From positions 43,424,401 to 43,488,400 of the forward strand of contig CM049317.1 of assembly GCA_026874595.1 (NCBI GenBank): DNA of 64,000 bases, written 5' to 3'. The notes under the pieces were generated by a model. The model was not told the origin of the DNA. It worked only from the letters and a program-made list of their open reading frames with translations, and did not search any database. The DNA is from Sipunculus nudus. Taxonomy: Eukaryota; Annelida; Sipuncula; Golfingiida; Sipunculidae. Shown one piece after another: positions 1 through 64,000 of the stretch (positions are counted from its first letter, which is position 1; each line of letters starts with the position of its first letter). The translations under genes and the position numbers were made by a program.

Positions 1-588
1 CTTGGATGTCTGTAGCGTAAACGTGAATGTAGGTGGCGCCACCTGTCATAAAATCAGACTAGAATATCAGCAGAAGCTGACAAAAGCCCTCAGCCAAAAG
101 AACAGTGTTTAGAGGTGGTAACAGTAACAAGTACTAAATATCTGTTCTCACATGGATGTATATCTGTACATGTCTCAGTTATAAATTTAAAATGGAGAGG
201 TATGTATCATGATTCATAACAATCCACCAAATGCTTCCTGAAAAATAAGCTTCTAAGTTTTATTCTAATATCTGCTCTGTGACCTTGAAAAGTAGGTCAA
301 GGTCACCCATCTTCGAACTTGACCAAGATTTTGTCGATATACATTTTCACCAAAGAAATAAAGTTCCTATTGTGAATCCTTTTAGAGATATCCCGCTCAC
401 AAGCCCAAAGTTGAAAAATCGGATAAAAATTCATTAAAAATCAGATATTGTAGGTGGCGCCACCAAACTTGTGTAGCAGGTACAGATTATCAGTCCAAAT
501 AATCATAGTAAGTTTTGTGAAAATCAATCAAATGGTTCCTGAGTAATAAGCATCTAAGTGTTTTTCTATAATCAGCTCTAAAATGTAG

Positions 589-3500
589 AACAAGGGACCT
601 ATGGGTCACGACGCTCAGCTGTTATATATGATAAAAAAATATTATTTAGAAATGAGGCACATGCTGGTTTTGTGTGGTAATAAATATAAGCTGTATTATG
701 AATTGTTGTTGTTTATCTTATGTATGATTTTGATAGTACCTTTGGAGACAGGGAAGAGGATTGATTTCATTTATTTTATTAACTAATGGAGTACTACTGT
801 CACACAGATTTTGACTTGGCCATATAACTTATAAGCAGAACATATAATATAAGAGTTTAACTGTTTATTAAAAAAATTACAAATATTGTCCCAAATATAA
901 TTTTTATTAAAAATAATAAGAGAATCATATGATTTTTCAAAATGAAATATAACTGATATGATTATTAAAATAATATTAAAGAATATAATCATGAATGCAT
1001 TCATGAATACATTTTGAAAGTATTTGCACGAGTATTCATATACTTTCATTTTTACCTGAATTCCCATTCTTTATGCAAGAAATTTTATAATGGAGTACAT
1101 AATCATATTCGTATTTAAATACAATTACAAAGTATTCGCACCATGTCTGGTATTTATTCAGTTTTCACCAAAGATGTTGAGAATCCAGAATATACAAAAT
1201 TCACACATTTAAATAATGATCATAAGTACCTGGTTTTATGGCCTTTATTTATATTAAAAAATAACTGTAAAAAATTCATTTTGGATTAATTTCACATCAA
1301 TGTACACACTAGACACAGTAGGAATCTAGATTAATATTATCAACTGCATCTTTGTCTATCATTAATTTCCTTCATATAATCCCTAATGATTAGTAATGAA
1401 TAATATGATTGACTTCTTTATCATTAAAATTGAACTGAAAAATGCCATAGGTGACTGCATGGTGTTATTTGGAATATGTGACATTCTACCCATCGATACA
1501 AGATTCTTATATCATCAGTAACTGCAAGTTAATTTCCTGTTATTATAAACTAACAAATTCCTTTTCTATTTTTCTTTAATTTGTTATTAAAAACCAATAA
1601 AAATTTATTAATTTATTGTTCATTGTTTTGTTGTTGGTTAAAACTACTAGATGAGTTGGGTTGGACACCTGGATCAACTGTGGCTGGCCATAAGCTGCTT
1701 GGATTCTCGCCTCAAGCGTGCATAATTTGATGAAAGGTCAACATGGTCAACAAAGTGGTGACTCAAGAGGGGCTGGAGAGAGCAAAAGTCTGACAGGGTC
1801 TCATAAAAAACATTAATAAAAGCTACAATATTTGGCCAATTTCTTTCAGCTTTCTAAACTAAAAAGCTGAAAACCTTATATGTGCATGATATGAAAATTA
1901 TTTCAACAGTGCTCACGGGAAACAAACGTGCCATGGTCACAGTTGGGCAAAATTTAAGGTACTAATTTTATATTTATGCTAATAACTTATAAAATTTGAA
2001 AAATTCAGAACTAATTTTGGGTATTCAATTGAATCTTGATTAAATAATGTTACAACCCTGACGAAAAAATCTCTAGCTTCAGCAATGCCCTTGTTAAGGG
2101 AGTAAATATATTTCTCGATTTTTTACAAAGTGCATTATGTTTGGGCCCAAAACTTAAAACAATTACCCAATACTGACATCATTCTGGCATGTGCATAGAG
2201 AATGAAAAATATGTATATTATTTATGATTAAAGTCAGATCAGTGGTTTTGATATTAGGCAGTCTTGAAGTGTAACAATGGGTTTTTAATGGAAAAATGAA
2301 GTTTTTCATTAATATCTCGAAGGTATTAAGTCCTAGTGACCAAATTTTTGGCATGGTAGGGGATTTTGGAGACATCTAACTGTATGCATAATTTAAGGAA
2401 CTTAGAGCTGAAGCTGGGGAGCTGAGCTCTTGCAAACTGCATAACACTAGCTTGATGTAAACAATATGTTACATGGTGCTTGAAAACTTGATTAAAATTT
2501 ACAGTTTTTGATCAACTGGTTTCAAATTTTTGGTGTTAACAGTTGAAATGCTAACAAAAACATGCTGTGAAAATTAAATCCACAGTACTTAAAGTAAAAA
2601 AAACGTGCCATGGTCATGTTGGGCAAAATTTAAGGTACCAATTTTTTATTTTTATTGATATTTTAAAAAATTTATAAGATTTTAATCTAATTTTCGGTAT
2701 ACAATTTAATTTTGATTAATTAAAGTTATATTACTGGAAAAAAGGTCCATAGCTTTAACGTTTTTTGTGTTAAGTGATCAAATATCTTTCCTGATTTTTT
2801 ACAAAATGCATCATGTTTGGGCCAATAACTTTTTTAAATTAAATAATACAGACATAATTTCTGGCATGTATATAGGAACTATAAAGAGGAATATTTATGG
2901 TAAATATGAGGAAAAACAGATAAGTGGTTTTGATATTAGGCAGTCCTGAAGTGTGAAAATAGGTTTTAAATAAAAAATTGAGGTTTTTCCTTAATTTCTC
3001 AAAGGAACGAAGTTGCAAAGACCCAGTTTTCGGCTTGGTAGGAGATCTTGGGGACATCTAACATTATGCGGAATTTTGGATTCCTAGGTCTGGACTAATA
3101 CCTTTATTTCACATTCAAGGGAATAATACATTTAAGTTTATATATTATTTAAGCATATCCACTTTTTCCATTAAAATAGTTTTTATCTGATTAATTTTTT
3201 TTATTTACAAGTTTTATAAATTTGTATTAAAAAAACACTGAAAATATAAGTTAAAATATTATAATTCTTAGTTGCAATCATTATACATCCAGAGTGTAGC
3301 TCGTATTGGGTCATATTATGCATACACATATATTTTTATTATTTTTAAATCACAAATTTTTAAACTGAATTTAAAAGAAAATAATGCCACAACATGGCAT
3401 CTGCAAGATTATTCCTTGAATCACTATTAAAAAGTTTTGCACATTGGAGTTTTCAGTACATGCTTAATCTTATTCACCAAAATAAAATAAGATTCTGTAA

Positions 3501-5398
3501 ATTTGGTAAAATAAAAACATCTTTTCAAATAAAGTATACACACTGTTGGTTGAATGAGGGACAAACAATATCATTATGCTAATTACAATCTAAGCTTTTA
3601 TTTATTCCTGGAATTAATAGTCAATTTCACACCTTGTGAAGTTTTTACTCTTCTCAAGGAAGGAATTACTTATCTGATGAACATCCACACTTTCATAGCA
3701 ATACACCACTTTGTTGACACAATTAAATGTGAACTTTAATCATTGTAACCCTGGTGGTAAATACAAAATCTAAAATGTAGCATAGCCAAGAATAAAATGA
3801 AATACAGAAAATTATAACATTCATCTAGTTAATGCATCATCTAGGGGGGGAGGGTGTGCAGGGCAGAGAAGAAGCCTGCTAGTAGTGGCCCAGCAGAGCC
3901 AAGACAAGCTGCCTGGGGTGGGTTACATAATGCAAGTGAAGGCTTTACTACTAGGTGGGCTAGATGTAAACAACACTTGACATGGTGTATGAAAACTTGA
4001 ATAAAAGCTACTCTTTTCAATCAATTCCTTTGAAATTTCAGATTTTAAAAGATTAAATCCTTATGTATATATGCTGTGAAAATTAAATCAACAGTGCTTA
4101 CAGAAAAAAAACATGCCATTGCCAAAGTTGGACAAAATTAAGGGTATTGATTTTTTATTTAAGCTAATAACTTGAAAAATTTGCAAAATTCAGATATAAT
4201 TTTGGGTAAACAATCGAATCTTGATTAAATAAAGTTATATTCCTGACAAAAAGTCTCAAGCTTCAGCAATTCTCATCTAAGGTGAGTAAATATATTTCTT
4301 GATTTTTTAAAAAGTGCATTATGTTTGGGCCCATAACTTAAAAAAAATACACAATACTGACATCATTTCTGGCATGTGCATAGCGAATGTATAGAAAAAT
4401 ATGTATATTATATATGATCAAAGTCAGATCAGTGGTTTTGATATGAGGCAGTCTTAAAGTGTAACAATGGGTTTTTAATGGAAAAATGAAGTTTTTCATT
4501 GATATCTCGAAGGAATTAAGTCCTAGTGACCAAATTCTTGGCATGGTAGGGGATTTTGGAGAAATCCAACTGTATGCCAAATTTAAGGAACTTAGAGCTG
4601 AAGCTCGGGAGCTGAGCTCTAGCAAACTGCATAACACTAGCAATATGTGACATGGTGCTTGAAAACTTGAATAAAATCTACAGTTTTTGATCAATTGGTT
4701 TCAAATTTTTGGTGTTAACAGTTGAAATGCTAACAAAAACATGCTGTGAAAATTAAATCCACAGCAGTTACAGCAAAAAAACGTGCCATGGTCAAAGTTG
4801 GGCAAAATTTAAGGTACCAATTTTTTATTTTTGCTGATATTTTAAAAAATTTAAAAGATTTTGATCTTATTTTGGGTATACAATTTAATTTTGATTAATA
4901 AAAGTAATATTACTGGAAAAAAAGTGCTTAGCTTTAACAAGTTTTGTGTTAAGTGATAAAATTTTTTTCCTGATTATTTACAAAATGCATTATGTTTGGG
5001 CCAATAACTTTTTTAAATCATATAATACAGACCTAATTTCTGGCATGTACATAGGAATTATATAGAGAATTATTTATAGGAAATATGAGGAAAAACAGAT
5101 GAGTGGTTTTGATATAAGGCAGTCCTGAAGTGTGAAAATAGGTTTTTAATAAAAAATTGAGGTTTTTCCTTAATTTCTCAAAGGAATGAAGTTGCAAAGA
5201 CCCAGTTTTCGGCTTGGTAGGAGATCTTGGAAACATCTAACATTATGCTGAATTTTGGATTCCTAGGTCTTACGGTTTCAAAACGTGCCACATCTACGGA
5301 CGGACGGACGGACGGACAGACGGACGGACGGACGGACGGACGACGGACAATGGACCACGACTATAGCTCAGATGACTTATAGTCAGCTGAGCTAAAAA
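589..5398 (+). mobile_element. F1 repeat, long copy (4.8 kb) with internal duplications
   Basis: It starts AACAAGGGACCTATGGGTCA and ends GTCAGCTGAGCTAAAAA after a strong hairpin. The 3' module, recognisable by GTGCCATGGTCA, CAAAATTTAAGGTA and GACATCTAACTGTATGC, occurs about four times (near 1,930-2,385, 2,600-3,070, 4,100-4,580 and 4,780-5,240). That explains why this copy is twice as long as the 1.5-2.5 kb copies elsewhere. It includes a short G-run near 3,844 and a GACG microsatellite at its 3' end. There is no coding evidence: the 60-120 codon open frames recur in the other copies without conserved protein features. Confidence 0.75.
5297..5348. repeat. GACG tetranucleotide microsatellite
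   Basis: About twelve GGAC/GACG units with single interruptions (GACA). It sits just upstream of the terminal hairpin of the F1 copy, as it also does at 23,832-23,884. The position is a family feature rather than a chance microsatellite. Confidence 0.9.
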
Positions 5399-6019
5399 TA
5401 GGTCAAGGTCACCCATCTTCGAACTTGACCGAGATTTTGTCGATATACATCTTTACCGAGAAAATAAAATTATGACGGTGAATCCTATTCAAGATATCCC
5501 GCTCACAAGGTAAAAGTTAACGGACGCCGGACGGACGGATGGACGGACGGACAGCTTGGGTGACGACAATAGCGTATCAGCCTAAGGGCTGAGGGCTAAA
5601 AAGCTATCCAGGATGTATATGCATGCCGAATTTCAGGTGAATCAATCACACCACTGCAGAGATACGAGTGATTTTAACCCAAGGCAGACGAACAGATGGA
5701 CACTGTGCAAACATGGTTGCAGGTGGCGCCACCATTTTTTGTGTATGTTATAAAGCTCTCCAAGGGCTACATTTGTGCAAAAAAATTTTCCTGATCGGTC
5801 AAATGGTTCCCGAGATATGTGGGTTTATGTGTGGAAACAGACGCACAAACAGACGCAGAGCGCAGAGGAAAGGTCAGAGGTCAAAACAAAATCGGGACGC
5901 AGCAGTTCACATGTGACCCGTACATAATCCCGGGTTTAGTAAAATTCCGCCCAGCGGTTACGGAGGAGTTCTCCAGACACCTACGCGGCGGCGGCCGCGG
6001 TGGCGGCGTGCAGCTGAAA

Positions 6020-6110
6020 ACATAGTATACGCAAAACTCTGTTTTGGCGGATACAATTACTATCTAAGCTATAACTGTAACCGCCAAAACAGAGTTTTGC
6101 AGATACTATG
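6020..6110. repeat. Tail-to-tail F3 ends forming a large inverted repeat
   Basis: The 3' end of the plus-strand F3 copy (through about 6,059) faces the 3' end of a minus-strand F3 copy (from about 6,072). Each arm contains GCAAAACTCTGTTTTGGCGG or its reverse complement, separated by about 18 bases. The whole segment can fold into one long stem, and each arm is also its own terminal hairpin. Confidence 0.8.
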
Positions 6111-7171
6111 TTTTCAGTCGGCCGCCGCTGCTGCAACATAGGTTTCTGGAGAACTCCTCAGTAACCACAGGATGGAATTTTTTTAAATTTGGGATTATGA
6201 TCGGGTCACATGTGATCTGCTGTGCCCTCATCTTTGGTTGACCTCTGACCTTTCCTCTCTGCCCAGGGTCCATTTGTGCATCTGTTTCCACACATAAACC
6301 CACATATCTCGGGAACCATTTGACCGATCAGGCTTAACATTTTGCAAAAATGTAGTCCTTGGATAGCTTTATAACATACACTTAAAATGGTGGCGCCACC
6401 TGCAACTACTTTTGCACAGCATTCATCTGTTAATCTGCCTTGGGATAAAATCACTCATATCACTGCATCCGATGCACTTATTCACCTGAAATTTTGCATG
6501 TGTATACATCCTGGATAGCTTTCTTGATTTTATGACAGGTGGCGCCACCTACATTCACGTTAACATTGCAGACATCAAAGCTCAAATCTTGGGAACCATC
6601 TGACCAATTGGGCCAAAATTTTGTATGTGTATAGATCTCACATAGCTCTTCATCATACGCACAAATTGTTGCAGTGGTTTGACTTATCCATCTGAAATTT
6701 TGCAGGTTTATACATCCTGGATAGCATTCTCAATTTTAAGACATGTGGTGCCACCTACATTCACGTTAACACTGCAGACATCCAAGCTCATATCTCGGGA
6801 ACTGTTTGACTGACTGGGCCAAAATTTTGTATGTCTCACATAGCTCTTTATCATACACAAGATTGATGGCACCACCTGCCACCATTTTGGCACAGCTTCC
6901 TTCTGTTTGTCTGCTGTGGGATAAAATCACCCATATACAAGTATTGGTTTGAATTATCTGCCTTAATTTTGCATATGTATACAATTTTTATAGCTTCCTA
7001 GATTTTGTTGTAGGTGGCGCAAACTACATACACATTTCAGTTGCAGACATCCATGCTAATATGCAACACACCTCACTCTTTTTCCCCTTGCCACTCCATA
7101 CCTCACTTCACCTGTCCCACTCTGATTTCAGCCTATTCTCTTAGTCACTTGTTGACTATCTGTTTTCTAGT
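6072..7171 (-). mobile_element. F3 repeat, minus-strand copy
   Basis: Read on the minus strand it begins ACTAGAAAACAGATAGTCAA at 7,171 and ends with the GCAAAACTCTGTTTTGGCGG terminal hairpin near 6,072. Inside are at least two GGTGGCGCCACC palindromes or near copies (around 6,390 and 6,540) and several phrases shared with the array at 28-30 kb. It is non-coding. Confidence 0.8.
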
Positions 7172-8214
7172 TTATTACTGGTATTAATATTTGATTCACA
7201 CCTCAGGTGAAGTTTTCACTCTTCTGAAATAAGGTATTCCTTATCTGATGAACATCCACACATTCATAGCAATACACCACTTTGTGGACACAATTAAATG
7301 TGCACTTTTATCATTGTAACCCTGGAGGTACATTACAAAATCTAAAATGTAGCAAAAGCTAAGAATTAGAATGAATCAAATAAAGAAAATTATAACATTT
7401 ATCTAGTTTATGTACTATCCAGGGGGGGGGGGGGGGAAGTGCAGGGCAGAGGGGAACCCTGCCAGTAGTGGCCAAGCTGAGCCAAGGCAAGCTGCCTGGG
7501 GGGGGGGGGGGGGTACATAACACAGATGAAGGCTGTATACTAGGTGGGCTTGATGTAAACAACACTTGACATGTGATATGAAAACTTGAATAAAAGCTAC
7601 TCTTTTCAATCAATTCCTTTGAAATTTCAGATTTTTAAATGATTAAATCCTTATGTATATATGCTGTGAAAACTAAATCAACAATGCTTAAAGGGAAAAA
7701 GGTGCCGTTGCCAAATTTAGACAAAATTTAAGTTATTGATTTTTTATTTATGCTAATAACTTAAACAATTTGCAAGATATCGATCTAATTTTGGGTAAAC
7801 AATTGAATCTTAATTAGATATAGTTATATACCTGAAAAAAATCTCTAGCTTCAGCAATTCTTATGTTAAGTGAGTAAATATATTTCTTGATTTTTTACAA
7901 GGTACCATAATGGTCTGGCTCATAACTTCAACACATAATGCAATACTGACTTAATTTTTTGTATGTACATAGAAAATGTAGAAGAATATGCATACTAAAT
8001 ATGAACAAAAACAGTTTAGTGGTTTTGATACTGGGCAGTCTTGAAGTGTAACAATGGGTTTTTAATGGAAAACAGATGTTTTTCCTTAATATCTTGAGGG
8101 AATGAAACCCAACTTCTGTATGGTAGGAGATTTTGGGGACATCTAACTGTATGCAATATTTTGGATTTGTAGGTCCAAGGGTTTCAAAACATGCCCTGTT
8201 AATTTACTGACGGC
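7172..8214 (+). mobile_element. F1 interior fragment
   Basis: This matches the middle and 3' part of F1 (for example ATTATAACATTCATCTAG-like text near 7,390, poly-G tracts at about 7,422 and 7,500, and GACATCTAACTGTATGC near 8,138). It lacks both the AACAAGGG start and the terminal hairpin, and it runs directly into an F3 fragment at about 8,215. It is non-coding. Confidence 0.65.
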
Positions 8215-8880
8215 CGGATGGATAAGTCAAACCACTGCCGAGATATGAGTGATTTTGTCCCATGACAGACAAACAGATGGATGCTGTAGAAAAATTCCTG
8301 CAGGTGGCACCACCAGTATGATAAGAGCTATGTGAGATCTATACACATGCAAAATTTCAGGAGGATATGTCAAACCAGTCCTGAGATATAAGCCTGGATG
8401 TCTGCAGCATGAACGTGAATGTAGGTGGCACCACCTGTCATAAAATTTAAAAAGCTATCCAGGATGAATACACATGCGAAATTTCAGGCCAATAAGTCCA
8501 TTCACTGCAGAGATATTAGTGATTTTATCCTGAGGCAGATGAACAGATGGAGCAGGTTGCGCCACTATTTTTTATGTAAGTTATAAAGCTATCCAAGGTC
8601 TACCTTTGTGCAAAATTTTTCTCCTGACTGGTCAAATGAGTCCAAAGATATGTGGGTTAATGTGTTAAATCAGACAAACAGGAGGACGCACTGGAGGGAG
8701 GAAAAGTCATAGATCAACGCAAAATATTTTAACACCAGTTCACATGTGACTCATTAAAATTGTGTAATGTTTCGGAAAATCTGTCCAGTGGTCTCAGAGT
8801 TCTATTCCAGTGGAGGTGGCGGCGCTACCCAGTCAAAAACATGGTATCCGCAAAACTTTGTTTGGTGGATACAAAAAATA
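8215..8880 (+). mobile_element. F3 3' fragment
   Basis: It joins the preceding F1 piece at GATAAGTCAAACCACTGCCG and ends with a decayed F3 terminal hairpin (GTATCCGC ... GTGGATAC) near 8,876. Three GGTGGC-type palindrome remnants are present. It is non-coding. Confidence 0.7.
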
Positions 8881-8953
8881 TATGTCAAATATACACAAAA
8901 AAACATTCCCAAAGCTGACAAAAATATGTAGTACTAAAAAGGTACTTGTTTAC

Positions 8954-9087
8954 CTGCATGCATAATGGTCTCCACTTCCTTAAAATCAGAATTATAGCTA
9001 CAATCATGACAATCAGGACTGCCACAACCAAACCAGCCACTAAACCAGCATTAGATCCTGATGGAGGTCCAACAGTGGTGGTCCACA
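8954..9087 (-). CDS. Lectin-like receptor, transmembrane exon
   Basis: On the minus strand a pyrimidine-poor but legitimate acceptor (GTGTTTCAG) opens a 134-nt exon that closes at CAG|GTAAAC. It begins in phase 1 and ends in phase 0. The 44 codons read as a short Thr/Pro/Gly/Ser linker (VWTTTVGPPSGSNAG), then about 21 hydrophobic residues (LVAGLVVAVLIVMIVAIILIL), then the basic stop-transfer sequence RKWR. This is a single-pass type I membrane anchor. The entry phase matches the stalk exon at 20,086-20,139. Further cytoplasmic-tail exons must lie at lower coordinates; none could be recognised in 1-8,953, so the C-terminus is unknown. The exon is certain as an open, well-bounded unit. Its membership in the lectin gene is inferred from strand, phase and position. 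Confidence 0.75.
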
Positions 9088-11930
9088 CTGAAACACCAAA
9101 GTACAAGGTCATCATAATGTTCATCATTATAAAGTGTACATAAAACCTCACCCAAGTGGACCTGCTCAAGCATACTAGCCACTAAACTAGCATTATGATG
9201 TTCACCCAATGCATTACACAGATGACTATGATGATTCAAGGTTTTCTAGTTGATCTAACTTTGTGTGTCTGGAAATAACTTGTAATGCCAATCAGGGCAT
9301 GGGAGAATGTTGGACACATGATGGGTGGTTGCTGTTGAGGTAGTTGCCATCCTTTCCTTGTGGACATCACATTTCCTCTGGGACTCGTCCCAGTTGTGCA
9401 TATCACTTTATCCAGGTTAGCATGGTTTTAGCCACCCAGTAGTTAAAACCAGTAAAAAACATGGTTAAAACCATCCCGGCTAAATCAGGTGGCTAAAACA
9501 AAAAAAGTGGCTAAAACTGGCTGAGACCTCACAAACTGTTAAACAGGCCCTCAGATGTCTTCCTCAATTTGTTATGTTACCATGAACAACTGATACCCAG
9601 CAGAGGATGTCAAACAAGTTGAGACTCCATTGTGTTAACTATAATTAAAATGTGGGTTTGATCACTCTGGAGTTTCAAATGATTTAAGACTTCAGACAGT
9701 TGTTAAAATTGTTGATGTTCAATTGTTTCTGTAACCTTGGAACTTAAGTACAATGGGTGTTTTGGTAATATTTTTTCTTAATCAATCTATCATTCCTATT
9801 AGAGTGGCCAGTAAGGTCATAATGCTAAAGATGGTAGGCCGATTGGCCCCATCTGGAACCAGTTTTTTAGTCTGCCAACAGCTCCAAGGTTGCTGCTCAG
9901 TGACCAAAGGAAAACTTCCCATGGACAATTTTCCCAGTATTGTAGCCTTATCCATATTTCATTGCATTTGTTTAGATTTTTCAGCCCTGCGTTCACAGGT
10001 TGTACTCAGCAGCTGGGTTAAACATGGGTTTTACCCGGGTAAAACCTTGGTAGGCTAAAATAGGTTTAACCCAAGTATTACCAAAGAATCCTGGGTTTTA
10101 CCATTTATTCCTGTCAATGAGAGTGGTGTGCCTTGAGCAGCCAATTATATGTTAGAGTGTAACTGTTAGTCACGGCTGCATGGTTTTAGCCACCCAGCTG
10201 TTAAAATCATTTATAACATGGTTAAAACCCTGTTGTTTGAGACAAGTTTTCCCCAGTTTTAGCCACCAAATGTTTTAGCCACCCAAAGTGGCTAAAACAG
10301 GTTGGAGCTCTGTAAATCATCTAAAAGTCATGGTCTATCATAAGCATTTGGTCTAAATATATCAACAACTCATACCCAGTACAGTGTGTCATATGAGTTG
10401 AGACTCCACAGTGTGAAAATCATATTACTATAATGTGATCACTCAGTGGGGTCTGATGATTGGTTCCTGTTATTTTGAGGTATAAATACAAAGGGTGTTT
10501 TAGGTGATTTTTTTCAATCAGTCTGTGTAATGTTTACAATGTAGACTGTCAAGGGTTTCAGTACTCTTTATTGTTACATCCAGTCCTCAGTGATGAGAGG
10601 GTGAAAAACTACAAAGGAACAAAAAAACAATGATTATAATTTGACAAAGTCAGATACGGTTACACTTACATACAAATTTAACATAAAACACGTCCATTAT
10701 TACAGTAATAGTTACATGTAAAAGAGACACCAAGAATATTGTAATGATCTCTGAATGACACCAACATGTGGCGCCCCCTGTCAAGTGACACACTAATAAA
10801 ACCACACACAATACAGATGATGCAAGTACATAATTAAGTCTAATTATCTGGATATTGCAGCAAACAACTCTACCGAATATGAATAAAACCATGGAAAAAA
10901 TTCTTGTGTTTGAATGTCCTTGCTATTATGCATAATACACAAAAATACTACAGTTTATAAGAATTAAGCCCAAAATCCAAGATTTATAGTGTTACAAAAT
11001 TCCTATACTGCAACTTCATTCTGTAAATTAACCAGATAAACAGATCATATTTCTGAACAAGTACATCGTTAGAAAAATGCAAATATAAGTCTGAAAACGT
11101 TTGCATCGCAGTCTTAAAAATACTATAATGACATCATTTATGAAGGTTGATCCAGACAACACAAATTCCGAATAAACAGACAGAATACCAATATAGATAA
11201 ACTTGTGAACAAATTATTTCGGCATCATCACAACTTGGCACAACAAGGCATTTTACAACTTGACACAGAATGTATTTATACCGCTGGTTGCCACACAGAA
11301 AAAATAAAGCACCGTATTAAAACTATACCTTGTCATGCCTATAAAACCTGGCATATACTTATCGAACATATTATCTCTCAACTTACAGTAAAATAATAAC
11401 AAACTTACTCTTTAAAGGGGCCAGAATCACGACAGAAGCAGTGATTACAAGTAGCGTGGCTGCGTTATGCCAGTACGCCATAACAAATACCAAATTGTCA
11501 CGGACCGATTCGTATCGGACTGAATTATTACGGACCGAATCGTCACCCCGCCAGTTGTACCTAAACCTGGGGCGGCACAGTCTGATATCTAAAGGTCTTC
11601 CAACATCTGACCTGCCTGATGGCCTTTATTGACTTGATGGTGATTCTACAATTTTTAGTGACTTCATCAGCAGCCAACGAGAGTTCATTAGTTTTGGGTT
11701 TGTGCTGAATAAGCTACACAACAGTCTTTACACACAAACCACAGCAAAGCTGGTGATTATATAAAGAATTCTGAGAAGACCAAAGAAGCCGGGTTCTTAT
11801 TCAATGAGAAAAACTCAGTATGGACAATTTTCCCAGTATGTTGACACAATCAATATTGCATTTATTTGGAATTAGTAGCCAAGACTCACAATGATGTACC
11901 ATGAATTTTAAGTGTATTAATCTCACCTTT
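9088..11930. other. Intron with a diverged duplicated segment; otherwise unassigned
   Basis: A segment with GGTTTTAGCCACCCAG, TGGTTAAAACC and TGAGACTCCA occurs at about 9,418-9,660 and again at 10,170-10,470, suggesting an old ~750-bp tandem duplication. Between the copies is a perfect 20-bp palindrome at 10,027-10,046. From 10,650 to 11,930 nothing was recognised beyond short incidental open frames. Confidence 0.6.
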
Positions 11931-12118
11931 TCTCCGTGAAAAGTAGTTCCGTTAGTTGGCGGGTAGGTCACCCCTTGGCTTAGCCATAACACTTCACCTC
12001 GTAGTTCCGACACAGATTAAATTTTGTGAGACAGCCCTTTAGTACCAGGTCCCTTCCGTGATCCCCTGTGCCTCCTAGCAACTACGTTTGTTGTCACTAC
12101 CCTTCAATTTACTCCGAA
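11931..12118 (-). repeat. DIRS right inverted terminal repeat
   Basis: The plus-strand text from AGGTCACCCCTTGGCTTAGC (11,965 onward) to TTTGTTGTCACTACCCTTC is the reverse complement, with scattered differences, of 18,185-18,334. The outermost part (TCACCTTTTCTCCGTG, 11,931) has no partner at the left end but is complementary to the internal region at about 12,190-12,238. Confidence 0.85.
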
Positions 12119-12189
12119 CACAGCCAAAACCACAGAGTAAAGGAGAATGAAGGAGAGAACCAAGGGAGGGAAACCTGATAGCCAAGGGG

Positions 12190-12267
12190 TGTCCTACCGA
12201 GCAACTAACCAAACTACTTATCACGGAGAAAAGGTGAGTTCCACTACATTCTCTAATAGTACGTCAG
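12190..12267 (-). repeat. DIRS internal complementary region (copy of the circle junction)
   Basis: Plus-strand 12,190-12,238 ends CGGAGAAAAGGTGAG and is the inverted copy of the outer right end (11,931-11,978). It continues without a gap into TTCCACTACATTCTCTAATA (12,239-12,258), which corresponds to the outer left end (read on the minus strand at 18,359-18,331). The right end joined to the left end, in complement, is the defining feature of a DIRS internal complementary region. It is thought to template circle formation. Confidence 0.85.
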
Positions 12268-12280
12268 CAGGGCAAGAAAA

Positions 12281-14751
12281 AACAAGGGACCCATGGGTCA
12301 CGGCGCTCAGCTGTTATATATGATAAAAAATATGATTTGGGAAAGAGGCATATGCTGGTTTTGTGTGGTAATAAATATAAGCTTTATTATGAGCTGTTGG
12401 TGTTTAGCTTATGTATGATTTTGATAGTATCTTTGGAGACAGGGAAGAGGATTGATTTCATTTATTTTATTAACAAATGGAGTGCTATTGTCACACAGAT
12501 TTTGACTTGGCCATATAACTTATAAGCAGCACATATAATAAAAGAGTTTAACTATTTATTAAAATTTAATAACAAATATTGTGCTAATATAATTTTTATT
12601 AAAAATAATAAGAGAATCATATGATTTTTTTAATAAAATATAACTGAAATAATTATTAAAATAATATTATAGAATATATGCATTCATGAATACATTTTGA
12701 AAGTATTTGCACTGGTATTCAAATACTTTCATTTTTACCTGAATTCCCATTCTTATGCAAGAAATTTTATAATGGAGTACATATTTATATTTATATTCAC
12801 ATACATTTGCAAAGTATTTGCACCATGTCTGGTATTTATTCAGTTTTAGCCAAACAATGATGTTGAGAATCCAGAATATAAACAAAAGACCCATGAGTCA
12901 CGACAAAAGTTTGAAATTTTTGCAAATGCAAAATATAAAAAATATTCTATTGTAATGTTTTATATTTATATAAGCATATGAGAAGCTAAGAGGAAAGGGC
13001 CCTCCTACTTGGTTATAGTAAAGTTCTCAATATATGATTGCAAACTAATACTCTGACAAGACTGTCATGAAGAAAAACAGTAAAAGTTTTGAGATACTGT
13101 GACGCATATGAAAAATTTACAGATGGACAGGCAAGTGGACAGAATGGACTAATACCTTCATTTCACTTTCAAGGTAATAATGCATTTAAGTTTATATATA
13201 AGCCTGCTTTTTTAGCATATCCACTTTTTTCATTAATAGTTTTTATCTGATTCTTTTTTTTTATTTACAAGTGTTATAAATTTGTAATATAAAAGTGAAA
13301 ATATAAGTTAAAATATTAGAATTCTAAGTTGCAATCATTATATATCCAGATTGTAGCTCACATTGGGTCATGTTATGCATACATATATATTTTATTATTT
13401 TTAAATCAAATGTTTAAACTGAATGTAAAAGAAAATAATGCCACAACATGGCATTTACAAAATTATTCCTTGAATTCCTATTAAAAAGTTTTGCACATTG
13501 GAGTTTTCAGGACATGCTTAATTTTATTCACCAAAATAAAATAAAAGATTCAGTGAATTTGATAAAATAAAAACATCTTTTCAAAATAAAGTATACACAC
13601 TATTGGTTGAATGAGGGACAAACAATATCATTATGCTAATTACAATCTCAGCTATAATTAATAACTGGAACTAATAGTCAATTTCACACCTGGTGAAGTT
13701 TTACTCTTCTGAAGTAAAGCATTACTTATCTGATGAACATCCACACTTTCATAGCAATTCATCACTTTGTGGACACAATTAAATGTGCACTTTAATCATT
13801 GTAACCCTGGTGTTACAATACAAAATCTAAAATGTAGCATGTCCAAGAATAAAATAAAATACAGAAAATTATAACATTCATCTAGTATATGCACCAGCTG
13901 GGGGGGGGGGAGGGTTTGAGTGCAGGGCAGAGGAGAAGCCTGCTAGTAGTGGCCAAGCTGGGTCAAGGCAAGCTGCCTGGGGTGGGTTACAGAATGCAAG
14001 TGAGGGCTGTACTACTAGGTGGGCCAGATGTAAACAACACTTGACATGGTGTATGAAAACTTGAATAAAAGCTACTCTTTTCAAACAATTTCTTTGAAAT
14101 TTCAGATTTTAAAAAATTAAATCCTTATGTATATATGCTGTGAAAATTAAATCAACAGTGCTTACAAGGAAAAAACGTGCCACTGCCAAAGTTGGACAAA
14201 ATTTAAGGAATTGATTTTTTATTTATGCTAATAACTTGAAAAATTTGCAAAATTCAGATCTATTTTTGGGCAAACAATTGAATCTTGATTAAATAAAGTT
14301 ATATTCCTGAAAAAAAGTCTTCAGCTTCAGCAATTCTCATGTTAAGTGAGCAAATATATTTCCTGATTTTTAAAAAATTGCATTATATTTGGGCCTATAA
14401 CTTCAAAATAATACTGACCTAATTTTTGGTATATGCACAGAAAATGTATGGAAGAATATGAATACGAAATATGATCAAAAACAGATCAGTGGTTTTGATA
14501 TTAGGCAGACTTGAAGTGTAACAATTGCTTTTTTATGGAAAACAGGTTTTTCCTTAATATCTCTAAGGAACGAAGTTCTAATGACCCAATTTTCGGTATG
14601 GTAGGAGATTATGGGGACATCTAATGGTATGCAGAATTTTGGATTCGTAGGTCCAACGGTTTTAAAACGTGCCCTGTTAACAGACAGACGGATGGACGGA
14701 CAAAGGACCATGACTATAGCTCAGATGACTTATAGTCAGCTGAGCTAAAAA
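12281..14751 (+). mobile_element. F1 repeat inserted in the DIRS element
   Basis: It starts AACAAGGGACCCATGGGTCA (with a perfect GACCCATGGGTC palindrome) and ends with the TAGCTCAG...CTGAGCTAAAAA hairpin at 14,751. Flanking sequence on both sides belongs to the DIRS element, so this insertion is younger than the DIRS copy. A G-run (about 13,899-13,910) lies in the middle. It is non-coding. Confidence 0.85.
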
Positions 14752-14757
14752 CAAACG

Positions 14758-15746
14758 TCACGGAGAAGCGCGAACAACTCCACCGGCGGCAACAACACAG
14801 CCAGACTCCCGGAAAGAGAGAACCTGCGGAGCCATATCGCGGAGGTAAAAGGTTGCAAACCTCTCAGAACGCTTCCAGAGGCCTTGCTTAAACAGGTCAG
14901 AGATCGAGCCACATGCCGCAACCACAGGAGAGGCCATGACAGCACGGACATCATGCGCACAAATCTGAAGGGACGACAGGGTCTCGGGGGAGGCTTTCTC
15001 ATGAGCCTCGACAGTAGTATCCCGGACCCACTGAGAAATAGTAACAGGGCTGATCTCATGGACCTACTCGGCATCCTGAGAACGGGTGGTCTGAATAAAC
15101 AGATGAAGCCGCCTCCTCCCCGCAACGGAGCTGTGGCATGCAAGTAGTACCAGAGCACGTACCAGACAGTTCATGGCACCAAAATTCTGACAACCGGGCG
15201 GAAGTGCGGGAAACACCAGGGCGCGGCGGTGTCTGAGGCTTTCTGATTCTTATGAAGAAACTCCAGAGCGAACCAGAGGGTATACGAGGGGTCCGCCAGC
15301 AGGGCATGTAATTCACTGCGTCTGCCCGCCAACGCCATAGCCAACAGAAAGGCCATTTTGTGCAAGAGATGCAGGAGGGAAGCGCTCTTAAGCTGCTCGT
15401 GAGGAGGCACACTGATGTGACTCAGGACGACTCCCAGGTGCCAGGACCGGGATGGAGCTGAGTGAGGCCTCGCCTGGAATTTAACCGACTTCAGGAATTC
15501 GGAAAACACAGACTGCTTGAGAGGCAGATGAGACCCCAACGGCCGTAAGACCTAAAGCAAGGCAGCCTTATAACCCTGCAACGAAGATGGGGAGAGACGT
15601 TTCTCGAGGAACAGGAACATAAAGAACTCCATAAGCTCCTGAGCCGAGGGCCGAAGGCGGTCTTCACCCTGTTTGTCTGCCCACTCCACGCAGAGCAGCA
15701 AACGAGCGTCATAGGCTCTGTAAGAAGACCCTCTTAAGTGGAGCAC
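14758..15746 (-). pseudogene. DIRS tyrosine recombinase (broken)
   Basis: This gene would encode the site-specific recombinase that inserts the DIRS circle. The N-terminal part (15,746-15,552) has a SAM-like arm-binding region (AYDARLLL, SLQGYKAALL). One in-frame TAG near 15,552 interrupts it, then the frame resumes through 15,171. The catalytic domain shows the first arginine in LAGRRSELHAL (about 15,320). After a frame change the second box HDVRAVMAS and then FATFYLRDM follow (about 14,960-14,850), giving HxxR and the nucleophile tyrosine. The C-terminus (VVAAGGVV) and the TGA at 14,758-14,760 look natural. One stop and at least one frameshift make it a pseudogene. The catalytic residues themselves are still present. 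Confidence 0.8.
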
Positions 15747-15797
15747 CGATCAGCTGAGCTGCCGCGCGCTAAAAACCTGTACTACAGAGATGGTTGA

Positions 15798-16012
15798 CTA
15801 TAGTAAACATGTGTGCAGACAGACCAGGCTCTGAGAGTGACGAAATTGACCTTGCCGCAACATGTTGGGCCACATCGAAAGCGGGTCCCCACGGTGGTTT
15901 ATGTGAGCCACCGCCATCACATTGTCGCAGTGCATCAGAACTGGCCGGCCCCAGAGGAGAAGGGCCCAATGTCGCAGTGCCAAAAATATGGCTCTGGTTT
16001 CCAGCAAACTGA
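15798..16012 (-). pseudogene. DIRS RNase H domain (fragment)
   Basis: The minus-strand frame contains LETRAIFLALRHWALLLWG followed by PVLMHCDNVMAVAHINH. This is the DIRS/Ty3-type RNase H pattern, with the acidic residue of ET and the aspartate of CDN. The domain would remove the RNA strand during reverse transcription. It lies between the reverse transcriptase and the recombinase, as expected. The open stretch is only about 70 codons and the rest of the domain is lost or out of frame. Confidence 0.7.
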
Positions 16013-16349
16013 TGTGCAGGCAGGTCTCAGCCGCCGACCAGAGTCCGAACAGACCGCGGTCCCCCTAGTGGACACCCCATCCAGTGAGAGATGCATCAGT
16101 GTACATCACCACATGAGCCCCTGGCACAAACGAGCAGCCCTGTGTGAGCAAGCTGGGGGCACACTAGGGGCGGAGGGCCCGCTGTAGGTCCCGGCAGGGG
16201 ATATGAATGGTACGCAGGAGCGCCGCCTGGTGCAGGGGAAACCTGCGAAACAACTGCTGAGCAGACCGCAACTCCATCCGCCCAACAGGATGAATTTTGG
16301 CCGCCCAATTGAGGTTGCCCATGACCAAACCCGCATCCCGTGTGGACTC

Positions 16350-16870
16350 AGGAGCGATGTAAAAGATTGTGAATAGTACTTGCAATTTTCTCCGCCGTAT
16401 CGGTCAGTAACAAGACCCATCCACAAGACAGATGGAGATTCATGCCAATGGTCAGAACCATCCTGGCCGGGTCCAGGCACAACTTCAACTGGTTTATCAG
16501 AAAACCTTGAGACTTTACTGTATCTATCACAATGTTCTGGTGCCTGATGAGGACCCGCCGGTCCCTGTGATGGATTAGCCAGTCATCCAGGTAGGGAACC
16601 ACGGAAATCCCCCAAGACAGTAGGTGTACGGCAACTAGGTTCACCAGTTGGGAAAAGAGCCATTGAACTTGAAACTTGTGGCAGAGTTAAAGGCGTACCA
16701 TCGCCAAAGGGCTGGTCCACTTCAGAATCGTGGCGAATGGCCATCGATGGTACTTGGTCAAACAACGGGTACCGTGTTAATTTTGGCAGACTTGTTCACC
16801 TGTAATGACAGGGGCCAACGGGCCACGGTCGAGGAGGGTTTAATTCCTTACAAGTTGTAGGAGACACCTC
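16350..16870 (-). pseudogene. DIRS reverse transcriptase (broken)
   Basis: The frame 16,644-16,350 carries VVPYLDDWLIHHRDRRVLI, with the YLDD catalytic aspartates (codons near 16,582-16,593), then QGFLINQLKLCLDPARMVL, which fits the palm and thumb region of DIRS/Ty3-like reverse transcriptases. Upstream, at about 16,870-16,650, fragments in other frames (for example WSGPALWRW and FNSATSFKF-like text) suggest the fingers and palm region. The whole domain is spread over several frames, so it is inactive. The assignment rests on the YLDDWL context and on the order with RNase H and recombinase. Confidence 0.75.
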
Positions 16871-16878
16871 CCCTAGCA

Positions 16879-17920
16879 CTACCCTCTGTGAAAATCCAGG
16901 AACTTGGTCGTGGCCTGCACGAACTCCATGCAGGTGAAGCGTACTAGGGGGGTCGATGCCCTGTAGGGCGGCACAAAACCCACTTTGGTGCGTGTGCTTG
17001 ACGAGGTCCCCTCTAGCCGCCGAAATTGTGGCACATGGGCACCATTTTCTGGATCCTGGACCATACAGGTAGCCACCTGGTCCAACAGATCGTCCTGAGT
17101 CTGGGACCATAGCACCTTCTCCCGTCTGGGCCCAGATCTCTAGAGGCTCTTCCTCAGCCTCAAGATCCCCGGGAGATCCAAAGATCTCTTCCAGAAGTTC
17201 CCCCTCCCCTGGTCAACGAGGGGACTTCCAGAACTTCTGGTCTGAGACCAGGTAGCAACAGGTGCATTTGGCTCCTGGGCTGTTATCTCCTCCCGCTGGG
17301 CGTCCAGCGTCAGATACGCCTTCCTCAGCAGCAGGAAAGCCGTCACTTCCGACTTGGGCACCACGCTACTTGCCATCGAGGAATCCAGCAAAATGGCCTG
17401 ACTCCGAGTGGTAGCTTAAAGAAGATCAACAGACTCAGTTTGGACAACAGCTGACTTAAGGTCAGCCGCTGTTCGGACATAAAGTCCCCCCATATGGAGG
17501 CGATCATGGCCTTGAGAGAATCCCAGGAAATAAATTCCTCCGCAGGCCGAGGGATACTCTTTTTGAGGGGAGAAGCCCCAACCAGCACTAGTTCGGGCAT
17601 AGCCCCTACTGTGGAAAAGGTGGCAGAAGCCGCAACAGGGTCTAACTGAAGATGAAGAGGGTCCACTGAGCAGGGAGACGCAAGTTTCAGAGAAACCTGA
17701 TCGGTTTTCCTCTCCTTACACCTCCTTGAGTCCCTCCTTACAGCAGACCTCTCTCCCTCCGACGAGCTATCCTTATTAGAAGTCTCCCCCCCCCAACCTC
17801 AGGCGAGAACTTGAGAGTCCAGTCTGAAATTTTATCAGAGGGATCTTTTGTTATTTTTGAACCAAAATAAGCATCATATTTTTCCAGTCTTTCTTTTCCC
17901 AAGGGAGGCACAGAGGACAA
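16879..17920 (-). pseudogene. DIRS gag-like region (broken)
   Basis: Several minus-strand open pieces follow one another here: 17,920-17,738, 17,666-17,343, 17,391-17,140 and 17,115-16,879. One contains EEFISWDSLKAMIASIWGDF, another VVPKSEVTAFLLLRKAYLTL. No zinc knuckle was seen. The position upstream of the reverse transcriptase suggests the gag-like first gene of the element, but the sequence family was not recognised directly. Confidence 0.45.
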
Positions 17921-18184
17921 GGGTTATTGGGACAAAAACAGTCCCCAGTTATCCGAAAGCAACCTGGACAACTGTCATGGTGGTACCTATCGGGTAGGGA
18001 CCCCAAAAAAAAAGGGAACATTTCTTATTGACCTGGGGCTCAGAACGTCTCGACATAATGAGAAAGGTATTGAGCGTACTCGCGAAACCTTGTCAGAAAA
18101 CCACAGAGGCCCGGCAGAAGAGCTGATGTAGACAGCTTCCGGCATGTCGCCACAACGTTCTAAAGTGACCATCTCGGTCAGATA

Positions 18185-18359
18185 CGAAGTAAATTGAATA
18201 GTAGTGACAACAAACGTAGTTGCAAGGAGGTGCAGGGGATCACGGGAAGGGACCTGGCACTAGGGGCTGTCTCACAAAATTTAATCTGTGTCCGAACTAC
18301 GAGGTGAAGTGTTATGGCTAAGCCAAGGGGTGACCTACTATTAGCCAATGTAGTGGAAA
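18185..18359 (-). repeat. DIRS left inverted terminal repeat
   Basis: On the minus strand it begins TTCCACTACATTGGCTAATA at 18,359 and continues AGGTCACCCCTTGGCTTAGC. It matches 11,965-12,118 in inverted orientation. The sequence beyond 18,360 is ordinary AT-rich intron. Confidence 0.85.
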
Positions 18360-19746
18360 TATTTTCTACATCAATGTTATGATTTTTTAAAATTAAAATA
18401 AGATGATACACAGTGTTTGATTTCTCATAATTGATGCATTTTAATAAGCACTGCACAAGCTCTTACTGAATATTCGACAGTTTTAGCCAGTTTTAAAGTC
18501 ATTAGCTTTGGTTCCTCCAGTTTCTGTCTATTATTAGATTATGGTATGTGTGTTATGATCAATATTTTTCTACTTTAACTTTATATCACTTTAACTATAG
18601 GTCATTAAATTAGCTTATAAAAAATAAATTATAAATATGTTCATATACTTTAAGCTATCAAAAATTCATGACTTTTACAGGACCTATGAAAAAAACAAGG
18701 GACCCATGGGTCACTCTGTTCAGTTAAAGTTGACCCAGAAGATAAAAACTGAAATAATATCAAATGGAGATAAAGTTTGTGAGGAAAAGGTAATATAGGC
18801 CTTGGCTGGTTGACATGCTTGGTTTGAACTGATGAGTAAGAAATTGTTGCAAATAATATTAAACCTGAAAATGAACCATTACGAACAGCATGTTTAATAT
18901 TTCAGTCCTGCACTGTGATTTTTTTTATTTTAAGATTAAATATATACATGAAAACTTTTAAAGATTCTTTAACACTGAGAGTAGACTCTTACATTTAACA
19001 AGCTTTCAAAACTGTCCATCAGATTACTTTCAAGCACAAAGATGGCAACAACCAAAGAGTAAAATAAGGCATACGTTATGAAAAGACAAGCACTTTACCA
19101 AGTAAAAGGCTCACGTCCACATGAATATTAAGTCTGCATTACCTTAGAAGTTAGAGGTTTACAAATAACTATTTTTTAATTTGAGAACATTCGCTCTTTT
19201 CTCATTTCACAGGGTTTTCAATAATATCTATGATTCTTATCATAGTCTTCCATGTAAAAAGGGATATTTAATATTTTAACAATAAAGCAATATATACACA
19301 TAAACAACAACTAACAAAGAATACTTTATACACACATGACACATGACCTTGAAAAAGCTTATTACATGTATTCTAACACTTTAGTGGACCCCAATAAAGT
19401 AATAAGATGTCCCTGTGAATGTCCTCCATTGTGGGTATCAGTGATGGACTCAAACAAGAAATACCTACTGTGTTCATGATGATGTCCCTTTCTGAAGGTT
19501 TCCTCATGACTACTTATATGTATTGAGAAAGCAGCACCTGATACTGGGTTGTTGATACTTTCTAATTAATGTTTTTTTGTTGTTAGAGCTATGAAAAGTA
19601 CACAGAAAATCATATACAAGAACCAGTTGAACTAACCTGTAGGCCACAAGAATTCAAGCACATTTGAGCACCTTAAAAGTTTCTAAGGCTTGAAAACCCC
19701 CAAAATATTTTGTGCACCCTGAACACTTTTTAAGCACCTGTAAGAA
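18360..19746. other. Intron, AT-rich; one F1 5' end
   Basis: An isolated F1 start (AACAAGGGACCCATGGGTCA) lies at 18,694 and continues for about 130 bases in F1-like sequence similar to 21,999-22,150. The rest, to 19,746, shows no exon, repeat family or RNA gene that could be recognised. Confidence 0.5.
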
Positions 19747-19968
19747 GGTCAAAATGACAGAATCTTGGGCTTACATGAGGAGTTTATAAGATAGTACAGA
19801 AACCTAGGTCAAAATGACAGAATCTGGGGCTAACATGGGAAGTTTATAAGATAGTACAGAAACCTAGGTCAAAATGACAGAATCTGGGGCTAACATGGGG
19901 AGTTTATTAGATAGTACAGAAACCTGGGTCAAAATGGCAGAATCTGGGGCTCACATGGGGAGTTTATC
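19747..19968. repeat. 60-bp tandem array, about 3.7 copies
   Basis: Units start at 19,747, 19,807, 19,867 and 19,927 with GGTCAAAATGACAGAATC or close variants, and contain AGTTTATAAGATAGTACAGA. The period is exactly 60. The array lies 118 bases downstream (in gene direction) of the stalk exon. Confidence 0.9.
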
Positions 19969-20085
19969 AGAACCCTAGCTATCTGCATATATAGTTTGAA
20001 CATCTAAGGTCTAGTGATTACTATTTGTGTCCTCCAGCTGAGCAAAATGTTTTGTGGTTGGAAAATTCCATCCAGATTTCCTCAC

Positions 20086-20139
20086 CTCTGCCATTTGAGA
20101 TGCTGGAGACACTGGTTTCCTCAGCTTCAGTGGTTGATA
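20086..20139 (-). CDS. Lectin-like receptor, stalk exon
   Basis: A 54-nt exon is bounded by acceptor TCATTACAG and donor AGAG|GTGAGG, both in phase 1. It encodes (V)STTEAEETSVSSISNGR, a Ser/Thr/Glu-rich spacer typical of an O-glycosylated juxtamembrane stalk. Because it is 18 codons long with symmetric phase, it could be skipped without a frameshift. Splice-site quality, phase and position between the second lectin domain and the membrane exon support it. Small exons are easily mimicked, so confidence is moderate. Confidence 0.6.
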
Positions 20140-21000
20140 CTGTAATGACAAGATATATGAAATTAGATAATGATAATATGTTGACCTGTTAAGAAAAGTT
20201 TTAGAAAATGGGAGTCAGTAATTGTCTAACCAGAGATAGGTTGTAACTCCAGAGTAACCCTGTAGACTAACATGTGACCCATTGGCCTTTATAGTCAGAT
20301 GAATCATTCTACTAAAGTCCATAGCACACAAATATAGAACACCTAATTTGAAGACCTAATTTGGAGTTTACAAAGAAACTTTATTACAGTGTGTTTTAAA
20401 GATATGATTGAACATCTGAGTCCCATGGTTCTGATTAGGTGGAGGTTACCACCTCCATTATTAATGCTCTACTAGTACTATACATCTGCAGAATTCCATT
20501 CCAGTTTTGGACTACCAGTATGTGACAGGGGCTAACATGGATAATCCAGGTCTCAGTGTACCACTCCTGTGGGTCCTTGAGTGTGTGACATCCCCACTAT
20601 TAGGTCATAACACTGAGGCACCCCCGAAAGGTACACTCATTTGTGAGAGAAACATGACTGTTGAATAGTCTCTTGATTCAGCCTGCACCTTAGCTGGGGG
20701 TCAACTGTGAAAACCTCATGGCCTTGGTTGAGAATCGAAATCTCCCTGTGCTCTACCCCTAGACAATGGGAGCCAGTTACAATGAAGTGAAACCGAAAAA
20801 AAAAAAAACAATTTAGCTGTGGCCCAACAGGAAGTGTCACTGATGGGTTAAATCTGGATACTGTTCAGAACAAATGACACATGGGTCATGATGCTCAGCT
20901 GCTAGTGCAGGGGCAAATGTACTCAATACTTGCAAATCTGGTTCTGGATGTAATTTATCATTCTATACATATAAATGGTCCTTAGTGTGCAAGGTTTCCA
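20140..21000. other. Intron; degenerate F1 start only
   Basis: The region is mostly single-copy-looking sequence. A degenerate F1 start (AACAAATGACACATGGGTCA) occurs at 20,879. No exon was recognised. Confidence 0.5.
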
Positions 21001-21998
21001 AACAAGGCCTACAGGCCTAATGCGAACCTGTGCATTGGGAAATACACCAGGTATAATGCTTCAATACTGGGCCATTACTTTTCATGTATATGAACAATGC
21101 AAGTACTAAACATTCTGAATAAGAAACAATTACACAAACATGACTGCTGAAATTCTGGCATGGGTGCACACAACACAAAAACGATTGTAGCTGGCACCAC
21201 CAGTCTTGTAAATTCGCAGCTATCAGAGATATACACATATGCCAATATTCAGACTGATATATCAAACCCCTCCTGAGAAATAAGCAGGGACACACATTGT
21301 GCAAAAATTATTGTAGGTGGCACTACAAGTCTTGTAAACAACAAAGCTATTTGATATGTATAAATATGCCCAATTTCAGGCTGATACATCAAATTCCTCA
21401 GCAGAAATAAGCAGGCACATACACTGTGCAAAAGTCAATGTACATGGCACCACCTGTCTTGAGAATACCATCAAAGACACTAAGACAGGTCAAAATATCA
21501 GTCCAATACATCAAACTTCCCCAGAGTTTGAAGCACTGGCCATACAAGGCTTAGGTGAGTAAGGCAGTTGCCCCCAAGTGACCTGTGACAAATTGCTGCC
21601 TCAAGCTACTGCACTGAGTAAACTTTTGACCTGTACCTGGCTGCACTGAGTGAACTCTTGACCTATGGCATAATCTGACACAGTTGGCAGTCGGCCAAAG
21701 CTATAAATAGATTCAGGCTGAACTTTGGTGTCAAATATGATGCAGTGAGCAGTCTGCCAAAGCTATAAACAGAATGCAGCTACTGCACTGAGTGAACTCT
21801 TGACCTATACCTGGCTGCACTTCTCCCTATCCTGGCACTGTGCCAAAACTATTTATAGAGCTCACATCATCTTGGCTAATGGCCAACATCAAGGCACTGG
21901 CAATCTGCCAATGGTAAACCAAGTGCTGCCATCCCTACTTGAAATAACTTTGAAATTTATTTTCACAATACAAAATGCTTTTCAGTTGACTTTTTATA
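21001..21998 (+). mobile_element. F4 5' segment
   Basis: It starts AACAAGGCCTACAGGCCTAA with an AGGCCT-AC-AGGCCT hairpin, followed by GCGAACCTGTG. The same sequence occurs at 33,691, 35,041 and (diverged) 40,977. From about 21,600 the phrase CTGCACTGAGTGAACTC repeats several times with TGACCT, as also at 35,640-36,190. It is non-coding. Confidence 0.7.
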
Positions 21999-23934
21999 AA
22001 CAAGGGACCTATGGGTCACTGTGCTCAGCTGACGTTAACCTTGAAGGTAAAAATCTAAAATAATATCTAATGGAGATAAAGTGAAAGAGGAAGAGGTAAT
22101 AAAGGCCATGGTTGGTTTATATCATTGGTTTGTACTGATGAGCAAGAAATTGTTGCAAAAAATATTTTGTGACCTGACCATGTGTTTCCTTATGTTGAAA
22201 CTAAAGCATGTGAGCAGTTTGTGAACAAATGATCTGTACTATTACCATGATCATTAATTGGTTTTTGGATTAACTGTTGACATTTCATTAGTTTACACAT
22301 TTGTTCAATTGAATCTATTTTTTGTATAATATATATAATTAAATATATATGTATTTTTTTTATGAAATGTATACAGTTGAAATATAGCTAATTAACAACA
22401 TAAAACAGGGCAAACAAAGCATGATCTCAAATTCTGCTGAGGCAGGAAAATAATGAACAAATGTTTGTATTAAATCCTGATTTTTTTATCACATCAATTA
22501 TTTTCTAATTTAAGTTTATATTTCTATACATTTCCAATTTAACATATATATCTGAATATAAAAGTTGATTCATAATTCTCAATTGCATCATCATAAATCT
22601 CAATCTTGTCAGATAACACCACATCATGCATACAAAAGTTTATTTATTTTTTACCACAAAAATATTCTTATATCTTATATATCTTTTAAAGCTGCAAAAC
22701 AATAAATATCTAATAATAATACTTGATTTAGATTTCACAATTTTTAATTGTGTCTTTATTTATCCATAATGTGCTTCATATTTTATAATAATTTAAGCAT
22801 ACTGATGGGTTCATTTATATTTGTTAAAATCATTTAAAAGAAAACTGATTTCTTTAAAAATGCTACATTACACAACATTGCATCTTCTGGATTACACCTT
22901 GAATTATTTTTTCAAGGAAAGTTTTTGCATATCGGAGTGGAAACAGCATTACAATTAAGGAGATACAGTGAAAACAATAACAATTACTGCATAACACTTG
23001 GTGGCTTGGGTTTGTGGCGGGGGGGGGGGGGGGGGGGGGGAGTGATGATTGGGGTGGTGATATGAGAATAACTGTACACCTGTCACAGCAGGGGATCTCC
23101 CCCCAGTGACTGTAACAAATCAGAAACCCTGGCTTAGCTGACTTCCAGTGACCTGGAGTGGGACCCTGCATCTGTAATCAAAGCAAGTGACTACAGAAAA
23201 AAAATCAATAACTAGCTTAATTTTCAAGCTTTTATTTTCAAATTTCAGATTTAGACAAACTAAATATTTATGTTTACATGCTGTGAAAATTAAATCAATG
23301 GTGCTTACAGGAAAAAAATGTGCCATGGTCAAAGTTGGGCAAAATTTAAGGTACTGATTTTTTTTTTATGCTAATAACTTAAAAAATTTACAAAATTCAG
23401 ATCTAATTTTGGGTAAACAATTGAATCTTAATTAAACATAGTTATATACTTGAGAAAATAGACTCTAGTTTCAAAATTTTTCATGTTAAGTGAGTTATTA
23501 TTTTCCTGATTTTTTACAAAGTCCATTATGTTTGGGCCCATAACTTAAAGAATTTATACTTTACAGACTTAATTTCTGGCATGTACATAGGAACTATATA
23601 GAGGAATATTTATGGTAAATATGAAGAAAAACAGATGAGTGGTTTTGATATTAGGCAGTCCTGAAGTGTGAAAATAGGATTTTAATAAAAAATTGAGGTT
23701 TTTCCTTAATTTCTCAAAGGAACGAAGTCGCAAAGACCCAGTTTTCGGCTTGGTAGGAGATCTTGGGGACAACGACCATTATGCTGAATTTTGGATTCCT
23801 AGGTCTTACGGTTTCAAAACGTGCCACATCTACGGACGGACGGACGGACGGACGGACAGACGGACAGACGGACGGACGACGGACAATGGACCATGACTAT
23901 AGCTAAGATGACTTATAGACAGCTGAGCTAAAAA
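21999..23934 (+). mobile_element. F1 repeat, 1.9-kb copy
   Basis: It has the full F1 start at 21,999 and end hairpin finishing GCTGAGCTAAAAA at 23,934. It carries a very long G-run (about 23,019-23,041) and a GACG microsatellite (23,832-23,884). It is non-coding. Confidence 0.8.
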
Positions 23935-24091
23935 GTAATAAGAGAGCTGAATATCCATGATAGTAAAATTTCCTTGTATGATGAATAACTTAAATCATAA
24001 ATCTAAATTTTTTTTAAAGCTTTTAAAAAAACTTTCTTGTCAATATTAACCAAAGATAACCTGAAATCTAAATGTCTATTGGCATGATGTA

Positions 24092-25828
24092 ACTAGACAT
24101 TTCTTGGCACCGCAGGTGCCAGAGTATCCCCAGACATAGTAGGCCCCCCCTTTAAGAATAGAACCTATTTTTAGCAGCATATACTGACACTTGGCATATT
24201 AATTGTTTCTTCCATCTAAAAATCCAGAATCTTGTTGAAGATATTGGTCCTGTGACCTTGATCTTTTTAAAGATGTGTCCTGTGACCTTGACCTTTGACC
24301 TCATGACCCCAAAATCAATTTGGGTCTTGCTTTTCCAATGGGACATATGCAAGTCAAGTTTGAAATCTATACATCAATAAAGCAGGAATTATCATCCAGA
24401 AACTAATTTGTTTGGACAGATGGCTCCTGTGACCTTCACCTTTGACCTTGTGACCTCAAAATTGATAGTGTTCTTCCTCTTTTGGCAGGAGAACTATATG
24501 TGCAAGATGAAAGATCTGAGATGAAATGTTTGGCTGAAAATGCATCCACATCTTTTTAAAGATGTGACCTTGACCTTTAACCTCATGATCCCAAAATCAA
24601 TTTTGTTCTTGCTTTTCCAATAGGTCAAATACAAGTCAAGTTTGAAATCCATACATCAAAAAAAGCAGGAATTATCATCCAGAAACTAATTTTTGGACAG
24701 ATGGCTCCTGTGACCTTCACCTTTGACCGTGTGACCTCAAAATTGATAGGGGTCTTCCACTCTTGGCAGGTGAACTATATGTGCAAGATGAAAGATCTGA
24801 GATGAAATGTTTGACTGAAAATCAACCACAATCTTTTTAAAGATGTGTCCTGTGACCTTGACCTTTGACCTCATGACCCAAAAATCAACTGGAGTCTTGC
24901 TTTTTCAATGGGGCATATATAAGTCAAGTTTGAAATCCATACATCAATAAAAGCAGGAATTATCATCCAGAAACAAATTTTTGGACAGGTAGCTCCTGTG
25001 GCCTTGACCTTTGACCTTGTGACCCCAAAATTTATATTGATCATCCACTATTGGCAAGTGAGCTATATATTCAAGATGGAAGACCTGGGATGAAAGTTTG
25101 GCTTAAAATGCATCCACAGTATCTTTTAAGATGACAGTCCAGAAGATGAAAGACCTTGACCTTTGACCTCATGACCCTAGAACCTATAGGGTTCTTACTT
25201 TAGTGGTGGGCCATACATAAGTCATGTTTGAAATCCATATGGCTATCAACACTGGAGAAATCATAAGAAGTGTGGGATTTTCACCATATATGGCAATATT
25301 CAAGGTCAAGGCCACTATCATAGGAAAGGTCATAACCCAAATATAAATAAACATCATCCCATAACCCATACCTATGTATATGCATAATATAAAAGAAATC
25401 TGTCCATTAGTTTTTGACTTATAATGCTCACAGTACTGTAAGGTGGCAATTTTGGGGGTATTAAACGGCACGAAAACAAGTAAAGAATAATAGGTGGCGC
25501 CACCAGTTTCTGAAACATGACAACCCTATCCATGATCTTCCATCAACCTGATTTTGGGATAAATCCATGCAAGATTTCTTGAGATATTAAAGAATTTGTG
25601 ATTTTCCCCAAAATTGGACCTATTCAAGGTCAAGGACACTCTGCTAGTAAAGGTCATGACCTCATTTTAAATAGGCGTCGTCCTCTTACCCATATCTATA
25701 CATATGCCAAGTTTGGTAAAGTTCCGTGAAATATTTTTTGGGTTATCGCGCCAACAAGATTTATATGCGGCGGCGGCGGGACCGGTATGAAAACATAGTA
25801 TCCCCCGACTTTGTCTGGGGATACAATA
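24092..25828 (+). mobile_element. F2 repeat, complete copy
   Basis: It starts ACTAGACATTTCTTGGCACC with the hairpin GGCACC-GCA-GGTGCC followed by GTATCCCCAGAC. It ends in a hairpin whose 3' arm is GTCTGGGGATAC, the exact inverse of the 5' motif, then AATA. The body has repeated GTGACCTTGACCTTTGACCT blocks about 300 bp apart (near 24,250, 24,560 and 24,850). It serves as the intact reference for the split copy at 45,259-57,975. It is non-coding. Confidence 0.85.
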
Positions 25829-26923
25829 AATGCTGAAAAACTGGTGCAAGGCTAGATGTAACAGCATCACACAGCTAACATATATGGTAAAATGACTCAA
25901 TTCAATCTCAATAATTCAGCCAAAAATCATTCAAGTGGAACCATTAATGACAATTATTATAAGAATTATTGTAGGGATTATTCTTGTAAAATATTTAACA
26001 AACTGGCTTCAGTGGGATAAGTTGAAAAATGTTTCACAGGTTTATAACTCATATAGGACAATACAGCAAACTGGCTAAGTTCAGCTTCCCGTAACTCAGT
26101 TAAAAAGCACTGAACCAAAACCATTTGAACAAACTTTAATTATCAACATCTGAGGATAATTAATGTGTGAGATTTAAGAATTTGGCCCAGTGGTTTTTGA
26201 GAAGAAGATCTTTGTAGCCACTGAGCTAAAATGGCATATGACTAAATTTAGCTTCCCATAACTTAGCCAAAAGTCACTGAAAAGAGACCATTTGAACAAA
26301 CTTCAGAAAGCACTACCCTAGGATCATTTCTGTGGGATATTAAACATTTTGGCCATATGGTTTCAGAGAAGAAGTCTTTTATAGCCCTCAGTGTGATACA
26401 GGCACTGATGACCCTGTACAAAAAAGGCCGATGCAGGTGGCGCTACCAATACCTCAATTTAAGATATGACCTATGTGACCAAAATTGGCATAAAATTTGG
26501 TGATGATAGCTACAGCCGTTTCTGAGATTTCAATTTTAACATGCTTTCTTGCACAGTTAACAAAGTTCAGCCTCCTGTATCTTGGCCAAAAATCTCCGAA
26601 CTTGAACCATTCGAACAAACTTGAGAAAGCTTGTTCCACCTGGGATCATTTCTGTGAAATATTGGACAATTTGGCTGGCCAGTGTTGGAGAAGAGGATTT
26701 TTAAAAACTTTTTTAGCTTTTTTCCCTATAAAATCAAAGAAAATGCAGTAAGACAAAAAAAAACAAAATCCGATATAGTTTTTTGGATAACTGATTTTTT
26801 GCAAAAAAATTGATGATGCAAGCTCCTGCTGTTTTTGAGATAACTATGGTTAACGTACAGACGACGCACGACACACGACAGACGATGACACACCATTGCA
26901 TAAGCTCACAGGTTCACTAAAAA
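25829..26923 (+). mobile_element. F4 3' segment
   Basis: The sequence contains repeated AACTCAGCCAAAAATCACTG and CCATTTGAACAAACTT phrases, a TTAACGTACAGACGACG stretch, and ends ATAAGCTCACAGGTTCACTA. Related 3' segments end at 38,595, about 39,905, 42,463 and 43,186. It is non-coding. Confidence 0.7.
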
Positions 26924-27039
26924 GTTTGATGGACATACAGATGATGCATGTATTAATTATTGATGTTATGATCTTGTGAAAAACTCCTTGATGCTGAGTT
27001 ACAAGTTTCTATGTCAAAATGTTACAACTTCTGATAATC

Positions 27040-27803
27040 TGACTTATAGGGTAAATAATCACATTCTTTCACATAGCTCACAGAACTTAGGTTGCAGTGA
27101 CCTTGTTTTGGATGTCAAAGGAGACATTACAATGATCTCCCTTTAAATAAATAAAGACATTTCTAGGTCCAACAGTTATGATTTGTGCCCTATCTGACTT
27201 TCTGAGTGCTCAAAATTGGGTATTATGCCTAAAGCTGACCAGAATATAGGTCACAGTGACCTATATTTAGGATTCAAAGGAGACTTGCAAAGAACCTCCC
27301 TGGTGAATATCAGAAGGTACGATGTCCAACATTTATTGTCCTGCATGACTGTCTGGGTGCTCATTTTTATATTTTCGGCCAGTCACTTGCAGAATATAGG
27401 TCACCAGGACCTAGTTTCATGTTTCTAAGGAGATTTGCAGAGAAATTTTTTTTGTCCTGCCTGACTATGTGTGTGCTCATAATCATATTTTTGGCCAGTC
27501 ACTTGCAGAATATAGGTGACCATGACCTAGTTTCAGGTTTCTAAGGAGATTTGCCAAGAACCTCCTTGGATGTTGTGTCAGTAGATTCTAGGCCTAATGG
27601 TTACAATTTGTGCAAGGGGCTGTGAGTCTGGGTGCTCAAAATATTTTTTTTGGCCAGTAGCTCCCAGGATAGAGGTGACCTAATTTCATGTTTTCAAGGA
27701 CATTTACCCAGGACCTCCCTGAATGTCACATTAGAAGATTCTAGGCTATATGGATACAATTTGTGTCCTATATGACTCTCTGGGCATTCAAAATCATGTT
27801 GAA
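27040..27803 (+). repeat. Diverged ~150-bp tandem repeats
   Basis: Four to five diverged units contain AATATAGGTCAC, CCTAG(T)TTCA and AAGGAGATTTGC (near 27,090, 27,245, 27,395, 27,510 and 27,670). They lie between an F4 end and an F3 start. No coding potential was recognised. Confidence 0.6.
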
Positions 27804-30653
27804 ACTAGAATACGGGTAGTCAACAAGCGACTACTTGTATCCGCCTAAATCAGAGTGAAGTGAGGCATGGATTGAGTGGCAAGGGGAAATAGAGTGAAGT
27901 ATTGCATATTAGCATGGATGTCTGCAGCCAAATTGTGTATGTACTTTGCGCCACCTACCACAAAATCCAGAAAGCCGTCCAAGTTGTATACATATGCAAA
28001 ATTTAAGGCAGATAAGTCAAACCACTACATGTAAATGAGTGATTTTTGCCCTTGGCAGACAAACAGATGGACGCTGTGCAAAAAAGGGTTGCAGGTGGCG
28101 CCACCAGTTTAGCGTATGATAAAGAGCTATGTGAGAACTATACACATGCAAAACTTTGGCCAAATCGGTCAAACGGTTCCCAAGATATGAGCTTTGATAT
28201 CTGCTGCATAAACCAGAATGCAGGTGGCGCCACCTGTCATAAAATCAAGAGAGCTGTCGGGGATGTATAAACTTGCAAAATTTTAGGCAGATATGTCAAA
28301 CCACTGCCGAGATATGAGTGATTTTATCCCATGGCAGACAAACAGACGGGAGCTGTGCAAAAATGGCTGCAGGTGGCACCACCAGTTTTGAATATGATAA
28401 AGAGCTATGTGAGATTTATACACATGCAAAATTTTGGCCCAATCGGTCAAATGGTTCCCGAGATATGAGCTTGGATGTCTGCAGCGTAAACTTGAATGTA
28501 GGTGGCGCCACCCGTCATAAAATCAGAAAAGCTATCCAGGATGTATAAGCATGCCAAATTTCAGGTGAATTAGTCAAACCACTGCAGAGAAATGAGTGAT
28601 TTTAACCGAAGGCAGACGAACAGATGGACACTGTGCAAACATGGTTGCAGGTGGCGCCACCATTTTTTGTGTATGTTATAAAGCTCTCCAAGGGCTACAT
28701 TTGTGCAAAAAAATTTTCCTGATCGGTCAAACGGTTCCCGAGATATGAGCTTGGATGTCTGCAGCGTAAACGTGAATGTAGGTGGTGCCACCTGTCATAA
28801 AATCAGAGGAGCTATCCAGGATGTATACGCAGCCCAAATTTCAGGTGAATTAGTCAAGTCACTGCAGAGATATGAGTGATTTTAACACAAGGCAGACAAA
28901 CAGATGGACTCTGTGCAAACTTGGTTGCAGGTGGCGCCACCATTTTTTGCGTATGTTATAAAGCTCTCCAAGGGCTACATTTGTGCAAAAAATTTTTCCT
29001 GATCGGTCAAACGGTTCCCGAGATATGAGCTTGGATGTCTGCAGCGTAAACGTGAATGTAGGTGGTGCCACCTGTCATAAAATCAGAGGAGCTATCCAGT
29101 ATGTATATGCAGCCCAAATTTCAGGTGAATTAGTCAAGTCACTGCAGAGATATGAGTGATTTTAACACAAGGCAGACAAACAGATGGACTCTGTGCAAAC
29201 ATGGTTGCAGGTGGCGCCACCATTTTTTGTGTATGTTATAAAGCTCTCCAAGGGCTACATTTGTGCAAAAAAATTTTCCTGATCGGTCAAACGGTTCCCA
29301 ATAAAAGAGCTTGGATGTCTGCAGCGTAAACGTGAATGTAGGTGGTGCCACCTGTCATAAAATCAGAGGAGCTATCCAGGATGTATACGCAGCCCAAATT
29401 TCAGGTGAATTAGTCAAGTCACTGCAGAGATATGAGTGATTTTAACACAAGGCAGACAAACAGATGGACTCTGTGCAATTATGGTTGCAGGTGGCACCAC
29501 CATTTTTTGTGTATGTTATAAAGCTATCCAAGGGCTACATTTGTGCAAAAAAATTTTCCTGATCGGTCAAACGGTTCCCGAGATATGAGCTTGGATGTCT
29601 GCAGCGTAAACGTGAATGTAGGTGGTGCCACCTGTCATAAAATCAGAGGAGCTATCCAGTATGTATATGCAGCCCAAATTTCAGGTGAATTAGTCAAGTC
29701 ACTGCAGAGATATGAGTGATTTTAACACAAGGCAGACAAACAGATGGACTCTGTGCAAACTTGGTTGCAGGTGGCGCCACCATTTTTTGCGTATGTTATA
29801 AAGCTCTCCAAGGGCTACATTTGTGCAAAAAATTTTTCCTGATCGGTCAAACGGTTCCCGAGATATGAGCTTGGATGTCTGCAGTTTAAGCGTGAATGTA
29901 GGTGGCGCCACCTGTCATAAAATCAGAAAAGCTATCCAGGATGTATACGCATGCCAAATTTCAGGTGAATTAGTCAAGTCACTGCAGAGATATGAGTGAT
30001 TTTAACCCAAGGCAGACGAACAGATGGACACTGTGCAATTATGGTTGCAGGTGGCACAACCATTTTTTGTGTATGTTATAAAGCTATCCAAGGGCTACAT
30101 TTGTGCAAAAAAATTTTCCTGATCGGTCAAACGGTTCCCAAGATATGAGCTTGGATGTCTGCAGCGTAAACGTGAATGAAGGTGGCGCCACCTGTCATAA
30201 AATCAGAAAAGCTATCCAGGATGTATACGCATGCCGAATTTCAGGTGAATTAGTCAAGTCACTGCAGAGATATGAGTGATTTTAACCCAAGGCAGACGAA
30301 CAGATGGACACTGTGCAAACATGGTTGCAGGTGGCGCCACCATTTTTTGTGTATGTTATAAAGCTCTCCAAGGGCTACATTTGTGCAAAAAAATTTTCCT
30401 GATCGGTCAAACGGTTCCCGAGATATGTGGGTTTATGTGTGGAAACAGATGCACAAACGGATGCAGAGCGCAGAGGAAAGGTCAGAGGTCAAAACAAAAT
30501 CTGGGCGCAGCAGTTCACATGTGACCCAAACATAATCCCGGGTTTCAGAAAATTCCGCCCAGCGGTTACGGAGGAGTTCTCCGGACACCTACGCGGCGGC
30601 GGCGTCCAGCTGAAAACATAGTATCCGCAAAACTCTGTTTTGGCGGATACAAT
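27804..30653 (+). mobile_element. F3 repeat, expanded copy carrying a 280-bp array
   Basis: It starts ACTAGAATACGGGTAGTCAA with a GTAGTC/GACTAC hairpin, then TTGTATCCGCC. It ends GTATCCGC...GCGGATACAATT at about 30,653, so the 5' motif and the 3' hairpin arm are inverted copies. The interior has been amplified into a 280-bp tandem array. No protein-coding function is supported. Confidence 0.85.
28095..30440 (+). repeat. 280-bp tandem array with paired GGTGGCGCCACC palindromes
   Basis: The motif GTGGCGCCACCATTTTTTG or its variants begins at 28,651, 28,931, 29,211, 29,491, 29,771, 30,051 and 30,331, spaced exactly 280 apart. Two older units start at 28,095 and 28,373 (spacing 278). Each unit has two palindromic boxes about 140 bases apart, so it is itself a diverged dimer. 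Identical ~70-codon minus-strand open frames arise from the repetition and are not genes. Confidence 0.95.
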
Positions 30654-31757
30654 TATATATAAGCCTATTGTTTTAGCATATCCACTTTTTCCATTAATAG
30701 TTTTTATCTGATTCATTTTTTTATTTACAAGTATTATAAATTTGTATTAAAAAAACTGAAATATAAGTTAAAATATTAGAATTCTAAGTTGCAATCATTA
30801 TATATCCAGAGTGTAGCTCATATGGGGCATATTATGCATACACATCTATTTTATTATTTTTAAATCAAATGTTTAAACTGAATTTAAAAGAAAATAATGC
30901 CACAACATGGCATCTACAAGATTATTCCTTGAATACCTATTAAAAAGTTTTGTACATTGGAGTTTTCAGTACATACTTAATTTTATTCACCGAAATAAAA
31001 TAAAAGATTCAGTAAATTTGATAAAATAAAAACACCTTTTCAAATAAAGTATACACACTGTTGGTTGAATGAGGGACAAACAATATCATTATGCTAATTA
31101 CAATCTCAGCTATAATTAATTACTGGAATTAATAGTCAATTTCACACCTGGTGAAGTTTTACTCTTCTGAAGTAAAGCATCTGATGAACATCCACACTTT
31201 CATAGCAATTAATCACTTTGTGGACACAATCAAATGTGCACTTTAATCATTGTAACCCTGGTGGTACAATACAAAATCTAAAATGTAGTACAGCCAAGCA
31301 TAAAATAAAATACAGAAAATTATAACATTCATCTAGTTTATGCACCAGCGGGGGGGGGGGGGGGGTGGGGATGAGTGCAGGGAAGAGGGGAAGCCTGCTA
31401 GTAGTGGCCAAGCTAAGCCAAGGTCAGCTGCCTGGGCAGGGTTGCATAATGCAAGTGAAGGCTGTACTACTAGGTGGGCTAGATGTAAACACCACTTGAC
31501 ATGGTGTATGAAAACTTGAATAAAAGCTACTCTTTTCAAACAATTCCTTTGAAACAAACACCACTTGACATGGTGTATGAAAACTTGAATAAAAGCTACT
31601 CTTTTCAAACAATTCCTTTGAAATTTCAGATTTTAAAAGATTAAATCATTATGTAAATATGCTGTGAAAATTAAATCAACAGTGCTTACAGCGAAAAAAC
31701 GTTCCATTGCCAAAGTTTGACAAAATTTAAGGTATTGATTTTTTATTTATGCTAATA

Positions 31758-32974
31758 CAGTCAAGTCTCATTATAACGGGGTCCGTTACAACGGAAGACT
31801 CAAGTTACAGACAAATCTCTGGGGAAGGAATGAGTGATAGTTAAAATTGGCTTCGATATAACGGAAAACTCGAGTTCCAGATCCGAACGGACTTACATGA
31901 AACAAATTGACCCTAGCCGATATAGTCAGAATCGTTACAACGAACTTGAGTGGCGGCGGTCAGGTCCAAGTTTCCCAAGTTGTTTGATCTTTGTCAAACC
32001 CAGCCGACAATGACTGGGTAATTAATACATGATAGGGCTTGTTTTCTCACCCAGGCCTTGGTCAAGTGGTTATGTCACCGCTGTTTACTCTCTGTCTCGA
32101 TTGAGTGCACCCGTGTTCACATCTCAACAGTCTCCGATATCCTGAGCGCAGCAGACTAGTGGTCAGGTGTCACCACCGATTCAAGGCAGCTGATCCGATT
32201 TTGCAGGGGGAAGCATGGAGAACTGGAGAAGACACTCTTCATGTGGGTGACTGACAAGCAAACACATGGGGCTGCCATCAACAAAAAAATGCTTGTTTTG
32301 CCAGGCGCCACACCAGAAAACCAAGGGTATCCCGAAGAGAACGACACTTGCTTCGTCCAGGCACAGGAGGCAGACATCAGGAGTCTTGGTATGGAAACGC
32401 CACTGGGAGCGGAGCAGTACGCCGCGGTCGATTCAGCTGCAGAAACTGAAGCCGAGATAGACGATGCAAGTATTCTGTCCATCGTCGGAGCAACAGGGGA
32501 CCAGGTGGAGGCTGGTGACATAGACGGAGACGTGAATGATTCTCCGGTCGAATATGTAATGAGGGCTGATGCCAGAGATGGTCTGCAAGCCGAGATCAGG
32601 TTCTTCAAACAGCAACCAGACGCCGCGGATAGGGCTTACATACTGGAGAATCTTTTGCATGCCGCCACAGTGCTGAATTCACCATTACAGATGTAAACAG
32701 GCTAGCATCTTGGATTTTTTCACTACAGAATTTGTCAACAGATTATGTACATTAAAGTTGTAAGGTTTGTTTTGTATATATGTTCATTATGTAATAAACA
32801 CGTTTTATTTGATTTGAACTTTTAGGATGAATGTTCACGTGTGCATTGGTGCTTTTATCAATTTTCTGCCATGCAACATAAAAAGCATATTCCAAAATTT
32901 CATTACAACGGAAATTCGATTTACAGAACTAATTCCCATGGAACAAACATGTTCACTATAACGAGACTTGACTG
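31758..32974 (+). mobile_element. pogo/Tigger-like DNA transposon, internally deleted
   Basis: The element begins CAGTCAAGTCTCATTATAAC and ends with the near-perfect inverse (ATAACGAGACTTGACTG), flanked on both sides by TA. Undisturbed F1 copies (for example 14,225-14,245) read GCTAATAACTTG, which is the empty site with a single TA. Terminal repeats starting CAGT and a TA duplication are typical of the Tc1/mariner-pogo group. At 1,217 bp it is far shorter than an autonomous member. It retains both ends of the transposase gene and an AATAAA at 32,793. Confidence 0.9.
32100..32696 (+). pseudogene. pogo-like transposase remnant (DNA-binding part plus C-terminus)
   Basis: The frame shows HISTVSDILSAAD (the end of a first helix-turn-helix), an in-frame TAG at 32,157-32,159, then FCRGKHGELEKTLFMWVTDK and THGAAINKKM, which resembles the CENP-B-type second DNA-binding domain. 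It then passes without any DDE catalytic core into an acidic segment and the C-terminal DGLQAEIRFFKQQPDAADRA type tail found in Tigger-like transposases. The stop is at 32,694-32,696. The catalytic domain of about 200 residues is therefore missing, so this copy could bind termini at best. From the ATG at 32,241 an uninterrupted 151-codon frame remains. Confidence 0.7.
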
Positions 32975-33052
32975 TAACTTGAAAAATTTGCAAAATTCAT
33001 ATCTAATTTGGGGTAATTAATTAATTAACTTACAGTCAGCTGAGCTAAAAAG

Positions 33053-33690
33053 TCCAACCGAAATCCAAAAACTAGACCGGCTGGGTAATCCCCAACAAAG
33101 AATTTTTTTAAGGAAGGCCTAAACAGTGGCACCTGGCATCGGTTGAATATATTATTTATAAGAGAATCTTGCAAAATTAGCATAGACCTGGAGAATTTAT
33201 GGAGTATTTTAACGCCATCCCGCTTATATTTTGCATCTCATTAGAAAACTCTCTGCTAATGCAGCTCCCTGATAGTTCACAAATAATAAGTTTAATAAGT
33301 CCTCCGTTCTCACATCTACCATGTCATATTCAGTTACATACGGAAGTTATTTGGGAACGCTGACTCATTATATGAATCGCGGAATGTGGTAAAAAATGGA
33401 AGAATAATTTTAACCTGTAACATAAAGGCATTCTTGAAAGAAAACAATCATTATGATGTAATCGATAGTTGCCTTTGGAAATTGAGCGCTTGAAAGTGTC
33501 AGCAAACTGACTGACTTTCGATAAAACTCGATGATCGGCCCACCACTAGTTATGAAGTATGTGCAAGACACTTTGCATGATAGAGATATTTAGATGAACA
33601 TGATAATGATCTGATGGTGAGCAAGGTACTTGTATACCCACAAAAATCACACTTTCATTACTGAAGATTTCAAAGAGCTGGAACTGGACT
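33053..33690. other. Unassigned intron sequence
   Basis: Between the end of the F1 fragment and the F4 start at about 33,691 no repeat family, exon or RNA gene was recognised. Confidence 0.4.
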
Positions 33691-34343
33691 TAATCTACAG
33701 GCCTAATGCGAACCTGTGCAATGGTTTATACACCAGGTATAATTCTTCAATGCTGGGCCATTACCTTTCAAGTAGGCCTAGATGTCTTGTATACAAAGAA
33801 GGTATCGGAGATGTATACATATGCCCAATTTCAGACTGATATCCTCTCCTCAGAAATTAGCAGGGACATACACTGTGCAAACATTATTGTAGGTGGCAAC
33901 ACCAGTCTTGTATATGACAACGCTATCACTTGTTTCTTTAGATGCACAAGATTTCCGCTGCCTCAGGAGTGTATCAGGGCCCAAATGATGGTCAAAATAG
34001 GTGGCTACACCAAAACCATTCCTATCCCAGCTATTGAAGAGAAGAACCACTGTACATAATTTGAATAAATTTGCTGATTTTCAGGAAAGTTTTCACCCAA
34101 AAACAAAAGTTTGATATAGGTTTGAAGAAAATTAGCCCACAAGGAAGTTGACACCCACAGCAATCCAATCCAAGATAATCCTAAGGGGAATCATTTTAAC
34201 AAATCTGCAGGAAAAAGGGCAATATTTAGGAAAGCTATCGTCCAGAAATGAAATTTTGCATTGCAAATCATTTTTTTTGCAGAAAGTTCCATGCTAACAA
34301 CAATAGGAGCAGCTGAGACATGAACCACCCTATGGTGAAGATT
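33691..34343 (+). mobile_element. F4 5' segment fragment
   Basis: CTACAGGCCTAATGCGAACC and the following ~250 bases match 21,001 and 35,041. From about 34,060 the sequence becomes F4-3'-like and decayed. Open frames here recur with the repeat and are not genes. Confidence 0.6.
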
Positions 34344-35040
34344 AACAAGGGACCCATGGATCACAGTGCTGAACTGTTATTTATGATCATAAAATTTGAT
34401 TTGGAAGAAGGGGTAGACAAATGTTAGTTTTTTGTGGTATTATAAGCAGATGAATGAGGATGGTTGGCATTTAACTCAAGTTATGTAAAGATTTTGACAA
34501 AATCCTTGGAGAGGGAAGAAGGCTGAGGTCATACATATTATTCCTATTATTTTTTATGGTGTCATTTGGAATACATTTTCGGCCATCCAACATCAGTCAT
34601 TGCAAGATAATTCCCTCTTACCTGTTTACTATAAAATTTCTTTTCCATTAATTTTTCTTAAAGTTGTTATTATAAACTAATAATTTTTTTAAATTCTTGT
34701 TTGTACATCTACTATAAGAGGTTGGTTGGACAGTTAGATCAAGCTAAAGCCACCCAAAAGCTGGCTGGCTGCAGAATTTGCCTCGCTTCAAGAATGCATA
34801 ATTGGCCTGAAAGGTCAACAAGAGACATATAGAGGGGTTTCAGAAAAGGCTAGGTGTGACATGGTCTCATAAAAGCTTTAATAAAAGCTACAGTTTTTTG
34901 TCAATTACTTTCACCTTTCACAATTGAGAAACCGAAATCCTTACGTGTGCATGTTATGAAAAAATTAAATCAACAGTGCTTACAGGGAAAAAATGTGCCA
35001 TGGCCAAATTTGGGCTAAATTTAAGGTACTGTGAATAACT
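34344..35040 (+). mobile_element. F1 5' segment
   Basis: It starts AACAAGGGACCCATGGATCA, runs through sequence shared with 60,720-61,130 (for example AGCCACCCAAAAGCTGGCTG), and is cut off where an F4 copy begins at 35,041. Confidence 0.7.
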
Positions 35041-36592
35041 AACAAGGCCTACAGGCCTAATGCGAACCTGTGCATTTGGAAATACATCAGGTATAATGCT
35101 TCAATGCTGGACCATTACTTCTCATGTATATGAACAATGCAAGTACTAAAAATAAGAAACAATAAAACAAACATCACTGCTGAAATACTGGCATGGGTGC
35201 ACACAACACAAAATGATTGTAGCTGGCACCACCAGTCTTGTATACAACAAAGCTATCAGAGATATATACATATGCCCAATTTTGACTGACATATCAAACC
35301 CCTCCTGAGGTATAGGCAGGAACACACAATGTGCAAAAATTAATGTAGGTGGCACCACCAGTCTTGTTTCAGACAAAGCTATTCGATATGTATAAATATG
35401 CCCAATTTCAGGCTGATATTTCAAATTCCTCTGTAGAAATAAGCAGACTCACACACTGTGCAAAATCCCTTGTAGGTTGCAACACCTGTCTTATGAATGA
35501 GAAAGCCATCAAAGACACAGAGACAGGTCAAAATATCAGGCCAATACATCAAACTTACCTTGAGTCCGATGCATGGGGCTGACGAAGCTTAGGCAAGAGA
35601 GGCAGTTGCCCTGAGTGAACTGTGACAAATTTGCTGGCTACTGCACTGAGTGAACTCATGACCTGCACCTGGCTAGAATGAGTGAACTTTTGACCTGTAC
35701 CTGGCTGCACTGAGTGCACTCTTGACCTGTTGCATAATCTGACACAGTTGGCAGTCTGTCAAAGCTATAAATAGATCGAGGATACCTTTGGTGCCAAATC
35801 TGAAGCACATGGCAGTCTGCCAACGCTATAAATAGAATGCAGCTACTGCACTGAGTGAACTCCTGACCTATACCTGGCTGCACTGAGTGAATTCTTGACC
35901 TGTTGCCTAATCTGATACAGTTGGCAGTCTGCCAAAGGTATAAATAGATCCAGACTGACCTTTGGCCTGTTGCCAAATCTGAAATAGTAGCCAGACCATT
36001 GCATAAGCTCACAGATTGGCTCCAAATGCAGCCCTGAGGGGCATGAAACCCATGAAGTGATCACATGGTGCCCATGAGGTGTTCAAATGGCACCCATGAG
36101 GTGATCACATGCCTTGTGCTTGGCTGCACTGATTGAACTCTTGACCTATATCTGGCTGCACTGAATGAACTCTTGATCTGTTGCCAAATCTGAAACAGTT
36201 TGTAGTTTCTCAACCTATTTAAAGATACATACACAATCTTGGCCTGTTGGTAAATCTGTTTACACATACTGAAAGACTTTGGCTAAATGTTTTTTTTTTC
36301 AAAGCTGACATATTCATAAACTTTTTATCAAAATATTTAGAATAATAAAAAATGCAGTCCTTTCATTGTTCCTTACAGGTCCAATAATTCTGCCAAAAAT
36401 TATTCAAGTAAACTTGAACAAAGGCCACCTACAAATAATTCTTGTGCAATGTTACAGAAGTTATAACTGAAACAATAATTTTGTAGAAGAACAGTTTTGC
36501 AGTCCTCAGTTTGAAAAAGACATAATAATGGCCATAAGACCAACTTAAGCTTTTCTGATATGATTGAAAGAACCTAGGATAGTTCTTTTGAA
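35041..36592 (+). mobile_element. F4 copy, 5' part and CTGCACTGAGTGAACTC repeats
   Basis: It starts AACAAGGCCTACAGGCCTAA. Three GGTGGCACCACC-like boxes occur at 35,220-35,360. From 35,640 to 36,190 the phrase CTGCACTGAGTGAACTC with TGACCTGTTGC repeats about six times, and a decayed 3' end (ATAAGCTCACAGATTGGCTC) lies near 36,010. It is non-coding. Confidence 0.65.
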
Positions 36593-37603
36593 ACTAGATG
36601 TGTTGGAACGCCTGGGGCAAATTAGAAACATTTGTTAAATTTTGAAAAATTTTTGAAGTTTGGGAGATGTCATATGGTCAAAAGTAGGTCGACAAGGGCA
36701 AAATGCAAACTCGATCTGTAACTGGTCATTATCAAGCAACATATCAAAAATCAGGCCAATATCTGCAGGCACTGTGAAAAAAGTCGATACAAGTGCATTT
36801 TCCATAAAAATTTGTCTTTCATGAAATTCTCTATGTTTAGGAGTTGAAAACAATCAAAAGTAGGTCAATCAGGCTGAAACGCGAACTCGATCTGTAACTG
36901 TCATTATCTGCCCACAAATAAAAAATCAGGGTGGTATCTGCAGGCACTGAGGAAAAAAAGTCAGTACATATGCATTTGTTATGAAAATTTCTATTTTTCA
37001 TGAAATTTTCTAAGTTAAGGAGCCGTAAAACATACAAAAATAGGTCAACCGGGACGAAACTCAAACTCGATCTGAAACTGGTCATTATCTGCCCACACAC
37101 CAAAAATTAGGCCAATATCTGCAGGCATTGCGAAAAAAGTCCGTACATGTGTATTTGTCATGAAAATTTCTATTTTTCATGAAATTTTCTAAGTTTAGGA
37201 GTCGTAAAACGGTCAAAAGTAGGTCAACCGGGATAAAACGCGAACTCGATCTGTAACTGGTCATTATCTGCCCACACACCAAAAATCAGGCCAATATCTG
37301 CAGGCATTGTGAAAAAAGTCCGTACATGTGTATTTGTCATGAAAATTTCTATTTTTCATGAAATTTTCTAAGTTTAGGAGTCGTAAAACGGTCAAAAGTA
37401 GGTCAACCGGGATAAAACGCGAACTCGATCTGAAACTGGTCATTATCTGCCCACACACCAAAAATCAGGCCAATATCTGCAGGCATTGCGAAAAAAAGTC
37501 TGTACAACTGTTTTATTTCGGAATGATGGTAGGAAGGAAGGACAGAATGACGGACATGGGTAAAACTATATGCCCTTGCCACTTTGTGGTGGGGGCATAA
37601 AAA
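36593..37603 (+). mobile_element. F6 repeat with a 179-bp tandem core
   Basis: It starts ACTAGATGTGTTGGAACGCC and ends with hairpin TGCCCTTGCCAC-TTTG-TGGTGGGGGCA followed by TAAAAA. Between them is a tandem core with ATCTGCAGGCA at 36,761, 36,936, 37,117, 37,296 and 37,475 (period 175-181). The last two units are nearly identical, so the array expanded recently. It is non-coding. Confidence 0.85.
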
Positions 37604-39905
37604 TTGAATGATTCACCTTGACAATTTCAGCATAATCATTTCAAGCTGAAAGAGGCTAAAATTATGACGTTTTTGCCCATAAAAGCAGTTCAATGTAGGT
37701 GGCTTCACAAAACCTGCAACTTCAAATATGAGTCATGTGACCAACATTTGCACAGTACTTGGTAATCCTAGCTTCTGTCATTTCTGTGATTACTATGTCA
37801 GTATGCTTACTTCGCCAAATGACTGTTCAAATTTGTGTAACTCCACTAAAATTCATCAAACGCAAACCATTTGAACAAACTTGAGAGGGCTTGCCTCTGG
37901 GATCATTTCTGTAAAATATTGAAAAATTTGGCTGGACTGTTTACAAGAAGAATAAGTACTTTTAAAGGTTTTTCAGCTTTTTCCCTATAAACCTAAGTAC
38001 ATCCAGGTAGCATAAAAATAAGCTAATTCCCACAACATTTGATATGTGACAGATTATTGCATAAAATCTGGGGATGGTAGCTCATGCTATTCCTGAGAAA
38101 TCATGGGTTAACGTACAGATGACCAATGACCTCCATAAAAAAAAGGTCAAAGCAGGTGGCGACACCAATACATGAATTTCATATATGACTCATGCGACCA
38201 ACACTGGCATAAAATTTGGTGATGATAGTTCCGGCCTTTTCTGAGATTGTCATTTTAGTATGCTTTTTTGGACAGATGACTTAGTTCAACTTCCCGTAAC
38301 TCTGCCAAAATTCACCGAACTTGAACCATTTGAACAAACTTGAGAGAGATGGTATAAAAGATTATTTCTGTGATATATTGAACAATTTGGCTTGACAGTT
38401 TTGCAGGAGATGATTTTAAAGGTTTATTTAGCTTTTTCTCTATAAAATCTAAGAAAATGCAGAGTTATTCAGATGGCATATTTTTTGCATTAAATTTCAT
38501 GATGCTAGCTCAAGTCATTTTTGAAATAGTATGGGTTAAAATACAGATGACAGACGCCCCCACACCATCACATTAGCTCACAGGTTCGCTAAAAATTACT
38601 ACAGATGCATAATGAATGCAAAATTTACATGAATTAAGTTGAGTATGAATACCAATTATTTATAATCCATGTACAGCCGTCTTTATATACCCACAGGGAG
38701 CTGTATACCTGTGATTGTAATCATTGCCTGGCATGAGGAATATCTAAAATCATAAATCTTCATTTTTTAAAAGCTTTTAAAAAACATTCTTGCCAATATT
38801 AACCATAAATAACCTGAAATCTAAATGTCTAGAGGCATGATGTAACAGATGCTGATAAACTGGTGCCATGCTAGAGGTATCTGTTTCACACAGCTAACAT
38901 ATATGGTAAAATGACTCAATTCAATCTTTATAATTCAGTGTATATTCATTCTTTGAAACCATAAAAGACAATTATTATATAAGAATTATTCAGGGGATTA
39001 TTCTTGTAAAATATTAAACAAATTGGCCTCAGTGGCGTCAGTCAAAAAAGTTTGCAGGTTTATAACTCATATGGGAAAATACAGCAAAATGGTTAAGTTT
39101 CCCATAACTCAGCCAAAAATCACTGAACCAAAACCATTTGAACAAACTTGAATTATCAACATCTAAGGATAATTAATGTGTGAGATTTAAGTATTTGGCC
39201 CAGTGGTTTTTGAGAAGAAGATTGGCTGTTATGGCATATGACTAAATTCAGCTTCCCACAACTCAGCCAAAAGTCACTGAACTGAGACCATTTGTATAAA
39301 CTTCAGAAAGCACTACCCTAGGATCATTTTTGTGCGATATTAAACAATTTAGCAATATGGATTCAGAGAAGAAGTTTTTTGTAGCCGTCAGTATGATACG
39401 GGCACTGATGACCCCCGTACAAAAAAGGCTGATGCAGGTGGCGCCACCAATACCTTAATTTCAGATATGACTTATGTCACCAACATTGGAATAAAATTTG
39501 GTGATGATAGCTCCAGCCATTTCTGAGACTGTAATTTTAGTATGCTTTTTTGGACAGATGACTAAGTTCAACTTTCTGTAACTTGGCCAAAAATCACCGA
39601 ACTTGAACCATTCGAACAAACTTGAGAAAGATTGTTCTAGGGATCATTACTGTGAAATATTGGACAATTTAGCTGAACAGTTTTGGAGAAGAAGATTTTT
39701 AAAGGTTTTTTAGCTTTTTCTCTATAAAATCTAAGAAAATGTAGTTAGCCAAAATATAAGCAAAATCTGACAGAGTTTTTTGGATGACAAATTATTTGCA
39801 TAAAATTTTGTAATGCTAACTCTTGCCATTTTCAAGATAGTATAGGTTAACGTACAGACGACGGACAACACCACTCCATCGCATAAACTCACAGGTTTGC
39901 TAATA
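37604..39905 (+). mobile_element. Two successive F4 3' segments
   Basis: Both contain CCATTTGAACAAACTTGAGA and GCTTTTTCTCTATAAAATCT-like text and the end AAGCTCACAGGTTCGCTAAA (38,595; a decayed version near 39,900). A short stretch at 38,596-38,760 between them was not assigned. Confidence 0.7.
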
Positions 39906-40554
39906 AAATTTGTATATATTCCTGAAAGAAAGTCTCTAGCTACAGCAATTCTTATGTTAAATGACTAAATATATTTCCTGATTTTGTACAAGGTGCCTAA
40001 TGTTCGGGCCCATAACTTCAACAAATTAAGCAATACTGACCTAATTTTTGGTATGTATATAGAGAATGTATAGAAGAATATGCATACTAAGTATGATCAG
40101 AAAGAGGTTAGTGGTTTTGAAATAAAGCAGTCTTGAAAAGTAACAATGGGTTTTTTAACGAAAAGCAGATTTTCCTTAATATTTTGAAGGAAACATGTCC
40201 TAGTAACCCAATTTTCCGTATGGTAGGAGATTTTGGGGACATCTAACTGTATGCAAAATTTTGGATTTGTAGGTCCAACAGTTTAAAAACATGCCCTGAA
40301 AATGGCCGGACAGCTGGACAGTTGGACAACGGACAAAGGATCACCACTATAGCTCAGATGAATTATAGCCAGCTAAGCTAAAACCCAATACAGATTTCTG
40401 TTAACTCTGTCTCAAGTGACACACTGATTAATTCATGCCAGTTTGTATTAAAATGCATACATCTATGGTGATCATTTTTTTGGGTAAGTTTAGGACTCTT
40501 CCTATTTCATACTTCCACACATTTTCCCATTATTTCTCCACACAACTAGAATAT
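39906..40554 (+). mobile_element. F1 3' fragment, then unassigned sequence
   Basis: The 3' module of F1 runs from about 39,917 to the end hairpin near 40,383 (AGCCAGCTAAGCTAAAA). No start is present. Positions 40,384-40,554 hold nothing recognisable. Confidence 0.6.
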
Positions 40555-41139
40555 CAGCAGAAGCTGACAAAAGCCCTCAGCTAAAAGAAAAGTGTTTATA
40601 GGTGGTAACAGTAACAAGTATGAAATATTTGTTCTCACATGGATGTATATCTGTCTCAGGTATAAATTTAAACTGGAGAGGTATGTAATACTTTTGCAAA
40701 TTTGGTAACACGTATCTCATGCAGGACTTAGAGATCGTCAAGGCATATCATGATACCATGTATCATAAAAATCCAGCAAATGCTCCCTGAGAAATTTCTA
40801 TTCTAAGCTCTGTGACCTTGAAAAGTAGGTCAAGGACACATCTTTGAACTTTAACAAGATTTTGTTAATATGCATCAGCACTGAAGAAATGAAGTTCCTG
40901 TGTTGAATACCTTTGGAGATATCCCACTTACAAGGCCAAAGTTGAAAAATCTGATAAAAAATCATTAACAATGCCTACAGGCCTAATGTGAACCTTAGCA
41001 AAGTTTTGGAGTATGAATGGAGGTTTATTTTTAAAATTTAATATTGATCCTCATTTGTCCAGCATATCTACCTCAGTCATTATGATTTCAGCAAAATGGG
41101 CGTTTTGGACCTGCAAATTTCTGACTAGGACATTTTAAA
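40555..41139 (+). mobile_element. F5 5' fragment followed by an F4 start
   Basis: ACTAGAATATCAGCAGAAGC at 40,555 matches the copy at 58 for about 400 bases. It is cut by a diverged F4 start (AACAATGCCTACAGGCCTAA) at 40,977. Confidence 0.7.
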
Positions 41140-42145
41140 ACTAGAATATGGGTAGTCCACAAGCGACTTTATGTATCCGTCAAGATCAGAGTAGGATCGC
41201 ATGGAGGGAGGCATGGATTGAGTGGCTCAGGGAAATAGGATGTTTTGCATAGAAGCATGGATGACACGTAATCCAGAGTGAGACGGGTGAAGTGAGGCAT
41301 GGATTGAGTGGCGAGGGGAAATAGAGAGAGGTGTGTTGCATATATGCATTGACGTCTGCAGCCAAAATGTGTATGTAGGTGGCGCCACCTGCAACAAAAT
41401 CGAGAAAGCTCTCCAGAATGTATATACGTGCAAAATTTTAAGCAGATAAGTCAAACCGTTGTGGAGTCAAACCACTACTGAGATATGAGTGATTTTGTCC
41501 CTCAGCAGAGAAACAGATGGATGCTGTGCAAAAATTGTTGCAGGTGGCGCCACCAGTTTTGAGTATGATAAAGAGCTATGTGAGATCTATACACATGCAA
41601 AATTTCAGGAGGATATGTCAAACCAGTCCTGAGATAGAAGCCTAGATGTCTGCAGACTGAATGTGAAAGGAAGTGGTGCAACCTGTCATAAAATTCAGAA
41701 AACTTTCCAGGATGAATACACGTGCAAAATTTCAGGTGCATAAGTCCATTCACTGCAGAGATATGAGTGATTTAATCCTAAGGCAGATGAACAGATGGAC
41801 GCTGTGCAAAAATGGTTGCAGGTGGCACAACCAATTTATATTTATGTTATAAAGCTATCCAAGGGCTACATTTGCACAAATTTTTTTCCTGATTGGTAAA
41901 ATGAGTCCGAAGCTATGTGGGTTAATGTGTCAAAAAACACACACAGATGGATGCACTGGAGAGAGGAAAGGCCAGAGGTCAATGCAAAATATTTTGGCAC
42001 CAGTTCATGTGACCCAATAATCATGTAAAGTTTCGGAAAAATATGTCCAGTGGTCTCAGAGTTCTATTCCGGAAACGAACTGGCAGCAGCGGAGGATCCC
42101 AGTCAAAAACACAGTATCTGCAAAACTTTGTTTTGGCAGATACAA
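41140..42145 (+). mobile_element. F3 repeat, unexpanded copy
   Basis: It starts ACTAGAATATGGGTAGTCCA and ends with hairpin GTATCTGC...GGCAGATACAA near 42,145. Both arms carry the same C-to-T class change, so pairing is kept. It contains GGTGGCGCCACC at about 41,380 and 41,543 but only about 1.5 internal units, and gives the ancestral layout of the expanded copy at 27,804. Confidence 0.8.
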
Positions 42146-43186
42146 CTAGGATGTATCAGACAGGATATTTTGGATATATTCTTTTTTGCCAAGATGGAAT
42201 ATTTGGACAGATGAACGGACAATTATGCAGCATGGTTTCAGAGAAGAACATTTTAAATGTTTTTTAGCTTCTTCCCTATAAAATCTAAGAAAATGCAGTT
42301 AGCTAAGAAATAAGCAAAATCCGATATAATTTTTTAGATGACAAATTTTTTGCAAAAAATTTGGTGATGCTAGCTCCTGCCTTTTTTGGGATAGCTATGA
42401 CACAGGACGGACAGCAGAAGACGGACGAGCCACACCATTGCATAAGCTCACAGATTCGCTGAAAATGCAAACCAAGACTTGGCTGCTGACACTGAGCATG
42501 TTGTCAAATCTGTTTTCAAACACAGAAAGCTTTTTTCAATTGTCTACACTGCTTTTTAAAAGCTGCATTTACCCATTCTATTCTTATAAAACTGGCAGAA
42601 CCCTACCATAGAAATTTTTGTGAAGTTAAAACCAATCAGCTTAACAGTTTCATCATAAAACGGTGTATAAGTTAGAAGAGTCTAAACTTACATTTTTGCT
42701 TGTAAAAAACAGATCAATGAAGGTGGCACCACCAACACCTCAATTTCAGATATGATTTATATGACATACATTGCCATAGCTCCAGCCGTTAATGAGATTT
42801 AAATTTTAGTGTGCTTTTTTGGACAGATGACTAAGTTCAACCTCCTGTAACTCGGCCAAAAATCACCAAGCTGAAACCATTCGAACAAATTTGAGAGAGA
42901 TTGTTCCAGGGAACATTTCTGTGAAATATTGGACAATTTGGCTGGACAGTTTAAGAGAAGATTTTTTAAGGTTTTTAAGCTTTTTCTCTATAAAATCTAA
43001 ATTAATGCAGATACCCAAAAATTAGCTCCAGGGCACCAAGTTTCATATGTGACAAATTCTTGCATGTAATTTGAAGCTGCTAGCTTCAACAGTTTCTGAC
43101 TTACAGCCATGGATGGCAGAAAGCCAGCCTTGGACGGCGGACAGACGATGCTGCACCATTGCAGAAGCTCACAGGTTCGCTAAAAA
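42146..43186 (+). mobile_element. Two F4 3' segments
   Basis: Ends at 42,463 (decayed) and 43,186 (AAGCTCACAGGTTCGCTAAA). The second has AACTCGGCCAAAAATCACCA and TTAAGCTTTTTCTCTATAAA. It is non-coding. Confidence 0.65.
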
Positions 43187-43196
43187 TGGCATTATA

Positions 43197-43516
43197 CTGT
43201 ATGATAATTCTATAATCTACATGGTGAACTAACACAGATGACACCATGATCCTCTTTATACTGTTTGATAATTCTATAATCTACATGGTGAACAAACACA
43301 GATGACATCATGATCCTCATTATACTGTTTGATAATTCTATAATCTACATGGTGAACAAACACAGATGACATCATGATCCTCATTATACTGTTTGATAAT
43401 TCTATAATCTACATGGTGAACAAACAAAGATGACACCATGATCCTCATTATACTGTATGATAATTCTGTAATTTACCTGGTGAACCAACACAGATGACAC
43501 CATGATCCTCATCACA
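43197..43516. repeat. 64-bp tandem array made from the end of a lectin exon
   Basis: Five units start at 43,197, 43,261, 43,325, 43,389 and 43,453. The fifth contains 40 bases of genuine exon (43,477-43,516) plus the splice donor. The four others are intronic ghost copies in which the donor context CAG|GT has become CAT|GT. Units two to four are nearly identical. Confidence 0.95.
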
Positions 43517-43620
43517 GGCTGCTGTCTTCCACAGGAACTTGTCATGGTTTCTTAATATAACTGAACAGTTTCCTTTCTGTGATGGCTGGCCAGGTCCCCA
43601 GTAAGGCTTGTTTACTTCAC
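43477..43620 (-). CDS. Lectin-like receptor, second C-type lectin domain, C-terminal half
   Basis: A 144-nt exon has acceptor TTTATATAG and donor CCAG|GTAAAT, phase 1 at both ends. It encodes EVNKPYWGPGQPSQKGNC, SVILRNHDKFLWKTAAC and DEDHGVICVGSP. This is the second half of a C-type lectin-like fold: the W-G-x-GQP loop, then the third and fourth conserved cysteines in the TAAC and GVIC positions. The QP is followed by Ser instead of Asp/Asn, and the usual WND before the third cysteine reads LWKTAAC, so classical calcium-dependent sugar binding is doubtful. It joins in frame to the exon at 43,866-44,117 across a 245-bp intron. Confidence 0.85.
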
Positions 43621-43865
43621 CTATATAAATACATACAATTGTTATTCAGTGTGCTTATCTGGCAATTATTTGGCCATTCTTCATAACATTAGACATGCAA
43701 TAATATGTAAAATGACTTATGAACAGCAGAGATATAGTTCAAGGGTTTACTGATATTTTATACCTTTGGTAAAAGTTTCAGAACCAGTGGAAAATTGTGA
43801 GCTTACTTTTTAGTAGGCTCCATTGAATGATCACTTTAGAAGAGATATAAGGAAAAACAACATAC

Positions 43866-44117
43866 CTGCCTGTGACTGAACTGGGCTCTGCCAGTCTTCA
43901 CGTCGTAGCCCCACCCACACAATGTTACACTTGCCATTATCTGCATACCACTCATTTTTCATCTGGGATTTTAGGTCCTCAGAGCGAACTATAGCCATTT
44001 CCATTCCTTCTTTCTCACATTCAAACTGAGCTCGATACCAGTTACTGCCAGAGCAGATTCGCACATAAGAGCCGGCCCTGGTGTTGATACAGCCAGACTC
44101 AGAACAAGATATTCCAT
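43866..44117 (-). CDS. Lectin-like receptor, second C-type lectin domain, N-terminal half
   Basis: A 252-nt exon opens at a strong acceptor (CTTTTTTTTTCAG) and closes at GGCAG|GTATGT, phase 1 at both ends. It encodes GISCSESGCINTRAG, then SNWYRAQFECEKEGMEMAI and CNIVWVGLRREDW. Visible lectin-fold marks are the W-x-x-A-x-x-x-C helix (NWYRAQFEC) and WVGL, the usual WIGL. Two extra N-terminal cysteines suggest a long-form domain with an additional disulfide. The first codon is completed by the single base left by the preceding exon (58,971-59,096). Its neighbour in the gene is the C-terminal half at 43,477-43,620. Confidence 0.85.
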
Positions 44118-45258
44118 CTGAAAAAAAAAGAGTCATCTCACGGTATGCTGGAGAAGAGATTTGTCTGTCATAACAACTAAAATATTACAAAGGACTAGAG
44201 GCAAAAACTGTCTTCCACCAAGTGTGTTTAACTATAGACTGGCCCAGTTGTTGCAGTGTTTAAGATTTAATTCCTCCTGCTTACAGTACCATCAAACCTG
44301 CTCTATCAGTGAGGCAACACTTAGGATAGGTACTGCATTGCACCTCATGAAAAAATTATATAACTTATTTAAGGCTCTCTGACGGACTTGTGAAGTCTGG
44401 CGGTTTTCTGGACGGTTAGCACCACAGCCACACATCAACGCCTCATTGAACTGAGGTCTTTTCCAGTGACAGGAAGTTAATCCAAACCAATGTGGTTCAT
44501 TCCATTATTGCCTACTGAGCACTTCTTGTTCATTCCAGGTTGGCTAATAGTATCCAAATTCAATAAGTCTTAACATAATAGGGCTGTCCCATATGTTGAG
44601 TCTGATGGCCATTCAGAAAAATGATTCACCAATTATAACCCTCGCACTACACAACTGCCAACTGATAAACAATGCCCCTGTTACAAGTGGGAGCTGGTAC
44701 AAATAGGCCTACCACTTGTAAGACCAACACTCTTCACAGTTGGCCTGTTTAAACAAATTGTAAGAAAATTCAGGCTCAGCCAGACAATATGGACCCCATG
44801 AAAATATTCAAGTGTGCTTAAGACAATGATATCTCCAGGTCAACAAAATTACAGTCAAATTTAATTTTAAAATGTAATACATGTACAATCTGGCTGAAAC
44901 AATAGAAATTATCACTTGTTGGCAGTGGTTAAGGAACCAAAAATAAGCAATCTCACAAAAGCTATGCCTGTAATCTCGGCAGAGGGGACTAGACCTGTCA
45001 TTACAAAATTGTTGCAATAGTGTCTACAATGCATTCAGATTTGGCCCATGGACCATAATGTCCATCCAGCAGATATATCATAGGAATGGAAGGCCCTTGT
45101 AGGGACTACCTACTTGAATATGGTATTTGATTTCACTGTGAACATCACCATGTGCATGAGATGTGGGTCTGCGGATTACCTATGAGACCACTGTTGGTGT
45201 TCTCATGGCAACAATGTTCTTAACATAAAGCGTGACATGTTCATATATACAAATGAGA
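44118..45258. other. Intron, no repeat family recognised
   Basis: The sequence looks mostly single-copy. A short GC-richer stretch near 44,380-44,470 (CTGACGGACTTGTGAAGTCT) may be an old element remnant, but no family was recognised and no exon is supported. Confidence 0.4.
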
Positions 45259-46095
45259 ACTAGATATTTCTTGACACCGCAGGTGCCATAGTATCCCCAG
45301 ACAATTAATCCCCCCACCCTTAAGAATAGGCCCCTAATCTTCAGCAACAATTAATATCAGACCACTCTCATAGAAAAGGTCACTCTCATAGAAAAGGTCA
45401 TGACCCCAATTTCAATATACATCATCCCCTAACCCATGTCTATGTATATGCATAATATGAAAGAAATCTGTCCATTAGTTTTTGACTTATAATGCTCACA
45501 GTACTCTTAAGTGGCACTGATGGGGGTATTAAACGGCACGAAAACAAGTAAAAGAATTACAGGTGGCATCACCAGTTTCCTGTACATGACAATACTATCC
45601 AAGATCTTCGATCAATTTAATTTTTGGACCAATCCATGCATCCCTTATTGAGATATTAATGATATTGTGTAATTTTCACCATATATGGCAATATTAAAGG
45701 TCAAGGCCACTCTAATAGAAAAGGTCATGACCCAAATTTATATATACATCATCCCATAACCCATGTCTATGTATATGCATAATATGAAAGAAATCTGTCC
45801 ATTAGTTTCTGACTTATAATGCTCACACTACTGTTAAGTGGCAATGATGGGAGTATTAAAAGGCACAAAAACAAGTAAAGAATAATAGGTGGTGCCACCA
45901 ATTCAGGACAACCCTATCCATGATCTTCAATCAAGTTGATTTTGGGATCAATCCATGCAAGTTTTCTTAAGATATTAAGGAATTTGTGTGATTTACCCCA
46001 ACATTGGATCTTTTTAAGGTCAAGGACACCCTCCTAGTAAAGGTCATGACCTCATTTTGAATAGGTGTTGTCCTCTCACCCATATGTATACATAT

Positions 46096-46728
46096 ACTGT
46101 AGATTCCGAAATATTAGATGGGATTTTATTTTCGTGGTTTTCATGGATCAAGATAATCCACAAATTCATGATTCCAACGATAAAAAAATCACACGGTCAG
46201 ACGATATACGGAATCCTAACGGTAGCTGGTGGTCGCATTATATATATAATTGTTACCACTGGCTGATTTTCAATAAAGATATAAAAATTGTTTACTACTG
46301 TTTTATGATTGTCTTTGATACATTTATTAAATGCACTGAATGGCTTTTTTGTAAATTTCTATTAAAATATGGAATTTTATAAATAATCTTTTTGTCAATC
46401 AAATTATTTCCCCTAACATCGAACAAACACGGCCCAATGATATGTTTATAAACAATATCAAAGTATAATTTAAACTGAAAACGTATCCCCAAATTTCCTC
46501 ATTTCCTCAATATTTTGGGTGAAAAATTCAAGAACAGAACAACATTTCTGTCGCGCAAAGCGGTAGTTCTAACACGCCAAAAACAGTACACAAGTTCCAA
46601 TGTTTGTAACTACAGCTACCGAGGCACGGCTTTTTCAGAACCGGCCTTTTCATCCTTCTTTCAATAGAGATTAAACGAGACTTACGCTACCTATTGGTCT
46701 AAAAGACAAGGGCCGTGTAACCTCTTTG
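46096..46728 (+). other. Left margin of the large insertion
   Basis: It begins ACTGTAGATTCCGAAATATT and has TTTTCGTGGTTTTCATGG shortly after. The right margin of the insertion, read inverted, has ACAGTATTTGAATTCGTGG. These weakly inverted ends suggest a terminal-inverted-repeat element as outer shell. The remainder is AT-rich with no coding evidence. Confidence 0.4.
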
Positions 46729-47098
46729 CATCACCACTCGCTCACTGACCACCGTACCGTGCGGACGTGCCAGTGAGTCTCTCCAGCCACCAGCCTCCAG
46801 CATCCTCTGTGTCACCAGACATAATTAGCAAGCTCATCCAACCAGCACAAATTAGCACCGAGTAAGTCCAGTCAGTAAAACTTACACATAGTGTTAAGTC
46901 TGACTGGGCCGGCCGGTGCCACCCAAAAAGTCCTTTTTAGGACTAAAGACTTCAACATCACAACCAAACCAAACAAGAAATACAGATTCCAAGTAAGTAA
47001 AATTACTCATTTGCATGATCTTTGGAGCAGAAAACAAGTAAGTGCATAATTAACGCTACTAACAAAACAAGAACAGATCAGACTAAAACTAGAATGGT
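46729..47098 (+). promoter_or_regulatory. Presumed 5' untranslated region of the Jockey-like element
   Basis: The GC-richer leader before ORF1 includes AGTCCTTTTTAGGACT (46,929-46,944), which folds into a 6-bp stem with a TTTT loop. Two copies of the same hairpin occur at 56,550 and 56,581. The exact transcription start cannot be placed. The assignment rests on its position immediately upstream of the gag-like gene. Confidence 0.4.
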
Positions 47099-48881
47099 AT
47101 GTCCCGCACTGTAGGAAAACCAACAAAATTTGTTAAAGACCTAGAAGGCTTCATTAAAAAATTAAGTAAATCAGAACAAAAAAGACTGACTGAAATAAAC
47201 AAAAGGATTAAAACCCTAAAAACAACAGCGCTGACAAACATGACCAAAAAGAACACCATTAGGTCCACAGGACATCAAAAACCCGAAAACAAACCTACAA
47301 ATGACAAACACAAAGTCACAAACAACAAAAAAACAACAAACGACAAAACCAAAATTGCCCAGATCAAAACAGACATGAATGAAACTAAGAGCCAGGTCAA
47401 TGCTCCAGCATCGGACTCCAAACTAGCGACCTGAATGACCTCAAAACAACATTAATGAAACAGGTTGCAGAAATAGAAAGACTAAATGACACCATAAACA
47501 AACTGCAAGAAAAACTCAACAGTCGTGACGAACAAATCAAAACCATGACTGACAAGCTATTCAGCCTAGCAGAGAGACAAACAAACCCAAACTATGAACA
47601 AACACAAAACACCCAAACTCCACCCTCCCCCCCCGGACTAATCAACATGGAAACAGCACTAGACCAATTAGATGAATTCAAAGTAGACCTAACCACTAGG
47701 CGGACAGTGAGAGCACACCCACGCTCAGCCAGAAAACACCCAACAACACAAACAAACAAACCAAAATTCCAACTAAAAACAGAAACACCGCTAGAAACTA
47801 TAAAAAAAATGGAAGAAAACTATGACAAAAAAATCAGCTCACCAAAAAGAAAGACAAGATCACCAATAAATGACAAAGCCAAATCCCCCGAGGAGCCAAA
47901 ATCAAGGAAAAACAAAAACAAACAACCCCAACAAAACCCGAAACAACAACAAACATACAAAACCAGGAAACAACTACCACGACTGAGAACCAACAAAAAG
48001 CTACTGAACCATCAGAACAAATCACAACCACGCTAGATGAAACTGACATGGACACAGAACAAACAACGACAACAAACCAAGCCAATCAACCAAACAACAA
48101 ACACAAACATCCAAATAAGGGAGTCATTAAAGGCATCCCGACAGATATAACAAATGAACACATTGCCCAACAATTAGGTGAGATCGGAGTCATTGAGGCT
48201 CACCGACTAGGAAAAACCAAAGCAATAAAACTCACTTTTGCAACAAACAAAGAATACCAAACAGCCATGAAAAACAAAATAAAACAAGACAACCAAACCC
48301 ACAATCTGACAAAATACCAAGAGCTGTGCGAGATAGGGCAGTGTTACAACTGTCAACGTTTCGGCCACTCAGCCAAACAATGCAAGGAAACCCCCCGCTG
48401 CCTCAGATGCGGCAAGGAAGGCCACACCCTCAATAACTGTGAAACTAACCGACAAAATGCAAAATGTGCAAACTGTCAGGGAGCACACATTGCCAGCTAC
48501 AAATCATGCCCAATCTACAAATTGGCCAACCTAAAACACAGGCAACAAGAGAGTCTCAATAAAGAAAAAATACGCAAAGTACCACTTTTACCGGCCCCGC
48601 CCCCAAAACGCCTCGCATGGGCGGCCCAACATAATATACCACCCCCGCTGACACAAGCCCATAGCCAAAACCCACACATAATACAATCAACCAAAAACCT
48701 AACATTCCTCGCCCTGGCGATGAAAGAAATCCTACCAAACAAATCTCTCTCTGAAATATGCAATGTCCTATCTGTAGGACACAAATACGCATACAATTTC
48801 ACTGTTCATCCAAGAACAGTTGAAAGTTACGTTAGCAAAGAGCAACACTACAAACTAAACTACCCTGCACTATCAAGATAA
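47099..48881 (+). pseudogene. Jockey-like retrotransposon ORF1 (gag-like), frameshifted
   Basis: ORF1 proteins of this group bind element RNA. Coding text runs from the ATG at 47,099 in one frame, shifts near 47,400-47,430 into a coiled-coil segment (AEIERLNDTINKLQEKLNSR), shifts again near 47,880, and ends at 48,881. The last part has a short RNA-binding-like fold (GVIKGIPTDITNEHIAQQL) and three zinc knuckles at about 48,340-48,525: CYNCQRFGHSAKQC, CLRCGKEGHTLNNC and CANCQGAHIASYKSC. The middle is very basic and Gln/Asn/Lys rich. Two frameshifts break it. The sense strand is strongly A+C rich and G poor. ORF2 follows after about 75 bases. Confidence 0.85.
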
Positions 48882-48954
48882 ACAACCCGTAATTAGTGCA
48901 TTCAATAGTGTAAATAATAAAAACACTAACACCCCAAATAACCCCCCCAACACA

Positions 48955-51664
48955 AAACTCAAGATCATACATATAAACACAAACAGCCTAACCACCAAGA
49001 AACAAGGTTTATTAAATTATTTAACAAAAAACAACATACAAATCGCTCTGATAACAGAAACAAAACTCAAACCGGGTACCCATTTCTCGATGGGACCCTA
49101 TGACTTAATCAGAGCAGACAGAAAAACAGGAGCCGGAGGGGGCACGGCCATTTGTATAGATAGACAACTAAACTACACTATAAACAAATGGTTCGGTCAT
49201 TTTAAAGCAGAAGCCCTCTCCGTGCGCATAAACAACAAACAAAACACAACCTCCCCCTTAGATATAATAGTTTATTACAACCCACCACAAAACAAATTAC
49301 AACCACAAATATTAAAAAAAATCAGAAATAACAGTAAAAATTACATAATCCTCGGAGACCTGAACACCCCTCATGAAAATTACGGCGCGCGATACACAAA
49401 CGAGTCTGGGAGAATATTAATGAACGAACTCTCAGACGGCAATTTAATATTATTAAATGACGAAAACCCGACTTACTTCAACTCCGCAAACTGAGCGTGG
49501 AACATACTAGACCTCGCTCTAGCCACGCCAGAATTAGCTCGGAATACTATGTGGGAGAGGATATAGGTTCAGATCATCTCCCAATCCATTTAGATATAAA
49601 CTGGGCACCACAGGTCGCGCCCCCTAGAAAATTCAGAGACCTGAAAAATGCAGACTGGGAAAAATTCCAAAAACACACGACCCAAAAAATGACCGACCCT
49701 GATGAGGTGGATGTCATTACCCACCTCCAGATCGATAACCTGACATACGAGATGACCCAGTCCATCACCGAAGCCATTAATATAGTAGCGCCCCTAAAAA
49801 TAAATAAAAATAGAAATTAATGGCACTTCACGCCCAGAATCAGGGAACGCTGCCGAGTCCGAAATTATCAAAAACGGGCCCGCACGGCCGAAGCGAACCA
49901 TTTATATAACAGAATAAATAAACTAACACAAAAAGCTATTCTAGAACAAAAACGCACACAATGGACAGACTACATAAATAGCTTAGATGATAAAACAAAC
50001 ACAAAACAATTTTGGAACAAATTCAAACAATATTCAAACACAAGAACAAATCCTAGCACAGGGCAATCCCAACCACTATTAAAACCCGACGGCTCTGTAG
50101 CCGAAACCCCACAAAGCAAAGCAGATTTATTCGTGAACACCCTAGAAAAAATACACACAACACCAGAAGATGAAGATTTTAATGAAGAACTCTATGATAC
50201 AGTAACTGAAACTATAGAAAACAACCCGATTTTATTCAAACCATTACAAACACAAATAAATGAAACAGGCGACAATAATCCCGCAGTCAGGCCCGTTGCG
50301 CTAATTGAAATAAAACGCGCACTTAAAACAGCCAAGGGAAAATCAGCCCCAGGCGCAGACAACATTAACTATGTAATATTAAAAAAACTCCCCAACACCT
50401 GTTTAGAAAGAATAGCGAAATTATACACACTCTGCATTAACTGGGTATACTTCCCAGACTTTGGAAAAAAGTCGTAGTAACAATGATTCCCAAACCCGGC
50501 AAAACACAAGACAAACCAACAAATTTCAGACCTATTAGCTTACTCCCCTGTATAGGAAAACTATTTGAAAAAATCCTAAAAAATAGAATAACCACGTTTT
50601 TGGACAACCGACCTCCCGAATTGGGGGGTCCATTTTTTAACCAAGATCAGTCCGGGTTCAGAGCGGGCAGATCTACCACCGACCACATCCTCCGACTTAG
50701 CCAATCAATAACCACAGGCTTTAAACGGAGTCAATATACTCTCGCCACATTCCTCGATGTGGAAAAGGCTTTTGACTCCGTCTGGTCAGACGGAGTCAGA
50801 TACAAAATAATGCAATCCCATCTACCGAATAAAATAATCAGATTAATTTCATCCGTCTTACACAACAGGACACTTAGAGTAAAAGTTAAAGGGACCCTAT
50901 CACAGGAAATAAACACTTAAAGCAGGCACCCCCCAGGGCTCTGTTCTCAGCCCTCTATTATACATAATGTATGTAAATGACATCCCCAAGACAGGACAAC
51001 AACTGTGCGTATCACAATATGCTGACGATATTGCTATCTGGTTGACCGACACAAATCCAAAATACTCCAGAAATAAAGTACAGGCCCAACTACAAAGAAT
51101 AGAAAACTGGTGCGACGACTGGAGAGTCCGCTTAAACCCGTCCAAAACACAAACTGTTTTATTTACAAAAGCTAAAAAACCCAAATATTTCGAGCCCCTA
51201 GAATTATTAGGTGAGGACCTCAAAGAACACAAAGAGGCAAAATTTCTAGGTGTAACATTCGACTCAAAAGCCACTTGGAAACCACACATCGAAAACATAA
51301 TACAGAGAATGTGGAACAGAGTAAATATTTTAAAAGCTCTGTGCTACAAACATGACGGACCAAAAGCAGAAACGGCCAGTTACCTGTACAAGCAATGGAT
51401 CCGCCCTATAGGCACATATGGGTCCATTGCGTTTCTAGGCGCAGGGAAAACAATGTTAAATAAACTAGAAATCATACAAAATAAAGCACTGAGAGCCATT
51501 CTCAGAACACACAAACTAAGAAAAACAGACGAATTAAGAGAAAAAACAAACACCCCCAAAATCACTGAATATCTAAAAGAACAAGCTACAAACTCCTATG
51601 AAAGAATAAAAGACCTGGACACAATAAAACTTCTTAAATATCAACACAACCCAAAAACAACATA
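48955..51664 (+). pseudogene. Jockey-like retrotransposon ORF2 (endonuclease and reverse transcriptase), broken
   Basis: The enzyme would nick target DNA and copy the element RNA at the nick. An apurinic-like endonuclease begins near 48,958 with IIHINTNSLTTKKQG and ALITETKL (catalytic Glu), followed by GDLNTPHENYGAR and GSDHLPIHLD. The reverse transcriptase shows KGKSAPGADNINY, PKPGKTQDKPTNFRPISLLP, QSGFRAGRSTTDHI, FLDVEKAFDSVW, a TPQGSVLSPLLY-type turn (frame restored at about 50,920) and QYADDIAIW with the two aspartates (about 51,015). The C-terminal region ends at 51,664. A TGA near 49,492, a TAA near 49,818 and at least three frame changes (near 49,555, 50,465 and 50,918) inactivate it. 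Motif order and the YADD box place it in the Jockey-type group of non-LTR elements. It is full-length in extent, so this is decay and not 5' truncation. Confidence 0.9.
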
Positions 51665-52013
51665 AAAATAAAATCCCCTCTAGATTACATCCTAGAGGGA
51701 AAAAATCAACAATAACAAAATAAATATTTAATAAAACTAATAAATTAAATAAAATATATAAATATAAAACATCAAAAACCGCACACACAAGCCTCCCAAA
51801 CGAAAACCCACAATTCAGAACCCAACACTCACAAAAACAAGAGGTCAGCGATATAGGTCGCGACCCCGCACCTGTAAACCGACCTGACCTCCATTTAACA
51901 TACCCCGACCTTTGAGCAATAGGGGGATCGAATCTGCAGAGGTAATTCAGACCCCTGCAGCTGGCATCCCCTAATTTGCATACTAGGTCCACGCAACCCA
52001 AATAACACACAAT
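51665..52013 (+). other. 3' untranslated tail of the Jockey-like element with structured hairpin
   Basis: It contains AGGTCGCGACC (a self-complementary box at about 51,866), ACCCCGACC, then the hairpin CTGCAGAGGT-AATTCAG-ACCCCTGCAG (51,934-51,960) and GGCATCCCCTAATTTGCATA. The same order of boxes occurs three more times at 54.1-55.0 kb. No poly(A) follows. Confidence 0.75.
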
Positions 52014-52131
52014 TAACACACAGTTGTGTTCTAGCTTTCAGACCGTTCAGACGTGCTTAAAGTGCTACCACGACTACAGAGAGTATACCTAGTGTAACCC
52101 TTAACGCTTCACGCGTCTCTCTACCCTACCA

Positions 52132-53586
52132 TGGAGACTGGATACCTTGTTGCAGGGATCCCTACAGAGATTCTGAAGAACCGGATTCTTCGCTACCAGT
52201 TATTACAGCGCACATTCCCAGAGATTGTTTTTGACTGTATAGCAGCGACTTTACGTCCATTCAAGTTCAGCGAATGTTGATGGACAACTATGCAGTCTAC
52301 GGAGATGGAATTCTACTCAGGAATTTCGACAAGTACAAGACATTACCCCTACCAAGCACAGACCGAAGAGACGTCTACCGAGAAATAGAACAACAGAGTA
52401 CCCTATCGTAATGAAGGGAGTTCCAGTAGATATCTCGGAGACCGACTTGATACGCCAACTCAGTTTGAACCCCGCCGCTGCTGTCAGATTGAAAAACAAC
52501 AGAGGCCAGCCCACAATGCGAGTCAAGCTAATCCTTAAAGACCAACAAACCGCAGACCAAGCCCTACACAATGGAGTGTGCATTGGACCTGAACGGTTCT
52601 CTACCGAGCCCTACAGAACACTGATTATTGATTTTTGCGGACGGTGCCTCGGCTGGGGTCATCCCAGTAGAAGTTGTGAACAACAACAAAAGTGCTATCG
52701 ATGTGGCAGCGGGGACCACCTGACTAAGAACTGTACAGCTCAGACAGCAACATGCGCCAACTGCCCAGGCCAGCATTCATCCGCTTACCGCGGGTGTCCA
52801 TTCTATAGAAACTTCAAGAAGAGAGCCACTACAATTACAATACCAGAGAAAACACTGACACAGCAGAGTCCACCTACCACTACCCCGATGGAAGTAGAAC
52901 CCCCAGCTCAGACCACCACCCATACAAGGACACCACCAAGAATGAGAACAGCAGAGATTCAAGCCACTACACGTACAACAACCCAGATTTGCCAGACAGA
53001 TGGTGAAATAACAACACCCGACACCCCAACAGCGAAACCACGTAAAACAACTAGATCTGTTGAGACCCAGGCTACTTCCAGAACAAAGTCTAAGCTATGC
53101 CAAACCACGAAACCGCCAAAGTTACAACACCAAGAAACGCAAACAACCCCAGTTATGGCCAACACATCAACTCAGACTGAACCAGAGGTTTACGATAATG
53201 CCGCTAGATGTCGACACTACCCTAGAAACGACCCAAATCAAGCTATGGAAACTGAATCTTCAGATGATGACGAATTTCAAGACTGTGACGATGAAGAAAA
53301 CAGGACTACTGCAATCTCAAGCGACATGATGAGAAGACTTGAAGAAGCCCGGCAGAACGAAATCCAATTAAGAATAGCAAAAGGCCTTTCTCCCACCTCT
53401 CCAGCAACAGATAAGTTAATAGCAGCAGGAAAATCATCATCATTCGAATTCCAACTTACTCCAGATGAAGCCAGAGGATTGGAATTTCTACCCATATATG
53501 AAAATCCAGTACCCCAAGAACCCCCCAGAACAAAGTCAACCCAGAAAGTAACCAAGAAGAAGAAAAAGCAGCCCAGATGGAAATAA
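52132..53586 (+). pseudogene. Second, different gag-like gene without a reverse transcriptase
   Basis: A Jockey-type gag with an N-terminus METGYLVAGIPTEILKNRIL at 52,132 is interrupted by a frame change near 52,275 and another near 52,390. It is then open for 391 codons from 52,411 (MKGVPVDISETDLIRQL). Three zinc knuckles lie at about 52,635-52,800: CGRCLGWGHPSRSC, CYRCGSGDHLTKNC and CANCPGQHSSAYRGC. A Thr/Gln/Pro-rich tail follows, then an acidic patch (SSDDDEFQDCDDEE), and the protein ends very basic (KVTKKKKKQPRWK). The function is presumably RNA binding and particle formation. It is only distantly similar to ORF1 at 47,099. No endonuclease or reverse transcriptase follows within 2 kb. 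Confidence 0.8.
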
Positions 53587-54150
53587 CACAACTCAACAAT
53601 GTAAACAATAGAAGCTCTCCGAGGAAGATACTAAAACAATAAAGTGTATGGCTAAACGACATATCTGCTCCTGCGGACAGAGGGACATCATCAATCATCT
53701 CATCACTATCATCTACCTTAAGAGGCTGGCAGGGACTGAATCCTGATTCAACCAACTGTTCATGCCTGAGGAGGATATACACATAAAGCAAGAACAATTG
53801 AGGTCCGTATCAATTTCAACCCCAAAATTAATCAACTTATAATTCCCCAAATCCCAAAATAATTTAAAGACCAAAAGAACTTTTTAAGATCTTCCACTCC
53901 CCCAAATAGCAAAGAAAATAACCAAATATTAACGATTTTATATAAAGATCAAAACTAAGGAAAAATCACTCCCGGCCCTCCAAAACTAATAAGTAAAACA
54001 ACGCCCCGTACCAACTTTAATAATCGAATTAACACACTTGAAGTAAAAATTAACCCCCAAAATCCTCAAAACCCACAGAACCCTACCTAGACTTAAATAA
54101 CACGAAGTTTCAGTGAATAAAAATAGAAATCCTAGAAAAGATTTAGGCCA
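53587..54150 (+). other. Non-coding region after the gag-only gene
   Basis: It holds no ORF2. From about 53,990 the boxes of the following tail repeats begin (CGGCCCGTACC-like text, TTAATAATCG). Nothing else was recognised. Confidence 0.5.
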
Positions 54151-55015
54151 GAAAACGTAAAAAAACACCCCGACCATCAAATTAAACATCGGATCCCAGC
54201 TGCGGCGGGAACACTGCTTATTCCGCTGCAGCTGGCATCCCCTGTTTAGCATACAAAATCCCCTAAAAATTAAATGACAGGTCAGGTCAAGACACTAAGT
54301 CGAGGCCGCGACCTACATTCAAATGACCCCTAAGACACCCCACCCCTCTACAACAAATTAGTAACTAAACAGCGGCCCGTACAATTTTTAGGAGCAAAAT
54401 AAACATACTTAAAATAGTAATAGAAACTAAAAAAATAACAGAACACACAAAACTTTATCCAATCTCTAGTTTTATGAAATAATGTCGAGAAAAAATAAAA
54501 ATCATACGAAATATTAGACCCAGAAAACTTGCAAAAACACCCCGACCATCAATTAAACATCGGATCCTAGCTGCGGCGGGAACACAACTTACCCCGCTGC
54601 AGCTGGCATCCCCTGTTTAGCATACAACATAACTCAATAATTAAACTAACAGGTCAGGCCAAGGCACTAGGTCGGGGCCGCGACCTGCATTCAATGACCC
54701 ACGACCCCCAATCCACCCTATCCTTTTACACAAATTAGTAACCAAAAAGCGGCCCTTACAAACTTTAGGAACAAAATAAACACACTTAAAATAATAGTAA
54801 TAGAAACTCAAAATTAACAGAACCAACAAAACTTTATCCAGGCTACAAACCTACGAAATTTTGCAGAAAAATAACAAAAATCATAAGAAATATTAGGCCT
54901 AGAAAAACAGCAAAAACACCCCGACCATCAATCCACCATCGGATCCCAGCTGCAGAGGAACACAGTACCTGTACTCCTCTGCAGCTGGCATCCCCTAATT
55001 AGCATATCTGCCCTG
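54000..55015 (+). repeat. Tail repeats with conserved hairpin, about 2.7 units of 372-378 bp
   Basis: Three hairpins lie at 54,197-54,233, 54,569-54,604 and 54,947-54,986, each preceded by CACCCCGACCATCA and followed by GGCATCCCCT and TTAGCATA. Stem sequences differ but keep pairing: in the first two the 5' arm is AGCTGCGGCGGG, in the third it is AGCTGCAGAGGA opposite TCCTCTGCAGCT. A second self-complementary box (GGTCGGGGCCGCGACC type) occurs in each unit. Confidence 0.9.
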
Positions 55016-55560
55016 CCCCCCGGCCAAACCGACTCCCAAACAACATAACAATAAAAATAAACCACAAAACCACCCATTTCCTAACAAAAAAGATAATAAA
55101 ACTCACACTTAAAAATAAAATAAAGCACTAGCTCCGACATGACAACGAATAAAAATTACATACGAACAAATAATACAATAAAGGAACTCGCACAAAAAAC
55201 AAACCTCACTCCACTCGTCCCCCCCCCCCTATATCAAACACAAAATTAGAGGTCACATAAAAGAGCGCAAACCGCTCCCGCCCGAAACCGATCACTTATA
55301 ACGCTAGTAAATTAAAACCTCCCAAACACCTTAAAAACAACAAAACAACATCCTCATATGTTAACATCACACCCCCCCCCCCCCCTTGCCATGCATCAGA
55401 AAATTACCACTTTAGAATTCAGGAGCGAGCTTCATAAGCTTTAAGAAGCTTGCACTTAATCTATTGATACATGTTTATATTTATATATGTGCTTAGGTAG
55501 AATACCACATGAATGTACTTACTATGTATTGTGTCAATAAATCATTCAAACAAACCGGGA
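55016..55560 (+). other. A+C-rich region ending in a retrotransposon-like 3' end
   Basis: It includes C-runs (about 55,221 and 55,371-55,385) and finishes with TATTGTGTCAATAAATCATT at about 55,528-55,547, with AATAAA near 55,538. This resembles a non-LTR element 3' end and may close the gag-only element. That is an inference. Confidence 0.4.
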
Positions 55561-56779
55561 CACTTCTATTGTCCGAGATTTATTACAAGTCAAACATACA
55601 GGACTAACATGCAAACACGGGAAAATACACATACACTGACAAAACACCACACCACTAATCAACACTAATACACCCTCAATTAGAATAGAACCATACTAAA
55701 CCCATGTATATACATAAATGCACCATACTGTTTTATACACCATTGACTTTTAACAAAAAAAAAAAAAAAAAAAAAAAAAAGATCACAATTCATGTAAATA
55801 CACCACCTCACTCATCATTTTTCATGCACACTAACCCACATTTTTTACGATTTTTACCGGTTTTTCACCCTTTTGTTTTTGTATTTTTCACAATATCGAC
55901 GCAATATCTGGTTATCCGACGCTCATATATAAGATATAATTATAGATTTTATTAGTAATTACAGCATTTCCGGCAGACCAGTGGCATGGAAACTGAAGCC
56001 AGCCACTAGCAAGTGGATGAAAACTGATGCCGCCACTAGCCTCAACTACCCCCGCCCCCTCCCTCTCAGTCTGCGCTTATATAAAAATACTTCTTATAAG
56101 TATTTCCTATAAAAGTACATGATCATAAATATTTCTTATAAATATTTATGTGATACTTAATATAAAAGTACAAACTGAGAGCCCCACCGGCCGGCTAGAT
56201 TTCTAACTATAAAGATATCTCCTATAGATATCTCCTTTGGGCCAATATAAGGGTTAATGATCATGAGGTATTTTCTTAAAAAATCCCATGTGATACTTAT
56301 AAAATTATAAAGAAATCTATGGCCCTCCCCCCCCCCCCCCCCCCCCCCCCCAACAACAGACAACTACCCCTGACAACCACCACCAACAGCATCCGACACC
56401 GACGCGTAAGTCCAGCGGCAGCCCCCCCCACACCACAAGCGGAAGATTAGAGGGCACCCAGACGAGCGCACACCCCATCCGCCCACTGACAGCAACTTCC
56501 AAGACCTACACCGGGACAGCTCCAGACAGACCGGACAAGACCCCCCAACAGTCCTTTTTAGGACTACCCCCCCCCCCCACAGTCCTATTTAGGACTAATC
56601 AATCACCCATTGACCTGGCAGCGGACAGACAGACAACTTTAGGTCTGCTGCCTGCCACAAGACCTCAAGACCCAAGACCAAGCCTCAAGACAAGTCAAGA
56701 CTGGTAGCCCTGGGACAAGCCAAGAAGAAGACAAGACCACCCCGACAGCCGGAACCCAAGTCAAGACAAGCAAGACAAG
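55561..56779. other. Low-complexity region: poly(A), poly(C) and CAAGAC-rich DNA
   Basis: There are 26 A's at 55,755-55,780 and 25 C's at 56,327-56,351. Two AGTCCT-WTTT-AGGACT hairpins lie at 56,550-56,565 and 56,581-56,596. From 56,650 to 56,790 there is a run of CAAGAC/CAAGTC repeats. No gene is supported. Confidence 0.6.
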
Positions 56780-57154
56780 TCAAGTATCCCTGACAGTGGG
56801 CAAACAGACAACTTTAGGCCCACTGCTCGGGGACAAGCTGAAGACCAAGCCAAGACAGCCTGCCCGATCCAAGTCACAGGAGGTCCGGCTCTTCGCGGTA
56901 GGAGTTGTTCTGTCGGCGGTCTGGATTTCCCTGCTTGTGTTCGGGTCTCTCTGTTGTGGTGCGCACTCTCGGGGATGTCGCTCGCGAACGGGTTCGTGGG
57001 GGCAGCGGCTTTGCTGCTGATATCTGTGCGGTGAGTGGCCCGCTCGGGGCTTTGTGGGTGTGGATGATGTAGCTTTCTCGGTCACCGGTGCGGGTGCGTG
57101 CTGGTGGCTCTTCGCGGCTCCTTGGCTTGGCTTGTGTGGCATTTTCGGCATCAA
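56780..57154 (-). other. Unrecognised 124-codon minus-strand open frame
   Basis: The frame starts MMPKMPHKPSQGAAKSHQHA and is Pro/Ser/Thr/Arg rich with no hydrophobic core, which would fit a disordered gag N-terminus or simple GC-rich non-coding DNA. The GC content is higher than in its surroundings. There is no partner gene downstream on the minus strand. It is listed because of its length and composition, not because a function is seen. Confidence 0.25.
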
Positions 57155-57852
57155 AATTATAGTCTAAAGAGACAGGCCGGGGCGGTGGTCCCAGACCACC
57201 TCAACCGTGTCTGTCTAGTGACTCAAAATACTAGATCTAGTCTAGTCTAAACTCTTTGCATTACCGCGATTACTGCGGGACGTGAAAGAGCACCTAATAT
57301 ATGCAGGTGGTAGTTCTTCCGAATATTGCCGATAGTTGTACATATATTTTAGCGTAAGTAGGCGTCACAGAATACTATTATGCAAATTATTTCTTTGTAA
57401 TCTCCGAACGAACCGTGTCTGGTCTCACCGCCCCGTCTGGGATTTACAGGCGCCACATGTGACTACCGCCTAGATTAAAAAAAGTCAAAACCCTTCATGT
57501 GGACAGTCCCATTTCATTTTTCCTCTGGTTAAGTGATGGTTTACGTTTTCTGTGAACGTGGTGTGATCGGGTGTTATAACTGAAAGCCGATGTATCGGGT
57601 GTTACAACTAACAGCCGATGTATCGCCCGGCACGTGACGGTCACGACTGATTAATTCTTTATTAGGCTCGGGTCGGGCGGAGCATGTTTGTACAACAGTG
57701 ACCCGATTGACCGCGGTACAGGCGCACCGTGTAATAAGCATCAAAGCCGAACCACCTGTGTACGTCGGGCTCGTCTTCCTTGCGCAAATGAAGGTATTAA
57801 TAAACATATTTTCTTAAAGTTTTCTTTGAAATTTCCACGAATTCAAATACTG
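57155..57852. other. Right margin of the large insertion
   Basis: This is GC-richer sequence to about 57,780, then AT-rich. A 30-bp direct repeat near 57,569 and 57,594 contains ATCGGGTGTTA and AGCCGATGTATCG. The margin ends TTTCCACGAATTCAAATACT. No gene was recognised. Confidence 0.4.
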
Positions 57853-57975
57853 TAAATAAAGATCAGTGAAATATTTTGTGAGTTATCTCAATCACAAGAT
57901 TTTCTGGGGCTGGACCATGCTGAAACCATAGCATCACCCCCCCCCCCCCCCCCAACTTTCAGTCTCGGGATACAA

Positions 57976-58496
57976 TGATGATAAATTATATTAGAGTGGC
58001 CATTAAAAAATACATGCACATCACTAATTAATCCTGACATACCGGATCATTACACATCACAGATTAAACAACATATCCAGAAAAAGGGCACAGCCATGGT
58101 TATATGAAGAGGTAAATACATTTATTTTTTAATTTGAACATTTTGTATGAAAAAATGACAGACAGATGACGGACAAGTAGTGTTTGCTATAGCTCAGATG
58201 ACTTTCAGTAAGCTGAGCTAAAAATGGAATTAACTTGTATATCATGTTAGATAAAGGCTGCCTTCAGTGCACTGCACTAGAACTCATAGTTTATGGATAT
58301 ATAGAATCATCTGAGAAGCTCTGCCTACAACTTGGCCATGTAATAAACATTCAATTTTATGATTTTTCTTTGGTTATACACTTCCTGTCTTTAAATATTG
58401 TTGTTTTAAAATATATTTAATATCACCTGCTTTTTTATGATTTTCTTTGTTTTTTAATAAGCCAGGACTCTGTACAGGGAACTCTGTATGTAACAA
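57976..58496. other. Intron with an F1 3' end
   Basis: The F1 end (AGCTCAGATGACTTTCAGTA then GCTGAGCTAAAAA) lies at about 58,190-58,224. The remainder has no recognisable content. Confidence 0.55.
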
Positions 58497-58633
58497 CATT
58501 ACAGTTACTTCTGTATTTACAGACAATGCTCTATGTAACAAAGGTACCTGCACTGCTATATTTACAGAAAAATCACTACAGGCCTGGACAAATTAGAAAT
58601 CTGGATAAGTAACAGTAACCCACTTGTGGGAAG

Positions 58634-58665
<32 letters not shown>

Positions 58666-58991
58666 CTGAATTTAGAATTATGGGCTTATTTATTATTTGA
58701 TGCAAATTATATTTGTATACTGTTTGTGTATACTTTACAAAAATCTGTTTTGCCTTACCTATGTGTAACCCAAATGATCGATGGCAAACTTTGTCAAGGC
58801 CTGTCACCTACTAACTAATGACATACAGTTCCCTTTTTTATTTACAGACAACTCACTGCCTAATGACAATACAGTCACCTTAAAATTTACAGACAACTCA
58901 AGTTACTTACAACATTACAATTACCTTTATATTTACAGACAACTCAAGTTACTTACAACATTACAATTACCTTTATATTTACAGACAACTC
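58497..58991. repeat. 46-bp tandem array reaching into a lectin exon
   Basis: The box TTTACAGACAACTC begins at 58,841, 58,886, 58,932 and 58,978 (spacing 45-46), with two decayed copies near 58,517 and 58,552. The last unit covers the final 21 bases of exon 58,971-59,096 and its donor. A GA-rich microsatellite (58,632-58,666) lies between the old and young copies. Confidence 0.85.
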
Positions 58992-59096
58992 CGTACGTAA
59001 TGTAGGTACAGTTGTCCACTTCCAGCACTCCATCCCGCAGATGCAGAAAACCACAGTTCATGTGGCCTTTCCAGTTCCCATTGTAGAAAGACTGCT
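58971..59096 (-). CDS. Lectin-like receptor, first C-type lectin domain, C-terminal half
   Basis: A 126-nt exon has acceptor CTTGAACAG and donor TAAAG|GTAATT, phase 1 at both ends. It encodes QSFYNGNWKGHMNCGFLHL, RDGVLEVDNCTYITYGVVCK and a final Tyr-Lys. The three cysteines (MNCG, DNC, VVC) are the second to fourth conserved cysteines of a C-type lectin-like domain; the first is in the preceding exon. No EPN, QPD or WND calcium motif is present, so a non-carbohydrate or calcium-independent ligand is likely. The exon joins in frame to 61,751-61,975 upstream and 43,866-44,117 downstream. Confidence 0.85.
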
Positions 59097-60168
59097 CTGT
59101 TCAAGAAGAAATAATTATACAATTAAATTGGAGGACACAAGTAAATCCTTGCATCATTCCTGAGTCTGGAGGTTATTATGTCCATACAGAGCTTTGTTCC
59201 TTATGCACAGATGAACAGGATATAATTGTACCCAGCAAACAAAAAAGGCTAAGACTCAGTTGCTCATCCCTTTTAAAAACAGGTGACCAAAGGGACATGG
59301 TGCTCAGCTGCAAGCATGACCTCTGATATTATGGGCCGAAATACACAACCTTTTGTCAAAAATTTGTAGAAATTCTTGCCAATTTTGTTCAACCTTTGTA
59401 CGGTAACAGTGACATATATGGCTGTTCAAACTCTGAAAGGCAAAATATTATTGATGAGCTTACAGGAGCTAAATCTTATATTTTTGTGGATAACGAATTG
59501 TGCATTAAACATGAGGTAAAAAATGCAATATTTCAAAAGTTAAGGGTTTCTCCATTATATATTTCAGATGAACTGACCTTACAGATCAAGGTCAAGGTCC
59601 CCAGTTCTAAAACTCATTTTAGAACTTTGTTGAAACAATTTGTGTATCACATTTTCAGTAAAAATATGTGGTACTTCAAAAGATATGGTGTTCACAATAA
59701 ACCCTATATTTCCAGAGATTAAGAAGGTCAGGTAAGGCAAACAGTTTTTCAAACTGGTTATAGATATTGGTTAGAACATTCAGTGTAGTAAATCTGAGAA
59801 AAAAAAACACTTCAAAGACTTAAAAGAGTCTGACTTTCATGGTGATATAAAGCATGTTTTTGCTTTTTAACTAACAATATAGGACACTCTGACCTGATTT
59901 CAGATTTCTAAAGAGATTTTAACAAGCCTCTCTGCATATTTATCAAGACTTTTCTATTAGTTGACTTGTCTGCTGCTAATGGACAAACAGACTCAGTAGA
60001 AGGACGACAAAAGTCCATCAGTTTTGTTCAGCAAGACTGGAAGTCAGCAGAGCTATATCCCCTGGTTATTGAAACCTTGACTGAGACTGATGTTATACAT
60101 CAATCAACCTGGGAACCTGTGGGGAAGTGTGGGGACTTTATTTAAACTGGACGCAATCAAAAAGACTC
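59097..60168. other. Intron, mostly unassigned
   Basis: A degenerate F1-like start (GGGACATGGTGCTCAGCTG) lies near 59,292. The 108-codon open frame at 59,396-59,722 has no recognisable domain and contains AGGTCAAGGTC repeat text. No exon was recognised. Confidence 0.45.
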
Positions 60169-61716
60169 AACAAGGGACTCATGGCTCATGGTGCTCAGCT
60201 GAATTGGCCTCAAAACTATCACAGAATTTGATAAAATCCAGCACGTAAATCTATGGGCCAGGTGGCAAATTTTGGAATCAGAAAGGTGGCATATTCTATC
60301 ATACTTTTTTGGAAAGCTGATTATCTCTTCTTTTCATTTCTGTATGATAGCAGTGACAAATGAGTAGCTTTTGTAAGAGGCCTGTAAACATTGGAAATGA
60401 TAATGTTATTTTGACCAAAATGTCAACAAAAGAAATGTGGATAGAGATACAACAGAGACAACAGACTAGCCTTCACTGATCCAATCTTCATACTCAATAT
60501 AGCAAATGATGCAAAGAAGTTACCATTTGTGTGAACAGTCATTTGTGTGAACAGTCACTTCTCCGTTAAACAAAAAACATCAGGGCCAAGTGACATCAAA
60601 ATGCATAATTTCTAATTCAATCTGGAATTTTTTACTTAAGCGTAAGAAACTAATAATCCATTAATAGCTACAGAGCTCAGCTCAGCAGAGGGTGCTGCCT
60701 TTGAGTTAAACAAGTTGCACTCACTGCACACCAGTATTTTGTCTAAAGTTGTTATTATAAACCAATAAATTTTTTTAGAAATTATTGTTTATTGTTATGT
60801 TTTTGGCAAAAACAAGTACTAGAGGAGGGGGCTTGGACAGTTAGATCCAGCTGAAGCCACCCAAGAGCTGGCTGGCTGCAAAGTGCCTCGCTTCAACCAT
60901 GCATAATTGGCCTGAAAGGTCAATGTGGAGACATATATAGAGAGGCTTCAGTACAGCCTAGGTGTGGCATGGTCTCATAAAAACATTAATAAAAGCTACA
61001 GTTTTTTTTATCAATTCCTTACAAATTTCAGAATTTAGAAGCTAAAACCATACATGTTAATGATATAAAAATAAATCAACAATGCTTACAGAAAAAAAAA
61101 CGTGCCATGGCCAAAGTTGGGCAAAATTTAAGGTACTGATTTATATTTATGAAAATAACTTATAAAATTTGAAAAATTCAGATCTAATTTTTGGTATACA
61201 ATTAAATCTTGATTAAATGAAGTTATGTCCCTGAAAAAAAGTCTCTAGCTTCAGCCATTCTTATGCTGAGTAAATATATCTCCTTATTCTTTAATAAGGT
61301 GCATTATGTTGGGGCTCCTTACTTCAACAAATTACGCAATACTGACCTAATTTTTGGTATGTACATAGGAAATGTACATGTGCAAATTTACTAAGATCAA
61401 ATTCAGATCAGTGGTTTTGATATTAGGAAGTCTTGAAGTGTAACAATGGGTTTTTAAAAGAAAACCGAGGTTTTTCCTTAATATCTCGAAGGAGAGAAGT
61501 CATAGTGACCCAATTTTTGGTATGGCAGGAGATTTTGGGGACATCTCACTGTATGCTGATTTCAGATTCGTAGGTCAAATGGTTTTGAAAGCGCCAGTTT
61601 AACAGACGGACCACAACTATAGCTCAGATAACTTATTGTCAGATGAGCTCAAAATGAACAATGGACAAAAGGTGACTGCTATAGCTCAGATGACTTACTG
61701 CAAGCTGAGCTAAAAA
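60169..61716 (+). mobile_element. F1 repeat, short copy with a doubled 3' end
   Basis: It starts AACAAGGGACTCATGGCTCA. The 3' module ends with AGATGAGCTC near 61,651 and again with a complete AAGCTGAGCTAAAAA at 61,716, so the terminal hairpin is duplicated. It lies 35 bases from the splice donor of exon 61,751-61,975. It is non-coding. Confidence 0.75.
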
Positions 61717-61750
61717 CAAGCCTGCACAGAAGATGATGTCAGACACATAC

Positions 61751-61975
61751 CAACATTTTGTCCATCAAGCCAAACCCAGGTCCCCAGGTGTATCCTCTTC
61801 AGTGGCAGCCAGGCTGTAGTCAGGCTGTGGTTCAGCATTACATTCTGCACAAGCTGTCTGTTGGCTAATGTGTCATACCTAGGGAGGTCAGACTCGTGAT
61901 CCAGACATGATGTCACCGCTGCTGCATGGTTCTTCTGACCCAGGTAGGATGCAGTCTCAGAAGTGTAAAACAGGC
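61751..61975 (-). CDS. Lectin-like receptor, first C-type lectin domain, N-terminal half
   Basis: A 225-nt exon is bounded by acceptor CTGTTTTGCAG and donor GTTG|GTATGT, phase 1 at both ends. It encodes LFYTSETASYLGQKNHAAAV, TSCLDHESDLPRYDTLAN, RQLVQNVMLNHSLTTAWL and LGTWVWLDGQN. Recognisable marks are the helix ending in the first conserved cysteine (HAAAVTSC) and the W-x-W-x-DG strand before the loop region. The domain is completed by the exon at 58,971-59,096 after a 2.65-kb intron. The phase-1 acceptor shows that at least one more 5' exon exists above 61,975, with a signal peptide expected; it was not found inside the window. Confidence 0.8.
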
Positions 61976-61989
61976 CTGCAAAACAGGAT

Positions 61990-63645
61990 CAAGTGAACAC
62001 ACCACCATGACAGAGACAACCCAGACCAGTAATACATACAGCCTGATACACCATAATACAGTCCAAGGGCAGAGACAACCCAGACCAGTAATACATACAG
62101 CATGATACGCCATAATTAAGTCCAAGGGCAGAGACAACTCAGACCAGCAATACATACAGCGTAATACACCATAATAAAGTCCAAGGGCAGACACAACCCG
62201 GACCAGTAATACATACAGCCTGATACGCCATAATACAGTCTGAGGACAGAGACAACTCAGACCAGCAATACATACAGCCTTATACGCCATAATACAGTCT
62301 GAGGACAGAGACAACACAGACCAGCAAAACATACAGCCTAATACACCATAATAAAGTCCAAGGGCAGACACAACCCTGACCAGTAATACATACAGCCTGA
62401 TACGCCATAATACAGTCCAAGGACAGAGACAACCCAGATCAGTAATACATATACAGCCTGATATGCCATAATACGGTCAAAGGACAGAGACAATCCTGAC
62501 CAGTAATACATACAGCCTGATACGCCATAATACAGTCCAAGGACAGAGACAACCCAGACCAGTTATACATACAGCCTGATACGCCATAATAGTCCAAGGG
62601 CAGACACAACCCTGACCAGCAATACATACAGCCTAATACACCATAATACAGTCCAAAGACAGAGACAACCCAGACCAGTAATACATACAGCCTGATACGC
62701 AATAATACAGTCCAAGGACAGAGACAACTCAGACCAGTAATGCATACAGCCTGATATGCCATAATAAAGTCCAAGGGCAGAGACAACTCAGACCAGTAAT
62801 ACATACAGCCTGATACACCATAATACAGTCCGAGGACAGAGACAACCCGGACCAGTAATACATACAGCCTGATACGCCATAATACAATCTCAGGACAGAG
62901 ACAACCCAGACCAGTAATACATACAGCCTGATATGCCATAATACAGTCCAAGGACAGAGACAACCCAGACCAGTAATACATACAGCCTGATACACCATAA
63001 TACAGTCCAAGGACAGAGACAACCCAGACCAGTAATACATACAGCCTGATACGCCATTATACAGTCCAAGGACAGAGACAACTCAGACCAGTAATACATA
63101 CAGCCTGATATGCCATAATACCGTCTCAGGACAGAGACAACCCAGACCAGTAATACATACAGCCTGATACGCCATAATACAGTCCAAGTACAGAGACAAC
63201 CCAGTCCAGTAATACATACAGCCTGATACACCATAATACAGTCCAAGTACAGACACAACCCAAACCAGTAATACATACAGCCTGATATGCCATAATATAG
63301 TCCAAGAACAGAGACAACCCAGACAAGTAATACATACAGCCTGATACACCATAATACAGTCCAAGTACAGAGACAACCCAGACCAGTAATACATACAGCC
63401 TGATACACCATAATACAGTCCAAGGGCAGAGACAACCCAGACCAGTAATACATACAGCCTGATACGCCATAATACAGTCCAAGGACAGAGACAACCCAGA
63501 CCAGTAATACATACAGCCTGATATGCCATAATACAGTCCAAGTACAGAGACAACCCAGTCCAGTAATACATACAGAATGATATACCATAATACCGTCCAA
63601 GTACAGAGACAACCCACACCAGAAATACATACAGTATGATATACT
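61990..63645. repeat. 59-bp satellite array, about 27-28 copies
   Basis: Units carry CCAGTAATACATACAGCCTG, a GCCATAATACAGTCC box and AGAGACAACCCAG. The box AGGACAGAG at 62,951, 63,010, 63,069 and 63,128 shows a period of 59. A few units are 1-2 bases longer or shorter. The array begins within about 30 bases of the acceptor of exon 61,751-61,975. Minus-strand open frames of up to 246 codons arise only because the unit lacks stops in all three frames of that strand. Confidence 0.95.
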
Positions 63646-64000
63646 AAGAGACAGATTTTATATGATATAAAATTCAATAAATCTTAAACAGTATAAATGC
63701 ACATATTTGGTAAAGTCAGGATGTGGTCATCAACTACACTGCTGCTTATTCTTGGCAAGTGTCAGCTCACAGTTGTTGAAAGCTATAAATACTAAGGTTG
63801 TATAATCAACAAAAGACCTGCAAGATAATGATGATATATAACTGTCAGATGTAACTGTTCTGTAGCAGAGCATTCATGTTACACAAGAAGTTAAAGCTCA
63901 GCACAGAATCAGTCAAGACTTTGTTATATAAAATCTTCTGTGGTGTAGTTTATGATACAAGTCTGTCTTAAGAAAGATTTCCTTACATAAGATGAAAGCT
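63646..64000. other. Intron, nothing recognised
   Basis: AT-rich sequence with no exon, repeat family or RNA gene seen. Confidence 0.5.

What the first reader, a model, noticed from the sequence alone, without database searches (positions are those of the whole stretch)
11931..18359. Near-complete DIRS-like element with an intact internal complementary region
Gene order (gag-like, YLDD reverse transcriptase, RNase H, HxxR...Y recombinase), inverted termini and a segment that joins the complements of the two outer ends (CGGAGAAAAGGTGAG next to TTCCACTACATT) are all visible. The DIRS family has exactly this layout. The element would be missed by gene-only annotation because its genes are broken and a 2.47-kb repeat separates the recombinase from the right end.
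Basis: partly seen in the sequence, partly recalled or inferred. Interest (0 to 1): 0.8.

Follow-up and report, generated by a model that had tools for sequence, protein, structure and literature searches.

The report
Decayed DIRS1-like retrotransposon copy
This is a broken, old copy of a known kind of jumping gene (a DIRS1-like retrotransposon) that still shows the unusual mirror-image ends and internal "ring-closing" sequence of its kind, so it is a clear but ordinary new member of a known family.

Summary
Window 11,922-18,358 (sense strand minus) is a DIRS1-like tyrosine-recombinase retrotransposon. It has inverted termini (about 154 nt at 93% identity), an internal complementary region (12,180-12,266) that joins the complements of both outer ends, gag, YLDD reverse transcriptase (RT), RNase H and HxxR...Y recombinase (YR). 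Other copies in the same 1.43-Gb genome carry the terminal piece directly beside the genes, so the 2.47-kb segment is a later insertion and the refutation test fails to refute. Of 150 RT homologues, 72 have a YR homologue downstream on the same strand, typically at about 2.1 kb (control 0 of 65). Another family member has a paralogous empty site inside this very window (37,905-38,328): a single AAC/GTT, no target duplication, as DIRS integration predicts. Two claims are too strong. The copy is not near-complete: about 1.1 kb (gag end plus RT motifs A and B) and about 0.5 kb (methyltransferase region) are missing. Its internal region is about 30 bp shorter than in relatives. The deletion junction is private, so the copy did not multiply in this form. 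DIRS1-like elements with this layout, including in molluscs, were described in 2011. Ordinary; interest low.

The parts
11922..18358 (-). whole DIRS1-like copy, sense strand minus, including a later insert
   Evidence: ends fixed by comparison of 15 independent 5' ends and 6 independent 3' ends
18185..18358 (-). left terminus (5' ITR), begins TTCCACTACATT
   Evidence: inverted match to 11,963-12,116; same start in 15 distinct loci
17568..18068 (-). gag-like N-terminal part with Cys motifs, frames broken
   Evidence: tblastn with L026 gag ORF, E 9e-11
16658..17020 (-). gag-like C-terminal part, cut short
   Evidence: tblastn with L028 ORF 2160-2837, residues 1-125 of 226, E 1e-42
16663..16671 (-). 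deletion join: gag end and RT motifs A and B absent
   Evidence: 1,128 bp in L028, 1,055 in L029 and 702 in L030 between the same points, 8 here; join private to this copy
16363..16668 (-). RT C-terminal part with YLDD
   Evidence: RVT_1 E 1.8e-4; residues 233-334 of L028 RT, E 2e-34
15975..16346 (-). RNase H region
   Evidence: RT_RNaseH E 0.0037; 78% to L030
15882..15974 (-). place where the MT region of relatives is missing
   Evidence: L026 carries about 0.5 kb here; RT-YR distance 1,590 vs about 2,075 typical
14764..15881 (-). tyrosine recombinase: SAM-like N part, AGRRSELHAL, HDVR, FYLRD; frames broken
   Evidence: Phage_int_SAM_1 E 2e-4; alignment A1; tblastn
12281..14751 (.). later 2.47-kb repeat insertion, not part of the element
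   Evidence: absent at this point in L026, L031, L033, L037; other copies end at the same base 14,751
12180..12266 (-). internal complementary region, ring junction at 12,238/12,239
11922..12116 (-). right terminus (3' ITR plus right extension)

Best explanation
A degenerate, immobile copy of a low-copy DIRS1-like retrotransposon family. While active, the family is inferred to be transcribed on the minus strand and copied by its RT and RNase H. The ICR is inferred to hold the two complementary ends together so that the cDNA closes into a ring, which the tyrosine recombinase inserts at an NTT trinucleotide without target duplication. Shown here: the anatomy, RT-YR linkage, and insertion without target duplication for a sister copy. 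Inferred from published models: RNA copying, ring intermediate, recombinase action. After insertion this copy was hit by a 2.47-kb repeat, frame breaks and deletions of the gag end plus RT core and of the MT region (order not determined).
For: ITRs and ICR far beyond chance. Same ends in 15 distinct loci, -1 base G in 12 of 15, every ICR junction read here GTT, 4 of 6 right flanks TT. Relatives keep terminal piece and genes together. RT nearest to Ty3 and retroviral RT among solved structures, E 4e-6, unlike a LINE RT of the same window. RT-YR linkage 72/150 vs 0/65 control, shifted mean 0.085. Empty-site paralogue of the L031 insertion in the window at 37,905-38,328, ungapped across the join. 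The window insertion itself lies in a dispersed repeat whose empty copies run through the join with no duplicated target. Layout matches PMC3266345.
Against: The YR is only weakly seen by profile libraries, and a fold from the window piece alone was useless (pLDDT 39). No RT tree with named DIRS, PAT, Ngaro and Gypsy references could be built. At this copy's right junction the host repeat is about 8 bp shorter than in empty sites, so its own insertion is not base-perfect.
Confidence: 0.96

Rival explanations
1. Chance or secondary juxtaposition: the 12-kb terminal piece and the genes belong to different elements brought side by side by the 2.47-kb repeat.
For: They are separated by 2.47 kb in the window.
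Against: In L026, L031, L033 and L037 the terminal piece runs into the recombinase end within about 50-110 bp, with no insert; both window ends are complementary to each other and to the ICR.
Confidence: 0.01
2. A PAT- or Ngaro-type element (split direct repeats) rather than DIRS1-like.
For: These also combine RT/RNase H with a tyrosine recombinase (PMC3266345); the window copy lacks a recognisable MT, as Ngaro does.
Against: Terminal repeats are inverted and the internal region is complementary to both ends; no split direct repeats. The relatives L026 and L028 carry a segment between RNase H and YR where DIRS MT lies.
Confidence: 0.02
3. A non-autonomous deletion derivative that multiplied in trans, keeping only termini, ICR and scraps of genes.
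For: Termini and ICR are kept while RT is lost, and several copies (L031, L032, L034, L035) have large internal deletions with kept ends.
Against: The deletion joins of the window copy and of L031 are each unique in the genome, and breakpoints differ between copies, as for independent decay after insertion.
Confidence: 0.05

Closest known systems
DIRS1-like retrotransposons of molluscs (LgDIRS1-3 of Lottia, AcaDIRS1-2 of Aplysia; PMC3266345)
   Same: inverted termini with a right extension, ICR whose two halves complement both ends, 3-bp junction of NTT type, pol and YR without long overlap reported in molluscs
   Different: this family uses GTT (listed mollusc elements ATT or AAT), and the conserved ITR is about 150 nt (31-141 in the listed mollusc elements); this copy is decayed
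DIRS-1 of Dictyostelium discoideum
   Same: founding layout: ITR, ICR, gag, RT/RNase H, YR
   Different: ITRs there are about 316 bp and YR overlaps pol (PMC3266345); here YR lies mostly downstream of RNase H
Ngaro and PAT elements
   Same: RT/RNase H plus tyrosine recombinase
   Different: they have split direct repeats, not ITR plus ICR

Membership tests
DIRS1-like | inverted terminal repeats | tested here: met
DIRS1-like | internal complementary region complementary to both ends, joined at a 3-bp ring junction | tested here: met
   about 30 bp shorter than in relatives
DIRS1-like | reverse transcriptase and RNase H of the Ty3 side | tested here: met
   for the family; this copy keeps only the YLDD part
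DIRS1-like | tyrosine recombinase (R, HxxR, Y) downstream of pol | tested here: met
   motifs in alignment A1, SAM-like domain E 2e-4, linkage; profile support weak
DIRS1-like | methyltransferase domain after RNase H | tested here: inconclusive
   relatives L026 and L028 carry a conserved segment there, missing in this copy; no Pfam match to a methylase, identification from memory only
DIRS1-like | no target-site duplication; NTT termini | tested here: met
   sister copy L031: empty site ungapped, one AAC; 15 left ends; the window's own junction has about 8 bp less than empty sites
DIRS1-like | RT and YR phylogeny with named references | not testable with these tools
PAT / Ngaro | split direct repeats A1-B1-A2-B2 | tested here: not met
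   termini and ICR match only in inverted orientation
LTR retrotransposon | long direct terminal repeats and target duplication | tested here: not met

The most novel reading that the evidence does not exclude
Deletion derivatives of this family that keep only termini and ICR can be moved in trans by the many related DIRS elements with long open frames in the same genome, which would make termini plus ICR the sufficient cis signals.
Probability: 0.06. Interest if true: 0.35.

Novelty: new member of a known kind. Interest (0 to 1): 0.14.

Why it matters
It adds one more decayed DIRS1-like family to a well-described class. Its practical use is as an annotation example: gene-only annotation would miss it. 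The within-genome empty sites give direct evidence for insertion without target duplication at GTT in a low-copy family.

Tried and rejected
Single-sequence fold of the window YR piece: pLDDT 39, discarded. Profile of YR against solved structures and Pfam: no recombinase match; one weak integrase match in PHROGs (E 0.007). Relatives in viral contigs: none. Gapped pattern search for the L031 empty site: no exact match, solved instead by the copy inside the window. The joined-flank search for L026 gave matches over the full query, but the query held three extra bases and no alignments were returned, so it is not used as evidence. Rfam: no match. Considered and rejected: chance juxtaposition, PAT/Ngaro, LTR element.

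Full report
What is there. The region 11,922-18,358 was read on both strands. The sense strand is minus. The two ends are inverted copies: 11,963-12,037 against 18,264-18,338 (75 nt, 99%) and 12,051-12,116 against 18,185-18,250 (66 nt, 88%), 93% over 154 nt. An internal region reads, on the plus strand, AGCCAAGG...GGAGAAAAGGTGAG followed directly by TTCCACTACATT...: the first half is the complement of the outer right-terminus sequence (52/59), the second the complement of the outer left-terminus sequence (25/28). Dinucleotide shuffles never came near these scores (97 vs 13; 38 vs 12; 19 vs 10). This is the ITR plus ICR layout described for DIRS1-like elements (PMC3266345).

Genes. Pfam finds RVT_1 in the YLDD frame (E 1.8e-4), RT_RNaseH (E 0.0037) and the integrase SAM-like domain (E 2e-4), in that order along the minus strand. 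The recombinase C-terminal part keeps HDVR and FYLRD and aligns with 12 other copies. Reading frames are broken by stops and shifts.

How complete. With the relatives as yardstick, window 16,663-16,671 (8 bases) corresponds to 1,128 bases in L028, 1,055 in L029 and 702 in L030. The L028 RT matches the window only from residue 233 of 334, after motifs A and B, and the gag end stops at residue 125 of 226. Between RNase H and YR about 0.5 kb is missing that L026 has, where DIRS elements carry the methyltransferase; the RT-to-YR distance is 1,590 here against typically about 2,075 in other copies. The left half of the ICR lost about 30 bp. The copy cannot be autonomous.

The insert. In L026, L031, L033 and L037 the terminal piece joins the recombinase end within about 50-110 bp, so 12,281-14,751 is a later insertion. 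Other copies of that repeat end at the same base (14,751) in L027, L028 and L030. An AAAAACAA occurs at both borders (seen), which may be a target duplication or part of the repeat.

Ends and target. Fifteen distinct left ends begin at the same base; the base before TTCC is G in 12 and T in 3. Every ICR junction read here shows GTT, and four of six distinct right flanks begin with TT. The family thus begins and ends with GTT, one of the trinucleotides listed for other DIRS1-like elements. For the sister copy L031 the joined flanks match, without gap across the join, a repeat copy inside this very window (37,905-38,328): CCCACAACATT with one AAC where the filled site has AAC on both sides. So there is no target-site duplication apart from the shared trinucleotide. 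The window's own insertion lies in a dispersed repeat. Empty copies read gtattAAT-ATATTTGTT-TATTTTC where the window has gtattAAT-[element]-ATATTTTC, no duplication but about 8 bp less on one side. Whether these 8 bp were lost at insertion or belong to a variant repeat cannot be told.

Is the RT really of the DIRS kind. A full RT of the family (L028) finds Ty3 and retroviral RTs first among solved structures (E 4e-6), while the LINE RT elsewhere in the window finds group-II-intron and retron types weakly. Genome-wide, 72 of the best 150 homologues of the window RT have one of the best 150 YR homologues downstream on the same strand within 8 kb, nearly all between 1.4 and 2.7 kb; none of 65 best general RVT_1 hits does, and shifting positions gives 0.085 on average. 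A tree with named references could not be made.

Copy history. The family is low in copy number: five RT-fragment DNA matches and about 55 terminus matches (many partial) in 1.43 Gb (lower bounds), while more distant DIRS recombinases are plentiful (691 first-look candidates, some in open frames of more than 600 aa). The deletion joins of the window copy and of L031 occur nowhere else, so these are private decays, not a multiplying non-autonomous family.

Mechanism. Inferred from the published model (PMC3266345): RNA copying, pairing of both ends with the ICR to close a ring, and recombinase-driven insertion at a matching NTT. Shown here: anatomy, linkage and duplication-free insertion of a sister copy. 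Not shown: activity, ring form.

Verdict. A correct call of a known kind, with this copy more decayed than stated. The host was not identified.

Noticed in passing
window 47389-51665 (+): Non-LTR retrotransposon with CCHC knuckle ORF, endonuclease and RT (Pfam), fairly long frames; a second CCHC ORF (447 aa) at 52243-53586.
   Followed up: partly
window 37905-38328: Copy of an abundant repeat (3,068 first-look candidates in the genome) that serves as the empty site of the L031 insertion.
   Followed up: yes
window 12281-14751 and 18690-18723: Dispersed repeat starting AACAAGGGACCCATGGGTCAC and ending CAGCTGAGCTAAAAA; a second start lies just right of the element; several head-to-tail copies in L028 and L030.
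   Followed up: partly
window 62009-63641 and 27906-30427: Large tandem arrays: 59-bp unit x 27.7 and 280-bp unit x 9.
   Followed up: no
G000 C3:12.97-13.27 Mb and C14:19.22-19.30 Mb: Dense clusters of RT ORFs, many of about 969 aa and nearly equal score, mostly on one strand; may be a site-preferring element or a tandem expansion.
   Followed up: no
L037 256-4275: A second, different DIRS-like pol/YR region next to a family relative (4765-6485) in the same locus.
   Followed up: no
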